Assembly: GCF_000002515.2 (NCBI RefSeq)
Contig: NC_006039.1
Coordinates: forward strand, 1,612,001-1,676,000
DNA from: Kluyveromyces lactis
Lineage: Eukaryota; Ascomycota; Saccharomycetes; Saccharomycetales; Saccharomycetaceae
Reading direction: 5' to 3'
DNA: 64,000 nt
Part shown: one piece after another, positions 1 through 64,000 of the stretch
Numbering within the stretch: position 1 is the first letter of the stretch
Layout of the letters: every line of letters begins with the position of its first letter
Program-made: the position numbers and the translations under genes
Notes under the pieces: generated by a model
The model's database searches: none
What the model was told of the DNA's origin: nothing
Seen by the model: only the letters and a program-made list of their open reading frames with translations

Positions 1-956
1 GCCTCGTTTAAAAACTCATCTGTCCATGAACTTCTCTCGTAAGTCAACATGTTGGCAGTCCAGCCAATACCGAGCCAACGTCTCTGGTTCTCATATAATA
101 CATAAGTGAATCTAATGGGTTTCCCATCATCTGCATCGGTTCCAATCGAGCTCGATGAAAGATTCTTGACTTTCTTATGCACTGCAGCGAAGATTCCACC
201 TTGATGCTTGTTAACACCACTCAAATCAAGACCGGTTATGTAAAAGACAAGTAACCGGACAACCTTTAATTTCCACAATAATCTTCTAGTGACTACAGAC
301 CATGATGAATGGTACGTGAGCACGTAAACACCAGCGATCAATACCAATTTCTGTGATGAGAAGATGAATATTGACACAATTACATAGACAGGCGAAAGAA
401 ACGCCATCGTCAAAAGTATCCGCTTAATATCGTTTCCCGTCCATACGGACAAGGGCGAAAGTAATAAATCAGCCTTCGTGTACACACAAGAAATGATATG
501 CACAATGTCATCTAGTGTAGGCTTTTCCTTAATGGTAGTTTCCACAAAAGTATCCAAAGCAGAATATCCCCATAACAATCCGACAAACAAGAAATGGCCA
601 AAGTACCTTACCACCACTTGGAAATACAAGATTACTGCGATGTAGCATATAACCATCAATACGCTCTTCCAAATATCGTCGCTAGTCCATGTTAAGAGCC
701 CCAAAAACTCATTGCAAACAACCAAGTAAGGATAAAGCTTTACTAATGCTTTTGACACAGTAGGAGGCGTGCTGTTCAACAAAGGAGACGATTCCACGCC
801 ATTGCTGTTCTCAAAGTTTGTTTCTCTTCCACCAAGTTTCTGTTTCTCTTGCTTCTTCAATGCACTACGTAAGGTGTGGCTAGCCTTCTCGCTTAACTTA
901 CTCTCATCCTTATCCGTATCCAGAAACTGAGCCCTAGTTTCGTTAATGTCACTCAT
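1..956 (-). CDS. PEX30: Pex30/Pex31-family peroxin (partial, C-terminus outside window)
   Basis: The first 318 codons are visible; the 3' end lies beyond the window edge. The family sits in the ER/peroxisome membrane and regulates peroxisome number and ER-peroxisome contacts. After a polar N-terminus (about 60 residues) the protein has the conserved block SPLLNSTPPTVSKALVKLYP, followed by several hydrophobic segments (about residues 70-130 and 180-240, reticulon-like). The last visible part begins a dysferlin domain (YENQRRWLGIGWT, then ERSSWTD). An in-frame TAA upstream of the ATG fixes the start. In S. cerevisiae PEX30 adjoins CWC24 and PEX31 adjoins CUL3; here one gene sits beside both, so it is the single pre-duplication ancestor of the pair. 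The symbol PEX30 is one of two equally valid names. Confidence 0.85.
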   Translation of the reverse strand, partial: MSDINETRAQFLDTDKDESKLSEKASHTLRSALKKQEKQKLGGRETNFENSNGVESSPLLNSTPPTVSKALVKLYPYLVVCNEFLGLLTWTSDDIWKSVLMVICYIAVILYFQVVVRYFGHFLFVGLLWGYSALDTFVETTIKEKPTLDDIVHIISCVYTKADLLLSPLSVWTGNDIKRILLTMAFLSPVYVIVSIFIFSSQKLVLIAGVYVLTYHSSWSVVTRRLLWKLKVVRLLVFYITGLDLSGVNKHQGGIFAAVHKKVKNLSSSSIGTDADDGKPIRFTYVLYENQRRWLGIGWTANMLTYERSSWTDEFLNE

Positions 957-1310
957 GTCGTTCTCACTGGCAATGATTAACTCTGCAAATTAAAATCAAA
1001 TCACAAAAATCACAGCCAATATGAAACAATTGCTTTACCAGTTGAATGGTAGTCCTTCTGCTATTTTTTTCTGTCGTCCTTTGTCCCTTTCTTCGTAAAG
1101 GTCAGTCTTAACTCAATCTTTGTTCAAATCCTTTATTTTTTATGTTGATAATATGACAAAGATCACCTGAAATACGGTTACATTATTAAAAGACTATGTC
1201 ATCGCAGGACAACTACGGACCAAAGAGGACCGTTAAGTATACTTAAGCAGTTGATATATGTTGATATAGTGGTAAAGGTGTTGGTTATATTGTTTTTTTT
1301 TTGAGTTTTC
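957..1310. promoter_or_regulatory. Divergent intergenic region PEX30/CWC24
   Basis: This is a 354-bp gap between two divergent start codons, with AT-rich runs just before the CWC24 ATG. It must hold both promoters. I see no RNA gene and no recognisable operator. Confidence 0.5.
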
Positions 1311-2000
1311 ATGTTCAAGAAACGAGTAGTGAAAGGTTCCAGGGATAGCAAAAGGAAACGACTTGCAGATGAGGCCGTCGCATCTGACCCAGTGCTGCCG
1401 AAAGATACCGGAAAGACCGCTGTTGCTGAAGCACAGGTTGAGGTTGAAAATGAGGATAAACGTGCTTTGTATCTAGCAAAAGAAAGAGAAGAGCAAGAAC
1501 AGGAGTTGGAACTCCGAAGGAAGGAACGTACGGTTTTAGAACAGGAGATAGACGAAGATATCGAACGGAAGGCAAAAGCCAAAGTTTCCGGGTTTGTCAA
1601 GCCAGTAAGCAAAAATATGAAAACGGTTACAATCACCGATTATCAACCGGACATTTGTAAAGATTTCCAAAAGACTGGGTACTGTGGGTACGGTGATAGT
1701 TGTAAGTTCCTACATTCCAGAGATGATGTCGCAGGTGGATGGAAACTCAACACGGACTGGAAAGTCGATGAAACTCAGGAGAAAGAGGTTCTCAAAGAGT
1801 TGGAAGAGATACCGTTCAGGTGCTTCCTTTGCAAAAAAGAATATACATCGCCCGTGGTAACAAAATGTAACCACTACTTTTGCAGCTCTTGCTTCATGAA
1901 GCAGATGAAGGTCTCAACAAACTGTCCTATATGCGGGAAGGAAACGGAAGGTGCTGCTAAGATGGCTACCAAATTGAGAAAGTTGTTAAAGAAGACGTGA
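1311..2000 (+). CDS. CWC24: Cwc24-like spliceosome factor (CCCH zinc finger + RING)
   Basis: The 229-residue protein has a charged, partly coiled N-terminal half, then a CCCH zinc finger (C116, C125, C131, H135: C-x8-C-x5-C-x3-H) and a C-terminal RING finger (C171 to C208, with the CNHYFC core). This domain order is diagnostic of Cwc24/RNF113, which binds the 5' splice site region in the activated spliceosome (Bact complex). It is slightly shorter than the S. cerevisiae protein (about 259). The start is the first ATG, preceded by an A/T-rich leader. It ends 44 bp from the end of convergent CUL3. Neighbourhood with PEX30/31 matches S. cerevisiae. Confidence 0.93.
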   Translation: MFKKRVVKGSRDSKRKRLADEAVASDPVLPKDTGKTAVAEAQVEVENEDKRALYLAKEREEQEQELELRRKERTVLEQEIDEDIERKAKAKVSGFVKPVSKNMKTVTITDYQPDICKDFQKTGYCGYGDSCKFLHSRDDVAGGWKLNTDWKVDETQEKEVLKELEEIPFRCFLCKKEYTSPVVTKCNHYFCSSCFMKQMKVSTNCPICGKETEGAAKMATKLRKLLKKT

Positions 2001-2044
2001 AATAGTTTAATTGTTAAATGTATGGATAGAGTTAATAACTATAT

Positions 2045-4252
2045 TTAAGGCAAATAGTGGTACATAGTTGTATTATCGAAATCCCTTTGTATGTACTCAT
2101 TATTCAACAAATATTCGAGACTCATCTTAAAAAGACTTGGGCTCATTTCAAATAGTGGTATTGACAGTGCGACTTTGTCTTGAAGTTCGGAATGGTAAAG
2201 CTTTCTGTCTTGTTTCATGATCCTTGTCACAGCAGCATTGATGACACTTAGTCGAGAGTCCAGCAACTTCTTTTCCACACTTGACCTAGTAGAATCATTG
2301 GTAGCGTTTGGTCTAGTGTTCATTAATACCATTAACACTTTGACTTTTCTCTGTGGAGCTGTGAAGCCTTGATTGATGGAGAACATATCAGTATTGGATA
2401 TGGATTTGCCAGGCGGACTCTTTTGCAAGATTTTTGTTTTTGGTGCAACAGACATTGAAATCAAATTCTTTCTCACTTCTTGCTGGGGTAGATTGGTCAA
2501 TTCCACTATCTCATCGAACGTCAACGATTCATGCTCTTTAAACAACATGAATATGATTCCCGAAAACATTGGCATGGAAAGTTCATGATATGAGTTCCGA
2601 AACTGATATGCGATTTCTACTGTACTTAAATGATAGTTCCATTCCAATAGACGGCCTGAATGGGTCTTTGCATAGCGATTTTCATACTCATTCCTAATAG
2701 CTGCAAAAGAATCCGGAACGATAACATCCCTGTTCATATCAGAGCCCTGCAACGGCCAGAACATATTTGTTAACACATTCACGCTTATATCCCTTGTCTT
2801 CGAGAGTTTACCGTTCTTCTGCATGAAAGTGTTTGAGGAGTGTAAATCTCTCAGCATACCTCTGAGTTTAGAAGTGTAAGATGTACCAACATCCTCTTGC
2901 AATAAAAATATTAACTCCTGTTCTCTTAAGACATTAGATCTCTGCTGTAATAGCCTTCTGGAAAGCTGTTGACGATAAATGATTTCAAATGCGTCTTTAT
3001 CTTTGAAAAGTTTGAAGAACTGTACACATTTCCTGATATTAGAATCCATCGCTGATGGTTCAGATTTTAAATAGTTGTCAAAGTATAATGACAAAAACTC
3101 TGGAAATATCTTTATCTGACTGAAGGCCTTTCCGAATGCCTCATTAATGCATTTAAACCCAGCTGCTTGTGCGCTATTCAAATGTGATCCCAATTCCTGG
3201 TACTTATCCTTCAATTTTATCAATTCCTGAATCCATGCTACAGCTGCAACAGATTTTTTCTTTGCCGATGTATCAATCTCAATACTGGTGATTTCCTTGA
3301 CAATGAACTGTGATAACTGATCAAATATAACATTTTTATCCTTTTGCGACGAAGATATGGCAAGTAACCTGCTTAAAACATCGTTTTTATCGCTATTCAC
3401 TATCTTTGCGACGTTATAAATTGCAATTTCTTGAATATTATCCGTCACCAAGACCCGTTCGGCAATATTGTGTAACTTTAAAATAGTATCTTGATCTTCA
3501 AATATATTGCAGCAGATCTTGTTCTCAGTATTCAATAGCTCAAGTAACGTGTTAAAGTCCTTCCACCTAGTCTCGTCTTGCTCAGCAATCAATTGACTAT
3601 GTAGATTTTTATAGTATGCCTCTGTGCTATCAAGAAGAAATGGTTCAAATTCCATCAGGAAAACGCTGCTCATACCCTCTTTCAGCTCCAAACTATTAAG
3701 AACTGCAATAGCGTTCTTGAGTATATCAAATCCTGAGTACTGTGCTGCACTCTCTCTTGCCTGGTTTATCTCATCAACCAAAGAACTCTTAAGCGTACCG
3801 GAAACGTGTTCTACGACTTCCTTCAAGAATAGCCTCGAACCCAAAGACATAACATCAGGCTTATTTTCTCGTTTAGAGTACACAGAATCCATATATATGA
3901 AAACGTCTGAGATTTGGCTCAGATACACTTTTTGCTTCTCCCATACTTGGTTCAAAAGATTCAATGCCTCTGCCCGTGTAATTCCATCAAATGATGTCCT
4001 CACTTTGCCAAAATGATCTGACAACTGTCTCGATAGACGTTCATGCAACTGTGGACCATTCTTAGTCAATACCAGTCCATATACGGTTGTATATAGTTTC
4101 TCAAACGAGAGTTCAGTAACCTTACCGTCAAATATCTTATCTATACCATTTTGTAAAATCGCCCATTGTTCATCAAGACCCTCAGTCTTTCTACTGTACC
4201 GTCTGTTCGATATGATGGGTTTGACGCTCGGCATAGTGAGAAAATGACTCAT
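2045..4252 (-). CDS. CUL3: Cullin 3
   Basis: A 735-residue cullin (S. cerevisiae about 744), the scaffold of a ubiquitin ligase. Cullin 3 complexes in yeast act on stalled RNA polymerase II. The N-terminal two thirds are the helical cullin repeats. The C-terminus is a winged-helix domain carrying the neddylation site in the motif VTRIMKQDRKLYHSEL, where the acceptor lysine is Lys680, and ending YHYLP like other cullins. The start is the first ATG; a second in-frame ATG six codons later is also possible. Convergent with CWC24, divergent from SWC4 (296-bp shared promoter). Confidence 0.92.
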   Translation of the reverse strand: MSHFLTMPSVKPIISNRRYSRKTEGLDEQWAILQNGIDKIFDGKVTELSFEKLYTTVYGLVLTKNGPQLHERLSRQLSDHFGKVRTSFDGITRAEALNLLNQVWEKQKVYLSQISDVFIYMDSVYSKRENKPDVMSLGSRLFLKEVVEHVSGTLKSSLVDEINQARESAAQYSGFDILKNAIAVLNSLELKEGMSSVFLMEFEPFLLDSTEAYYKNLHSQLIAEQDETRWKDFNTLLELLNTENKICCNIFEDQDTILKLHNIAERVLVTDNIQEIAIYNVAKIVNSDKNDVLSRLLAISSSQKDKNVIFDQLSQFIVKEITSIEIDTSAKKKSVAAVAWIQELIKLKDKYQELGSHLNSAQAAGFKCINEAFGKAFSQIKIFPEFLSLYFDNYLKSEPSAMDSNIRKCVQFFKLFKDKDAFEIIYRQQLSRRLLQQRSNVLREQELIFLLQEDVGTSYTSKLRGMLRDLHSSNTFMQKNGKLSKTRDISVNVLTNMFWPLQGSDMNRDVIVPDSFAAIRNEYENRYAKTHSGRLLEWNYHLSTVEIAYQFRNSYHELSMPMFSGIIFMLFKEHESLTFDEIVELTNLPQQEVRKNLISMSVAPKTKILQKSPPGKSISNTDMFSINQGFTAPQRKVKVLMVLMNTRPNATNDSTRSSVEKKLLDSRLSVINAAVTRIMKQDRKLYHSELQDKVALSIPLFEMSPSLFKMSLEYLLNNEYIQRDFDNTTMYHYLP

Positions 4253-4548
4253 AAGCTAAATCGATATTGGCCTTCTAATTCACAAAGTAGTGGAACACAG
4301 GCTCTTTTCCCCTGTACCCTTTGCCCTTTGGCAGTTTTACATGCCTAAAGCTTTAATTAGATATATTGATTTCAATCTTTTAATGAAAACATCAACACTT
4401 TACACAATTACGCAACTTAAAAGGAAGAGGAAGGAAACACACTAAGGTCAGCGAAGTGTCCTACTTGCAAACTGCATTGCTATAATTTATCATCAAGAGC
4501 ACATTATTGCTATTAGTTACAGCGTTGTTCCTTGAAGTTTGTTGCAAA

Positions 4549-6042
4549 ATGTCATCTTCCGATATATTCGATGTTTTGAACATCAGACCTAAGTCTTCTT
4601 CTCCAGATGCAGAGGCCCAAACGCCTACACCAAGTTCTGGTACAGTGAAACATAACAAGCCACAAGTTACGGGTATCCAGAGAGAATTATACAGCTTATT
4701 GGGTGATAATACACCAACGGTGCCCATAAAACAGGGCAATAAATTTAAAGATTCGTTGAACTCCAACATCAAGCCCTCACCTTGGTCCTTTGTCGAGTTC
4801 GAGGCTAACTCTCATTTGAAGTTACGACACTGGGTGAAGGGTTCTAAGGAATTGGTCGGTGCTACAGTTGAACCAAGTTCTTTTGCCAAATTCAATCAAC
4901 ATTTGACTATACCTTCTTTCGATGAGCAAGAATTTCAACAGTTCATGAATGGGAACAATTCAGAGTGGAAATACGGTGAAGTTCAATACTTGTTCGATCT
5001 TTGTAGAAACTATGATATGAAATGGTTTGTTATCGCAGACAGATTTAACTACAACGGTACTGAAAGGAAGTTGGACGATTTAAAAGAGATGTTCTATACA
5101 GTGTGCCAATGGTATTTCTTATACAAGGATCCGGATAATCCCCTAATCTCACAGTTGAATTTCCCCAAGGAAAAGGAATTGGAAAGAAAGAAGTATTTAG
5201 AGAGACTATTGAAGCGTACAGCAGCTGAAATAGCTGAAGAAGAGGCACTAATCATTGAATCTAGGAAATTTGAAATGGCTGCCAAGAAGACGCTACAGGA
5301 AAGAGAGGCTTTGTTACAACTTCTTGACCATCCACATTCAGATAAACCCATTTCACAGTTCCTCACATCTCAAGGAATGTCACAGCTATATGCAAACTTA
5401 TTAAATGATAAGAATAGGAAAAGAAAACCCGATTCTAACACTCCAGAGAATCCGTGGATGAAACAGCAGCAGCAATTTGCTCAACAGAGACAACAAATCC
5501 AACATCAGCAACAGTTTAAACAGGGACAAATTATACAACAACAACAACAGCAACAACAGCAACAGCAGCAACAGCAACAGCAGAAACAGCAGAAACAACA
5601 GAAACCACAATCCGATCAAATCACTTCTAAGGATCAGCAACCTAGTGAGAACATAGAAGTTAAGACTGAAGGCCAACGGCTCAATAAAAAGCAAAAGATC
5701 GAATTACAAAATGCCCTTAGAAGAAAGCAGGATAGCGAGTATGCAGAGCATTTACTAGAAAAATTCACCCTAGAAGAGAGGAAAGCACTCGGCGTCATTG
5801 CCCATGGAGAAAAACTTGCTCCCGGAGTATACCTCAGGTCCTCAAAGATATCAACTTACAAGCCTGCTGTGCAAAACAAAATTGTCGCGACCTTACAAGA
5901 GTTGGGCCTACCGGTTCGACCTGCGATGCCATCTTTAGAAGTTGTTCAGGAGCATGAGAAGCTTCTTAAGAAAATTGCAACCTTATTAGAACTTAAGAAA
6001 CAAGTTGATAAGCTAACGGCTGAAAAGCAGATAGTGAAATAG
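4549..6042 (+). CDS. SWC4: Swc4/DMAP1, SWR1 and NuA4 subunit
   Basis: A 497-residue homologue of Swc4 (S. cerevisiae about 476), shared by the SWR1 histone-exchange and NuA4 acetyltransferase complexes. The SANT/DMAP1 domain lies at about residues 135-190 (motif EWKYGEVQYLFDLC, then KWFVIADRF). A glutamine-rich linker at about residues 303-355, including a long CAA/CAG run, separates it from a charged C-terminal helical region. The frame is open 42 bp upstream from a TTG, but the first ATG (MSSSDIFDVLNIRP) matches the family's N-terminus. Ends 48 bp from the end of convergent MMS22. Confidence 0.93.
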   Translation: MSSSDIFDVLNIRPKSSSPDAEAQTPTPSSGTVKHNKPQVTGIQRELYSLLGDNTPTVPIKQGNKFKDSLNSNIKPSPWSFVEFEANSHLKLRHWVKGSKELVGATVEPSSFAKFNQHLTIPSFDEQEFQQFMNGNNSEWKYGEVQYLFDLCRNYDMKWFVIADRFNYNGTERKLDDLKEMFYTVCQWYFLYKDPDNPLISQLNFPKEKELERKKYLERLLKRTAAEIAEEEALIIESRKFEMAAKKTLQEREALLQLLDHPHSDKPISQFLTSQGMSQLYANLLNDKNRKRKPDSNTPENPWMKQQQQFAQQRQQIQHQQQFKQGQIIQQQQQQQQQQQQQQQQKQQKQQKPQSDQITSKDQQPSENIEVKTEGQRLNKKQKIELQNALRRKQDSEYAEHLLEKFTLEERKALGVIAHGEKLAPGVYLRSSKISTYKPAVQNKIVATLQELGLPVRPAMPSLEVVQEHEKLLKKIATLLELKKQVDKLTAEKQIVK

Positions 6043-6090
6043 AACCACATAAATCTATATAAGGTTAAGTAACTGTTACAGGCTAAAAAT

Positions 6091-9000
6091 TTACGTAGTT
6101 ATTAGGAATTCATTCGAGATCATAGTCATGTAATCGATGTCTACGGCTAGAAATTCTGAACTAGAAAAAGCAGCCGAAAGGTCAAAATTGTTGAAAGAAT
6201 GTTTCGAAAGGCAATCTGTAAAACGTCTTTCAAAATTCAAGTCTACAAAAGTGCAGTCAACAGAGGATGAGCGAAGAGTTTCAATGTTTGGCAACCCTGA
6301 TAGTTCGTTTTGAAGAAAACTCTTGATTTTACGATGTTGGGAAAATCCAAGTGACATTCTTAGTAGATTATAGAAAAATCTATAATATTGACGCATGGGT
6401 GCTTTCATTTCATGCAACGTCAATTGCTGACTGCAAAAGTGTATGTTGGAGGAAATAGAATAAACAAGCCCGATAAAGGATTCTGTGCGAGCTTCAGAAG
6501 GCCTCAAAGGTGATGACTCGATTCTGTCATTAAGAAGTTCGAGAAATATGACACAAACAATCAGCAGAGGAGGAAGTTGGATATCTGGGCTCTTCAGCGG
6601 AAGCTCGGAAAGTACAGTACTGAAAGTTCGAATGTCATCATCGAAACATTTATCTTTAACAGCTTTTTTCATTGTTTCCATTAGCGAGGTTATATTCATA
6701 TTATTCTCTAATGTTGACAGCACTCTTTCAACAAGATATAATAATCTATCATTGTCCGATGGTAATCCTCGAAGATATTCCCTTAATGCAGAGTTCTCAG
6801 TTTCCTCATCATTGATGTGAAATACAGATCTCAGGTGTATAAAAACAGGATACAGTCTCACAGTATCAATCATTTTGTAATTCAAAAACAAGACAATATC
6901 TTTAATAAATTCATACTCAGCAGAATCTTGAAAATAGACATCTTTCAAATCGTTAAGAAAAGCATGGAATAAAGTCGTGTAACCAGCAGAGTAAAGCGCA
7001 AGCAAGAATTGTTTCATGATATTAACATTTTCGTTCATTGTAGTTTGACGTATTTTTATCTGTAATTTAGAATCTCTACTGGCCATGACATTAATTAAGT
7101 TAATCAAAGACGGATCAGTTTGTTTTATTAAGCGAGCGAGAATTTTTTGGTATACCGTTAGTTTCATTTGGGAGAACGTAGATGCATCACATTCCTCAGC
7201 CAGAAAGGTATAATAGGTAACAGATATACTTTCATTATCCTCAAAAGTGTTATAATGGAATAAAGACCACCAAGTAAGAGCGTTCTTACAAGTCAAATAT
7301 TTTGCTATTTTGCAATAGTAATGGAGATAAGTAACGTTTTCTTTCGCTTTTGATACCAACAGCTGTAAAACGTGTGTTTGAATCCAGTCAGTGTTCAAGA
7401 TCTCCAAACTCTCAACATATATGTCTAATAATTGAGTTGCCTGGTTTAACTTTTTATCCGAAAGCAACATATTGTGAAGAATCGATTGAAACGACCTAAG
7501 TATTGCCACCCTGGATTTACTCAAGTGTGGAAGGATGTCTTTGAGATTTTTCCAAAAGCTTCTCCATACTTTGTTTATGGAATTCAACTTGTAAATGGAA
7601 ACTTTCTTCCATAACATGGGAACCCATTTACCTTTAACAGTATGCTTTTTCTCGTGAGAAATTGAGAAGAATGACAACGAACCCTCCAGCATTGCTTTTA
7701 TTATAACTTGATGGACATCAAGGTCGAGGTTCAAGACATATTGTTCCAAAAGCTCCTCAAAATGCCTTTCGTAACTGTAAGTGCTTTGGTACGCCAGAGT
7801 CAACAAAAGATTTAATCGATTGACAAATAGAGAAGGTGAGTTTAAATCATGAATCTTTGACATTGGTGTGAGCTTCTCTAAAGTTGAAGTACTGAAACGA
7901 CATGATTCAAGAATGTTTATAAATGTATTGAATAAGGTCTCTCTCAGTTCATCTTCAAGATGAGGCACCACAGGAAAGTTTTGATATCTTGACTCTTCCT
8001 CAAAATCTTCAAATTTGCGAGCTTTGAAGAAAGCATACAAGTCAAGAGCGAGATCATTTGTAATTTCCCATTCATATGGCTCATTCGAACATATGCCAAT
8101 AAATTTGATCCAAGATACAGCATCTTGATACGTCTGATTCACCTTCACCATACTCCAACATTGCTTATTGGTTCTAAATGTCATTGCTATTACTCCAGCG
8201 ACGGCGGGTGAAAATTTATTCCGTCGTAGTTTCTGCCACAACATCTCCTCACACTTTAAGTATTCAATGACAAACCTTAATAACGATATGGCTTCAGTCA
8301 TTGTATCATTATTTCGATAAAGGTTAATAATCTCACACTTAGAATAAAGTTTAAAGAAAGATATTATGTGGTCAGTTATCTTCTCTGGTATCTGATTTCT
8401 GACTGATATAGAAGTAGAGAAATATCTACTAATTTCAAGGAAAAGAAGCTGACATACTGCGATAAAGAAAAAATGAATGGGCTTCGCCCGTTCTCTTAAA
8501 CTATTAACTTTGGCTCTGAATTCGTGATGAAACCTTTCGATTATATCGTACACTTCTGTTGACGTCCAAGAAAACAAAAATTCGGCCAAACTCTTAGCAA
8601 GACTGTTCACCTCATAGTCAGGCCCACCAAACTTTACAACGCTATCTAACATTTCCCGAAGAGTTTCTTCAGCATTCTGATTGAACTTTGAAACAATAAA
8701 ATTATCTCCATTTAATGTTAACTTGATAACATTGGGAGAGTCAAACGTCAATGATTTGTTAAGCGCTTCTAATAGCGAATGATTTAATATCGTAGTGGGT
8801 TTCTTCACTTCAAGGTTAGGGTTGGAAGGTAAAGTAGACTTGTATCTTCCAATGTGTGCTATTGGACGGACAGCAAACTTGTCACTTAGCTCTTCAACGA
8901 CTGTTGAAAAAGTCATTGCTTTCCGATTTAGCTCTGCGTTAGGAGTTGGAGCGATGGTGAAAAGCTTCATTCCATTCTTAATTTTCTTGGTATTTTTGTC

Positions 9001-10449
9001 TCTGTTAACCGCCTTGGAATTTTCTTGTCTAGTTTCCTTAACATCAGGTTTATCACCAGTCTTCCCTACCTTTGGATATCCCAACATGCTAAATGGCTCC
9101 CGGTAGCTGTTTTTTGAGGAATTTTCCCTTGTAGCTTTATTGGAATTAACTTTTCTGAAAGGACTAACTTTATTCATCATGGATATTCTTTCTCGCCCGC
9201 GTGATCCTGTTATATTTCTAGCTCGTTTCTTACCATGACGCTGGATACCTGTACGTTTTGATTTATCTTTCAGGATTGTGGGTTTACTATCCAGACTTCT
9301 ACGATTCTTCTGAGTCTTTGTTAGCATGAAATCTATTTCACTAGTAGAATCTTTAGCTATTGCAGATGAAGGTTCAATGCTCGAAGGTTCAAAGATTATT
9401 GTTTCCAACGCAGTCTTTTCATCATCATCTAGAGTAAGTAGTTCGATCCCCTGGCTTGTAATTTCAGTAATATCATCAGCTGAAGATGGTGGATTTGAAT
9501 CTGAATCTGAATCTGGTTCTGGCTCATATTTCTGTAGAAAATATTCCTCTAGTTTTGAGTCTTCCATTGAATCTTGCTCATTCTGTAGCCGTAGATATGT
9601 TTCCGGGAATCCAACTTCAATTTCAGCATCCGATTCTATTAATTCGTTTACAAGGTTGTCGTCTCTGGAATTAAACGTTCTACGAGATATTTTTCTCTTG
9701 GCTAAACCTTTACTCCGTGAATTTTCATCGTAGTGGTTATTTTTATTTCTTCCTTGTCTATTACTTTCAACTGTATTGTTATCAAGTGCTTTCTTCCACG
9801 CCATTTTGGGTAATACACCTTTGTATCCTGTTCTGATATTGACTTGCCTTCCTCTAAAAACAACGTTATCATCATAGGATAAACTGGATCTATCAAACTG
9901 ATTCGAGTCACTTTCCGAATGACACTCGTCACGAATTTCATCGCTGTCTAGTTCAGCATTACCATATACCTCATCATCATCATCATCATCTGAAATATGG
10001 AAATGGTGATGCCTTCGAAGCCTTGTTGACGCAATAGTCGAGTGTTCTTGCTGTGAAAGGCCGCCCTTCACAGGACTCGAATTGAGCACGCCCCCATTGT
10101 CCGTATTAACAGTAATATCTTGCCGGGAACCACTCGGCAGATTGATATGATCTGCTAGAGATTCGAAATTAGATACATCGTACCCTTGCAATAACTGCCG
10201 ATGCCGTATTCTATCCAAACTATACGGCATCTTCTGGATTGCTTTACGCTTTCTCAATGCACGTCTTATACTATTAGAGTAAACTCCAATATCAGGAGGT
10301 GTCTGTGCTACGTTATCGAGACTGCCCGGAATGACGCGTACCTGGTATTCGTCATCGAAGATTGGAAATACATTTGGTTCCGAATGCAGAGGTATTACGA
10401 TCTCTTCATCACTAGCCTCCGAATTGGGGACTACAGAGTCCTGATTCAT
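6091..10449 (-). CDS. MMS22: Mms22, replication-repair ubiquitin ligase adaptor
   Basis: A 1452-residue protein (S. cerevisiae Mms22 about 1454), the adaptor of the Rtt101-Mms1 cullin ligase acting at stalled replication forks. The N-terminal 400 residues are acidic and low-complexity, with a DDDDDD run, repeated Asp-Ser pairs and basic patches. The rest is long helical sequence without a simple motif. Identification rests on size, overall character and position: MMS22-BUD6-EST2-TAD3-NKP2 is the order on S. cerevisiae chromosome XII. Starts at the first ATG and shares a 297-bp divergent promoter with BUD6. Confidence 0.88.
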   Translation of the reverse strand: MNQDSVVPNSEASDEEIVIPLHSEPNVFPIFDDEYQVRVIPGSLDNVAQTPPDIGVYSNSIRRALRKRKAIQKMPYSLDRIRHRQLLQGYDVSNFESLADHINLPSGSRQDITVNTDNGGVLNSSPVKGGLSQQEHSTIASTRLRRHHHFHISDDDDDDEVYGNAELDSDEIRDECHSESDSNQFDRSSLSYDDNVVFRGRQVNIRTGYKGVLPKMAWKKALDNNTVESNRQGRNKNNHYDENSRSKGLAKRKISRRTFNSRDDNLVNELIESDAEIEVGFPETYLRLQNEQDSMEDSKLEEYFLQKYEPEPDSDSDSNPPSSADDITEITSQGIELLTLDDDEKTALETIIFEPSSIEPSSAIAKDSTSEIDFMLTKTQKNRRSLDSKPTILKDKSKRTGIQRHGKKRARNITGSRGRERISMMNKVSPFRKVNSNKATRENSSKNSYREPFSMLGYPKVGKTGDKPDVKETRQENSKAVNRDKNTKKIKNGMKLFTIAPTPNAELNRKAMTFSTVVEELSDKFAVRPIAHIGRYKSTLPSNPNLEVKKPTTILNHSLLEALNKSLTFDSPNVIKLTLNGDNFIVSKFNQNAEETLREMLDSVVKFGGPDYEVNSLAKSLAEFLFSWTSTEVYDIIERFHHEFRAKVNSLRERAKPIHFFFIAVCQLLFLEISRYFSTSISVRNQIPEKITDHIISFFKLYSKCEIINLYRNNDTMTEAISLLRFVIEYLKCEEMLWQKLRRNKFSPAVAGVIAMTFRTNKQCWSMVKVNQTYQDAVSWIKFIGICSNEPYEWEITNDLALDLYAFFKARKFEDFEEESRYQNFPVVPHLEDELRETLFNTFINILESCRFSTSTLEKLTPMSKIHDLNSPSLFVNRLNLLLTLAYQSTYSYERHFEELLEQYVLNLDLDVHQVIIKAMLEGSLSFFSISHEKKHTVKGKWVPMLWKKVSIYKLNSINKVWRSFWKNLKDILPHLSKSRVAILRSFQSILHNMLLSDKKLNQATQLLDIYVESLEILNTDWIQTHVLQLLVSKAKENVTYLHYYCKIAKYLTCKNALTWWSLFHYNTFEDNESISVTYYTFLAEECDASTFSQMKLTVYQKILARLIKQTDPSLINLINVMASRDSKLQIKIRQTTMNENVNIMKQFLLALYSAGYTTLFHAFLNDLKDVYFQDSAEYEFIKDIVLFLNYKMIDTVRLYPVFIHLRSVFHINDEETENSALREYLRGLPSDNDRLLYLVERVLSTLENNMNITSLMETMKKAVKDKCFDDDIRTFSTVLSELPLKSPDIQLPPLLIVCVIFLELLNDRIESSPLRPSEARTESFIGLVYSISSNIHFCSQQLTLHEMKAPMRQYYRFFYNLLRMSLGFSQHRKIKSFLQNELSGLPNIETLRSSSVDCTFVDLNFERRFTDCLSKHSFNNFDLSAAFSSSEFLAVDIDYMTMISNEFLITT

Positions 10450-10746
10450 CCCACAGAAACCACGCTATATGTCATACGCGGTAACACGTCTCTGTTGGTT
10501 GCTTAGCTTCTGAAATGGTAAGTTTCCATACTTTCCTGTTTCATTATCTCGGCCTAACTTCAGGAAATTACGTTTCTTGATATTTATCAACAAAAGATTT
10601 ATGCAAACCAAATCAAACCTAAAGCTTTTTGATCTAGTAATGCTTTGAAGAAACATACCGTTTAAAAAGTGTACGTTGGATTTCCTAGCTAGTAGTTAGG
10701 TGTGTGGAAGCAGTAGGGTGAGGTACGTAAGGTGTGTCTGATAAAG

Positions 10747-12840
10747 ATGGAAACACCACCACCAATTTCTAAATCAGCATCATCTGTGGAAACTAGTGTG
10801 ACGAAACTATTGATTTCAACTAAACAACTATTACAAATTCTGACGCAATGGTCCAAGGGCAAAGTTACCGAGCGTAATGTTTCCGATGTGTATGTTCAAT
10901 TGGGTAATGATTTCAAGTTAGTCAGTAGACATTTTACCCATGCTAGAATTGATATTTCGGATCTTGGCGATGTGCCAAAAGACCTTCGAAGAATATTGGA
11001 GGTGGCATTGAGAGAGACTGCATCTGAGGAAACGTTGAATAAATACCTACCGCAGATCAGAGATATTATAGTTAAACTCTTGGAGAAACTTAAGGTTAAA
11101 CAGGCGATGATAAAACTGAGCAGGAATGAAGATGCTTTGAAATATCAGCATACTCCTCAAAGATCTTCCGTTTCATCCGTAGTCAGCGCAACGACATCTT
11201 TGGCTGGCGCGGGACCGACATCTACTTCAGCTCATATTGAAACAAAACAGATACCTACGTTAGAAGTTCCCAAGGGTTCTGAAAGCGATGCGTTAACTCA
11301 ATTGAAAAAGGGAAATAATCTGCAAAGAAGAGCCTCGAAGAGGTTTTCAGCGTATCATATGGCGAAATTAGCCAACCAAACAGCTTCAGATCCATCGAAT
11401 TCCCCAACGTCTAAAAATTTAGCAGTTCCAGCCGCTGCTGCAGCGGCAGCAGCGGCCAATGTTTCTGATACAGAAAGCATTAAAATGGAAAGACAGCCTT
11501 CTCGAATCTCTTCTGCTTCATCCGTAGATTATCATCCCATGACAGGAGCACCAGAACCAAAAGGTGATAACTCAAGCATAGATGAAATTGTTGTCTTTTT
11601 GAAGATCGGTGAGAAGGTGAAACGATGTGTAACTAGTTCTCACCTCTCTTTCAACAAGCTTAGACTTTTATTTGTTGAGAAATTTGCATATTCCCCAGGA
11701 GGTGATGTATTCCCTGACATATATGTGAAGGAACCCAAATACGAGGCATTTTACGAACTTGAAGAGAGTCACCTACATGGTATAATAGATGGGAGCGTAT
11801 TCCAATTACAGGTACAATCATCGTCTCTAGATGAACAGTTCCGCCAACTTCAAGATGGTTTATTAGAAAAGCAAGATACAATTTTTCAAAATTTGAAAGA
11901 GATTATCCAAAATAGTACTCACGTATCGTCACCAGATTATTCAAGTGGTCCAAAATCCTCAGATTCTGCAACAGTTATACATGAGGATCATCGTAAAGAA
12001 GTTGCTCATATTAGGCACGAAATTACCGTTTTAAAACAGATACATAGCGACCAAAAGAGATCGCTTCAAAATACTATAAACGCTATCGTGGAAAAACTAC
12101 AGAAATTCCAGAGCCTTTCAATAACTACAGGAAAGTCAGCTAATCGCGATTATATGGAAAAGTCCCAGTCGAAGTTATCCGAAGTTTCTGATAATCTTTT
12201 GAGTAAAGTTGACGATCTTCAAGATGTCATTGAGGCATTACGTAAAGATGTGGCCATTAGAGGTGCGAGAACACCCAAGAAGAAGATTGAAAATGTATCG
12301 TCTGAATTAGACTCCGCTAAGAAGGATTTGGATCAAATGAGAAATTATATAGATGTCGAAAAGCCAAATTGGAAAACTATTTGGGAAGCGGAATTAGATA
12401 GGGTGTGTGAAGAGCAACAGTTCATGACATTGCAAGAAGATCTCGTATTTGATTTACAAGAAGACTTGAATAAGGTTATGGAGACATTTGATTTGGTTAA
12501 ATTGTGCTGCGAACAACAGGAAAAGGCCCCAAAGAAGAATAAGGGAAACCCCATTCTTCCGATAGCCAAGCCAGGCACATATAATATGATCCGCGATCAA
12601 GTCTTGACTGAAGTTCAGAATCTCAACCCAGATCATGACAGTAGAGTGGAAGCCATTAAAAAGGCAGAAAAACTAAGAAACAGAGAGAAAGAGTACAAGG
12701 AAAATGAAGCCTTTGAAGATGAGTTGGGCAATTTCGTTGAGAAAGGTAACTTCAAAAAGGCCGGTGGCATTGAGGAGATAGAACGCCTAAGAAAACAAAA
12801 AGACGAAGAAAATCTGCGTGTTAATTTTGGTCTGATATAG
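10747..12840 (+). CDS. BUD6: Bud6/Aip3, actin- and formin-interacting polarity factor
   Basis: A 697-residue protein (S. cerevisiae about 788), a nucleation-promoting factor that works with formins at bud tip and bud neck. An N-terminal helical region (about 20-130) is followed by a Ser-rich linker with an alanine run. The central and C-terminal AIP3 domain begins near residue 280 (motif DEIVVFLKIGEKVKRCV), with long coiled coils after it and a lysine-rich end. An upstream GTG keeps the frame open; the first ATG (METPPPISKSAS) is taken as the start. Convergent with EST2, only 24 bp between stop codons. Confidence 0.9.
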   Translation: METPPPISKSASSVETSVTKLLISTKQLLQILTQWSKGKVTERNVSDVYVQLGNDFKLVSRHFTHARIDISDLGDVPKDLRRILEVALRETASEETLNKYLPQIRDIIVKLLEKLKVKQAMIKLSRNEDALKYQHTPQRSSVSSVVSATTSLAGAGPTSTSAHIETKQIPTLEVPKGSESDALTQLKKGNNLQRRASKRFSAYHMAKLANQTASDPSNSPTSKNLAVPAAAAAAAAANVSDTESIKMERQPSRISSASSVDYHPMTGAPEPKGDNSSIDEIVVFLKIGEKVKRCVTSSHLSFNKLRLLFVEKFAYSPGGDVFPDIYVKEPKYEAFYELEESHLHGIIDGSVFQLQVQSSSLDEQFRQLQDGLLEKQDTIFQNLKEIIQNSTHVSSPDYSSGPKSSDSATVIHEDHRKEVAHIRHEITVLKQIHSDQKRSLQNTINAIVEKLQKFQSLSITTGKSANRDYMEKSQSKLSEVSDNLLSKVDDLQDVIEALRKDVAIRGARTPKKKIENVSSELDSAKKDLDQMRNYIDVEKPNWKTIWEAELDRVCEEQQFMTLQEDLVFDLQEDLNKVMETFDLVKLCCEQQEKAPKKNKGNPILPIAKPGTYNMIRDQVLTEVQNLNPDHDSRVEAIKKAEKLRNREKEYKENEAFEDELGNFVEKGNFKKAGGIEEIERLRKQKDEENLRVNFGLI

Positions 12841-12864
12841 GTACAATAATTTTAAGTAATAGCA

Positions 12865-15450
12865 TTAAAACTCTATTAATAGTTTCAAATCGCTGACATT
12901 TGTCAAAATGTCTGCAAATGCGTTCTTCCTTAATTTTAATTGTTCAAGGAAAACTGACAACACCAGTTCTTTTGACGCGACGGACTTTTCCATCGAGAAC
13001 ATATTAGCTGAAGAGAGGTTAAGATCAATTCGCTGAAAAATGTTGAAAACAAATTGTTTGAAAGATCTTCTGCTGCTTTTCTTCCTATTAAAAAGGACAA
13101 TGAACGATTGAATTACATTTAACGCAACTTCTCTCAGGAACCTTGCAGCCGTTTCCCAAGAATTTAAGCGCTCGTCCAGCATATTATAAGATAGTCTCAT
13201 CTCAAAGATCCAGAGTAATTTATTATACAGTTGCTTAGATGATCCCAAAACTGTTCCTAGGACATTATACGATGAGCGGTCTTTCCAAACTTCTAGGGTT
13301 CTTAGATTTAACTGCAGTGCACAAAAAGGTACATTTGTTGATGTTTCAGATTCTGATGAAGTAACCAAGACTTTTTGTGGGTTTATATAAGTATTGAAAG
13401 ATTTGAATCCTGTTTGAGCCAGATTATTAAGCCGCTCGATGTATTTCTTGGAAGTTGAAACTATTAGAAAATCATCCACCAGCCGTATTATCATCGGATC
13501 TGAATCATTTTCATCAGTAAACTCGGTGTAGAATTCAAGTAGGTCGTCATACAATATATCAACAAGAACGGAAGATAAGGGAGTTCCTTGAAAGAGTCCA
13601 TCTTTTCTTAAGTAACACTTGCCTCTGTAAAAGATACTGGTTTTGAAGAGTTCCATTTTAACTACTGTTAAAACGTCTTCTTTTGATAAGACAGTAGTTT
13701 TGACTGAATCAATTACTAAATCATTTTCCTGGAATTGTATGTCTCCATTTACAGCATGAAGCCTTTTCAGACGAGTGGAAGCAGTTGTCAGTATATCTTG
13801 AGATCTAATAAAAAACTGCTGCTCTTCACATATCCGAGCCTCTACCAATTTCATTACTTTCTGAACCGGAATTGAATCATAGCAGGATTGAATGTCAAAC
13901 TTTAAAAGATAGAGATTCGGTATTTTACCATGTTTTAAAAGTAGCCTTTGCTTATAACTTAATACAATCTTGGGTATTTCCAAAGGAGAGAATGCTTTTG
14001 TAAACTTGGTATTTCGTCTCATCCTCAATCTTTCCAGTATAATCTTGGTGGGCTTCAGAGCGTTCGTAACGTAATCATTAAACTCGTTAAACTCTTGTAT
14101 ATTGACTCCTTTACACGGCACCGCTATTATTCTGAAATCGAGGCCTGATTTTTTTGGTATTAAACGAAGATTTCTGTGATTGAACTTGGATTCTGTGAAA
14201 GATCTGTGCTGGAAACAATATTTATTCTCAAGCAAATACCTCCTAAAGTAAGATTTCAAAAAAGGTTGTGACATGGTTTTCCAAGTATCATGACGAATAT
14301 AAACTATATCGACAGTCGACGATAGTTCTGTCACATAGAAAAATGTAGATAGTAATTTTGGGACGTAACAGGAAAGGATCCAAAAAAACAGTTTATAAAG
14401 AAGCGCTTGTCGATTTTTCACATCATAATATGGAATCTTTTGAGTTTGTTCACCAGCTGGAAGCCGCCTTGTTTCTAGCCATTTGACATCTTTCACACGC
14501 AATCCTTTACATAATTCATCAAATAGTATCTTTGAATGGAGCGGTTTTTTGACAAGTATTGCAATCGCTTTTGATAGAACGCTATAGTTTGAATTTGATC
14601 CTAACAGGTCCAATGGGAACGTTTTTCTAACACATACAATGAGCAGTTTGATGACACTTTTGGGTGATGAATAGAAAGTATCTGATTTGGGGCATATATT
14701 ATTGATGATGTGTCTATATGAAAACCTCTCGTGAGCTCGAATGAGCTCATATAAAATGGGTTTTAGATTATTCAATGCAAAGTTTAGAGAACGAGGTGTC
14801 TTACTGCTCTCTGATATTTTCGGAAAAATCTCAGCTATTAACAGCCCCTGATCAGTCTCAATGATATTCTTGTAATCTTGCGGTCTTATCTTATGATATA
14901 GAGCAGAGTTCCAATCTATCGTTAGCTTAGTATTTCTTTCCCTCCTATACGACCGATCTAGCCATGCAGGTGGCACCTGAGGCGCGTTAGCGGGGGTTCC
15001 AATTATCTGCCTGAAGTAATGGCCGGTGTTGAAATATACGGAATAGTTGATTAACAAATTCACAAAATTGTCAGTGCCAACCAGCTGATGGAACAATCTC
15101 CAGCTATTACATTTCAATACACTTACGCTTATGTTCGATGAACGGCAAAACAGTTTGGTCATGACATCTGAATTCTTTCCCAGCTGGTAACCATAAGTCA
15201 GTATATTATTCGTAAAATTCTTGTGCAAAAGGTAGAGAATGCATGTTTCTATAGTTTCACAGTGATACGATGAGCTGAAAGTAGAAGATATTTCAATTTC
15301 AGGAGGTACGCAATGTTTGCTGTTAACTTGTGCGAAACAGCTGAGTAACAGATTGGATACCCCATTAGAGTCAGCATTGATCAGAATATCCGATTTTCTG
15401 AGGGTTTCATAGCACTCTAAAGATTCCAAATATTCGACAAGAATTTTCAT
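12865..15450 (-). CDS. EST2: Telomerase reverse transcriptase Est2
   Basis: An 861-residue telomerase catalytic subunit (S. cerevisiae about 884). The N-terminal half is the TEN/TRBD region, with the T motif around residues 370-392 (TFFYVTELSS). The RT domain shows motifs 1/2 at 429-446 (RLIPKKSGLDFRIIAV), motif A at about 515-527 (LKFDIQSCYDSI, catalytic Asp519), B' at 617-632 (DGLFQGTPLSSV) and C at 656-663 (RLVDDFLI, Asp659/Asp660). The CYDSI and LVDDFL spellings are specific to TERT rather than to retroelement RTs. The frame is intact. The gene lies between BUD6 and TAD3, as in S. cerevisiae. Confidence 0.95.
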   Translation of the reverse strand: MKILVEYLESLECYETLRKSDILINADSNGVSNLLLSCFAQVNSKHCVPPEIEISSTFSSSYHCETIETCILYLLHKNFTNNILTYGYQLGKNSDVMTKLFCRSSNISVSVLKCNSWRLFHQLVGTDNFVNLLINYSVYFNTGHYFRQIIGTPANAPQVPPAWLDRSYRRERNTKLTIDWNSALYHKIRPQDYKNIIETDQGLLIAEIFPKISESSKTPRSLNFALNNLKPILYELIRAHERFSYRHIINNICPKSDTFYSSPKSVIKLLIVCVRKTFPLDLLGSNSNYSVLSKAIAILVKKPLHSKILFDELCKGLRVKDVKWLETRRLPAGEQTQKIPYYDVKNRQALLYKLFFWILSCYVPKLLSTFFYVTELSSTVDIVYIRHDTWKTMSQPFLKSYFRRYLLENKYCFQHRSFTESKFNHRNLRLIPKKSGLDFRIIAVPCKGVNIQEFNEFNDYVTNALKPTKIILERLRMRRNTKFTKAFSPLEIPKIVLSYKQRLLLKHGKIPNLYLLKFDIQSCYDSIPVQKVMKLVEARICEEQQFFIRSQDILTTASTRLKRLHAVNGDIQFQENDLVIDSVKTTVLSKEDVLTVVKMELFKTSIFYRGKCYLRKDGLFQGTPLSSVLVDILYDDLLEFYTEFTDENDSDPMIIRLVDDFLIVSTSKKYIERLNNLAQTGFKSFNTYINPQKVLVTSSESETSTNVPFCALQLNLRTLEVWKDRSSYNVLGTVLGSSKQLYNKLLWIFEMRLSYNMLDERLNSWETAARFLREVALNVIQSFIVLFNRKKSSRRSFKQFVFNIFQRIDLNLSSANMFSMEKSVASKELVLSVFLEQLKLRKNAFADILTNVSDLKLLIEF

Positions 15451-15603
15451 CTAAACCAATTGATATAGGTCATTATTCGAAGTCACCTTAGTCATCTCGA
15501 TGATCAATTTAAGGTTCTTATTAATTATTCTCAGTGTTCATCTTTCTTACGAGCATGATCTAAACTGGTAAATAGTGTTTCGTAGCCTATAATTTCTGGA
15601 TAT

Positions 15604-15648
15604 GAATTTTTCAATGATAGAAATGTAAGATGCGATGCGATGAGATGA
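15604..15648 (+). promoter_or_regulatory. RRPE + PAC elements upstream of TAD3
   Basis: An RRPE-like GAATTTTTCA (15604-15613) is followed by GCGATGAGATGA (15637-15648), a PAC box, 85 bp before the TAD3 ATG. PAC and RRPE mark promoters of ribosome and tRNA biogenesis genes (Dot6/Tod6 and Stb3 sites in S. cerevisiae). The order RRPE then PAC, with GCGATGAG on the gene strand, is the same as at TRM112 and ESF2. Confidence 0.7.
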
Positions 15649-15732
15649 TATACTAATATGTAAAGGGTAAAGGAAATGGATGCTTAATTATAGCTCTAGA
15701 TTTACTAGTTATTCACATGAAAAGCTAACAGT

Positions 15733-16719
15733 ATGGTTAAGAAACATCTGAACCCCACTAAGATCGATTTTATAAAATGCATCGTCGAAGATTGCCTCTG
15801 GCAAATTCGAGATACCAAAAACGTTGATGTGCCTGATCTAGTTGAGGCTTGGTCTATCGAAGTACGTCCAAGGGAAAGTAAGTCAGTGATACCATTCGTA
15901 CGAGGTATTCAGGATAATGACCCCGTTTCATTCCTTCATGTGAAACGGATCAAGAAGCTTGATAGCGACACACTACGAGTACTTATCGGCTCCAAAGAGT
16001 ACATACCGGATAGATCAACTTTTGACAATATGCTGAAAGGAGTCGTTTTCCAGTATGACAATGTGAAAGACGATAACAAAGTACCGAAGGTCGGTCCATC
16101 GACTAAAAGCTTAATGTTGAAGTGGAGTGAACAGTATTGGCCGTTAATTTGGAGAGGAAATCCTAATGACCAGATATTAAACGACTATATATTTGACATG
16201 ACAGAGATTCGGTCATTGTTAACCAAGATAGCAGAAGAGTCTCGAGCAATCCGAGATTCGGATAGCATGCAACTTCCAATAGTATCGGCATTCGTTAATC
16301 CAAAATCTGGTAAAATTATAATATCAAAGGATTATAGACATAGTGGATCTCCCCTCGATCACAGTGTTATGGTCGGAATAAATGAGGTAGCTAAAGAAGA
16401 GCAGGAGAGAAGAGACCGTGTCCAAAACGGTACCGCGTCAGAAAAAGATATACATCAAGGGGAAACTTATCTCTGCTTAGATTTTGACGTATACACCAGT
16501 CATGAGCCGTGCTCAATGTGCAGCATGGCACTAATTCATTCCAGAGTGAAAAGATGCATATTCATCAATCCTATGTCGGTCAGCGGTGCACTGAAACCTG
16601 ATTCAGGTGATGGATACTGCATGCATTCAAACAAAGATTTGAACTCCAAGTATGAAGTCTTCCAATGGGTTGGTGAAGAATTGGAAGTGCCTGGAATAGA
16701 TTCTACCGTGTGTTCTTGA
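15733..16719 (+). CDS. TAD3: Tad3, non-catalytic subunit of tRNA A34 deaminase
   Basis: A 328-residue protein (S. cerevisiae about 322) that pairs with Tad2 to convert A34 to inosine in tRNA anticodons. The cytidine/deoxycytidylate deaminase fold occupies the C-terminal half. The zinc-binding PCxxC is in HEPCSMCSMAL. The usual HAE is DHSVM here: the proton-shuttling Glu is replaced by Val, as known for Tad3, so this subunit is structural. Starts at the first ATG. Its stop is 5 bp from the convergent NKP2 stop, so the two 3' UTRs must overlap. Confidence 0.94.
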   Translation: MVKKHLNPTKIDFIKCIVEDCLWQIRDTKNVDVPDLVEAWSIEVRPRESKSVIPFVRGIQDNDPVSFLHVKRIKKLDSDTLRVLIGSKEYIPDRSTFDNMLKGVVFQYDNVKDDNKVPKVGPSTKSLMLKWSEQYWPLIWRGNPNDQILNDYIFDMTEIRSLLTKIAEESRAIRDSDSMQLPIVSAFVNPKSGKIIISKDYRHSGSPLDHSVMVGINEVAKEEQERRDRVQNGTASEKDIHQGETYLCLDFDVYTSHEPCSMCSMALIHSRVKRCIFINPMSVSGALKPDSGDGYCMHSNKDLNSKYEVFQWVGEELEVPGIDSTVCS

Positions 16720-16724
16720 GCTTT

Positions 16725-17180
16725 TCAACTAGAAGGTTGGTTGGTTTCCATGTCCGTTATTAATTTTGCAACATTATCGTACATGGAAGTATCTATTGCT
16801 TCAATGTCACTGAGTTCCATTGCATATTTCAAAAGTTTTGTATTTTTATTATCTAGTTCAATGTTTAATTGATTTAAATGCTGCTGCAACATATCATCAA
16901 TGCTATGCAATAGTTTATTTACTTCCTCGAGAGAAATGGAGTCTTCAATTTGTTCCCGTTCGAGCTCAACTCTTATCAAAGACAGCTTGTTGTCGATGAG
17001 TTTATCTATTTTTTCAATGATCCGTTGATCATTCTCTTCATAACTTTTGTATAACTGTGACGCGATCACAGTGTTGGATTCCGGTATCGTTCTAGAAAAT
17101 AGATCAACAAACTGATCCTCAGTATACAAACGTGAGACTAAAATGCCGTCTAAATGCTTGTATAATACTTCGTGGAGCAT
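16725..17180 (-). CDS. NKP2: Nkp2, inner kinetochore (CCAN/Ctf19 complex) subunit
   Basis: A 151-residue, almost entirely helical/coiled-coil protein (S. cerevisiae Nkp2 about 153). Family-like stretches are SLEEVNKLLHSIDDMLQQHL in the middle and LTEDQF-type residues near the N-terminus. The reading frame is open another 165 bp upstream from a GTG, but the ATG at MLHEVLYKHLDG gives the family length and is chosen. Neighbouring TAD3 as in S. cerevisiae supports the call. Identification depends on synteny as much as sequence, because the protein diverges fast. Confidence 0.82.
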   Translation of the reverse strand: MLHEVLYKHLDGILVSRLYTEDQFVDLFSRTIPESNTVIASQLYKSYEENDQRIIEKIDKLIDNKLSLIRVELEREQIEDSISLEEVNKLLHSIDDMLQQHLNQLNIELDNKNTKLLKYAMELSDIEAIDTSMYDNVAKLITDMETNQPSS

Positions 17181-17476
17181 AGTAATTGAAGTAATAAGGA
17201 TTTCGGGTATGTACTTTTTATTATTCCCAGCGTACGCATTACTGATTCGCGATGATCTTTGATCTTTTTCTATTTGTTGTGGAGATTTTTGGCGACTAAA
17301 TAAATAATAGTCTGACGAAAAGGAAGAGTATTTGTGCAAAACCACAGATGACGGTGGTATTAATACATTAATGATACATAAATCTCCACGAATAGATGGA
17401 GAACTTTATTTTCTATACAGCTTTGTCTAATGGGCGTCTGTGAAGTTAAACTGCTTGGCCGGAAAAGAGAACACAC

Positions 17477-18805
17477 TTATATTCTCAAAGTAGTTTCCAA
17501 GTCATCCATTCTCCTCTTGCCTCTTCTTCTGGATCTTCCGTCATCGACCTTGGCACTTTCTCTCTTTAATCTTCTCATGTTTCTCTCCTTTTCAATTTCA
17601 CGCTTTTCGATTTCCCATTGTGAGAGGACTTCTACCTTAGGGAACCATGAGGCGCCAAGTGTATCTATATCTAGACGGATACCTGATGTGTAACCGAAAG
17701 CTGCCTTATTTTCTACATGGGCCAAATTCAAATTACCTTCGAGCCAATCCTTCTTTACCTTTAGCAAGGATTCATGCAACGAATGTGCAATGGCAGGAAC
17801 GAACTCTCTTTGCAAGCCCAGGTCCTGTACCACCAATTCTGCGAATTGTTCTGGGCATAATGAATCGTCATTAAGGTTCCATTCAAAAGTGTCATCATAA
17901 AGCTTGGAATCGAGATTTGCAGTCAAATTTATTATCACGTGTAAATCAGGAACCTGTAAAGATGCCAATGTTTCATATTCTTGTAATTGTTCGTTAATCA
18001 TAGAGATAATCTGTGTATATGGGGAATTATTTGGGTTGGAAAGCACTGGGAAATCAAGATCCTGGCACAAGATCGTAGCAAACTGTTCTGGAGTCATCGA
18101 ATGGTCGTTCAAATTCCACATGAAAAAATCTGCTAACTTGTGTCCACTGAATTCAACGTTTAACCGTATTGGAACCATTATCGGGCTTTCTATATCCACT
18201 TGCTGCGGATCCTGGATAGAATCTCCAAGAAGGTCTTTATAACTGATAGCGATCCTACTTTGCACGAAAGTTTCCCTAATCCTAGGATATTTCAACAAAG
18301 CTAGCGGAGTGGCAGAATCATCCTGACTTTCAAGGTCGGGCAAGTCGTTTAGTTTGATGCGATCCAATTCTGAGCTAGGATTTGACGTTCCTGCAGTACC
18401 ATCGTTTGTACCGTCTGGCCCAGTATCTGCAGCCGGCGTTCCGCCAGTGACAGCACCGGGGTCACCAGACCCGGGCGTGCCCTCACCAATGCCACCATCT
18501 TCACCGAGTCCCGCCGCTGCGGCGGCGGTGGCGGCAGCAGCCGCAGCACCTCCATCACTACCGTCTACTTGATCATAGTAGTCCCCACCCCTACGACGAC
18601 CATCCGAATCGTCCACATCATCCTCCAAATCATCCTCATCGTTCTTGTCGATGAATTCATCCAAGAGATCCGTATCGAACTCAGCGTAGTTCACCTGTTT
18701 ACCCCTCTTGTTTCTCGATAACTGCGCAGCAGTAAACAACGGAACATCCTCGTTCTTCACTCTATTATGGAAGTTACTCAAGTAGGCTTGCGGTACGAGC
18801 GACAT
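17477..18805 (-). CDS. SFH1: Sfh1, RSC chromatin remodeller subunit (SNF5/INI1 family)
   Basis: A 442-residue SNF5-family protein (S. cerevisiae Sfh1 about 426). The start at [15 protein letters not shown] fits the family N-terminus; an upstream TTG extension of 21 codons is rejected. Two SNF5 repeats are clear: [15 protein letters not shown] and [15 protein letters not shown], each followed by a QDL motif. Between the N-terminus and repeats lies an acidic stretch and an Ala/Gly-rich tract (about 18480-18560). The C-terminus is Arg/Lys-rich. In S. cerevisiae SFH1 lies between MMS22 and CWC24; here it has moved next to NKP2 and EFB1. Confidence 0.92.
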
Positions 18806-19527
18806 ATCAATACAATTTTGGGAGGCAGGTCGTAGTTGCTTTGTCTGCTGTATATCAGCACGCTTCAATGAGTAAACCGTTTGTTTGTAGTAACACTATC
18901 ATAGTCTTTATTCAACCAGCCCTAAAACACGAACTTGCACTTCTATTCTTGAATTGATGGATACTTTTTCATATTCGTATACAGTGATGAGTTGATTGAA
19001 CAATCTAAGTGTTACCCTGAGTAAACATTTCACTTGTCAAAAGAAAAGGAATCCAGTTTGAAAAAAATGAAAAAAAGAACACTTTCTCAGAAAAATCCGT
19101 ACCGTTTTGGAACCATTTACTATGGCAAAATCGTTTTTCAAAGGGGTGGACCCATGATTTTTGAAAATAAACTTGGTTTTTCTCAAATTGTCGCAGGGCA
19201 CGCCGCAGCGTGCCCTGTTTTCTGCTGTTGCCTTTCCAGTATCTATCTCATCGCACTTACAAGGAAGAAAAAAAATTTTCTTCCACCGCACATTGCATGC
19301 ACTTTGAATACACGTAGATGCCATAATTCCATAGTACATACGTCTTACATATCATATATCTCATAAATATATATATATATATATTGGAACTTTTCGAATT
19401 AGAGTTTTTCATCAGCTTTTCAGTATTTTTTTTTCGTCAATTTGATTCAACGTTCCTTGTAAGAAGAAGAAGAGGAATTGATTCTTTCCTAGTTTCTTCT
19501 CTCACCAGGTTTAACTATCCATTAACG
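18806..19527. promoter_or_regulatory. Divergent promoter region SFH1/EFB1
   Basis: This 722-bp gap holds both promoters. A perfect inverted repeat with 10-bp arms (CAGGGCACGC / GCGTGCCCTG, loop CGCA) lies at 19194-19217. A TATA-type AT tract is at 19364-19384, about 145 bp before the EFB1 ATG, followed by T-rich and then purine-rich leader sequence typical of highly expressed yeast genes. I see no RNA gene. Confidence 0.6.
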
Positions 19528-20441
19528 ATGTCTTTCTCTGATTTCTCCAAGGTCGAAACCTTGCAAAAGTTGAACACTTTCTTGGCTGACAAGTCTTACA
19601 TTGAAGGGTATGTGAAATAATTATAGTGGTGGTTTTCCAATGGCATCAAGCAGTTTTTTGAATAAGAGAATTCTTCAAAGTTTACTATTTCAATGATGAA
19701 CAAATTCTTTGGTCCGTGTTTATGACGGGAAGTAAGACCCCCGGTATGAGTGACAAAGAGACAGTACCTAGACAGTACGATTCTGATTTATCTTTTTTAT
19801 TGAATTCTCTTTTCAGCAAGCAAGCTTAGCTGCCATACAAAAAAATTTCATTTTTTTGTTCTTTCCATTTTACTAACTAACAATTGCATCAATATAGTAC
19901 CTCTGCTACTCAAGCTGACGTCTCTGCTTTCAAGGCTTTCCAATCTACTTACCCAGAATTCTCTAGATGGTTCAACCACATTGCTTCCAAGGCTGATCAA
20001 TTCGAATCCTTGCCAGCTGCTACTTCTACACCAGCTGCTGCTGAAGAAGAAGATGACGATGACGAAGTCGATTTGTTCGGTTCTGACGATGATGTCGATG
20101 AAGAAGCTGAACAATTGAAGGCTAAGAGAATCGCTGAATACAACGAAAAGAAGGCTGCTAAGCCAAAGGCTGCTGCTAAGTCTATCGTTACCTTGGATGT
20201 TAAGCCATGGGATGACGAAACCGATTTGGAAGAATTGGTTGCCAACGTTAAGAACATCGAAATGGATGGTTTGAACTGGGGTGCTCACCAATGGATTCCA
20301 ATTGGTTTCGGTATCAAGAAGTTGCAAATTAACATGGTCATCGAAGATGCTAAGGTTTCTCTTGATGAATTGCAACAACTTATCGAAGAAGATGAAGACC
20401 ACGTCCAATCTACTGATGTTGCTGCTATGCAAAAGTTGTAA
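19528..20441 (+). CDS. EFB1: Translation elongation factor eEF1B alpha (EF-1 beta), spliced
   Basis: Two exons, 19528-19607 and 19898-20441, give a 207-residue protein (S. cerevisiae 206). It is the guanine nucleotide exchange factor for eEF1A. Exon 1 ends in codon position 2 (GG|), and splicing restores SYIEGTSATQAD, which matches the family. The N-terminal GST-C-like domain is followed by an acidic linker (EEEDDDDEVDLFGSDD) and the C-terminal GEF domain from about residue 118 (SIVTLDVKPWDDETDLEEL) to the terminal AAMQKL. Codon use is strongly biased to optimal codons, as expected for high expression. The single intron hosts the U18 snoRNA. Confidence 0.98.
19608..19897 (+). other. EFB1 spliceosomal intron
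   Basis: The intron is 290 nt with a 5' site GTATGT at 19608, branch point TACTAAC at 19871-19877 and 3' site ATATAG ending at 19897. The position in the codon after SYIEG matches the S. cerevisiae EFB1 intron. Confidence 0.96.
19685..19792 (+). ncRNA. snR18: U18 box C/D snoRNA (snR18), intron-encoded
   Basis: Inside the EFB1 intron, box C ATGATGA (19693-19699) and box D CTGA (19783-19786) frame about 94 nt. The guide TTGGTCCGTGTTT (19709-19721) is antisense to AAACACGGACCAA of 25S rRNA, the known U18 target (2'-O-methylation at A649/C650), and is followed by a D'-like ATGA. S. cerevisiae snR18 also lies in the EFB1 intron and is about 102 nt. Exact ends are estimated; the terminal stem looks weak. 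It is released by debranching and trimming of the lariat in the known case. Confidence 0.93.
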
Positions 20442-20790
20442 TTAAACTAATTTAAGTTCTTCACCTTTTTCCCCTTACATAAATGAATAAATAAATATAC
20501 TATATTTCTCAACGACCCCCTTCGTGCTTTCTTGCTGGACCCGAACCCTTGCTGTCTCTTTTATCCTGTTATGTTCATCTTTCTTTTAGGTTTACAGCCT
20601 CTGAGCATCTTAAGAATAGAAATGTGCATAATATAAATGCATATAGATAATTAATTAAACATCATGCTGCATTTAAGGTAAAATATGAGAAAAAAAAACA
20701 GGAAAGGCAACAGAAGCCCTACGGTCTAAGTTCGGTTAAAACAGTTTTCGATTACCTGTTTGTCAATTGCCAGCAAGATTCAAGTTTCAA
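20442..20790 (+). promoter_or_regulatory. EFB1 3' region and VPS8 promoter
   Basis: The 349-bp gap has AT-rich efficiency-type sequences after the EFB1 stop (ATAAATGAATAAATAAATAT) and an A-rich run before VPS8. I see nothing else. Confidence 0.45.
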
Positions 20791-23700
20791 ATGAATGGCT
20801 CTCATAGTACTGGCCACGATAAGAGAAACAACACAACCGATTTCGAAAAGTTTAATCCCTTTAAGAGCTCTCAGGATGAATCCCTGCATGTAAGCTGGAC
20901 TTCATTGCAACAAGTGTATCCGAATTTATCATATTATGGGGGACCTACTTTCATTCTTCCGGTTCAGCTCTACTATATCATAGGTACGGCAAAGGGAGCC
21001 GTTGTTATCTTTAACAAGAAACAATTCGTTCAATCTGTACTAGCACCATCTTTACCAGATTTTAGATCCAAGGTAACATTTATCGATATAAATCAGGATG
21101 GTACCCATGTTTGCGCAGCCTATGAATCCGGTGATATATTCCTGTGGGACTTAAACTCTCAAGTCGATGAAAATTCCGATTCTAATCATCTAGAAGCCGT
21201 GCTGCATATTGCTTCTCATAGAGGACATTCCTTTAATGGTCTTAATTTTATCCCGGGGAAACATACCAATATTGCAGTCAGTGATTCTACAGGACATATT
21301 GTACTTCACAAGGGTACTAGAAATCATCTTTGGCAATTGGTACCTAGTGCAAAAGAAATCTTGAGGCTGAATCCAATGATAAACCCTTTATTGACTACGC
21401 GCATTCGAAGCAACGGTGAAGATTATGATGCTGAACATCTGTTAGCAGTTTTATCTAATCGATCCTTCGCAGTCATATCATTGTCATCGCCAACTTTATC
21501 AACTTATCGGCTCATTGAATTGTCACACAAAAACTCGGCCACTTTTGGATATATCTCCTGGAATGACGTCAATCCAAATCAGGTTGCCTTCTCTGTAGAT
21601 AACCAGTTGAGCCTTGTCGATATCAGGTTTCCGACTTTACAATGGACGTACGAAGCTCCTGAATGCATTTGTAAAGTTGCCTGGCTCACAAATAACATTT
21701 TGACTATTTTGCTCTTGTCAAGTAAGCTTCTCGTTTTAAACATAGGTAGTGTTGATACCGATGAGGATCCTGTACTCACTAGTATTGACTTACTTATTCA
21801 TGAACTGATGGTTCCAGAATCTGAGAACCATTTCGCTACGTTAAATAACACGATTGTTGTGCTCACCAATTACAGTTTAATGGTGGGGAAAATTAACTCA
21901 TGGTCCGATATTGTCTTACACCATATACATAAAGGAGATTACATTAATGCATTAGGAACCCTAGGTTACTATTTACAAGGTCCATCATTCGATTCGATAA
22001 CCGCCTTATTACATCTGGAAAAAGACTATCAGAAAAGAATCAGACAAATTGAACCATCGTTTAACAACTTGACACTAGCAACTGTTCAATTTTTACTGAA
22101 GAAAGATGATATAAGTTACAGTAAGGTCACTGAAGCTACATCATTGATTTTGGACTTGGGAAGTATTTTCTCAGATGAAAAGATGTATGTGCTTTTAGAA
22201 CAGGTAGGGGAAGCTTTGATGACCAAACATAACGAAGAATTTCAAGAAATACTTTACGAAAAAATCGTTAACGGGACAGTAACATACCTCTCACCAATAC
22301 TTTTCAAGGCTGTGATGGAATACACAGTGTCTTCAGGAAATGATAGAAGGTTAGAGACAATTTTATTATCGCTAGACGGTACAACTTTGGATTTGGATTA
22401 TGCTTTCAAGGTTTGCAAAGAGTTTCGTCTCTACTCTGCACTTTTATATCTCTGGACAACCATTTTGGATGATTATAAAAGTCCCCTAGTGGATATAATA
22501 TTTTACTTTGCTGGCAAAGAAGAATGTTGTGTAGTTTTTGATGCTAACATTGAAGATAATACCCTTTTCGAGTACATCGAATCAACTTTATTGGGAAAAG
22601 TTTATCCAACAGAAAAAAGAGTGCCTTCCAAAAAGATTCTATACCTAAAGAACTTTTATTACAGCTTACTTTTTAGTGGCTCTTCTTTGGAATGGCCACA
22701 AGGCTCTGGAAAAAAGCTTTTAACGTGTCCCCTACCAGCAGAAGAACCAGCCTTTCCATATGCTTCCCTTTTAATATCATCAAGTGCGCAAAATTTCTTG
22801 CACGTTCTTGATGTCTCATTTGAAGATGTTCTGTTCAATGAATCCCCTCAAAATGGATTTCATTTTACTAGACAACATATAATTGATGTTCTTTTGGACA
22901 TACAGAAGAATTTCAAAGAAAATCATGTGAAACTTCTTATTGCCCTCTTTGTGTTCAACAATTTGCCAAAGTATTCTCAGTTTATTCGCCTAACCAACAC
23001 TATCATTGACTCACAAATAGACGTCATATTATCTGCTGATTTGGAAGGATTTGAACAAATTTCTGAAGATTGTCTTGAAGCACTATTGTCTGTTTATTCA
23101 CCAGATAATATTAACGCCCTAATTGATAAAATGTCAGGAGTGGATTTTTATCGTGTTCGGCTTCTGCTATATAAAAAGGCCGGAAGATATACAGATTATC
23201 TTACCTTTATTCTTAGCGATCAACACAGGAATACGAATGGCAATGATATTATTGCAGGTTTGAAACTATGTGATGGTGCTACAGCGAAATCGCCTATCGG
23301 TCGAAGTGAAATTTGCGACCTTCTATCAGATACATTTCCGAAGATTATCGAAAATTGTCAAGATCAGCGTTCCCTTGTCTCAATCATAGACTCTTTTGAT
23401 AGTAGCTTACATGAAAAAATTCTTCTTATTTCTGATCCGTTGACGCTCTTAGGATATCTTCGTATACTTCTGTCTGGGAACTATCATCTATCTGCCCCAT
23501 TTTTGAAGAAAGCAAGGCCGAAGTATCTATCATTGTTGTATGAAACCGGAGATGCGTCCGGTGTATCACAATGGGTTGACAATATTGACCTTAAAAACAT
23601 CGAAGTTGAGAGTATTGTAGATATTATTAACGGAAATAGGGATTCGAGAACTTTGATACGATTGCTAGTACGGCTAAAGAACTATGGGTCGGCAATAGAT

Positions 23701-24387
23701 AAAATAAACTCGAAAATCAACGAGTTATTACAAAATAATGATTTTGACGAAATTGATAATTATTTGGATTTAGGCATCAGTGTATCCCAGAAGACAGATG
23801 AAACTAACAAGAACTGGGTTAAATTGATATCAAACTTGGTCTCTCAATACCCAACTCTTACCGATGATCAAAAAGCGTTTTGTGATAAAAGTTTGCAGAA
23901 AGTATTTATTGAGCTTTCAGATGGGAACCTGAATGATATCGAAAACTCGGAGGAGAGCTTTTTCTGGAAGACCCTAATGGAGATATTTGAAAACAAATCT
24001 CTTATCTTGAGTAAAATCAAAGATATTAAAGTGGTGTTGAAGAATATTTTCACAGCTTATTCTGTCGAAGAGACAGTGAAACTTCTTATTTTACAGATTA
24101 TCAATCAAAGTGCATCATCAGATATTACAACCTATATGCACAGAAAAGAACATGGTTGGGCAATTCAGTCTCATGAGTGTGAAGTATGTGGCAAGAAAAT
24201 ATGGGGAATTGGAATCGATAATAAAGTCTTTGAACAGTGGGAGTCAGCGAGATGCCACGAGGTCGCCGCTAGTGGTAGCAGTGCACTCGTTGTATTTAGT
24301 TGTGGGCACAGTTTCCACAGCTCCTGTTTAGAAAACATGGGCCAACACGAGGGTGCTTTCAAATGTTTAACTTGTGACGATGAGTAA
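20791..24387 (+). CDS. VPS8: Vps8, CORVET tethering complex subunit
   Basis: A 1198-residue protein (S. cerevisiae about 1274) that binds Rab5/Vps21 and tethers endosomes. The N-terminal 350 residues form a WD40-type propeller (for example AAYESGDIFLWDLN), followed by a long alpha-solenoid. The C-terminus is a RING-like zinc domain with Cys pairs CEVCGKK, SCGHSFHSSC and KCLTC. The frame is open 24 bp further upstream from a TTG; the first ATG (MNGSHSTGHD) is used. It follows EFB1 on the same strand, as on S. cerevisiae chromosome I beside CEN1, and converges on ERG26. Confidence 0.93.
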   Translation: MNGSHSTGHDKRNNTTDFEKFNPFKSSQDESLHVSWTSLQQVYPNLSYYGGPTFILPVQLYYIIGTAKGAVVIFNKKQFVQSVLAPSLPDFRSKVTFIDINQDGTHVCAAYESGDIFLWDLNSQVDENSDSNHLEAVLHIASHRGHSFNGLNFIPGKHTNIAVSDSTGHIVLHKGTRNHLWQLVPSAKEILRLNPMINPLLTTRIRSNGEDYDAEHLLAVLSNRSFAVISLSSPTLSTYRLIELSHKNSATFGYISWNDVNPNQVAFSVDNQLSLVDIRFPTLQWTYEAPECICKVAWLTNNILTILLLSSKLLVLNIGSVDTDEDPVLTSIDLLIHELMVPESENHFATLNNTIVVLTNYSLMVGKINSWSDIVLHHIHKGDYINALGTLGYYLQGPSFDSITALLHLEKDYQKRIRQIEPSFNNLTLATVQFLLKKDDISYSKVTEATSLILDLGSIFSDEKMYVLLEQVGEALMTKHNEEFQEILYEKIVNGTVTYLSPILFKAVMEYTVSSGNDRRLETILLSLDGTTLDLDYAFKVCKEFRLYSALLYLWTTILDDYKSPLVDIIFYFAGKEECCVVFDANIEDNTLFEYIESTLLGKVYPTEKRVPSKKILYLKNFYYSLLFSGSSLEWPQGSGKKLLTCPLPAEEPAFPYASLLISSSAQNFLHVLDVSFEDVLFNESPQNGFHFTRQHIIDVLLDIQKNFKENHVKLLIALFVFNNLPKYSQFIRLTNTIIDSQIDVILSADLEGFEQISEDCLEALLSVYSPDNINALIDKMSGVDFYRVRLLLYKKAGRYTDYLTFILSDQHRNTNGNDIIAGLKLCDGATAKSPIGRSEICDLLSDTFPKIIENCQDQRSLVSIIDSFDSSLHEKILLISDPLTLLGYLRILLSGNYHLSAPFLKKARPKYLSLLYETGDASGVSQWVDNIDLKNIEVESIVDIINGNRDSRTLIRLLVRLKNYGSAIDKINSKINELLQNNDFDEIDNYLDLGISVSQKTDETNKNWVKLISNLVSQYPTLTDDQKAFCDKSLQKVFIELSDGNLNDIENSEESFFWKTLMEIFENKSLILSKIKDIKVVLKNIFTAYSVEETVKLLILQIINQSASSDITTYMHRKEHGWAIQSHECEVCGKKIWGIGIDNKVFEQWESARCHEVAASGSSALVVFSCGHSFHSSCLENMGQHEGAFKCLTCDDE

Positions 24388-24433
24388 AGTTATAGATAGA
24401 CATAGATATATACAATTCATATAGAGTTGGCCT

Positions 24434-25489
24434 TTATAAGCCTTCATCCATCCATGCCAACGTTCTTCTGATACCTTCTTCGATATCAACCCTTGGTTGG
24501 TATCCTAAAAGTTCTTTAGCTTTTGAAATGTTGTGATAACGGTAGGCACAAACGATTTTAACTCTGAAGGGAGTCAAACCTGGCTCTTTGCCCAACAATT
24601 TAGAGAAGAATTGAGATAGGTACCCCGCAGCAATAGCCATGGGTCTATTTAGAACAATAACTCTCTTATCAATATGACCGTCTGCCTTCCAAACCGTGCG
24701 TGCCAAAGCCCAAAAATATGTTGGTGTGTCATTGGTGATGAAAAATGTTTCTCCAGATACTAGCGCAGCAGTAGTTGGATTCAGAAGCTTTTGTGCGGCT
24801 AGTACGTGAGCATCTGCAACGTTTCCAGCGTAGGTCCAGTCGAACAGGTTGTTATTGTCACCAATTTGAAACTTTGATTGCCCCAACTTAGCGACTTGCC
24901 TCAAACCTGGGACCAATTGTCTATCACCAGGACCAAAAATACCGGCAGGACGTAATGCTATTGTTAGGAAGTCATTTTCTGGATCGTTTGCTGATAGCAC
25001 CATTTCTTCCGCAATTGCCTTTGTTTCGTTATAACCATCCATTGGAACTTCTGGAATTGGCCAAGTTTCATCAGCATTGTGAATGTCCTGACCATTGAAA
25101 ATAACACCAGCAGATGAGGTATATACTACTGCTTTAACTCGACATTGTTTTGCGACAGTTAATAGATTTTTTGTTCCCTTAACGTTGACCTTTTCGTAAA
25201 TCTCTTGACTATTACCATGCATTGGAGATGCCGAGTGAACGACGATCGTGGCACCACTTGTCTCAATTGCCTTTCTAACATCAGCAGGTGACGTTAGATC
25301 ACCTTGATGGAAGGTAATTGTCGAAGGATCAAAAGTGAATTGTTTTGAGATCCGATCTGGAAGTGGTCTTACGTCAAAAACATGGATCTGAGGTTGTGGT
25401 TTAAGTTCAGAAAATTGCTGAATCAAATGGAGACCTAGAAATCCAGATCCACCAATTAGTAGTACAGATTTAACATCGCTTGAACTCAT
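24434..25489 (-). CDS. ERG26: Sterol-4-alpha-carboxylate 3-dehydrogenase (decarboxylating)
   Basis: A 351-residue member of the short-chain dehydrogenase/3-beta-HSD family (S. cerevisiae 349). It works in the Erg25-Erg26-Erg27 C4-demethylation step of ergosterol synthesis at the ER. The NAD motif GGSGFLG lies at residues 13-19; the catalytic pair is YNETK (Tyr153, Lys157). A hydrophobic stretch in the last third (about 275-290) may contact the membrane. In S. cerevisiae ERG26 is the first gene left of CEN7; here it is also the first gene beside the centromere. Convergent with VPS8 (46 bp). Confidence 0.96.
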   Translation of the reverse strand: MSSSDVKSVLLIGGSGFLGLHLIQQFSELKPQPQIHVFDVRPLPDRISKQFTFDPSTITFHQGDLTSPADVRKAIETSGATIVVHSASPMHGNSQEIYEKVNVKGTKNLLTVAKQCRVKAVVYTSSAGVIFNGQDIHNADETWPIPEVPMDGYNETKAIAEEMVLSANDPENDFLTIALRPAGIFGPGDRQLVPGLRQVAKLGQSKFQIGDNNNLFDWTYAGNVADAHVLAAQKLLNPTTAALVSGETFFITNDTPTYFWALARTVWKADGHIDKRVIVLNRPMAIAAGYLSQFFSKLLGKEPGLTPFRVKIVCAYRYHNISKAKELLGYQPRVDIEEGIRRTLAWMDEGL

Positions 25490-25857
25490 AGTAGTTGTTT
25501 GTTTTACGTAGACTCAACGTATGATAAGAATTCGATTTGCCTGGTGTGATCTTGAATATCGTGTTAACGTTAACTAATATTCTCTAATTGTTTTTTTTTC
25601 TGAATATTAAAACAGAACTAAACGACAAATTTAAAGTGTCTCCCAAATTGTGAAATGGTCGGATAGAAAGATAACGTACTAATTAATAGCCATTGGTTTC
25701 TCCTTTCCTATACTTAATGATCACAATAATTTAGGTTTCTTGATCTGTTAGTGGTTAGAGTGTTGTTAAGCCAGAGTTGTATTTTTGCTTTAACATACAA
25801 TTAATTAGTTCATTTGTACATACAAATTGTCCATATGCAATAGAATCCTTAGATAAT

Positions 25858-26000
25858 GGCAAATAATAAATAGAATAAATAAAAAAAATATTTTCAGAAA
25901 ATAATAAAAAATAAGTTAAAATAAATTCTTCAAAAAAATACAAAAAACATAATTAAATTCTATAAAATAAAGCAAAATTCACTAAAATCAATCAAAAGTA
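25858..26000. other. CDE0-like A-rich block of the centromere
   Basis: The block is about 140 bp, strikingly A-rich on the plus strand with very few G or C, and ends about 150 bp before CDEI. K. lactis centromeres are described with an extra AT-rich element, CDE0, about 100 bp long and about 150 bp upstream of CDEI. The boundaries are approximate. Confidence 0.7.
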
Positions 26001-26150
26001 ACACAAATGTTAGCATTCAATAACAGTTCTACCTTCAAATAAATAGTAAAAACGCATAAACAGGAACGAAGATTATAGTACCTGCTCAACTTCTTGACAG
26101 TGGAGTCTGTCGTACGTAATGTATTCAAAAATTAAGTAAAATCATAAAAC

Positions 26151-26348
26151 ATCATGTGACTAAAATCAAATTTTACATTTTCTCTCTTTTTATATAAAAT
26201 AAATTTCTAAACTTTTACTTTATTGCAATTAAAAATATTTTTTTATTAATTTTATATTGAAAAAATTTTAATTAAAATAATGTGGAATTTTGAATTTTTT
26301 AAAATAAAATATATGTTTTGAAAAATTTTAGTTTCCGAAAATTAATTT
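26151..26348 (+). other. CEN: Point centromere CDEI-CDEII-CDEIII
   Basis: CDEI ATCATGTGA (26151-26159) matches the RTCACRTG Cbf1 consensus on the other strand and differs from K. lactis ATCACGTGA by one base. CDEII (26160-26322) is 163 bp and about 89% A+T; K. lactis CDEII is about 161-164 bp, roughly twice the S. cerevisiae length. CDEIII (26323-26348) contains GTTTCCGAAAATTAAT with the central CCG that binds the CBF3 complex. Spacing, order and sequence together leave little doubt. The neighbour ERG26 is also centromere-proximal in S. cerevisiae. Confidence 0.95.
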
Positions 26349-26768
26349 ATTTATGGTATTTTGCTTAAGCATAAGAAGTGAAATTGGCTTAAAGCTCTAA
26401 AAAGGATAGGAGCCATCTTTTTATGTTTGCTGAGATCCGAAAAAACACTAGAGCAATGCCTCTCTTTTTTTTACGGATACATGGCTTTTCCTTTCTGTTA
26501 TTTTAAGAGTAGCTTTGATTCATATGCTCAATGTGACAGGATAATATCTACAAGAATAATCTCAACAAAGAAAATAAAAAAAATTTAAAAAAATGTCTGT
26601 GAAACGATTAGCATGCTTGTCTGCCTCAAGATTGATTTAATTTTTGGAGTGTTAACGTTAGGTAGGAATGAATCAGATATTGAAGATTATAATACTTACA
26701 TATTGTTCTTCATATGCATACCCTGCTTCTTTCTGGCATGGGAATCTTTTCTTTTCATTTCTGTAACA

Positions 26769-26838
26769 TGAAAAATTAAAAACCGTAAAAATCGAATTAT
26801 CAATGAATTCGAACAGAGTTGTTAATGCGATGAGATGA
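26769..26838 (+). promoter_or_regulatory. RRPE + PAC elements upstream of TRM112
   Basis: TGAAAAATTA (26769-26778, RRPE-like) and GCGATGAGATGA (26827-26838, PAC) precede the TRM112 ATG by 78 bp or more. This is the ribosome-biogenesis regulon signature, fitting Trm112's role as activator of rRNA and tRNA methyltransferases. Confidence 0.7.
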
Positions 26839-26915
26839 AGTGAGTCCCAATAAAATCAGCATCATTTTGTTATTGTGAATCGAATTATACCCGACCCATT
26901 AAACTAACTGCAGAT

Positions 26916-27314
26916 ATGAAATTCCTAACTACAAACTTCCTTAAATGTTCCGTGAAAGGATGCGATAACAGTAACCTGAATTTCCCACTTCGCTACGTTC
27001 GTGAAAATTGTCAACTAGAACAGGATGAGAGCATCGAATTCAACCCGGAGTTCCTTTTAAGAATAATTGACCGTGTTGATTGGCAAGCTGTAGTTTCAGT
27101 AGCATCAGATTTAGGAAATACTGAGCTACCACCCAACAAACCAGAATTTGAAGAGAATTTAACGGATGAGGACATGGTCATTCTAAGAGATCTGCACACA
27201 CTGTTAATTCAAACTAACATTGTAGAGGGACAAATGCAATGCAAAAACTGTGAACACATATACTACATAAAAAACAGCATTCCAAACCTCCTTCTACCAC
27301 CACATCTAGCATGA
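26916..27314 (+). CDS. TRM112: Trm112, activator subunit of methyltransferases
   Basis: A 132-residue zinc-binding protein (S. cerevisiae 135) that stabilises and activates Trm9, Trm11, Bud23 and Mtq2, acting on tRNA, 18S rRNA and eRF1. The N-terminus MKFLTTNFLKCSVKGC and the C-terminus HIYYIKNSIPNLLLPPHLA are near-identical to the family. The zinc ligands are the Cys pairs CSVKGC and CKNC. The N-terminal strand and zinc knuckle are intact. First gene to the right of the centromere; in S. cerevisiae it precedes FPK1, as here. Confidence 0.97.
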   Translation: MKFLTTNFLKCSVKGCDNSNLNFPLRYVRENCQLEQDESIEFNPEFLLRIIDRVDWQAVVSVASDLGNTELPPNKPEFEENLTDEDMVILRDLHTLLIQTNIVEGQMQCKNCEHIYYIKNSIPNLLLPPHLA

Positions 27315-27957
27315 ATATTCAAATCCAGCATCTATATATGTACATACAGTGAACTTTCTAGCTTAATAAAGAATAATTTCAGGTCACGTGTTATATCAGC
27401 TGACGACGAGGCTTTGACAATCAAAAGGCCCACATTGTTGAAGAGCCACCATGATGAAAATCCAGAAATGGAGAGAAAACAAGGTTTGTATGTTCGAAAA
27501 AAAGAGGGTTTTAATCCAGCCAGGAATGATTCTTAATTAAGTAAAGAGTGTTAAAATAAAATCCAGGATGCACCGTACTTCGCATAATTTTCGTTATTTT
27601 ATTGTATTAGAGCTGTAGGAAGTAAGTTTTATTGAGTACTTTGCTAACACGAATAAAAGGTTGTCTTAAAACGCCCCGTGAATACACGTTTTCTTCGGTT
27701 AAATATTTTGCCAGGCTTTTCAATCCGGTTTGTTTCTATCAGTTTTATATTAACACCTGTTACAGCACCGGTACTTACTTGTATTTTGCTGTTTCTTTTG
27801 AGCCTGATATAATAATCATTGAAAGCCATATACTCTGTGGGGTTTTGTTGACCAAAACTTATAGTGATATTAATTTGCGGGTTAGTCTTTTTTGTCAATA
27901 GAGGTATTTCTCACGAGTTGATTATTGATACTAAAGTGTTACTTTGAATTATTTACC
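27315..27957 (+). promoter_or_regulatory. TRM112 3' region and FPK1 promoter
   Basis: A 643-bp gap. A TCACGTG motif (Cbf1-type E-box) lies near 27382. An isolated ATGATGA (27449-27455) resembles box C, but no box D follows at a suitable distance. I see no gene. Confidence 0.45.
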
Positions 27958-30282
27958 ATGGATGGTGTGATGCTTGATAAAGTTGAGCTCAACCAACATG
28001 AAGTAGGGGCTGCAAGAGAACGGTCTAGAAGTATGGCTTCTTTGTCTAAATTCATTCCGAAATCAATATGGAAACCTCAACAACAGCAACAGCAGCAACA
28101 GCCTTCTGAAACCTCCGAAGGTAACACAAAAGCATCTAACAGCCATCCGGTAATGTTACATGCTTCTTTGCATGAAGCACCTGCTATTGTACTTCAAGAG
28201 GCGAAACCCGTATCTCGCGAATCCATAGAACAAGAAGGCGCTCCCGCAGAAAAGGCTGCAAGTGGAAACTCGTCAAAGTTGTCAATGAGACTAAAGAAAG
28301 TCTTTGGCAAAAAGGAACCATCGCAACCCCCTGTTGATTCCGAGTTGAGCCCTCCAGCTAGTAGTGAAGCTGCTGCTAATCATGATGCAAATGATACCAC
28401 GAATACACTGAACAGAAATAGAACAAATTCCGACACTGATCCTGAACCTAAGAGGAATTTATACAGCGACGGGTCTCAAATTCAAGGTACTCCTTTGACT
28501 TCACCTTCAAAATCTATCTCTTCATATAACAGCGGCACGCATAAACCCAACAACTTGGTTACTGGTAACCAAGCTTCAAAACTCTCCCCAAATTTCGATA
28601 TCCCCGAGGCTTCTTCCAATGGAAATGGATTTGTGCCCTCATACAACAGTATGACAAATATCAGTACAGCATCTTTGAATTTGATTGATGAAAATGAAGA
28701 AACGCAGAATTTTGAGGGTTCTCTGCATCAGTCAGGTGAAATCATACATCCAGCAATTACTACACCTTTAAAATCAGGGTCAGAGAGCCCCTTTTTATCC
28801 TCACAATCCATGAAACCCTTTCCAGCATCGGATGAGGCAGAAAATAGTCACCGTCGTTCTGAATCGAATGGTGTATCGGTGAAACCTCAGCTTAGAAGAA
28901 CTGCATCACAACCAACTGATGTGCATGTACAGGTAAATGGCAAAACCGCAAGTACAAAAGAAGAATTCAGTCCAAGAAGAGGTACTGTTGGTGCGGATGC
29001 TTCATTTATCCAACCTCCTAAGAGGTCAGAAAGACTAAGGAACAAATCCTTCAGTAATAAGTTCCAAGATATTTTAGTTGGTCCACAGTCATTTGAGAAA
29101 ATCAGATTATTAGGGCAAGGTGACGTTGGAAGAGTGTACTTAGTCAGAGAAAAACAGACAAATAGGTTATATGCATTGAAAATATTCAGTAAGCCAGAAA
29201 TGATAAAAAGGAAGAAGATCAAAAGGATTTTAACTGAGCAGGAAATTCTAGCAACCAGTAATCATCCCTTTATTGTTACTTTGTATCATTCTTTCCAAAC
29301 GGAAGACTACCTGTATTTATGTATGGAGTATTGTATGGGCGGTGAATTTTTCCGTGCTTTACAAACAAGAAAGACGAAATGTATCTCCGAAGATGACGCA
29401 AGATTTTACTCTAGTGAAGTGACGGCGGCCTTAGAATACTTGCATTTAATGGGTTTTATTTATAGAGACTTGAAACCCGAAAATATTCTCTTACATCAAT
29501 CTGGACATATCATGTTGTCTGACTTTGATTTATCTGTACAAGCTAAGGATACCAAAAACCCTCAGGTGAAAGGTAATGCATCGCATTCACTTGTGGATAC
29601 AAAGATTTGTTCTGACGGATTTAGAACCAATTCCTTTGTTGGTACTGAAGAATATATTGCTCCTGAAGTGATAAGGGGTAACGGGCATACGGCTGCTGTT
29701 GATTGGTGGACTTTAGGAATTTTGATATATGAGATGTTGTTTGGTTTCACACCATTTAAAGGAGACAACACAAATCAAACATTCTCTAATATACTGAAAA
29801 ATGAGGTGGTCATCCCTAACAACAATGAAACCTCTAGGGCATGTAAGGATTTGATCAGAAAGCTTTTGATTAAAAATGAAAACAAAAGACTAGGCTCAAA
29901 ACTAGGGGCTTCAGATATCAAAAAGCATCCTTTCTTCAAAAATGACCAATGGTCTCTTTTAAGGAATCAAGAGCCGCCATTAATTCCTGTTTTGGCGAAG
30001 AACGGTTGTGATTTCGCCAAACTATCCAGTAATCCAAAAGGATCCAAAGATAAAAAAGATTCGGCGGAACAGCAAGAGAAGCTGATGTTCGAAGAAAAAG
30101 TAGAACTTGATGATCAGGTCTCCGACAACGACCCGTTCCATGACTTTAACTCTATGAGTTTAATGAAGCAAGATAACGATTCTTTGATATATGGTGACAG
30201 TACATCGTATGGAAAAATATCCTATACGCCCAACCAAAACAGATCTAGAAGTAATAGTCATAGAAGTTTCTTCAAAAGATGA
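27958..30282 (+). CDS. FPK1: Flippase-activating AGC kinase Fpk1/Kin82
   Basis: A 774-residue AGC-type Ser/Thr kinase, single ancestor of S. cerevisiae FPK1 (about 893) and KIN82 (about 720). Fpk1 phosphorylates the Dnf1/Dnf2 phospholipid flippases. The N-terminal half is low-complexity, with a short Gln run near residue 45. The kinase domain begins near residue 378 with the Gly loop [11 protein letters not shown]; catalytic loop YRDLKPEN; metal motif DFD in place of DFG, typical of this subfamily; activation segment [12 protein letters not shown]. The frame is open 33 bp upstream from a TTG; the first ATG ([10 protein letters not shown]) is used. Its stop is 8 bp from that of MSH3. Confidence 0.94.
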
Positions 30283-30290
30283 ATATTTAA

Positions 30291-33200
30291 TTATATATCT
30301 TCAATGAAAGCTTGAATTTTTTTCAACGCTTCTTTATTTAATTTCCTTTCATTAACTCTTTTCAGTGCCTTCATGATCTCAAGGAAATTATGATGCTTAC
30401 TGGATAAGATTTTCTCCTCAGACACTTCAAATGCTCTGTTAATAATCTCCGTGGGAATATTTGATAGTTTCGCTACATTAAAACCGTAAGAATTATGAGC
30501 CTGACCCAGTACCAACTTGTAGAGGAAAATAACGTTGGTCCATTTTTCACCTGGTTGGTGTTTCTCTATGTAACTCATATGGTAGTTTGCTATTAATTTA
30601 GAGTCGATTTGGCACAAAGCAGAGTAGTGAGTAATAAACAACACCAAGGGACAATTGTCAGCCAGGTAAACAAAATAGTTCAAAATGGCAAAAGATATAC
30701 TTAACCCATCATGCGTACCTGTTCCTCTTCCAACTTCGTCTAGCAATAGCAGAGATCTTGGCGTCGATGAGTTTAGAATATGTAAGACCTCAGACATCTC
30801 CACCTGAAAAGTTGATTTAGCATTCAGTAAATCATCGTGTGAACCAATTCTGGTGAATATCCGATCACATATCGACATTTCAGCAGAATCTGCAGGGATG
30901 TAACAGCCAATTTGTGTCATTATTACCAGCAATGCTACTTGTCTAATATAAGAGGATTTACCCCCCATATTTGGGCCTGTTATGATGTTTATTTTACCGC
31001 TGTTCGAGGACATTAGCACGTCATTCGGAACATAATTAACATCAAGAGACTCTATGATTGGATTTCTTCCATTCTTCACTTTTACTTTTTGATGCAGTTC
31101 AGTCAACTTTGGTTTCACGTAATTGACATTTGACGATGTTGCAGCCAAAGAAAGAATACAGTCATACGTGGCTAAATTATTGATACATGTTTTTATTTCA
31201 GCGTACCGATCAACAATCCTTTGAAGGAATCGCTTAAACTCATCTTCGGCTAGTAGATTCAAAAGGTCATTATGATACAGAAGTTTACCAACTAATTCTT
31301 CCGTTTTTGGCGTCCTGAACCTACTCACCGCTTTAGTTGAATTAACCTTTACCCAATTCGAAGGCACTGTCTTTGCCTGAGTATTTCTGACTTCAATTAG
31401 GTAGTCTTTAGTATCCTTGTAGCTCAAAGTAGGCCTTTTCAAGACCCTTTTGATGTTTTGAAGTTCGTCATCTAACTCTGTTTTCACTTCCTCAATGTCT
31501 CTATACTTGTGCAAAAGACCTTCCGGGAAATCATACTTATTCAAATTAAAGAATTCGATGACGTTTTTATGGGAATCTTTATCCAAAGCAGCATCGACGT
31601 TGATCATTTGTAGAAAAAGAGGAAGATCAGTAGCACTAAAAAATGCATCTAAGTTTTGCAAAATATTGAACAATAGACAGGAGGTTTTGCGCAATGCTGA
31701 ATTCTCTTTATGCAGTTGGTCATGAATGAAAGTGTGATGTGATTTGAAAAGAGATGCGAAAGTTGCAATCTGTTTTAGGAAGAAATAAACTTCTTTTCTT
31801 GATGTACTACCATAAGCTATTCTATTGAGTGCGCGTTCAAGGTCTATGCTTTTTCTCAGTAGTTCGTTGAAGGATTCGAAAAAAATGCTGTGAACTTCTT
31901 TCATAATGCAAGTGATAGCATCTTGCCTGTCAAGGATCGATTTTAAATCTATCAGTGGTTTAGATATCCATTTTCGTAAAAGTCTATAACCAAATTGAGT
32001 TCTCGTATGATCCATAACCCACAATAGAGAACCATTGGTTTTGTTAGTGGTCGAATTTTCAAAGATTTCCAAACTTTCGATGGTGTTTCGGGGCAAAACC
32101 ATGAAGTTTTTAGCGGTAAATGATGAATAATTCGAAGCAAAATATAGCACCTTTGTATTTTCAAAAGTTGATAAATATGAGTGCAACACAGAAAGCAATC
32201 TTTTAAGTTCATTATTCAAATCTAAACCTTGTAATGCATCGAACAAGTTAGGACAAGCTTCCTTATGAGATTGATAAAACTGTATATCCTGATTTAGTTT
32301 TGTAAAAATCGTTCGAATCGATGGTGGTAGTTCCTCTTCAGTTATGATCTCTGTAGGATTTAAATAACGTATTCTCGCTTCCAAATTCACGTTTAAAAGA
32401 ATGTCGTCTGAAAATTGATCGTGTACAATTTCACCAGAATTCAATTGCACTGAAATGAGGTTCACTTTCCTCATTTTAGAAGTTTCATTAATAGAGATTG
32501 CCCATACAGAGGTCAGATCACCTAGAATGCGATCTTCACTTTTGTCAAAAGTCTCATTTATTCCGTACGAAACTTTGGTGAATATGTTTTTAATCTCTCT
32601 GGTGAACAAAGATCCACTGTTATTATTCTTCTTCAAGGCACTAGTCTCAGTTTGTTCCACTACAGCAACTTTGTAATTGAAAAATACAAGCCTTTGTAAA
32701 TGTACGTGCAACCTTGTATCAGGGATGGAGCAATATTGGAACTTTCGATAGTTTCTGTCATTTGGATCTGACTCGTCTAGCGTTTTTTTACCAGGCACTA
32801 ACTTAATCTGCAGAATATTACTCACGATTTCTGCATCCTTAGCAAAGAACTTGTATTTATAACCCACTCTAACACATAATATCGTATCCATGTGCTTAAG
32901 TTTCAACTCTTTAAATTGCTGGTCAAGTTCCGTAAGTTTTTTGTTATTCGCCTTAGTTCTTTTAGTTGACTTAACATCATCATTATCGTCATTCTCGTCG
33001 TCAGATCCAGTGTTTATCATGGATCCAGCATTCCGTTTCCTCATAATCGTCTTCAATTTCTCGTTAAAATCTGGCCGTCTCTCAATTCGTTCTGCTGAGA
33101 GTGTGCTCCTACCATTATTGGCCTTTGAAGCTAGATCTCGATCTTGCTCTTGATCTTGATCTTGATTATTATTTTGATCTTGATCCAAATCTTCATCCAA

Positions 33201-33380
33201 ATCTTGATCCGATTCTGAATCTGAGCCAAGAATATTTATCAGCTCGTCTTTGTTCATATTTGCTCCACCTCGCTGCTCGTGAGATTCAATGTCAAGTCGC
33301 TGATCCTCATCTTGTCGCGTGTCTGTTTGAGACGATGGTTGGGATGATTTAAAAAAGTGACTGATCGTTGGCTGGTACAT
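30291..33380 (-). CDS. MSH3: Msh3, MutS-beta mismatch repair subunit
   Basis: A 1029-residue MutS homologue (S. cerevisiae about 1018) that pairs with Msh2 to bind insertion/deletion loops. The start at MYQPTISHFFKSS gives an N-terminal PIP box (QPTISHFF) for PCNA binding, as in S. cerevisiae Msh3; the GTG extension upstream is rejected. An Asp/Gln-rich low-complexity stretch (about 33140-33230) follows. The MutS I domain has KLKHMDTILCVRVGYKYKFF; the C-terminal ATPase has Walker A GPNMGGKSSY and Walker B/DEVGRGTGTHDG. Frame intact. Convergent with FPK1, divergent from CDC39. Confidence 0.96.
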   Translation of the reverse strand: MYQPTISHFFKSSQPSSQTDTRQDEDQRLDIESHEQRGGANMNKDELINILGSDSESDQDLDEDLDQDQNNNQDQDQEQDRDLASKANNGRSTLSAERIERRPDFNEKLKTIMRKRNAGSMINTGSDDENDDNDDVKSTKRTKANNKKLTELDQQFKELKLKHMDTILCVRVGYKYKFFAKDAEIVSNILQIKLVPGKKTLDESDPNDRNYRKFQYCSIPDTRLHVHLQRLVFFNYKVAVVEQTETSALKKNNNSGSLFTREIKNIFTKVSYGINETFDKSEDRILGDLTSVWAISINETSKMRKVNLISVQLNSGEIVHDQFSDDILLNVNLEARIRYLNPTEIITEEELPPSIRTIFTKLNQDIQFYQSHKEACPNLFDALQGLDLNNELKRLLSVLHSYLSTFENTKVLYFASNYSSFTAKNFMVLPRNTIESLEIFENSTTNKTNGSLLWVMDHTRTQFGYRLLRKWISKPLIDLKSILDRQDAITCIMKEVHSIFFESFNELLRKSIDLERALNRIAYGSTSRKEVYFFLKQIATFASLFKSHHTFIHDQLHKENSALRKTSCLLFNILQNLDAFFSATDLPLFLQMINVDAALDKDSHKNVIEFFNLNKYDFPEGLLHKYRDIEEVKTELDDELQNIKRVLKRPTLSYKDTKDYLIEVRNTQAKTVPSNWVKVNSTKAVSRFRTPKTEELVGKLLYHNDLLNLLAEDEFKRFLQRIVDRYAEIKTCINNLATYDCILSLAATSSNVNYVKPKLTELHQKVKVKNGRNPIIESLDVNYVPNDVLMSSNSGKINIITGPNMGGKSSYIRQVALLVIMTQIGCYIPADSAEMSICDRIFTRIGSHDDLLNAKSTFQVEMSEVLHILNSSTPRSLLLLDEVGRGTGTHDGLSISFAILNYFVYLADNCPLVLFITHYSALCQIDSKLIANYHMSYIEKHQPGEKWTNVIFLYKLVLGQAHNSYGFNVAKLSNIPTEIINRAFEVSEEKILSSKHHNFLEIMKALKRVNERKLNKEALKKIQAFIEDI

Positions 33381-34510
33381 AAGTCCAGGAAGTCTTATAC
33401 TCGGAATGTCAAAGATGTGGTACCTTGGCACAAAGTTGCCTCAAAATGTATCTCAAGAGAACCTTCCATGTCAATAGCCTTCGGATAGCATGCATGTACT
33501 GTGTTTGATGCATATATATCTGTGAGAGACACGCTTTTTTCATTTTTCATACAGCAGTTCGCGTTTCTGGGCCACGTGATTACGTCACGTGATTAAGTCT
33601 TCACTGGACTGAAATCATCTAATGAATTGATGAAGTGACTGTGGTAGTTCAGTAACTGGTCATTCTCTATTATAACTAGAATACATCAACACAATGTGTG
33701 AGTTTTTCTGTTTCAGTATGAAGTCATCATTCATTCGTAAAACTAAAGATTAAAGTCCAAAGTCACACTGTAAATGATAAAGTAGAAAAAGGGATCAATA
33801 AGAAAGAATCACAATAATTGACGGAAGAAATATTTCAAGGCTTGCGTGGTGATAAGCCAATGCGGAAATACAGAATATCTAGACCATAATTAAAGAAGCG
33901 TGAATCGGTGATATAAGGTGTAAGATATTCTATATTATATATGATGGATATGGATATGGATATGGATATACTTATTACGACACTCGTTACCCTGCCTTGA
34001 AATAGTGGCAAAAATCTCTCTCCTACTATATGCTTTCAAGATAATAATAATATGTGAATTGTTCAATCTTATAGAAGTTTTAAATTTTGGGAAAAATAGG
34101 AAGTTAAAGAAACAAACACAGAGAGAAAGGTTTTTCGTTTTGTTGATCGTTCCAGAAGAGATAAACTCCTGTTCTTTTTTGGGCTTTACCTTCTTCGCAT
34201 CACTCCAAAAAACCTTATTTTATACATTTACACAATTATCACTAGGCAATTATAAACATACACAAGGTACAAAGGCAGTATTAAACTTAGCGGTTCTGTT
34301 TTCATCACTATTATAACTTTTTTTTCTTCCTTTGGCTAGCATTTACAGACGGACAAACAGACAAAAACTATACAGTAAGGCATTACCTGTATCGATACAC
34401 CGCTGGCTTGATCTCAATTCATTGATATATTGGTTTATTAGGGTTTTTCTTAGGGTTTATTAGTCCTAGAATACAAAAATTTTTCTTTCTTAAACCAGGC
34501 TTCACTTTTC
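33381..34510. promoter_or_regulatory. Divergent region MSH3/CDC39
   Basis: The 1130-bp gap contains two direct copies of CACGTGATTA (33573-33582 and 33586-33595), i.e. paired Cbf1-type E-boxes 13 bp apart. Four tandem TGGATA units lie at 33945-33968. T-rich and A-rich runs precede the CDC39 ATG. No RNA gene or convincing reading frame is seen. Confidence 0.55.
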
Positions 34511-37500
34511 ATGAGTTCAAAGCGTGATATTGAAGCTAATACAGATTTGAATTCCATTACTTACATACCCACATTTCCAGAGCCGTTTGAACGTGACAAC
34601 TCTCATACGACCGCTTCGTTTGTTTCCATTCAAATTAGATTATTGGTTGCATCCGTTACTGAAGAAAATTTCCTGGACACAGAGCATCAGATCTACTACT
34701 TATTACAAAGAGGATCGTTTTCTGTTTATATCTCATACTGGAAACTTCTTATACAGCTATTCGTAAACGAATTCGAAGCACAACAGCAGAAAAGGGACCT
34801 AAACCTTCCATTCCGATTCGATTTTTCTAACCTTGTTCATCGATTGTTATACAACCTTGCACAAGAGCTTATCACAAGGACTCCTGATACTATCGAAAAA
34901 GTTAAAGAGTTAGCTTTACCACTTTCTGGAAAATATCCAATTCGCCCTCTTTTTTTGTCTTTTCTTAATAAAGATAACGAAAGCGACAGCGCTATTATTG
35001 AGGCATTGAACCCGGAAGTACACCCAATCTTTACAACTTTGAAAGATCTTCACAGAACAAACATGAGCGTATCTAATATTACCCAGAACTTGTTCGCGGT
35101 TGAAAATAAACCAAACTTTCTGACTATGCTTTCAGAGTTTTTGAAGCCTCTTCAAGGGGAGACTTTAAACGACTGGATTGCATTAATTCTATCAGAGATT
35201 TTGGCACCCGGATCTCAAACTTCCAACCAACCGTCACAACCGTGGATAGTACAAGTACCAAATGTTGACGTAAGAGAAGTGATCGAGGCAACAGAAATGG
35301 GTACCAAAGTCAATGGAATCATAAAATCGTTGGGTACCAACAACGTCAATTGGAATCGAGTGTTCAACCTCATGTCAACGAAATTCTTCTTGAACAAACC
35401 AGTCAATGCAACTCTATCATCGTTGAATTATCTATTTTGCATTTTAAACAGTGGTCCCTTGGTTGATCAATTTTTCGCATGTGATTGGAGTTTGTATTTC
35501 AAACTACGGTTATCATTTTTAATGTACCAATGGAACTATAACTCTGAATGTTTGGATTTATCAAGTCTTCCAAATATCAAGAAAATCAACAAATCAATTC
35601 CTTTGACGAAAAAATCACAGCTTTCATTGATCTCAGTTGGAAAATTGAATATCGAACTTTTCTTATCCAGGGATGAAATTTCAAAGAACCCGTTGTTTTC
35701 CTCTTTCCATGCCTCGTTTTCAGAAGCTTATAACAATGTTCCTGAATACTTAGCCGCTGTACTGATTTCCGAATCCAAATACTTTTCCCTGCTTGTTGAT
35801 AATAAGTCAATTATTGATGAGCTATTAATTTCTCTTGTAATAAAGACCTACGAAAACAATGTTATTGCATTCAAAGAACTACTCAAATTGGTTTCCAAAC
35901 AAAAAGTTATCGAGGTTAGCAGAGGTATCATAGCATCACAAAACGCTCAAACCATAAACTTAGTTCAGGCTTTACACGATTTGGGCATTTTGGATGAAGT
36001 ATTTGAGAAGTTGCCGATCAGGGACTCCCTAAAACTATCTCCTACAGCTATGCATCTCGGGTATTTGAAATTCTCCGAATATATTGAAAGAAACATCACC
36101 TTGAAAACTTTCGTACCAACATTAGACTTTATAGAGGCTCAAACGAACATTGATGAACTGGACCCTGCTTTGAAATCTGTAAAATTGTTAAACCTTCATT
36201 CCTTGCACAGTTTGATTTACCGCACGGCGAATTTGAAATTATCTGCAGACGAAAGGGTCGCCTTAAACAACGTCATATTTAAGGCTCTAATCAGCTTTCC
36301 AAGATTGATCAATTATGGATATGGTCATGATGATGCCATCGTCGCAAATGGGGACCATGCTCCTATTCCACAGGATGTTGAAAAGAAAATGCAAACATAT
36401 CTTCAGAAGATGTATAACAAGGAAATGGCTATCAAAGATATTGTTGACATCTTGCGTAAGTTGAGGGACAGTGATGACAGCAACGATCAAGATATTTTCT
36501 GTTGCATAATTCACGCTGTCATAGCTGAAACGACATTTTTCAAAGAGTACCCATTAGAAGCTTTGGCAACAACTTCAGTTTTATTTGGATCCATGATCTT
36601 GTTCGACTTACTTAGAGGATTTGTTCTGGATGTGGCTTTCCAAATCATCTACACTTTTGCTAGTGAAAGCCCTGATTCCAAAATGTTCAAGTTTGCTGTG
36701 CAGGCATTGTATGCATTCAGAATGCGCCTTAACGAGTACTCTCCATTCTGTAAGCGTTTGCTAGACGAGATTCCAGGTTTGCAGACTCAACCACAAATTC
36801 AACAGATTTTGACAGAATCAGCTGCAAATCCAAACGTTTCGATTCCAGAGCAAAAGGCTCCAGCCTTAGTAGAGTTGAATTACTTTAACATCAATGAGGT
36901 CATCAGTCCAGTAACACAAGAGGTTCCGCCTAGAGAAGTTACTGAGGCAATCTTATTCAACGTAAACAACATAACAATGAGTAATTTTGACACGAAGATC
37001 GTCGAATTAAAAGCTCTTTTGGAAGAAAAATACTACCAATGGTTCTCGAATTATTTGGTAAATCAGAGATCCAAAACTGAACCAAATTATCATCCCTTAT
37101 ATGCTAAAATGTTAAAAATAATCGATTCAAAGACTTTACATGCATATATGTTGAACTTCACCTATAAACAATTGTTTATTATGTTGTCAACTAAAGAATT
37201 GGGACAAACTGAAAAGACTCACATGAAAAATTTATCCTCATGGTTAGGTTCAATTACGCTTTCTCTTGACATACCAATAAAACATAAGCATATTGCTTTT
37301 AGAGAGCTATTGTTAGATGCCCACAAAAATGATAGGTTAACTGTAGTTATTCCGTTTGTTGCCAGGATTATAATGCAGAGTAAGGACTCAAAAGTGTTCT
37401 GTCCTCCTAATCCATGGACAATGGGTATTTTAAAACTCCTACTAGAGCTTAATCAGAAGACTGACTGGCCTTTGAGTTTGTCCTTTGAAGTTGAGGTCCT

Positions 37501-40500
37501 GTTCAAGCATTTGAATTTACAATTTGATGACATTTCTCCTTCTAACTACTTGGATATTCCTGATGCTGCTGAATATCTATCAGGTAATTTGAGAGCATTG
37601 AGCGTAGAAAAGCAACAACTGGAACAACAACAGCAACTGCTATTAATGCAACAGTACCAACAACAATTGATGTTATTACAGCAAAGACACCAGCAACATC
37701 ACCCTCAACAACAGCAGCCACAGCAGCGCATTATCTCGAATGGCTATGGGAATGCTATGAATGATCAAGCAAGCCTAGAAACTTCAGATGCCCCTCATAG
37801 TAGCTTAGTTGGTAATTCTGTCTTTGTGACACATCCTGACTTAAAGAGGCTCTTCCAGATGGCTGTGTCAAAGTCGGTTAGAGAAATCTTAATTCCTGCG
37901 GTTGAGAAGGCAGCAAATATGGCAGTTCAATCCACTGTCAATATTGTTTTGAAGGACTTTGCAACTGAAGTTGATGAGCAAAAGCTAAAAACAGCTGCCA
38001 TTAACATGGTTCAATACTTGGCCCAAAATGTTGCACATTCTATTTCTGTTCCATTGTTGAAGGACACCATCAGAAACACCACACAATCATTGACTCCAAA
38101 TCTCATTAATATGACCAATTCTCCGATAGCCGAATTAAATACAGCTATCGATGATAATATCGCCATTGCAGTGTCACCAATAGAGAAAGCTGCCGTGGAA
38201 AGAGCCATTCAAGAGGTTAATGAAAAATTGGTGCAAGCTGTTGCCGTTCGTCGTTACCATTTGGAGCGCAGATCAGATCAGCCATTTGTTGCACAAAACA
38301 TCAACCGTTTCTCTTTGAATTTACCTGATCCACTCGGTTTGAAGCCAACCGGTGTAACTCGTGAACAATTCAGTTTATATGAACAGTTCCCAGCTAGCAT
38401 GCCTTCCGACAGTAGCAGAAGCCCACTTGAAACAATTTTGGCTCAACAAAAGCAGCAACAACAACAGCAGCAACAACAGCAACAACAACAACAGCAGCAA
38501 CAACAGCAACAACAACAACAACAACAACAACAGCAACAACAACAACAACAACAGCAACAACAACAACAGCAACAGCAACAACAGCAACAACAGCAACAGC
38601 AACAGCAACAACAGCAACAGCAACAGCAAATACTATTACAACAACTTCAACAGAACCAGAACCAAGCAGCACCTCAAAACATGCTCAATATTGCAGGAGC
38701 CTTCCCTCCTCAAACCCAGCCACCTCAACAAGCAATTTCCGCAGCGCATTCTGAGTTAGAGCAGAACCACAGAGTTCTATTACAATTGATGGACACTTTA
38801 GTATCTCAAATAAAGGATTATAGCGAAGATGTTGAGTTCAACTTGCAAAACGACAGTACTATCAAAAATACTATCGTAGAAATACTCTCGTTTATTTCAA
38901 GAAGTAATCAAAAAGATCAACTTTCTTTGAAAGTTTCCCAAGCTGTTGTCAATAGCCTTTTTGGATCAAATGAAAGTAAGTTGTGCAGAGATGTGCTTTC
39001 TTTATTGCTAGAAAAGCTATGTTCTTTGTCAATAGTTGCCAGAAAAGATGTAGTGTGGTGGCTAGTGTACGCTCTTGATCCTCGTAAGTTCAATGTACCT
39101 GTCGTTCGTTCTCTACTCGAGGTCAACCTTATTAATATTGCTGAGTTTGATGCAGTGCTTGTCACCGCTATGAAGAATGGTATGGCAGGTGCAACTGAAT
39201 TTTCGATGAATTTAATTCGTGATACAGTTATGGCGGACTCACCAATTCTTATGAGATTAGACTTCATCAGAATCCTCGGATATTTACGTACCATAAACAC
39301 CCCTGAGATAAAGGCATTCTTGGAGGAGTACGAACAATGTAGGGCTGTTCCCGTGTCCAAGACTACATCAATAACTAAAGTAGAACGGTACTACCTTGTG
39401 TTCACAGAATGGGTAAAGTTACAACAAAGAGTGGAAACTGATGATGTAGTTAACATTGTGTTCATCAGGCAGTTGTTCGAAAAAGGAGTTATCGACTCCA
39501 AGGAGAAAGTCATTGAATTTATCAAGGCAGCACTGGAATTATCTGTAAACTCCTTCAAACAGAGTGACCCTACAGGTGAAGTCTTCACTTCCATAGATGC
39601 ATTGAGCAGACTCATAACTTCCTTGTTGGTTGTGCAAGAACTGAACGTCGAAGAAAGAAAAGAATACTTGAACTTGCTACTATCTGTAGTAACTCTAGTT
39701 TTTGCCAAAGATCACCAAACTAATATGACATCCTTCAATGAGAGACCATACTTTAGGTTATATTCCAGCTTACTATCAGATTGGGATAAATTACGTGATC
39801 ACCATTTCATTAGAGTGTCTGATTCTGTTGTAAGAAAATCTTTAATCGAATTTGATCAATATTTCTTTGATATATTCGCTTCGTTCTTGCATAGCTACCA
39901 ACCTATAGCGTTCCCAGGTTTCTCATTTGCGTGGATTACATTGATCTCTCACAGAATGTTCTTACCTAAAGTTCTGAGATCCAAGGAATTATACGGATGG
40001 GATAAACTAGTTTTGCTATTGATTGATTTGATGAAGTTCCTATCTCAGTATATCAAAAAGGATAACGTTCCAGATTCTATCTCAGTCATCTACAAAGGTG
40101 CCTTAAGAATATTCTTAGGTATTTCCAATGATGTTCCTGAATTCTTGATTCAGAATCATTACAAATTAGTCAAGAATGTGCCTCCAACTTGTATTCAACT
40201 GAGAAATATCATTTTGTCAGCCATTCCTAAAAAGATGATGATTCCAGATCCATTTGTCTCCGAAATCACCGAAGATAACTGTAAGGATATTCCACAGGTG
40301 TTCTATGATCCTTCTCAAGATCTGAAATCGTTAAAGAAGCCTATTATCAACTACTTAAGAATCCCATCTTCCTCATTGTTAAGAACCATTTGTGGAGGTA
40401 TGTTCAGAACTGAACTTGAATATGAGAATGGTATCGGGTATGATGAGAACAATGTTGATGTCAACTTGATTCACGCAATTGTTACCCATGTTGCCGTGGA

Positions 40501-40933
40501 AGTTGGATTGGAAGTCGAGAAAGCCTCCAAAAACGCAGTGTTCAACGTGAAATCTTCCTACTATACTCTTCTATTCGGACTTCTATCCGACGGGAACGAC
40601 GAAGTGAAATTCCATATCATTCAAGCCATGGTAAACCAGTTGAGATACCCTAATGTACACACTCATTGGTTCAACTTTGCATTGAAGCTAATGTTCCAAT
40701 CTGATCAATGGCCTGATGATCAATTGTCTACCATTCAAGAGATCATCTTGAGATCATTATTGGAAAGAATCATCGTCAACAAACCTCATCCATGGGGTGT
40801 TGTAGTGACGTTCATGGACCTACTAAAACTTGAAGGAACCAAAATGATCGAAAAGCCATTCATTAACGACATTCCTGAGATTCATGCTATCATGAAGAAT
40901 CTACAAAAGTACGCTCTTACAAGCTCTTCCTGA
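34511..40933 (+). CDS. CDC39: Not1/Cdc39, scaffold of the CCR4-NOT complex
   Basis: A 2140-residue protein (S. cerevisiae about 2108), the essential scaffold on which Ccr4, Pop2/Caf1 and the Not proteins assemble for mRNA deadenylation and transcription control. It is helical throughout. A first Gln-rich stretch occurs near residues 1035-1080. A very long pure glutamine tract follows at residues 1315-1373 (59 Gln, encoded by mixed CAA/CAG, 38453-38629), in the linker before the NOT-module-binding C-terminal domain. The C-terminal block beginning LMDTLVSQIKDY is the most conserved part. Another CCR4-NOT subunit, POP2, lies 17 kb downstream. Confidence 0.95.
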   Translation: MSSKRDIEANTDLNSITYIPTFPEPFERDNSHTTASFVSIQIRLLVASVTEENFLDTEHQIYYLLQRGSFSVYISYWKLLIQLFVNEFEAQQQKRDLNLPFRFDFSNLVHRLLYNLAQELITRTPDTIEKVKELALPLSGKYPIRPLFLSFLNKDNESDSAIIEALNPEVHPIFTTLKDLHRTNMSVSNITQNLFAVENKPNFLTMLSEFLKPLQGETLNDWIALILSEILAPGSQTSNQPSQPWIVQVPNVDVREVIEATEMGTKVNGIIKSLGTNNVNWNRVFNLMSTKFFLNKPVNATLSSLNYLFCILNSGPLVDQFFACDWSLYFKLRLSFLMYQWNYNSECLDLSSLPNIKKINKSIPLTKKSQLSLISVGKLNIELFLSRDEISKNPLFSSFHASFSEAYNNVPEYLAAVLISESKYFSLLVDNKSIIDELLISLVIKTYENNVIAFKELLKLVSKQKVIEVSRGIIASQNAQTINLVQALHDLGILDEVFEKLPIRDSLKLSPTAMHLGYLKFSEYIERNITLKTFVPTLDFIEAQTNIDELDPALKSVKLLNLHSLHSLIYRTANLKLSADERVALNNVIFKALISFPRLINYGYGHDDAIVANGDHAPIPQDVEKKMQTYLQKMYNKEMAIKDIVDILRKLRDSDDSNDQDIFCCIIHAVIAETTFFKEYPLEALATTSVLFGSMILFDLLRGFVLDVAFQIIYTFASESPDSKMFKFAVQALYAFRMRLNEYSPFCKRLLDEIPGLQTQPQIQQILTESAANPNVSIPEQKAPALVELNYFNINEVISPVTQEVPPREVTEAILFNVNNITMSNFDTKIVELKALLEEKYYQWFSNYLVNQRSKTEPNYHPLYAKMLKIIDSKTLHAYMLNFTYKQLFIMLSTKELGQTEKTHMKNLSSWLGSITLSLDIPIKHKHIAFRELLLDAHKNDRLTVVIPFVARIIMQSKDSKVFCPPNPWTMGILKLLLELNQKTDWPLSLSFEVEVLFKHLNLQFDDISPSNYLDIPDAAEYLSGNLRALSVEKQQLEQQQQLLLMQQYQQQLMLLQQRHQQHHPQQQQPQQRIISNGYGNAMNDQASLETSDAPHSSLVGNSVFVTHPDLKRLFQMAVSKSVREILIPAVEKAANMAVQSTVNIVLKDFATEVDEQKLKTAAINMVQYLAQNVAHSISVPLLKDTIRNTTQSLTPNLINMTNSPIAELNTAIDDNIAIAVSPIEKAAVERAIQEVNEKLVQAVAVRRYHLERRSDQPFVAQNINRFSLNLPDPLGLKPTGVTREQFSLYEQFPASMPSDSSRSPLETILAQQKQQQQQQQQQQQQQQQQQQQQQQQQQQQQQQQQQQQQQQQQQQQQQQQQQQQQQQQQQQQILLQQLQQNQNQAAPQNMLNIAGAFPPQTQPPQQAISAAHSELEQNHRVLLQLMDTLVSQIKDYSEDVEFNLQNDSTIKNTIVEILSFISRSNQKDQLSLKVSQAVVNSLFGSNESKLCRDVLSLLLEKLCSLSIVARKDVVWWLVYALDPRKFNVPVVRSLLEVNLINIAEFDAVLVTAMKNGMAGATEFSMNLIRDTVMADSPILMRLDFIRILGYLRTINTPEIKAFLEEYEQCRAVPVSKTTSITKVERYYLVFTEWVKLQQRVETDDVVNIVFIRQLFEKGVIDSKEKVIEFIKAALELSVNSFKQSDPTGEVFTSIDALSRLITSLLVVQELNVEERKEYLNLLLSVVTLVFAKDHQTNMTSFNERPYFRLYSSLLSDWDKLRDHHFIRVSDSVVRKSLIEFDQYFFDIFASFLHSYQPIAFPGFSFAWITLISHRMFLPKVLRSKELYGWDKLVLLLIDLMKFLSQYIKKDNVPDSISVIYKGALRIFLGISNDVPEFLIQNHYKLVKNVPPTCIQLRNIILSAIPKKMMIPDPFVSEITEDNCKDIPQVFYDPSQDLKSLKKPIINYLRIPSSSLLRTICGGMFRTELEYENGIGYDENNVDVNLIHAIVTHVAVEVGLEVEKASKNAVFNVKSSYYTLLFGLLSDGNDEVKFHIIQAMVNQLRYPNVHTHWFNFALKLMFQSDQWPDDQLSTIQEIILRSLLERIIVNKPHPWGVVVTFMDLLKLEGTKMIEKPFINDIPEIHAIMKNLQKYALTSSS
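38453..38629 (+). repeat. CAA/CAG tract coding for 59 glutamines in CDC39
   Basis: The array is 177 bp of in-frame CAA and CAG codons with no other residue. CAA/CAG mixing argues for selection to keep the peptide rather than recent slippage of a single triplet, though CAG-CAA blocks recur locally. Confidence 0.95.
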
Positions 40934-41294
40934 ATAGGCCATATCTAAATACACAGATGTAGTTATCCAATTTATTTTCCTTCAATTTGTAATATATTAA
41001 TTATTCAACAATATTTTATTCATTTCATATCACTTAACTTCCTCATCCACTGGTATATTTGCCTGCCATCTATCTTAGAGCATTTTCCTTTAATATCCAA
41101 AAGTCGTCTAAAATGAGGTCGCCTTTAAATATCCCAAATTAAACCCACCACACACATATCAAACAAATTATAGTGACTTAATTGATGGAACAAGAGAGAA
41201 GTAAACGCCGCTATTAGCTATTCAGACATTTAGTACTCCAGGAGCATCAATCACAATCAAAGAGGTTGTACCCAATTGATTTTTTGAATTTGTG
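40934..41294 (+). promoter_or_regulatory. CDC39 3' region and CDC50 promoter
   Basis: The 361-bp gap between two genes on the same strand has AT-rich polyadenylation-type sequence just after the CDC39 stop. I see nothing else that I can name. Confidence 0.4.
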
Positions 41295-42455
41295 ATGAGG
41301 CTTTTCTCAAACCATCGAAATTCAGTTGAATCTGAAGAAGTACCTTCGAGTAGGAAATCTAAAAGACCACCAAACAGTGCTTTCAGGCAACAGAGATTGA
41401 AAGCATGGCAGCCGATCTTATCCCCACAGTCAGTTCTCCCGCTATTGATTATAGTAGCGGCTATCTTTGCACCAATCGGAATCGGGCTCATAATAACTGT
41501 CAATAACGTTCAAAATTTAAGTATCGACTACAGTGATTGTCGGACGCTAGCTGGAGGGAGTTATATTAACATCCCATCGAAATATGTGAGATACCACTTC
41601 AAGGGTAAGCCATCTGCTGCTCCCCAATGGAAAGTGAACTCAGCAGATGGTATAACCAAGTGCTACCTAAAGTTTGAAGTTCCAAACGATATTAAGAAAT
41701 CTATTTACATCTATTACAAATTGACCAACTTTTACCAAAACCACAGAAAGTACGTTTCTTCGTTTGATATCAGGCAATTAAAAGGTGAAGCAGTGGATAC
41801 TGATGACTTAGTCAGTGAGTGTAAACCGCTCAAGGAATCTGACGGTAAGGCGATATATCCATGCGGTTTAATCGCTAATTCCCTCTTTAACGATACCATT
41901 TCATTATCCTTGAACAACACGTCTAACGAAAACGACTCATATGAGTTAACGAACAAGGGAATTTCATGGAGTACCGATAGGAAGAGGTACAAGAAGACGA
42001 AATACAACGCTTCTCAGATAGTGCCTCCTCCAAATTGGAGTAAAAAATACCCAGACGGTTATACTGATGATAATATTCCAGACGTTTCAACATGGGAAGA
42101 ACTACAAGTATGGATGAGAACTGCAGGTCTACCCAAGTTCTATAAACTAGCTGCAAAAAACGAAACTAGCACGTTGAAAAAGGGTACTTACGAAACCACT
42201 GTCGAGTTAAATTATCCAGTACAGATCTTTGGAGGAAGTAAATCTTACATCTTGACAACAAATAGTATTATCGGTGGCAGAAACATGTCGCTAGGGATAG
42301 TATACCTTATCGTGGCCGGTATTGCAATCTTGTTCGGTGTAATATTTGTCATTAAATTGATTATCACTCCAAGAAAGATGGGAGATCACACATTCTTGCA
42401 CTTCGCGGAACAAGACGATGAAAGTCAACTTCCTGCTTCCTCTTCAACCACATAA
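41295..42455 (+). CDS. CDC50: Cdc50, P4-ATPase flippase beta subunit
   Basis: A 386-residue CDC50/LEM3-family protein (S. cerevisiae 391), the obligate partner of Drs2 in phosphatidylserine flipping at Golgi and endosomes. Two membrane segments (about 46-69 and 333-356) bracket a large lumenal domain with several N-glycosylation sites (for example NNTS, NETS) and the motif [12 protein letters not shown] after the first segment. Start at ATG 41295; a GTG codon directly before it is ignored. This gene is the ancestor of S. cerevisiae CDC50 and CRF1, which follow CDC39 and FPK1 on two chromosomes. Confidence 0.94.
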
Positions 42456-42786
42456 TACGTGAACCTTCTATCTAATATACACAACGAACCAGTATATACC
42501 AATGTACTATAATCTTATAGGTGATGTTTAACTCAGTTATGTTGAAAGGGAAACATGTCTTTGTTACCCTCATCACCAGTTTCTACTTCTTATATCAAAT
42601 ACCATTAACATTGATGATACTGTATGCAAACGATTGAACATCCATTAATGTATGGAAAGAAAAGATCATACATATATACGTGTGCTTATTCATAGTTATC
42701 ACATCTTTCGAGAACGGTTTATTACACCCAATAACTGGAGCGGGTGCATTTGAAAGTGCCACTGAATTACCAATTAATCTAACAGG
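42456..42786 (+). promoter_or_regulatory. CDC50 3' region and UBC1 promoter
   Basis: A 331-bp AT-rich gap. I see no named element in it. Confidence 0.4.
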
Positions 42787-43473
42787 ATGCTAAGGTCGAA
42801 GAGAATTTTGAAGGAAATCCAAGCGGTGAAAGAGGATCCAGAGGCCCAAATTGAGTTAAAGTTTGTCAATGAGTCTGATATCCATCATATGAAGGGCAGC
42901 TTCATTGGCCCTAGTGGAACGCCATACGAGGGAGGTAAATTCGTCGTTGATATAAATATACCCGTGGAATATCCGTATAAACCACCCCAAATGAAGTTTG
43001 ACACAAAGGTGTACCATCCCAATGTATCATCTGTAACTGGTGCTATTTGCCTTGATATATTAAAGAATGCATGGACTCCAGTTATAACATTGAAATCTGC
43101 ATTGATTTCTTTACAAGCTTTATTACAGTCACCGGAACCAAATGATCCACAGGATGCACAAGTTGCCAAACATTATTTGACTGACAAAAAATCCTTCGAT
43201 GAGACTGCAGCATTATGGACAAGGACTTATGCTTCTAGTAACGGAGGGGATAATGGTACCAACAGTCTAGGCAAAGGTACCGAAGAGAATGTTCAAGAAC
43301 TTGATGAAGCAGATCTGTACGGAATTGATCAAGATTTGGTGACGCAGTTTGTCAATCAAGGATTTGACAGACAAAACGTTATTGAAGTTTTAAAGAGGTT
43401 AAACATCAAGAGCATGAGCATGGAAGATAATGAAACTGCCAATAAAATCTTAGAAGAGCTTCTAAAAGAATAA
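42787..43473 (+). CDS. UBC1: Ubiquitin-conjugating enzyme E2 Ubc1
   Basis: A 228-residue class-II E2 (S. cerevisiae 215) with a C-terminal UBA domain. The UBC fold (1-150) has the HPN motif YHPNVSS and the active-site cysteine Cys88 in [13 protein letters not shown] short Gly/Asn-rich linker (about 155-175) leads to the UBA domain (about 185-228), the hallmark of Ubc1, which elongates Lys48 chains for the APC and in ER quality control. In S. cerevisiae UBC1 is on chromosome IV, away from CDC50, so this placement reflects a rearrangement in one lineage. Confidence 0.95.
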
Positions 43474-43530
43474 GTGTTCCATGTCAAGAAGTTCAGACTT
43501 GAACATTTCAGGAAAGAAGGACAAGACAAG

Positions 43531-43548
43531 ACACACACACACACACAC
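43531..43548. repeat. (AC)9 microsatellite downstream of UBC1
   Basis: Nine AC units lie in the 261-bp convergent gap between UBC1 and the permease gene. Confidence 0.9.
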
Positions 43549-43734
43549 TATCTCTCTTATAACCAAGAAGTGTGTTCATCATATATGAAACCGTATATAT
43601 AAGTACTATTATTTGCTTTCTCTGTAATCAATTCCGGTATTATTAAAGTCAATTTAATATAAACACGATGCTACAATATGAAATGTCGCAACTGGATAAT
43701 ATATACATACACACACATATCGTCATTATTATTT

Positions 43735-45387
43735 TCACAATGGATAAATGAAAGTTTTATTCTCATGATCTGTTAAATCCAACATTGCGATGTTAGCTTT
43801 GATGCTTTCACCGTTGACTTCGATCAAACCGAACTTCTTTTCTTCAGCTTCCAAATTAATGGCTCTTTCTTGATTTCTCTTCCTTAGAATGTACCAGATG
43901 ACGATTGCAATCGATGGAGCAATGGAGAACGATAGCACAATTTGAACGATCCATGCTGGGATGTATCTTGGGCCGTCCTTTTCTTGCCATAATTGAGGTG
44001 AAATTAAATTGGCAACACAGAAAAAGAACATCACTATGGCGTTTCTAGTCAATTTCTTTGTGTACCCTGAGCATGTTGTAGAATTCCAACTGAACATTAG
44101 AATCCATGGGACACCGAAGGCTGGAGAAGCCATACACAACATGGCCAACAAAGCAATATGTTTGTCGAATGGAATGGAAACCATTGCAATGGAACCAACG
44201 AAAGATGGGATAGTCCAGAACACCACTGAAAATGCCGTATAATTCTTGAAATACAATAGGAAAGTGGTAGCCAGGATACAACAAGCGACTGCAAACCCAC
44301 CAGAAGCAACAGACACCAAAGTAGAGTCTAAACTGGAGATATTACCAATGGATTTGAACAAAAGTGTTTGTTGGTATGGTAAGTTATTGGCCAACTGTTG
44401 CAAAAGGAAGAAGGCAGCAAACAACCACGAGATAGGATCAAGCAGCGCTTCTTTAATTTGGTGCTTCTTGACAACTTTCTGCTCGATAGATGAACCAGTG
44501 GTCTGTTGCACTCTTCTAATGACCCAAACTTTTTCATTAGTATTCAAGAACTTAGCATCAGTTGGGTTATTTGGATAGATGAACAAGACCAAGATGGTTA
44601 GCAAGAAAGTACAAGCACCAATGATCATCATAAAGATTTTCCATAACGAAACCGAGGTTGAAGTGATGTTCAAAACACCATAAGCGATGAAACCAACTGG
44701 GATAGTGACACCAACACAGGTACTGTAAAACATTGGCGCTGAAGCCGCTTTTTCATCAGCTGTCAAAAATTGTCCCATCGTTGTGTTCAAACAAGGTATA
44801 GCAACGGATTCGACAAAACCCAAGAAGAACCGTAGTACGTAGAAACTTCTGTAATTGGTACAAGCACAGTGTAAGAAGATAACAATGGTCCATAGAGCAG
44901 TCATGACAGACACAACGTATTTCAATGGGTATGTTTGCACAAAGTAAAGGTTAGCCTGACCCACGATGAAGCCGACATAAAACAATGTATTGGAGTTATT
45001 GTACTGATTTTGAGTGATTCCAACTTCTTCCCATAAACCCAAAATCGATGCATAAGAAGCTGTTGCCTTATCCGAGTAAAGAATCAAATTGATGAAAGCA
45101 GTTAAGGACACAATGATCCACGTGACCTTACGGGATAACCTCTTCTCCTGCTCAGCAGTAATCGCAGGCACTTGTGGATCGAATTCCTCCAAGAACCCTA
45201 GCGTAGCATCTGCATCCCTCGAGGAAACCACGGCATACTTACTCTTAGTCTTATCGTCCCTCAATTCAGTATCGTCGGAATCCTCGGAGTAATGTTCGAT
45301 CGCATGGCCTTCGCTAAGCAGCGAGTTGACTCTATCGAGTTTCTCGATGATTGCATCGTCCTTATCCAAACTGTTAGTAGCAGTCAT
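43735..45387 (-). CDS. Dal5/Tna1-type MFS permease (anion:cation symporter family)
   Basis: A 550-residue major facilitator with about 12 membrane segments, long polar N-terminus (about 85 residues, acidic) and cytoplasmic C-tail. Typical ACS-family features are LYSDKATASYASILGLWEE before segment 1-2, FYVGFIVGQ, and RFFLGFVESVAIPCLN. Within S. cerevisiae it most resembles the group containing Dal5, Tna1, Seo1 and especially YIL166C/Soa1 (sulfonate/sulfate), but I cannot assign the substrate. The next gene, OXP1 (5-oxoprolinase), is on the same strand; a substrate linked to glutathione or pyroglutamate is an inference only. Starts at the first ATG. Confidence 0.85.
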   Translation of the reverse strand: MTATNSLDKDDAIIEKLDRVNSLLSEGHAIEHYSEDSDDTELRDDKTKSKYAVVSSRDADATLGFLEEFDPQVPAITAEQEKRLSRKVTWIIVSLTAFINLILYSDKATASYASILGLWEEVGITQNQYNNSNTLFYVGFIVGQANLYFVQTYPLKYVVSVMTALWTIVIFLHCACTNYRSFYVLRFFLGFVESVAIPCLNTTMGQFLTADEKAASAPMFYSTCVGVTIPVGFIAYGVLNITSTSVSLWKIFMMIIGACTFLLTILVLFIYPNNPTDAKFLNTNEKVWVIRRVQQTTGSSIEQKVVKKHQIKEALLDPISWLFAAFFLLQQLANNLPYQQTLLFKSIGNISSLDSTLVSVASGGFAVACCILATTFLLYFKNYTAFSVVFWTIPSFVGSIAMVSIPFDKHIALLAMLCMASPAFGVPWILMFSWNSTTCSGYTKKLTRNAIVMFFFCVANLISPQLWQEKDGPRYIPAWIVQIVLSFSIAPSIAIVIWYILRKRNQERAINLEAEEKKFGLIEVNGESIKANIAMLDLTDHENKTFIYPL

Positions 45388-46266
45388 CTTGTTCTTGGCT
45401 ATTTTCTAACGTATGAGTTATCGGATGGATAATATTTTATAAAGCCGATACCTACAAAAAAATATAGCCAAGCGGACTTCAAGACCTGGCATTGGAGAAA
45501 CGATATGCGATTCCATTCCTTTAAATATAATACCGGGATGAGCAAGAGAAACCTAGAGTTCTTTTGAATCATCGAAAGTCGAAGACTCAAAGATAGCTGC
45601 TTTCTTGTCTCAACGTAATGTAACAGTGATAACAAACTTACTAATACTCAAAGTGTGGAAGTATTTTCACCACAGAAAACTCAATGATGTATATCTCGTC
45701 AAACAAGGGGGATGAACCTGGGACCTGGGACCTGGGACCACAGTTCTTTCAAAATAGTACAAGCTAAATTACCAAGAGTGAACAGTTTCTTTCTTTTCCC
45801 ATTTGGTATGTATGTGTGTGGCTTGAGGAGCAGAGGTGTTAAATTCAAATTCGAAAACGCTGTGGAATGTGCCGTGCCGTGCCCTGGTTAAAGCTTCAAG
45901 GATCGCCTCGGAGAAGGCGAGGGGCAATTAAGTGCCTGGGCAGAGAGGCATTCTCTCTTTTTTTTTTTTTTTTTTTGGTGTTTTTGTGGTTGTTTCTTTT
46001 GGCCTCGAGACGATACACAGAAACATGCGCAGGATCGGGAATATCATGCAATGTGGAAAGCGAAGATTGTGGCTCGAACGAGAACATCGTGCATGCAGAG
46101 CGCCTTTTTCTAGGGTAGAAGGATATAGGGAAGCGGACTTTAGCCAAGGAGCTGACGGAGTCTTATTTGAGAAAGGTACAGTATTAACAGGTAATAAGAA
46201 GCAGGAAATAGGTTTGTGGTTCGTGATTCATGGTTCATCGTTGACAATCGCATGTGACTAAACTGA
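45388..46266 (-). promoter_or_regulatory. Permease promoter and OXP1 3' region
   Basis: This 879-bp gap contains three tandem copies of CTGGGAC (about 45719-45737), a GCCGT repeat near 45870, an inverted repeat CCTCG-N7-CGAGG (45906-45922) and a 19-base T run (45958-45976). No gene is seen. Confidence 0.5.
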
Positions 46267-49200
46267 TTATAACTCAGAGGCACATCCATAGCCGCCACCG
46301 CCTGGAGTCTGGATCACGATCTTATCTCCAGGACGCATCATAACGGTGTTCTTACCTCCCAAGTTCACAATGGAACCTTCGGTGTCTTCACTTCCTCCTC
46401 CTCTTATCCACAGGTTCATTCCTCTTTCTCCATCACCACCACCTTGGAGTCCATTAGGCGGATGAACTCTTCTCTCTGAAAGGATTGAAGCTTGCACTTG
46501 TTCTGTAAATTCCACTTCTCGAATGACACCATTCCCTCCACGGAATTTGCCCACACCGCCAGACGCCTTTCTTATTGCAAACTGACGCAAGATTACAGGA
46601 TAATGTCTTTCGAAGATCTCCACATCGGTCATTCTTGTGTTGGTCATGTTGGTATGAACGGCACTGGTCCCTTCCCACGTCGGATCGCCTTTGGCATTTT
46701 TGCTTCTCCAGTAGAAGTTTCCTGCACCGTGCCCGCCGCAAATGGTTTCATAGTATCCAAATCCTTCGTTACCGAAGGTGAAGTTGTTACAATCGCCTTG
46801 GGAATCAGCTGACACTTGTAAAGTCTTTAGGATCACATCGGTGACTCTTTGTGAAGTCATCACATTGCCGCCCACCACAGCCGCACCTTGTCTTGGCGAT
46901 AGTACGCTACCCTTTGGGATTATCACATCGACTGGGTCCAGACAGCCTTGGTTCAATGGGATCTCTTCATCCACGAGACACCGCAACACGTACAACGTCG
47001 CAGAATACGTTATCGCTTCTGGTGCGTTCAAGTTCCCATACACTTGAGGTGTTGTTCCTGTGAAGTCGAACGTATATTTGTCGTTCCTTGGGTCCAATGT
47101 CACTTTCAAGTATATCTTGGTACCGTCGTCCATGAAGTCATGTGACTGAAATTGGCACACGGAATCGATGTCACCGCGGTTCATCTGTAATGATAACTTG
47201 TTCAAAGTCTTCTTCACCGTATCGCTGGCATTCGATTGGATCGCATACATGTATCTTTCGATCTCTTTGAATCCATACTCTTTCACTAGTTCTCCGACTA
47301 ACAGGATCCCCTTTGTGTTGGCGGCGATTTGGGCCTTCAAATCGGATACGTTGTCAGCAAGCTTACGCGACCCACTACAACCAGGGTACTGTGCCGGTTC
47401 ATCGAAAAACAATTTGACGACTTTCGCTTCGTCGAATATACCATCTTCTACCAACTTCTCACTGTATATGGCGGCACCTTCCTCGTACAACTCTCTTGAA
47501 AATGGGGGCATGGAACCAGGTAAGGATCCGCCGATATCTGCATGATGCGCTCTTGACGCTACATAGAACAAGATACGAGTCGCATCTTTGGGGTCGAACG
47601 CTGGTGTGATTACAGTAATGTCCGGTAGATGTGTACCACCCATCTCCGGATGGTTCGTCATTATTGAGTCGCCTGGTTTTAATTTACCTTCCCAGAGTTT
47701 TGCTTGCATCTTTATGCAAGTTGACATCGAACCCAAGTGCACTGGAACGTGAGGTGCGTTAGCCACTAAGTTACCATCTTTGTCAAATAGTGCACAAGAG
47801 AAATCTAGCCTTTCCTTCACGTTTGTCGATACAGACGTCTTTCTCAACTGATTACCCATCTGCTCTGCAATATCCATGAACCTGTGTCCAAAGATTGATA
47901 ATAACACGGGATCAATTGTTTCTGAAGCTTCTGAGAGAGCCTTACTGGTCTTAGTGTTCTTTTCGATCTTGATAAACAGATGTGATTTTAAAATCGTAGC
48001 CGTTGAGTTTGGTGTCAATAAGTTAGTTTGGGTACCATCAGCTATGATGGCAGGTCCTTGTATTTTAGTGCCGATCTCCAAATCATCCAATTTGTACATA
48101 GGAGTCTCAACCCACCCTTCACCGAACATAACAGGTTTCCTGAATAAAGGTTCAGGAGCAGCCTTTGCTACCAATCTCTGTAGTTGAGAATCAATGTACT
48201 CTTCTTCTCTTACGTTGGATACACCAGTGGCCCTTACTCGCACATCATCCACTATGATCGATTTATCCTCAAACTTGAATCCAAACTCCTTTTTATGTAG
48301 TTCATGGAATTGGTTTGTGTAGCTTGTATCTCCCGATTCTAAGACCATTAAAGCGGTTTCTGTACCCTCATATCTCAAGTTCAAATATTTCTCCAATCTG
48401 ATAGTCTCAGTGTTGAAGCCTTGTTGCTTTAGCGTGTCAATACATTTGGATGTGAGCCTATTGAATTTATCCTCAATCAACGCATTTGTTTCGCGATTAC
48501 TTTCATCTAGCACGTAAGAACAAGGCTCTCTAGACTCTTCAACCACATCCGCAAGGAACATGCCATACGCAGAAAGAATGGAAGAATAACGATGAATCAA
48601 AACTGTATCAATTCCTAATGTTTCAGCGATGGATACGGCATGTTGACCACCAGCCCCACCAAAGGAAATAAGACGATGCTGCGAAATCACATGTCCTTTA
48701 GCCTCGGTCAAAGTACGGATTGGCCTAGCCATTGACTCGTTCGCAACTTTTAAGAACCCATAGGCAACTTCATCAACGCTCATCGAGGAATTTAGATCGT
48801 TGTTGATCTCTTCAGTAATCTTTTCGAATAATACCCTAGAAGCTTCAACGTCCAAGGGCTCATCTTCGTTAGGACCGAAGATATGTGGGAAAAATTCTGG
48901 AACTAATCTACCAAGATACAAGTTCGCATCCGTAATGGTCAATGGGCCTCCTTTACGGTAACATGCAGGACCCAGATGCGCTGTAGCTGATTCAGGGCCC
49001 ACTTTGAAAAGACCATTGCTCCAAAATAATCTGGAAGATCCACCTGCAGCAACTGTATTGATGTCTAGTTGTGGAGTTTGAATCACGATTCCAGCAGTGG
49101 TGGTTTCGAACACATGTTCCAAGATACCATTACCATACCTGCTGACATCTGTAGATGTTCCACCCATATCAAACCCGATTAATGGGATCTTGTTCTCTGG

Positions 49201-50133
49201 ATTGTAACATGTCGCAGAATATCCCACCACACCGCCTGCAGGTCCCGAGAGAATGGCCCTTAAACCTGAAAATTTATGTGCATCAACAAGACCACCATCT
49301 GATTGCATAAATTGAATACTAGTGTCTTCTGCTTTGTCCAAACCTGACTCAATTCCTTCGAGGTACGATTCGATCACTGGAGTCAAGTAAGAATCAGCAA
49401 CGGCTGAATTTGCCCTCGGAATATACTTGATCATAGGCGATAATTCAGAAGATAAGGAAACATGAGTGAAACCAATCTCTTTAGCGATCTTATAAACCTT
49501 TTGTTCATGTTCTTGGTATGTATATGAATGTAAAAAGGCAACGGCCAATGATCTAATCCCGGTAGCATACAAAATGTTCAAAGTAGTTCGAACTTCTTCT
49601 TCATTAATTCTTTGCAACACTCTAACAGTTTCTCCAGACTTGCCTAACACGAGATCATCTTCTGATTCCGGCCGAGTCCTCTTACCCTTTGGATCTTGAG
49701 CATAATCTGCTAGCGTTACTCTCTCATTGACTTCTACAACAGTCTCATATAGAGGTCTAGGTCTCTTGATAGCCAAATCAAAGATATTAGGCCTAGTCTG
49801 ATCTCCAATTACTAATGCATCCTCGAAACCTTTAGTAGTGACTAACGCACATCTTTCTCCGGTTCTTTCCAATGCACAATTGGTTGCTAGTGTGGTACCC
49901 ATCCTAATGGTATCAACACCAGAGATATCTAGATTCTGACCTCTAGGTATCGATTTACCTTGACAAATCTCGAGTAAACGTCTTATACCTTCCAATGGAG
50001 CGTCTGGGTAGTTCCTAGGGTCTACCGATAACAATTTGATAACAACATCATCCTCTGGATTGCCCGACCCAGGGTTTGCAATACAGTCCGTGAAAGTACC
50101 ACCTCTATCAATGGCTATCTTAATCTTCGACAT
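46267..50133 (-). CDS. OXP1: ATP-dependent 5-oxoprolinase
   Basis: A 1288-residue enzyme (S. cerevisiae Oxp1 about 1286) that opens 5-oxoproline to glutamate using ATP, in the gamma-glutamyl cycle of glutathione turnover. It is a fusion of a hydantoinase A-like half (N-terminal phosphate motif IDRGGTFTD; FDMGGTSTDVSRYG in the middle) and a hydantoinase B-like half (from about residue 735: LSIFGHRFMDIAEQMG). The end PGGGGYG is typical. Frame intact; start at the first ATG. It lies downstream of a permease on the same strand and between CDC50 and MSO1, unlike S. cerevisiae. Confidence 0.96.
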   Translation of the reverse strand: MSKIKIAIDRGGTFTDCIANPGSGNPEDDVVIKLLSVDPRNYPDAPLEGIRRLLEICQGKSIPRGQNLDISGVDTIRMGTTLATNCALERTGERCALVTTKGFEDALVIGDQTRPNIFDLAIKRPRPLYETVVEVNERVTLADYAQDPKGKRTRPESEDDLVLGKSGETVRVLQRINEEEVRTTLNILYATGIRSLAVAFLHSYTYQEHEQKVYKIAKEIGFTHVSLSSELSPMIKYIPRANSAVADSYLTPVIESYLEGIESGLDKAEDTSIQFMQSDGGLVDAHKFSGLRAILSGPAGGVVGYSATCYNPENKIPLIGFDMGGTSTDVSRYGNGILEHVFETTTAGIVIQTPQLDINTVAAGGSSRLFWSNGLFKVGPESATAHLGPACYRKGGPLTITDANLYLGRLVPEFFPHIFGPNEDEPLDVEASRVLFEKITEEINNDLNSSMSVDEVAYGFLKVANESMARPIRTLTEAKGHVISQHRLISFGGAGGQHAVSIAETLGIDTVLIHRYSSILSAYGMFLADVVEESREPCSYVLDESNRETNALIEDKFNRLTSKCIDTLKQQGFNTETIRLEKYLNLRYEGTETALMVLESGDTSYTNQFHELHKKEFGFKFEDKSIIVDDVRVRATGVSNVREEEYIDSQLQRLVAKAAPEPLFRKPVMFGEGWVETPMYKLDDLEIGTKIQGPAIIADGTQTNLLTPNSTATILKSHLFIKIEKNTKTSKALSEASETIDPVLLSIFGHRFMDIAEQMGNQLRKTSVSTNVKERLDFSCALFDKDGNLVANAPHVPVHLGSMSTCIKMQAKLWEGKLKPGDSIMTNHPEMGGTHLPDITVITPAFDPKDATRILFYVASRAHHADIGGSLPGSMPPFSRELYEEGAAIYSEKLVEDGIFDEAKVVKLFFDEPAQYPGCSGSRKLADNVSDLKAQIAANTKGILLVGELVKEYGFKEIERYMYAIQSNASDTVKKTLNKLSLQMNRGDIDSVCQFQSHDFMDDGTKIYLKVTLDPRNDKYTFDFTGTTPQVYGNLNAPEAITYSATLYVLRCLVDEEIPLNQGCLDPVDVIIPKGSVLSPRQGAAVVGGNVMTSQRVTDVILKTLQVSADSQGDCNNFTFGNEGFGYYETICGGHGAGNFYWRSKNAKGDPTWEGTSAVHTNMTNTRMTDVEIFERHYPVILRQFAIRKASGGVGKFRGGNGVIREVEFTEQVQASILSERRVHPPNGLQGGGDGERGMNLWIRGGGSEDTEGSIVNLGGKNTVMMRPGDKIVIQTPGGGGYGCASEL

Positions 50134-50507
50134 TCCTTCAGTTCAGTTCGGATTCACAATTCCAAAGGTTCTGAATATCTGAAATAACAATGGATTGCAG
50201 GTAGTATATCTGGCCTAATCAATGGCTGTAACTGAAACTGCAGCGTAAAATTATTGTCTTTACCCTTTGTGAGAGTCTTTTCCTTTATTCCAAGTGTTTC
50301 CTCTGTGACTTCAGGTTTGATGAACTCCAGGTCGCTTTTAACCGGGGTCTACAAATTCGATGCGAAATACGTAGAAAGGATACAAGAGGACCCGCAGTAT
50401 GGCCCCAAAGACCTCATATTGTATCAATCTCTAACTGGCAACTATGAAATACAACACTCTAATGTGCTGTTTTGTCTTACTTGAATCTACATAGCATTGA
50501 ATAAACT
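50134..50507 (-). promoter_or_regulatory. OXP1 promoter and MSO1 3' region
   Basis: The 374-bp gap has a 54-codon ATG reading frame on the plus strand (50320-50484) that I do not recognise and do not call. Confidence 0.4.
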
Positions 50508-51107
50508 TTAAGCATCCAAGTTGGAACTGGAATTGATTCTATTCATGCGAAGTCTGCTCTGCATTAGTCTAGATGAAACAGAATCGTACTTGCTCGATTG
50601 AGTAGACACTGTAGGCCTTGGTGCGGTACCTGATGAAGGCTCGCTCATGAAATTATGAGACGTATTTGATAATGTGGACGACGCCTGCGACGTCACATTC
50701 GAATTTGAAGAAGATACGAGACCTCTGAAAGCAGAAGACCCGGGAGTCCTTCTTTGAGGTACGGACCTGGATTCCTCTATTGAAACAGGTATTTCTGATT
50801 GTGAAACCTTTTCTGCACCACTACTATGCCTATTAGAAGAAGAGAACGGTCCAGTGATCTTTTGCTTCACAGACCCAGACAACTTTTCCTCTGGTCTGTC
50901 TCCAGTATGACCTAACCATGCCGGGAACCCTTGGAACGGTTCCTGGCTAGAGTAATACTTCACTAGAGCTTTGTGTACCAACGTTGAATTTGGTGTATCG
51001 CCATCATGTTCAGTTTTTACTGCTAGATGTTGAATGGATGAGGATAACGATTTCGTTCCTGACTTCACTTTGCTCCACAGATTACCGGACCCATTGCTAT
51101 TCGACAT
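50508..51107 (-). CDS. MSO1: Mso1, Sec1-binding exocytosis protein
   Basis: A 199-residue protein (S. cerevisiae 210) that binds Sec1 and supports SNARE assembly at the plasma membrane. The conserved N-terminal region is clear: NLWSKVKSGTKSLSSSIQHL, then TLVHKALVKYYSSQEPFQGF. The rest is Ser-rich and disordered. The frame is open 54 bp upstream from a TTG; the ATG at MSNSNGSGNLW fits the family. Followed by LYS9 upstream on the same strand, as on S. cerevisiae chromosome XIV. Confidence 0.92.
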   Translation of the reverse strand: MSNSNGSGNLWSKVKSGTKSLSSSIQHLAVKTEHDGDTPNSTLVHKALVKYYSSQEPFQGFPAWLGHTGDRPEEKLSGSVKQKITGPFSSSNRHSSGAEKVSQSEIPVSIEESRSVPQRRTPGSSAFRGLVSSSNSNVTSQASSTLSNTSHNFMSEPSSGTAPRPTVSTQSSKYDSVSSRLMQSRLRMNRINSSSNLDA

Positions 51108-51509
51108 GATCGGCTCCAAAGATGTTTCACTGCTGAATATGTAAAGTATACCGATGGACAAATGTTCTGATTCGCTTCGTTCAGTTGATCCTTGTTAGTC
51201 CTGTATGTTTTCTTACAAGTAGTTGTTGAGAGTATTATAATATGTAACTAATTATAATTATATGAGAAGAGATGCCAAACTGTAACTGATACAAAAAGAA
51301 CACTCCAATAACACACTATAGACAACACCCACCAGTACGATACGTGCCACAAATAGTAACTCCAAAGATAACGGGATTTAAAGCAATATAGCTACTTTGT
51401 TGATATACATACGTACACGTTAATATATATAGAAGATGGGAAAAAGAATCATGCAATTCACTACCAGAGAGAGCATTCTTTAGATTTCAAACCAACGTAT
51501 ATGAGTGCT
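51108..51509 (-). promoter_or_regulatory. MSO1 promoter and LYS9 3' region
   Basis: A 402-bp AT-rich gap between two genes on the same strand. I see no named element. Confidence 0.4.
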
Positions 51510-52847
51510 TCAAGCAATGGTTTTCTCTTTTAGGTAAATACCGTATTTCTCCTTTAGTTCCTTCATGATAGGATCGTTGATAGCTGGAGAGTATGGAGCA
51601 ACCAAACCTGGGCCCTTGATGGTACCGTCCAAGACGAATTTAGTAGCGATGGCGACTGGGTAACCGACAGTAGCAGCCATTGAGGAGTATCCACCGACCT
51701 TACCGTAGTCCACTAGAGTAGAGGTTCTAGTTTCAGTCGTTCCGTCGGCCCATTCGATACCGAACTTGTGTTGCAAGACGACTAAATCTCTTTCACCTTC
51801 TTCGTATTGCATCAATTCCTCTAGAGTAGCACACAAGGTGTCCAAGACATTACCTCTAGCGTTGAATGGCTTGTCAGAGAACAAACCTAACCAAGCAAGA
51901 CCAGAAAGGATTCTTTCTCTATCGTCGTCTGATTTCCATTGTGTCTTTGAATCGATGGCCTTAATTAGATCCTCTTTCTTTTCTGAAGCAGCACCTAAGT
52001 ATTGTGCAAGAGCCTTGTTCCAAGGCTGTGGAGAAGCAAACAATTCGTTTGGTTCGTCCTTTAGCATACCGATATCGACCAAAGCCTTCACGAATTCTGG
52101 GAAACCTTGATATCTTAGAGTACCTCTGATGACGGTATCAGCTTCTGGAATATGGTACAATTCTTTGAACAAAGTGGAATCTCTGTTTGGGTAACATACG
52201 AAAGAGTAACCTGGGTAGATGAAGTAAGGCTTAGCTGAGGCCATCAAATCTTCGGATGACACAGTCTCGATCTTACCATCTTTCCAGTACTTAGCACTGT
52301 TTCTCAATGCCAACAAGACACCTCTTGAAGACCAAGAGAACTTGTAACCCAATGGATTGTCAGAATCTTCTGGAGCTGGTAGACCACCACAGTACGACAC
52401 AAACGACTTGATCTTACCACCAACCTTGTGCACTTCGTCAATGGTCTTGACAGCGTACAAATGGTCGATACCAGGGTCCAAACCAATTTCGTTCATGACG
52501 GTGATACCAGCTTCCTTGATAGCAGGTTCCAATTCTCTTAAGGCATCGGAAATGTATGAAGAGGTAACAACGTTCTTCTTCAATCTGATAGCAGATTGAA
52601 CCACAGCTGGATGGTAAGTGTATGGGATCAATGAGATCACCAAATCGTGGTCAGCCAATGCAGCGTCCAATTGTTTTGGATCGGAAACGTCCAATGAGAT
52701 GGCATTAGAACCAGAAGCTTTGGCCAAAGCTTGAGCTTTGTTCAAAGTTCTACAAGCGACGGTGACTGAAATACCATCAGTAGCGGACAAAACGTCGACA
52801 ACAGGTTGAGCAACAAAACCAGATCCAAGAAGTAAAACTTTAGACAT
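51510..52847 (-). CDS. LYS9: Saccharopine dehydrogenase (NADP+, L-glutamate-forming)
   Basis: A 445-residue enzyme (S. cerevisiae 446) for the penultimate step of the alpha-aminoadipate lysine pathway, making saccharopine from aminoadipate semialdehyde and glutamate. The N-terminal Rossmann motif is VLLLGSGFVAQPV; conserved internal motifs include NEIGLDPGIDHLYA and YCGGLPAPE. The frame is open 90 bp upstream from a TTG, but MSKVLLLGSG is the family start. Codon bias is strong, indicating high expression. A TA-rich tract (52964-52988) and a Lys14-type site (53147-53155) lie upstream. Confidence 0.97.
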   Translation of the reverse strand: MSKVLLLGSGFVAQPVVDVLSATDGISVTVACRTLNKAQALAKASGSNAISLDVSDPKQLDAALADHDLVISLIPYTYHPAVVQSAIRLKKNVVTSSYISDALRELEPAIKEAGITVMNEIGLDPGIDHLYAVKTIDEVHKVGGKIKSFVSYCGGLPAPEDSDNPLGYKFSWSSRGVLLALRNSAKYWKDGKIETVSSEDLMASAKPYFIYPGYSFVCYPNRDSTLFKELYHIPEADTVIRGTLRYQGFPEFVKALVDIGMLKDEPNELFASPQPWNKALAQYLGAASEKKEDLIKAIDSKTQWKSDDDRERILSGLAWLGLFSDKPFNARGNVLDTLCATLEELMQYEEGERDLVVLQHKFGIEWADGTTETRTSTLVDYGKVGGYSSMAATVGYPVAIATKFVLDGTIKGPGLVAPYSPAINDPIMKELKEKYGIYLKEKTIA

Positions 52848-52963
52848 CGTTAATACGTTGGTTGCGATCACAGAAAGAGTATTTTCTTGAAGAGATGATG
52901 ATCTGTCTATTATGGCAGGAAAGATAGCAGGTTGCAATTCTGTTACCTCAACTTATATAGTCA

Positions 52964-52988
52964 CTATATATATATATATATATATATT
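52964..52988 (-). promoter_or_regulatory. TATA-type tract of LYS9
   Basis: An alternating TA run lies about 118 bp upstream of the LYS9 ATG, at a normal distance for a yeast TATA box. Confidence 0.6.
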
Positions 52989-53146
52989 ACAAAAGTCAGT
53001 AAATCATCAAATCAACAAGAGTAGTACCAGTAGTAGCAGCTCATCAAAAACTCACTATTCCTGCTCTCTGTCGTTATCCATCTCGAGCGATGTGCCATTG
53101 AGATGGAATTTTACAGGTTCCGGTTCACCAATGTGTTTTGCGAAAT

Positions 53147-53155
53147 TCCATTGGA
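53147..53155 (-). promoter_or_regulatory. Lys14-type activator site upstream of LYS9
   Basis: TCCATTGGA fits the S. cerevisiae Lys14 consensus TCCRNYGGA exactly and is palindromic, 300 bp upstream of LYS9. Lys14 with aminoadipate semialdehyde activates lysine genes in S. cerevisiae; use in this species is inferred. Confidence 0.55.
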
Positions 53156-53382
53156 ATTTCGACAGCCGAGGTACAATCGAAACGGCAAAGCTAGACAGCC
53201 AGACAGCCAGACGGGGGGACCACTGGTCTGGGGACAACCCACCATCTATTAGTCATTCTACAAACTGAATGAAGCTCGATGAGGAGGGAACTGAGTTCCG
53301 ATAAAGACTTGAAGACATGTATGGGATAGTCAGTGTACGTTGGTATGCACGTGATTTACGTTGAGGTATGGGGAAATCAAGT

Positions 53383-53414
53383 TGGTGGTAGTGGCGTGTA
53401 GGCCACTACCACCA
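53383..53414. repeat. Perfect 13-bp inverted repeat
   Basis: TGGTGGTAGTGGC (53383-53395) and GCCACTACCACCA (53402-53414) flank a 6-nt loop. Outside it, GGTATGC (53342-53348) can pair with GCATACC (53427-53433). Confidence 0.9.
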
Positions 53415-53473
53415 CCACCACCACTGGCATACCCCCTTAGGGCATGAACACACTTCGTGTATTTATCTCAAAG

Positions 53474-53560
53474 CTCATCTCATCGCCCATACAAAAATTT
53501 TTCAAAAATTTTTCACTTTAAAAAGGTCCGTAGCAGAATTGCATCCCATCTCATCTCATC
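53474..53560. promoter_or_regulatory. RRPE/PAC cluster without an obvious target gene
   Basis: CTCATCTCATCGC (53474-53486, PAC on the minus strand), a doubled AAAAATTTTTC element (53493-53515, RRPE) and a second GATGAG pair (53546-53560, minus-strand sense). By analogy with ESF2, TAD3 and TRM112 the promoter would fire on the minus strand, towards LYS9. Confidence 0.65.
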
Positions 53561-53875
53561 ACCACTTTACAACATTACATATTTGTACACATACATATTC
53601 TTTCTGTTTCTTAAACAGCATGGGACTTTATCTCCATGTCTGTGACGTATTATTCTAGATAGCCATGGTAAACGAATCCCATATATCGACTCTTAATTCT
53701 TTCCAACATGATGCGAAAGCGTCCTGTAAGCGTTAGGAGGCTGGCCACAGAGTGGATTTGTTGATCAAGAATTTAATCGTTCTTACCTTATTCACAACCT
53801 TTCTATTTTGAAGGCCAGAAACAGTAACCAGCCGTGTGTCTGTGTTTGTTTTTTTTTTATTACTTTAGAGCATCA

Positions 53876-54901
53876 TCATATAAATATACTCTCTTTGTAG
53901 TGATTGTGTTCTTCAACGGCATGCTGTTGATCCCAAATGTCTCTTTGGAACTTGAACCAGTTCGGCAATGCCTCTTCAGTGGGGACTCCGATTGAAAATG
54001 CGTTTTTAACGTTCGATGCCTGATAGTAGGTGTACTCATTGCGTTCTCTCTTGTTGAATGCCAAACGATATCTGTTTCCGAAAATGCCTAATGCAGACCT
54101 GGAGTGTTTTATCGGAAGCTCATGTTCCTTTGCATCCTCTTCTGGTTTCAGTTCCATCGTATGGATCATGCTCATCATGTGCTGAGGTAACTCCGGAGGC
54201 ATGGATAGATCAGATTCTTGCACAGTTTGTATTTGTTGCTGTTCTTGCTGTTGCTTTTCTTCCACTGAAAGATTATCCATCCGGGAAGTCACGGTGGAAG
54301 AATCTGTATCGTGGGATTCCTGCTGGTTTGGTTGCTCTTCTTCTTGTATTAGCCGTATATCTATCAATTCCAAAAACGTCTCTGCAAAGTAGTTCTTGTT
54401 CTTCCCTGTGAATAGCCTGTACTCGCTGATTATCGAGGATAGTTCCCATTTCTGAATCTTTCTCAATATTCCAATCACAGCGGACGTCTTATCCACTAAC
54501 AATACGTTATGGTACGAGACATCTAACAGTATCCGGAATATTCGCCGGATGCTCTGACTCTTGATTAGCATCAAATCGTCTTGGTCCGTGAGTGTGTAAC
54601 TGTAGTGACAGTTATCACAAAGACTCTTCCGTCTCGTCTCACCATGATTCGCAGAAGATTGACGCTTTTTGTGATCTGGGGCTACCAAAGAACTCGAATC
54701 ACCAGAGGTCTTAATGACAAAGTAATCTATGCCGTTAGTGGCGAAGAACTCTTTGAAGAAATTACTCGGGATTTGACCACCGATGAATATGATCGTATTT
54801 AAATTCAAAGTCTCCAAAAATGATAGGTTAATGGTCTCAAGTTTACTGCATCGATAGATACCTTCCTCGGGAATCCCGAAATTCGCTGGAGGAACTAACA
54901 T
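53876..54901 (-). CDS. OCA4: Oca4, Siw14-family protein-phosphatase-like protein
   Basis: A 341-residue protein (S. cerevisiae about 362) with the PFA-DSP/Siw14 fold, from MLVPPANFGIPEEGIYRC to the C-terminus PNWFKFQRDIWDQQH. Oca proteins act together in oxidant-induced arrest and inositol pyrophosphate signalling. The P-loop position reads NVLLVDKTSAVIGILRK: the catalytic Cys of HCxxGxxR is absent, so this is a pseudophosphatase, as in S. cerevisiae Oca4. A Gln/Glu-rich insert (about residues 190-225) is variable. Here it sits between LYS9 and BRE5, combining neighbours now split between S. cerevisiae chromosomes III and XIV. Confidence 0.93.
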   Translation of the reverse strand: MLVPPANFGIPEEGIYRCSKLETINLSFLETLNLNTIIFIGGQIPSNFFKEFFATNGIDYFVIKTSGDSSSLVAPDHKKRQSSANHGETRRKSLCDNCHYSYTLTDQDDLMLIKSQSIRRIFRILLDVSYHNVLLVDKTSAVIGILRKIQKWELSSIISEYRLFTGKNKNYFAETFLELIDIRLIQEEEQPNQQESHDTDSSTVTSRMDNLSVEEKQQQEQQQIQTVQESDLSMPPELPQHMMSMIHTMELKPEEDAKEHELPIKHSRSALGIFGNRYRLAFNKRERNEYTYYQASNVKNAFSIGVPTEEALPNWFKFQRDIWDQQHAVEEHNHYKESIFI

Positions 54902-55313
54902 AGCTGATGGTTTCTATGACCCTAGAGTTGTATCTCCTCACCTGTCCCCTTGGCTTCAGCACTGATCTTTCTGCCAATCACCTTTTCTATCATTGTGATG
55001 TGCACATGAAGATCTTTGTTCCTTTAAATTTCATCAAGCTCGAACCAACTTCAAAGGGTTGTGACTTAGAGAAAGAAGGAACAAAAAGGGAAGACAACAA
55101 TAATGTTTCGGTGATATGCTTATAGTGAGAGGGAAATATATAAAATGTACATGTGGATAGGTTACATACGGATATATTTAACAAGTTTTCCCCGACTCAT
55201 AGTTTCATCGTTTTAGTTAATTTTTTTTATGGTTTTTTTTTTTATAATATGGTTTTATCACGCCTTTCATTTAGGTTTGAGATGATTTGGGTTTACGATT
55301 AAAGTACATGAGA
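54902..55313 (-). promoter_or_regulatory. OCA4 promoter and BRE5 3' region
   Basis: The 412-bp gap has poly-T runs near 55219-55242 on the plus strand (A-rich on the gene strand). No RNA gene seen. Confidence 0.4.
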
Positions 55314-56795
55314 TTAGTTCTTTGATTTGTCATTACGGGATTTCACTGAGCTCTTTTTAAGCGTGGAATTACCTTGGTTTAACGAGAGTTCTGGTGATGG
55401 GGAATTATGTGAACTGTTGCCGTTTGTGTTGTGATTAGTGTTACCAGAATTACTATTACTATTGTTGCTGTTGTTCTTGGCTTTGTACTTAGAAGCTTTA
55501 TCGCCCTTTGGGTTTAAATTAATAACTCTTTCACCGACTTTTAAATGTTGAGCATCGATGGCAGCGTCTCTTGCAGGTTTTTCTCTGAAATCAACCACAG
55601 CGAACGAATCTTGGAATGAGGTTTTTACGACATCACCGTATTCTTTTATTAGAGCTCTTTCAAGTTCGGATGCGGTCAACCCATTTGTGTTACCCACGTA
55701 TACTGGGTAGAAACCGCTGCTGTTTTGGATGATAACGTCGCCTATTGGTTTCGATTGCTGCTTGCTTTTCTTGTTTGACTTGGTGAATCCGTTTGGAGGT
55801 GGACTTTTAGACTTCTTTTGTGGAAGATCTACCTTGATGTAGTTTGTAGTTAGTTTAGATGTCTTGTTGAGTTTGCCTGCCCAAGTCATTTTCACTGGTT
55901 CAGCCTTTGGGGTGACTTCTGTTTCAGGAACCTCTTGTGGGGGCACCGATTCAGAACGGGTTGTCGTTGAGGTTGGGGTGGCTGATGCTGAAGTCGCTTG
56001 CTCTTTTGGTTGTGCTTGTGCTTCGTCTTCCTTGTCTTCTTTTTCTTTTTCTGCAATAGCAGCAGGAGCAGTAGCTGGCGCAATCGCCTCATTTTCCTTA
56101 GGTTTAGTTTTATTTACTGAAACGGCTTGGGGTTGTTCCACTTTTGTTTCCGTTGGAGCAGTAGAGGGCTGTTGCTTCTCAGTTGGAATTGGCTTGACAA
56201 TCTCAACCGGTTTCGCTGCTGCCTTTACCACTACTGGAGAAACAGATACAGGAACAGAAACAGGAGCTGCGTCCCCGTTGACATTTGGCTTCTCATTCTC
56301 AGCTTCAACAACAACAGCAGATGGTGGTGATACTGGCTGGTCTGGGTTCACTAATGGAGCAAGGTCAGGAATGAAACGAATGATATCGTTTTTCAAATCG
56401 TAGACTTTACTGTTATACTCTGCTGGTTCCAGGATAAAGCACTGACAAAATCTGTAAGATGGTGAATCCGTCCAGCATAGCTCCCCTAATATCAATATCA
56501 GAATCGAAGAACTCTCGTACCCAGTAGATTGCACATCACACGAATCAATCTTGACCTTCAAATCCTGTACACGCTTGCTGTTTCTGGTAAAGAAATTGTT
56601 GATGTTATCCTTACCAATCAACTTGACGGTGTTTAAATAATCTTTGTCATGCTTGATAGGTTCATTATAATTCACATGGGTCAATTCCGCCGTGGTAGAA
56701 TATAAACACGACAATTTCGATGGATCATTATGCATACGTTCATAGTACGTCCTTAGGAACGCATATCCGATCTCTTTCACATCGTAAGTGGTCAT
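55314..56795 (-). CDS. BRE5: Bre5, cofactor of the Ubp3 deubiquitinase (G3BP family)
   Basis: A 493-residue protein (S. cerevisiae about 515). The N-terminal NTF2-like domain (about 1-145: AFLRTYYERMHNDPSKLSCLY to FCQCFIL) binds Ubp3. The middle is a Pro/Ala/Glu-rich low-complexity linker. The RRM is at about residues 365-445 (FYPVYVGNTNGLTASELE ... FAVVDFREKPARDAA). The tail is Asn/Ser-rich. Ubp3-Bre5 acts in vesicle coat recycling, ribophagy and stress granules. The in-frame TTG extension of three codons is dropped; MTTYDVKEIG is the start. Followed by POP2, NOG2 and ESF2 as on S. cerevisiae chromosome XIV. Confidence 0.93.
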   Translation of the reverse strand: MTTYDVKEIGYAFLRTYYERMHNDPSKLSCLYSTTAELTHVNYNEPIKHDKDYLNTVKLIGKDNINNFFTRNSKRVQDLKVKIDSCDVQSTGYESSSILILILGELCWTDSPSYRFCQCFILEPAEYNSKVYDLKNDIIRFIPDLAPLVNPDQPVSPPSAVVVEAENEKPNVNGDAAPVSVPVSVSPVVVKAAAKPVEIVKPIPTEKQQPSTAPTETKVEQPQAVSVNKTKPKENEAIAPATAPAAIAEKEKEDKEDEAQAQPKEQATSASATPTSTTTRSESVPPQEVPETEVTPKAEPVKMTWAGKLNKTSKLTTNYIKVDLPQKKSKSPPPNGFTKSNKKSKQQSKPIGDVIIQNSSGFYPVYVGNTNGLTASELERALIKEYGDVVKTSFQDSFAVVDFREKPARDAAIDAQHLKVGERVINLNPKGDKASKYKAKNNSNNSNSNSGNTNHNTNGNSSHNSPSPELSLNQGNSTLKKSSVKSRNDKSKN

Positions 56796-57646
56796 ATTTT
56801 CCAAACCAAATGTGATTGTATCAAATTAATCTAAACAGGAAAAAACACACTGGTTCTTGTAAAAGAATTCAACTATTCTTTGATAACTCTCAATTTCAAA
56901 CCGATCGCGGGTATCAAAAAATCAAATTGGAATGCTAAAGTGTATGAAATGAATGCAATACAGTCAATCGTTGTCAATCAGAAAGACCTTTGAATGAATT
57001 AAAAATAAAACTGTCAAACAAAAAAAAAAAAAAGAAGGGAAAAGCACGCTCTAATAACGCTCTAACAACGTTTTAATCCAAGTGTATTAACGGTGGATAT
57101 TCAAGCAGGAAAGTATAGGGTATACTAGAATACAATAACAAAAAAGTATTAATTTCCTATGGGTGCTTTTTTCCAGACTCACGGGAAATTTCAGCACTAC
57201 GAACACCGTATATGTGCCTCACGCTTCAAACTTATCGCTAAAGATTAAAGTCTGGTTTCTAATGAATGCATGAAAACCGATAAGCGAACCAAATAGACAC
57301 CCTAACAACAAGAAACGCCCCTCACAAGCAAAGTATGTGCATGTTTGCATCTAGTGATTATATGTAAAGAGTCAATTTTCAAAATTTTTTAATGGAAAAC
57401 TCGTCAATCATCTTATGAAATCATGCCTCACGAGATGCCAGGTGAATGAAGTACACAGGTTGCGCTCTTGCAACCTGTGGGTTTCGCACTGGTCAGCATC
57501 AGTTCAGTTCAGTGACGGTGGCTAGTCAGCCACCTTTTATACCCTATTTTAAGAATGATTGTGTATGTATATATATATATTCACATACATAAATGCATTA
57601 TTGATGATACTCTATATGAAAGGCTGGCACATAAAAATCACATATA
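56796..57646 (-). promoter_or_regulatory. BRE5 promoter and POP2 3' region
   Basis: The 851-bp gap includes two stable hairpins: 57454-57479 (arms CACAGGTTGC/GCAACCTGTG) and 57517-57534 (GGTGGCT/AGCCACC, followed by TTTT on the plus strand). A weaker pair CTTATCG ... CGATAAG spans about 57231-57284. No coding gene; an unannotated RNA cannot be excluded. Confidence 0.5.
57454..57534. repeat. Pair of perfect hairpins downstream of POP2
   Basis: Arms of 10 bp (loop 6) and 7 bp (loop 4) lie 37 bp apart. The second is followed by TTTTAT on the plus strand. Confidence 0.9.
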
Positions 57647-58990
57647 TTACTCCTGTGTGATTCCGTAGATCAGGTTCTTGTAGTAACTGAAATCTGTTCC
57701 ATTGCGTAGTTTGTACAAAGACAATTTACCGAGTTGGGTGTATGCCAATAGTGCCAAGAGACTTTGTCCCGCTGCGCTGCTGAACAATGGGAAGATCGGA
57801 ATCCCCAACTCGTCAGCCAGTAGTTCTAGTGTATATTGCTGTTGTTGGTTTTGTTGCTGTTGCTGTTGACTTTGTAATAGATGTAATGGTGGTGGATGTG
57901 GGTGTTGTTGCGTTACCTCATGAACTAACTTGTTAATTAGGTTCAAATCGTACGACGTTGGTATGTATTTCTGAACCCACCATTCGAAGTCCTCTTTGTT
58001 GTTGGGCATGTTTGTGTTCATGAGCCTGTTGATTAAGAACCCGTAATCGTATGCTGCATGGTAACTGATCCACGTGACCTCATCGTTCAACAATAACCCG
58101 GAATCCATCATCAACTGAGCAAACTCGTCGAAATCAACACCGTTCTGTTGATGTCTCTCCAAGATGACACCGGATTTCTTTAATAGTTCTAACGATTCCG
58201 AATTCACGGTCTCCTTTGTTACGTCGAAATGGAAGTTGAATTGCCATGTGGATGGGAAGTTGTCTGGTTTATTCCCCTGTAAATCGCTTAACGAAAGTCC
58301 AATCTGGATTGGGGTTAGTAGATCCACGTTGGATCTCATCGTCTGGTAATGGTAATCTGTCTTTGAGCGGAAATTCCCAATGGGTCTCGCTATCGTACCG
58401 ACAAACTCGGTGCTTATAGAAATAACTTTGTATTGCTCGATCATTTTACGGATTATGGCAAACTCGAAGTTTACGTTGTTTTGCCACACTTCTCTGATCA
58501 AAAGATGCGCTGGAGACGAGATTGGCGTATGAGATGCATTAGGTAATGGTGTTGTATCAAGCCCGTTCACGTTTCCCATTGCCTGTTGTTGTACCGGCAT
58601 TGGAAATTGCATCTGCTGTGGAATCGTATTGTTATTAGAGTTACCACCGGAAATGCTGTTCTGCATCATCATAGGAACTTGCCCATTATTCGGCAACGGC
58701 ATTTTTCCCGGTTGCTGCTGCTGCTGTAAGTTGTTTTGCTGCCCAAAAGCACTGTTTACCACATCCATCTTCTGTTTCAACAAGTACGAATTTTGAAGAC
58801 CCCCATTGTTCTCAAGCCCATGCAGCACATGTGGTTGTTGCGACTGTTGAGGCATCATACGAGTACTATTCATAGAAGGGGAGAAAAGCATCCCGTTCAT
58901 CCCAACTGGCCCTTGCTGCTGAACAGCGCCCTTCCCGAAAAATTGCTCCGAATTTGGCAATCCTCCGAGCTGACTATTAAGAGATTGCAT
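57647..58990 (-). CDS. POP2: Pop2/Caf1, CCR4-NOT deadenylase subunit
   Basis: A 447-residue protein (S. cerevisiae 433). The first 150 residues are Gln/Asn-rich. The RNase D-like domain starts at about residue 165 (VWQNNVNFEFAIIRKMIE). The canonical DEDD nuclease residues are altered as in S. cerevisiae Pop2: ISISTEF (Ser for the first Asp), the retained Asp in YHAAYDYGF, and AAGQSLLAL (Gln for the last Asp). A short poly-Q insert precedes YTLELLADELG. Starts at the first ATG. Its scaffold partner CDC39 lies 17 kb away in this window. Confidence 0.95.
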   Translation of the reverse strand: MQSLNSQLGGLPNSEQFFGKGAVQQQGPVGMNGMLFSPSMNSTRMMPQQSQQPHVLHGLENNGGLQNSYLLKQKMDVVNSAFGQQNNLQQQQQPGKMPLPNNGQVPMMMQNSISGGNSNNNTIPQQMQFPMPVQQQAMGNVNGLDTTPLPNASHTPISSPAHLLIREVWQNNVNFEFAIIRKMIEQYKVISISTEFVGTIARPIGNFRSKTDYHYQTMRSNVDLLTPIQIGLSLSDLQGNKPDNFPSTWQFNFHFDVTKETVNSESLELLKKSGVILERHQQNGVDFDEFAQLMMDSGLLLNDEVTWISYHAAYDYGFLINRLMNTNMPNNKEDFEWWVQKYIPTSYDLNLINKLVHEVTQQHPHPPPLHLLQSQQQQQQNQQQQYTLELLADELGIPIFPLFSSAAGQSLLALLAYTQLGKLSLYKLRNGTDFSYYKNLIYGITQE

Positions 58991-59444
58991 TAAAATTCTA
59001 TCGTACTTACTGGAGTAGTCCTAAATGACAACTCTTAAATCAGAATTGAATCGTATTCCAACCATATATGTCTCTGTCTCTTCCTTATCTAATGCTAAAG
59101 GCTTTCCTGTTTCGTTCCTCTTTGGCAGAAACAGAATTTTCGAGGGAAATGTCATTGTGTACGGTGTTGATATTACCACTGGCACCACTTCTCAATGGAC
59201 AGTGGACCCGAATGGGTCCATTGTCCAGTGTTTCTGCCCCTGATCTGCATGCTTCACAACGTTCGGTGTTATCCAGCCTTTCTACTATTTATTTAATAAA
59301 TTTCTATGTGCAAGACTTAGCCTAAGTCATCCGATTGATATTAATGTACAAAAACGATAGATCCGATAAGATTGTATATGGTGTGTCTATATATAAAGCG
59401 ATGCCCGTGTCTGGAGAGAATTAAATATTGAGGAAGTGTTTGGT
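58991..59444 (-). promoter_or_regulatory. POP2 promoter and NOG2 3' region
   Basis: The 454-bp gap contains an inverted repeat 59197-59226 (13-bp arms, one mismatch, loop GAAT). A 72-codon plus-strand reading frame (59025-59243) starts only 34 bp from the POP2 ATG and is not called. Confidence 0.45.
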
Positions 59445-61466
59445 TTATTCCTTTTTGGCCTTTTTAGAAACAGGTTCTTCTTGTTCCTCTTGCTCCTTCT
59501 CTTCCTCTTCTTGATCTTCTTGATTTTCCTCTGCAGGACGTTTCTTATCACCAGGTTCCTTTTCCTCAATCTTGTCCTTCTCTGGTGGTGGTACGAACCA
59601 TGGGATCTTACCTCTGTTGAAATCGTTCAAGATTTGTTTCGATACCCCGCTTTCATCTGGTTCACCACCTTTCAATAGTCTACCTTGCTTTCTTGCAATC
59701 ATTTCGATGAAATCTACAGAGTCTTTCCATCCGGAGATCTCATAGGTTCTTTCCAAATGTTGTCTCTTACAACGTTTTAGAATACCTGGAATGTATTGTT
59801 CAGGATGCGAAACGTGTTCAACTCTTACCACACCTCTGAATAGAATATCCTCTTCACTGTCCTTGCTGGATGGCGGTACAATACCGGGACAATCGATTAA
59901 AAAGATTCTCTTCATCAAAGTTATGTATTGCCACACCTTAGTTTCACCAGGAATAGGTGCCACTTGACAGACCTTCTTTTTCCTTAGAGTGTTGATGATT
60001 GAGGATTTACCGGTGTTTGGATATCCAATGAACCCAACAGAGATTTGATGTCTGTCCTTATGCAGTTGTGAGAATTGACGTAGAAGTTGAATTAACGAAC
60101 CCTTACCAAATGAATTGGTAATAGAGGCATGGAATGCCAATGTGGGACGTTCCTTCGATAGATGTTTTACCCATGCTGCCTGTTGAGAATCAAAAATAGG
60201 GAAAATCGTGTTAGTAAAATTGTAATCACATATGTGAATCAATAACCAATTATGCTTTCTACTGGGGGTTGACTCCATGCTGTATTGAGTATATTAGTGG
60301 TGATGTGAGGTTCTTTACTACGAGCCATGGCATAATAATTCTTTTCAGATCCAAAGCTCAACTCTTAAGTTCCTCCGTACCCGAAATAAAAGCGCTGATA
60401 TATCCTCAAAACGAAGATTGTTCAACTAGGTTTCAACCATGACTCCATCAAAACGATGGATAGATCGAGGGTGGGTAGTATTGCTCTTCCAAAACTGTAA
60501 CAGGCCCTTCTGTATGTGTAAGTTGTACTAGAATGTACGCAGAAACACCCTGACAAAGAATTTTGGTATTCTCAAGATACTGTGGTATTCACTCCCAGTT
60601 AGAAAGTATAATCGGTTAGTAGTAATCACTGAAGATTAAAAAGAAAGTTTAAAACATACGGCAACCCATGTAGGAACAAGATCACACTTGTTCAAGACGT
60701 ATATCAAATGTTTATGAGGAGTCTCATTGGTCATGTAATCAGTCACCGATTTACAACGAGTCCCCAAAGGATCTCTAGCATCCAATACGTGGATGACGAC
60801 ATCGGAGGAATCGATAACCTTGTACAATTCGTTCCAAATACGTTTCGACTGACCTTTGTGGAAAATGGCTTCCTTTGCTGCCTGCGTCCAACCGTCTTCT
60901 TCCTCTTGCTTACCCATAAGCCCCAGAGTAGAATCCAATTCTTGCTTTTCTTCAAAAGTCTTATTATCGGTAGAAGTACTTGAAATCAACTCTTCCAACG
61001 ACGACGCAGCGATTCTTGGTTTCTTCCTCTGAGCCTTAGGCCCAAAAGTTTGTTCAAAGGGCTCTGTCTCCAAAATCTTTGCCGTTGGAGATTCAGCGGA
61101 ATCCTTTTCGTTCAACAACGACATCGGAAGTTTATTTCTTCTCAATAGCACCTGATAAGAATCACGCTTGTTCTCGCCCAAAGCTTCTCTGAAATGGCTC
61201 AATGAATCCTGAGAAATAACTCTGGTATTACCAAACCATCTACGGTCAGGAGCCACTCTTGCTGTTGGAGCAGCAGTATCCTGCAACGGAGCAGCCTTGA
61301 TAATGTCACCCTTTGCATTACGAACAGATCTACCACCTTTGTACATGTTCAAAAACTGCACTCTCTTGGTGTCCCTGTAGAAATTCTCACCCTTCACACG
61401 AAGGTTACCATCCTTGGTATTACCTTCGCGGATTCTCCTTTGCTTTTCCTTCTTACCGGTACCCAT
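59445..61466 (-). CDS. NOG2: Nog2, 60S assembly GTPase, spliced
   Basis: Exons 61466-60660 and 60179-59445 (minus strand) give 513 residues (S. cerevisiae 486). Nog2 binds pre-60S particles and licenses nuclear export. It is a circularly permuted GTPase: G4 (NKCDLVP) comes first, at the end of exon 1, then G1 ([12 protein letters not shown]) and G3 (DCPGIVPP) in exon 2. Splicing joins PTWVA to [12 protein letters not shown], matching the family. The N-terminus [15 protein letters not shown] is conserved; the C-tail is a Glu/Lys run. RRPE and GATGAG repeats lie upstream. The intron hosts an snR191 homologue. Confidence 0.97.
60180..60659 (-). other. NOG2 spliceosomal intron
   Basis: The intron is 480 nt: 5' site GTATGT (60659-60654), branch point TACTAAC (60210-60216), 3' site CAACAG ending at 60180. 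A second perfect TACTAAC lies near the 5' end (60615-60621), upstream of the snoRNA. Confidence 0.96.
60301..60570 (-). ncRNA. snR191: snR191-type box H/ACA snoRNA, intron-encoded
   Basis: Within the NOG2 intron, minus strand. The 5' hairpin has lower stem CCAAAATT/AGTTTTGG (60566-60559/60496-60489), right guide GTTAC starting 14 nt before the H box AGAGCA (60487-60482), and left guide GUCA. The 3' hairpin has lower stem GAGG..CTT/AAG..CCTC, upper stem TGAGC/GCTCG, guides AAGAGT and TAGT, and ACA (60306-60304) 14 nt after the guide start. The guides fit helix 69 of 25S rRNA (GUAAC-U-A-U-GACUCU), i.e. pseudouridines 2258 and 2260, the known snR191 targets. S. cerevisiae snR191 (about 274 nt) is also in the NOG2 intron. 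Confidence 0.9.
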
Positions 61467-61835
61467 TGTGCCTTGGTATAGATTTCAATTAGGTTTCCTT
61501 TGGTTCGTTCGTTTGTTCGTTCTTTGTGGTAACGAACACGTTCAATTTCGATCGAAAACTCAAACAGATGGAAGAATAAGTAACTGAATGTCTCTTGCCT
61601 GGACTGAGATCAACCTGAATCGAAACAAACCACTGATGAACCTGCCTTTGTTCCTGTTCCAATTCATGAGATGAGATGAGATGAGCTGGAAAATTTTTTC
61701 TTTTCACTTTTTCTTACACTATGGGAATGAAAAAGAAACCTGATCTTTGACCATGGGAATGGCAGGCGATGAGTTGTACTCTCTGTAGGGCTTTTGGCTT
61801 GGCTATATGCTTTATATATGTGTTATATAGTCATC
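61467..61835 (-). promoter_or_regulatory. NOG2 promoter region with RRPE and GATGAG repeats
   Basis: Four tandem ATGAG units (61666-61685) and GGAAAATTTTTT (61688-61699, RRPE) lie about 200 bp upstream of the NOG2 ATG. They mark a ribosome-biogenesis promoter. The rest of the 369-bp gap includes the ESF2 3' end and shows nothing else. Confidence 0.7.
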
Positions 61836-62717
61836 TTAGAATAAACTATGCATGACATCGTTGAGTGCTTTCGATTGCGGTTGGGATTGTCTCTGAGAAT
61901 CTGGAGCAGATGCTCTTGTCGAAGCGACTTTCCTCTGTTTGAAAGTCCTGCGAACTTCTTCATCGACCTGCTGTGATTCTTGTTGGTTACGTTTCTTGCT
62001 CTGTTTCATCTTGTTGACCATCTTTGATTTCTCTACGTTATGGATGAACTCTGCGTTCAACTTGTTGGCCTGTGAGATTTCCAATTGTAGCTTTGCTTGT
62101 CTGATATCGTTTTCTCTAGCGATTTGTTCTGTCAAATCGGCCCATTTGAACCCGGGCAAGTATTTAACGTTCATGACGTCGTCATGGTAGAAATTTCCCT
62201 TCTTACCACCGATAATATTACCGTTTAGAGTCGATGCGCACAGTTTAGCGTCCTTCTTTCTGATAAACTCGGCCCAACCTTCTTCAAACATCGTTTTCTT
62301 GTTCCCACCACTCTTGACACGCTGCTGGTGCTTGTGCTCCTCTTCACGTTTCAAGAACAGACGGTCCACTTCACCGAATCTTGTGAGAATCTGCCTTAGC
62401 TTGGCTGGTTTCATGTACGGTGGAACCCTCGATAGGTAAACCACACCGGTCTTGTGTTTCGTCTTCTTATCGCTCTTAAGCTTTTTGAGTCGTCTCTGCT
62501 TTTCTTTCTCTATCTGCTGTTCTGTGAGTTGTACTACCTTATCCTCCGGTTCTTCTTCATCCTGTACTTCCTCGTCCTCTTCCTCTTGCTCTTCCTCGTC
62601 CTCTTCTTGATCAAACTGAATCACATTCTTCTTCGCATCCTTCCCAGTGATCAACACTTGGTTGTCCTCTTCTTCGTCTGACGCAAAATCATCCACATCG
62701 CTGTACTCCTTGCTCAT
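61836..62717 (-). CDS. ESF2: Esf2, 18S rRNA processing factor
   Basis: A 293-residue protein (S. cerevisiae about 316) of the ABT1/Esf2 family, which binds U3-associated pre-rRNA and stimulates the helicase Dbp8. The N-terminus is very acidic (Glu/Asp/Gln runs). An atypical RRM covers about residues 90-190 (VVYLSRVPPYMKPAKLRQIL ... GWAEFIRKKDAKLCASTLNG), followed by YHDDVMNVKYLPGFKWADLTE, a family signature, and a basic C-terminus. Starts at the first ATG. PAC/RRPE lie upstream at 62789-62832. Confidence 0.95.
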   Translation of the reverse strand: MSKEYSDVDDFASDEEEDNQVLITGKDAKKNVIQFDQEEDEEEQEEEDEEVQDEEEPEDKVVQLTEQQIEKEKQRRLKKLKSDKKTKHKTGVVYLSRVPPYMKPAKLRQILTRFGEVDRLFLKREEEHKHQQRVKSGGNKKTMFEEGWAEFIRKKDAKLCASTLNGNIIGGKKGNFYHDDVMNVKYLPGFKWADLTEQIARENDIRQAKLQLEISQANKLNAEFIHNVEKSKMVNKMKQSKKRNQQESQQVDEEVRRTFKQRKVASTRASAPDSQRQSQPQSKALNDVMHSLF

Positions 62718-63382
62718 CGTGTTATTGTTGTCCTTAGTTAACCTGCTGAACCTTGTGGTCTGTTGTCTCTTCTCTCATGTATATGGTTCATCTCATCTCA
62801 TCTCATCTCATCGCTTTAGTTCCAAATTTTTCAGTATGGCACTCACTGTACAGAAGAAATGGGAACCAATCGTACTGGACGACGGACCGATACCACAATG
62901 AAGTAACGGGTCTGTAGCCGGTGTTTGCAGCCTGTATGGCCGGAGATCGCGAACTTGATCCATGTCTGCTCTTGCTGCACGCTTGAGCAGCTTTCTCAGT
63001 GAGGTGTGCAGGTCTTACATACATATTCTATATAGAAACGGCTTAAAACTACGTCAAAGCAGGAACCTCCCCACTCTCTTGGCGTAGTTCCCTCCGCTTT
63101 GCTACCAGAGTTGCCATTGCCATTGCTCATTGCCATTGACATTGCCGTTGTCGTTCCACTGTTATCCGGTTTGTGACAACTGGTGACTGGATTAATAATA
63201 ACCCGACACGAATGGCAAGAAACCGGAAAAACCTTGTCCGTTCGAGAGATTAATCCAGATATATAAAGGGGAAGTGCTTCCGATATAGATGAACAACACA
63301 TGTATCCTTGATCTAATTGGCTTGACTTGTTGATTTATAGTCGCCCCAATACAAACAACACACACTCGATATATTTTACAAT
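62718..63382. promoter_or_regulatory. Divergent region ESF2 / YMR315W-like gene
   Basis: The 665-bp gap has tandem CATCT units ending in CATCGC (62789-62813, PAC on the ESF2 strand) and CAAATTTTTC (62823-62832, RRPE) close to ESF2. A degenerate CATTGC/CATTGA repeat lies at about 63110-63150. No other gene seen. Confidence 0.6.
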
Positions 63383-64000
63383 ATGTCTGCACCTTTAAAC
63401 GTTGGTATTGTAGGTACCGGTATCTTTGCAAGAAACAAGCACTTGCCCACTTTCCAACAGCACAGCGATAAGTTCAAACCAGTCGCATGTTTCAACAGGA
63501 CCAAGAGTAAAGCAGATGCGTTTGCTGTCACTGCTGGTATCGAGGAGTCTAAAGTTTACGCAGATTTGGACCATTTGTTGCAAGATGATTCCGTTGACGT
63601 AGTGGATGTGATGGTTCCTGTTCAATTCAACTATGAGACTGCGAAGAAGAGTGTAGAAGCTGGTAAACCGGTGATCTTGGAAAAGCCGATTGAAGCTAAC
63701 TTGGAACAGGCTAAGAAATTGGTTCAATTGGCTGAATCTACCGAGCTTCCAGTTGCTATCGCAGAGAATTGGTTACATTTAGAATGTGTGCCAATAATGA
63801 AAGAGAAATTGGCTAAGATTGGTCCAATTGCTGCGTTCACTTACAATTCCACTGGTCCCTTCTATCCATCGAGTGAATACCTGGCTACCAGTTGGAGAAA
63901 ACATCCAGAACACATTGGTGGGTTTTTGTCCGACGGTGGTGTTCATCAACTTGCGTTGTTGACTACTCTATTGGGGGACATCGGTAGCATTGCTGCGTTT
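63383..64000 (+). CDS. Gfo/Idh/MocA-family NAD(P)-dependent oxidoreductase, YMR315W-like (partial, 3' end outside window)
   Basis: The first 206 codons are visible. The Rossmann start LNVGIVGTGIFARNKHLPTF, then EKPIEANLEQAKKLVQLA (EKP motif) and GFLSDGGVHQLALL are characteristic of the family. The closest protein I know is S. cerevisiae YMR315W (349 residues), an NADPH-forming oxidoreductase responsive to oxidative stress. Codon use is rather optimal. The start is the first ATG of the open frame. Its neighbour ESF2 is not next to YMR315W in S. cerevisiae, so the block of chromosome III/XIV synteny ends here. Confidence 0.9.
   Translation, partial: MSAPLNVGIVGTGIFARNKHLPTFQQHSDKFKPVACFNRTKSKADAFAVTAGIEESKVYADLDHLLQDDSVDVVDVMVPVQFNYETAKKSVEAGKPVILEKPIEANLEQAKKLVQLAESTELPVAIAENWLHLECVPIMKEKLAKIGPIAAFTYNSTGPFYPSSEYLATSWRKHPEHIGGFLSDGGVHQLALLTTLLGDIGSIAAF

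What the first reader, a model, noticed from the sequence alone, without database searches (positions are those of the whole stretch)
25858..26348. Complete K. lactis-type point centromere (CDE0, CDEI, CDEII, CDEIII)
All four parts are present in the right order and at the right distances: A-rich CDE0, a gap of about 150 bp, CDEI ATCATGTGA, 163-bp CDEII at about 89% A+T, and CDEIII with CCG core. CDEI has ATG where the K. lactis consensus has ACG. The length of CDEII places the genome in Kluyveromyces rather than Saccharomyces or Lachancea.
Basis: partly seen in the sequence, partly recalled or inferred. Interest (0 to 1): 0.75.

Follow-up and report, generated by a model that had tools for sequence, protein, structure and literature searches.

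The report
Yeast chromosome's ordinary point centromere
This is the centromere of one chromosome of the milk yeast Kluyveromyces lactis, a short DNA signal that tells the cell where to attach the chromosome during division; it is real and complete but of a well-known kind.

Summary
Window 26151-26348 holds CDEI (ATCATGTGA), a 163-bp CDEII of 89% A+T and a 26-bp CDEIII with TTTCCGAAAATTAAT; an A-rich CDE0 lies at about 25861-25971 (66% A, 92% A+T). The CDEI-CDEII-CDEIII combination occurs once in the window, and in 0 of 2000 shuffles of the intergenic region and 0 of 100 of the window. The finding's own refutation test was run: each of the six chromosome-size contigs has one such element among 38 candidate pairs re-scanned, CDEII 161-164 bp. 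Contig sizes (recalled), Erg26 99% identical to one named K. lactis and Cep3 identical over 634 residues to PDB 6p7v make the genome Kluyveromyces lactis, so this is KlCEN3 (chromosome C). Neighbours EFB1-VPS8-ERG26 and PMC3141009 Table 1 (ancestral CEN4 = S. cerevisiae CEN1/CEN7 = K. lactis chromosome 3) agree. Two details: only this CDEI of six has CATGTG instead of CACGTG; and the A-rich CDE0 is clear at five of six, not on C4 (chromosome D), whose K. marxianus counterpart is also reported without one. Ordinary; low interest.

The parts
25861..25971 (+). CDE0: A-rich element upstream of the centromere core
   Evidence: 66% A, 92% A+T; of the two places in the window where a 100-bp stretch reaches 60% A, the other (38469-38598) lies in the glutamine-repeat coding region of NOT1; 0 of 1000 shuffles reach its score
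25972..26150 (.). Spacer between CDE0 and CDEI (70% A+T)
26151..26159 (+). CDEI, ATCATGTGA (expected Cbf1 site; CATGTG core, unlike CACGTG in the other five centromeres)
26160..26322 (+). CDEII, 163 bp, 89% A+T (expected Cse4 nucleosome site)
   Evidence: the six CDEIIs of this genome are 161-164 bp
26323..26348 (+). CDEIII, 26 bp with TTTCCGAAAATTAAT (expected CBF3/Cep3 site)
   Evidence: TTCCGAAAA invariant in 6 of 6 centromeres
24434..25489 (-). ERG26, left neighbour; 99% identical to Erg26 [Kluyveromyces lactis]
20791..24387 (+). VPS8, second gene to the left; near CEN1 in S. cerevisiae (recalled)
19881..20441 (+). EFB1 second exon (eEF1B-alpha); an snR18/SNORD18-type snoRNA lies just upstream at 19688-19790, presumably in its intron
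26916..27314 (+). TRM112, right neighbour

Best explanation
This is the point centromere of K. lactis chromosome C (KlCEN3). In the accepted model Cbf1 binds CDEI, the CBF3 complex binds the CCG core of CDEIII through Cep3, and together they place a single Cse4 nucleosome on the A+T-rich CDEII, on which the kinetochore is built; CDE0 is an accessory A-rich flank reported to be important for complete function. Shown here: the sequence anatomy, one such element per chromosome, the conserved gene neighbourhood on the left side, and the presence of Cep3. Inferred from established work on this centromere type: the protein binding and the function.
For: One element on each of 6 of 6 chromosome-size contigs, with CDEII of 161-164 bp and 86-91.5% A+T, against a next-best of 73% A+T among 38 distinct CDEI-like/CCGAA pairs examined. 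No shuffle reproduces it. A-rich CDE0 in 5 of 6, including this one. Genome is K. lactis: contig sizes (compared with recalled values), Erg26 99% identical to one named K. lactis, Cep3 identical over 634 residues to PDB 6p7v chain B. Left flank EFB1-VPS8-ERG26 fits the neighbourhood of S. cerevisiae CEN1/CEN7 (recalled), and PMC3141009 Table 1 maps ancestral CEN4 to those two and to K. lactis chromosome 3. CBF3 subunit Cep3 found, E=1.1e-170.
Against: No occupancy or plasmid-stability data could be examined. The CDEI has T at position 5, outside the consensus NNCAVBTG printed in PMC3141009. The right flank (TRM112, a protein kinase, MSH3) is not a centromere neighbourhood in S. cerevisiae (recalled), so synteny supports the left side only; and TFC3, which in S. 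cerevisiae lies between VPS8 and CEN1 (recalled), is not here. The motif patterns alone are not specific: one search gave 17 matches against 2 for the reversed control, one search gave 11 against 2, one search gave 18 against 9; the A+T content of the middle makes the distinction. The Pfam search for Ndc10 found nothing, but the tool says that this does not show absence.
Confidence: 0.98

Rival explanations
1. A chance or composition-driven match in an A+T-rich intergenic region, with the true centromere of this chromosome elsewhere.
For: The region is very A+T-rich, and CDEI and CCGAA motifs are short; the patterns without the A+T condition do match elsewhere.
Against: 0 of 2000 and 0 of 100 shuffles; one such element on each of 6 of 6 chromosome-size contigs; gene neighbourhood and published mapping of a centromere to K. 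lactis chromosome 3.
Confidence: 0.01
2. A degenerate, inactive relic of a centromere, decaying first in CDEI (CATGTG) while function has moved.
For: It is the only one of six with a changed CACGTG core.
Against: CDEII length and composition and the CDEIII core are typical of the six, CDE0 is present, and no second candidate on contig C3 among the fetched loci has an A+T-rich middle (all others, on any contig, 73% or less). CATGTG is CACATG read on the other strand, a form accepted in S. cerevisiae CDEI (recalled).
Confidence: 0.01

Closest known systems
K. lactis centromeres KlCEN (Heus et al. 1990, 1993: cited in papers seen, not read; consensus recalled; CDE0 as described in PMC9227491)
   Same: All parts, order, spacing, CDEII length, CDE0 upstream; this is one of them
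   Different: CDEI core CATGTG rather than CACGTG
K. marxianus centromeres (PMC9227491, passages and discussion section read)
   Same: TCACGTG CDEI consensus, TTCCGAAA CDEIII consensus, CDEII 156-165 bp
   Different: A-rich upstream region reported at some of the eight and not at others; the paper calls CDE0 not well conserved there
S. cerevisiae CEN1 and CEN7
   Same: Same ancestral locus (ancestral CEN4, PMC3141009 Table 1); shared neighbours VPS8, EFB1 and ERG26 (positions recalled)
   Different: CDEII about half as long (79-88 bp, PMC12226651 passage); no CDE0 described (recalled)

Membership tests
Saccharomycetaceae point centromere | CDEIII with invariant CCGAA | tested here: met
   26335-26339; TTCCGAAAA in 6 of 6
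Saccharomycetaceae point centromere | CDEI with CA..TG invariant sites | tested here: met
   ATCATGTG
Saccharomycetaceae point centromere | CDEI fits the full printed consensus NNCAVBTG | tested here: not met
   Position 5 is T, outside V as printed in PMC3141009. The printed formula also excludes the recalled S. cerevisiae CACATG form, so V and B may be exchanged in print (my inference); I therefore do not treat this as defining beyond the four invariant sites
Saccharomycetaceae point centromere | CDEII 76-98% A+T | tested here: met
   89.0%; range from PMC3141009
K. lactis centromere | CDEII length as in the other centromeres of the genome | tested here: met
   163 bp; C1-C6 are 161, 164, 163, 164, 162, 163
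K. lactis centromere | CDE0, about 100 bp, 82-95% A+T, about 150 bp upstream of CDEI | tested here: met
   111 bp, 92% A+T, 141-179 bp upstream; definition as given in PMC9227491
K. lactis centromere | One per chromosome | tested here: met
   6 of 6 chromosome-size contigs, among loci brought in; no exhaustive scan with the A+T condition was possible
Saccharomycetaceae point centromere | CBF3 present in the genome | tested here: inconclusive
   Cep3 found; Ndc10 not found by the Pfam model, uninformative; Ctf13 and Skp1 not tested
Saccharomycetaceae point centromere | Cse4 occupancy and mitotic stability | not testable with these tools
   needs ChIP-seq or plasmid assay

The most novel reading that the evidence does not exclude
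CDE0 is a property of individual centromere loci inherited by descent, not of the species: the only K. lactis centromere here without an A-rich CDE0 (C4, chromosome D) corresponds to K. marxianus CEN5, which is also reported to lack an A+T-rich upstream region. CDE0 is also strand-specific (A-rich on the CDEI-to-CDEIII strand and on the CDEI side in 5 of 6), which suggests an oriented role next to Cbf1. The lone CATGTG CDEI at KlCEN3 would then be a natural variant of Cbf1 docking.
Probability: 0.2. Interest if true: 0.35.

Novelty: already known. Interest (0 to 1): 0.12.

Why it matters
It confirms that a centromere can be read from raw sequence. The set of six gives a small natural experiment (one CDEI variant, one centromere without an A-rich CDE0) for asking what CDE0 does. 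Otherwise it is an ordinary centromere of a well-studied type.

Tried and rejected
The first own-genome pattern found nothing, because it demanded a TGT that this CDEIII lacks; it says nothing about the element. A chance match was rejected by shuffles and by the six-chromosome scan. Another species was rejected: contig sizes, Erg26 and Cep3 point to K. lactis. The Ndc10 Pfam search gave nothing and is uninformative. Two papers looked for (the LTR-origin paper, the K. lactis CBF3 structure) are not held. PMC13065467 was looked up because of the word KlCEN, which in the passages shown is part of KlCENP. PMC4381813 used K. lactis CLIB210 in a 3C mix and says that centromere co-localisation is visible, but the passages give no coordinates. 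Seven paper searches were made; no held paper seen gives the base coordinates of this centromere.

All matches (17; 11; 18) became loci. A centromere with a CDEI or CDEIII outside these patterns would have been missed.

Full report
What is there. The intergenic region between ERG26 (24434-25489, minus strand) and TRM112 (26916-27314, plus strand) holds, left to right: an A-rich block at 25861-25971 (66% A, 92% A+T), 179 bp of 70% A+T, ATCATGTGA at 26151-26159, 163 bp of 89% A+T, and AAATTTTAGTTTCCGAAAATTAATTT at 26323-26348. The only difference from the finding is that the CDE0 edge is fuzzy. Within 25401-27000 the CATGTG at 26153 is the only CACGTG, CACATG or CATGTG, so there is no alternative CDEI nearby.

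Chance. Asking for CA(C/T)GTG, 155-170 bp of at least 85% A+T, and TTCCGAA gives one hit in the window, none in 2000 dinucleotide shuffles of the 1426-bp intergenic region and none in 100 dinucleotide shuffles of the window. The places where a 100-bp stretch reaches 86% A+T are two in the window: CDE0 (25838-26003) and the centromere core (26151-26368). The CDE0 A-rich score of 34.7 was reached by 0 of 1000 single-base shuffles of the upstream 661 bp; the rest of the window reaches at most 17.2 for A and 19 for T.

The other chromosomes. Pattern searches of the whole assembly gave 17, 11 and 18 matches, against 2, 2 and 9 for the reversed control patterns, so the patterns alone are not specific; seven of the 17 are one subtelomeric repeat. 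A re-scan of the window and all loci then fetched gave 38 distinct CDEI-like/CCGAA pairs, of which six have a middle of 86-91.5% A+T; the next has 73% (best 25 rows printed). The six lie one per chromosome-size contig. CDEI starts, worked out from the locus coordinates, are: C1 760404, C2 1168861, C3 1638151 (this one), C4 1187303, C5 1263806, C6 1187015. CDEII lengths are 161, 164, 163, 164, 162 and 163 bp. CDEIIIs share TTCCGAAAA in 6 of 6. CDEI has CACGTG in 5 of 6 and CATGTG only here. This answers the refutation condition given in the finding.

Species. The assembly has 7 contigs and 10,729,447 bases. Six contig lengths are shown and equal, from memory, chromosomes A-F of K. lactis NRRL Y-1140; what is left for the seventh contig is 40,291 bases, presumably the mitochondrial genome. 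Erg26 is 99% identical to a protein named Erg26 [Kluyveromyces lactis] (best of the 120 listed of 222). The Cep3 found on C4 is identical over all 634 residues to PDB chain 6p7v_B, which by recall is the K. lactis CBF3 structure; the tool does not print the organism. TRM112 is 91% identical to a K. dobzhanskii protein and 89% to a K. marxianus one; no K. lactis entry was named in that list.

Gene neighbourhood. To the left lie ERG26, VPS8 and EFB1 with a snoRNA just upstream of its second exon. In S. cerevisiae VPS8 and EFB1 are near CEN1, and ERG26 is beside CEN7 (recalled; YGL001C for ERG26 appears as a source name, and the Eremothecium gossypii hit is AFR001W). TFC3, between VPS8 and CEN1 in S. 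cerevisiae (recalled), is not here. Table 1 of PMC3141009 (section 8 read), as I parse its columns, maps ancestral CEN4 to S. cerevisiae 1 and 7, K. lactis 3 (marked with an orientation change, not tested here) and A. gossypii 6. [quoted passage not shown] lactis; this is my basis for 'already known', though I saw no coordinates. The right side (TRM112, a kinase, MSH3) is not a centromere neighbourhood in S. cerevisiae by recall. The paper reports three rearrangement breakpoints beside K. lactis centromeres, but its table does not mark chromosome 3 with a translocation, so I do not claim that this is one of the three.

CDE0. Five of six centromeres have an A-rich block of 62-111 bp ending 126-210 bp upstream of CDEI, A-rich on the CDEI-to-CDEIII strand (scores 27.1-50.0). 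C4 does not: its best upstream A-rich score is 11.9, and its richest upstream 100 bp has 49% A against 62-74% in the others. Background for the same score: T-rich upstream 6.0-12.6, A-rich downstream 6.3-17.2, T-rich downstream 8.0-22.6. Two caveats: the highest of these, 22.6, is a T-rich stretch 502-560 bp beyond the C4 CDEIII, whose meaning is unknown and which is not far below the weakest CDE0 (C6, 27.1); and two 50-bp bins 150-250 bp upstream of the C4 CDEI have 82% and 78% A+T, so by A+T alone, the measure quoted in PMC9227491 (82-95%), C4 is borderline rather than empty. PMC9227491 (passages, and the discussion section read in full) reports no A+T-rich region within 400 bp upstream of KmCEN2, KmCEN5 and KmCEN6 (KmCEN2 also appears in its list of those that have one), and says that KmCEN5's neighbours match those of K. 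lactis CEN D. If C4 is chromosome D (recalled size), the absence of an A-rich block is shared. This rests on one pair of loci.

CDEI. PMC3141009 prints the CDEI consensus as NNCAVBTG. The T at position 5 here is outside V. The recalled S. cerevisiae form CACATG would likewise be outside B, so the two letters may be exchanged in print; that is my inference. CATGTG is CACATG on the other strand, so Cbf1 binding is expected.

Mechanism. Cbf1 on CDEI, CBF3 on CDEIII and one Cse4 nucleosome on CDEII follow from established work on this class. For the long CDEII of K. marxianus, PMC12226651 (passages) finds a single nucleosome footprint with a median of 227 bp, which makes a single Cse4 nucleosome the likely state here too. 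PMC12925627 (passages) describes CDEII lengths from about 50 to nearly 200 bp across the clade with little variation inside a genome, as seen here. None of this was tested at this locus.

Verdict.

Noticed in passing
L040 (G000:C4:1185804-1188992), upstream of CDEI at locus 1500: The C4 centromere has no A-rich CDE0, unlike the other five; the corresponding K. marxianus CEN5 is reported to lack an A+T-rich upstream region too. By A+T content alone C4 is borderline.
   Followed up: partly
L040, 502-560 bases beyond the end of CDEIII: T-rich stretch with the highest T score of all flanks examined; unexplained.
   Followed up: no
All six centromeres (C1-C6): All six read CDEI to CDEIII on the plus strand of their contigs; possibly an assembly convention.
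   Followed up: no
window 12865-15450, minus strand: Telomerase reverse transcriptase (EST2-like; Telomerase_RBD and RVT_1 domains) lies 11 kb from the centromere.
   Followed up: no
window 16725-17180, minus strand: 151-aa protein without Pfam match; by recall resembles the kinetochore protein Nkp2, which lies near TAD3 and EST2 in S. cerevisiae.
   Followed up: no
window 60301-60568, minus strand: H/ACA snoRNA snR191 lies between the two parts of a NOG2-like gene, consistent with an intron-encoded snoRNA.
   Followed up: no
window 34511-40933, about 38.5 kb: NOT1 (CCR4-NOT scaffold) carries a very long glutamine repeat.
   Followed up: no
L031, L033, L036, L039, L041, L042, L046: A near-identical stretch recurs 6.7-7.2 kb from contig ends: seven copies among the 17 matches, on six contigs (both ends of C4).
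   Followed up: no
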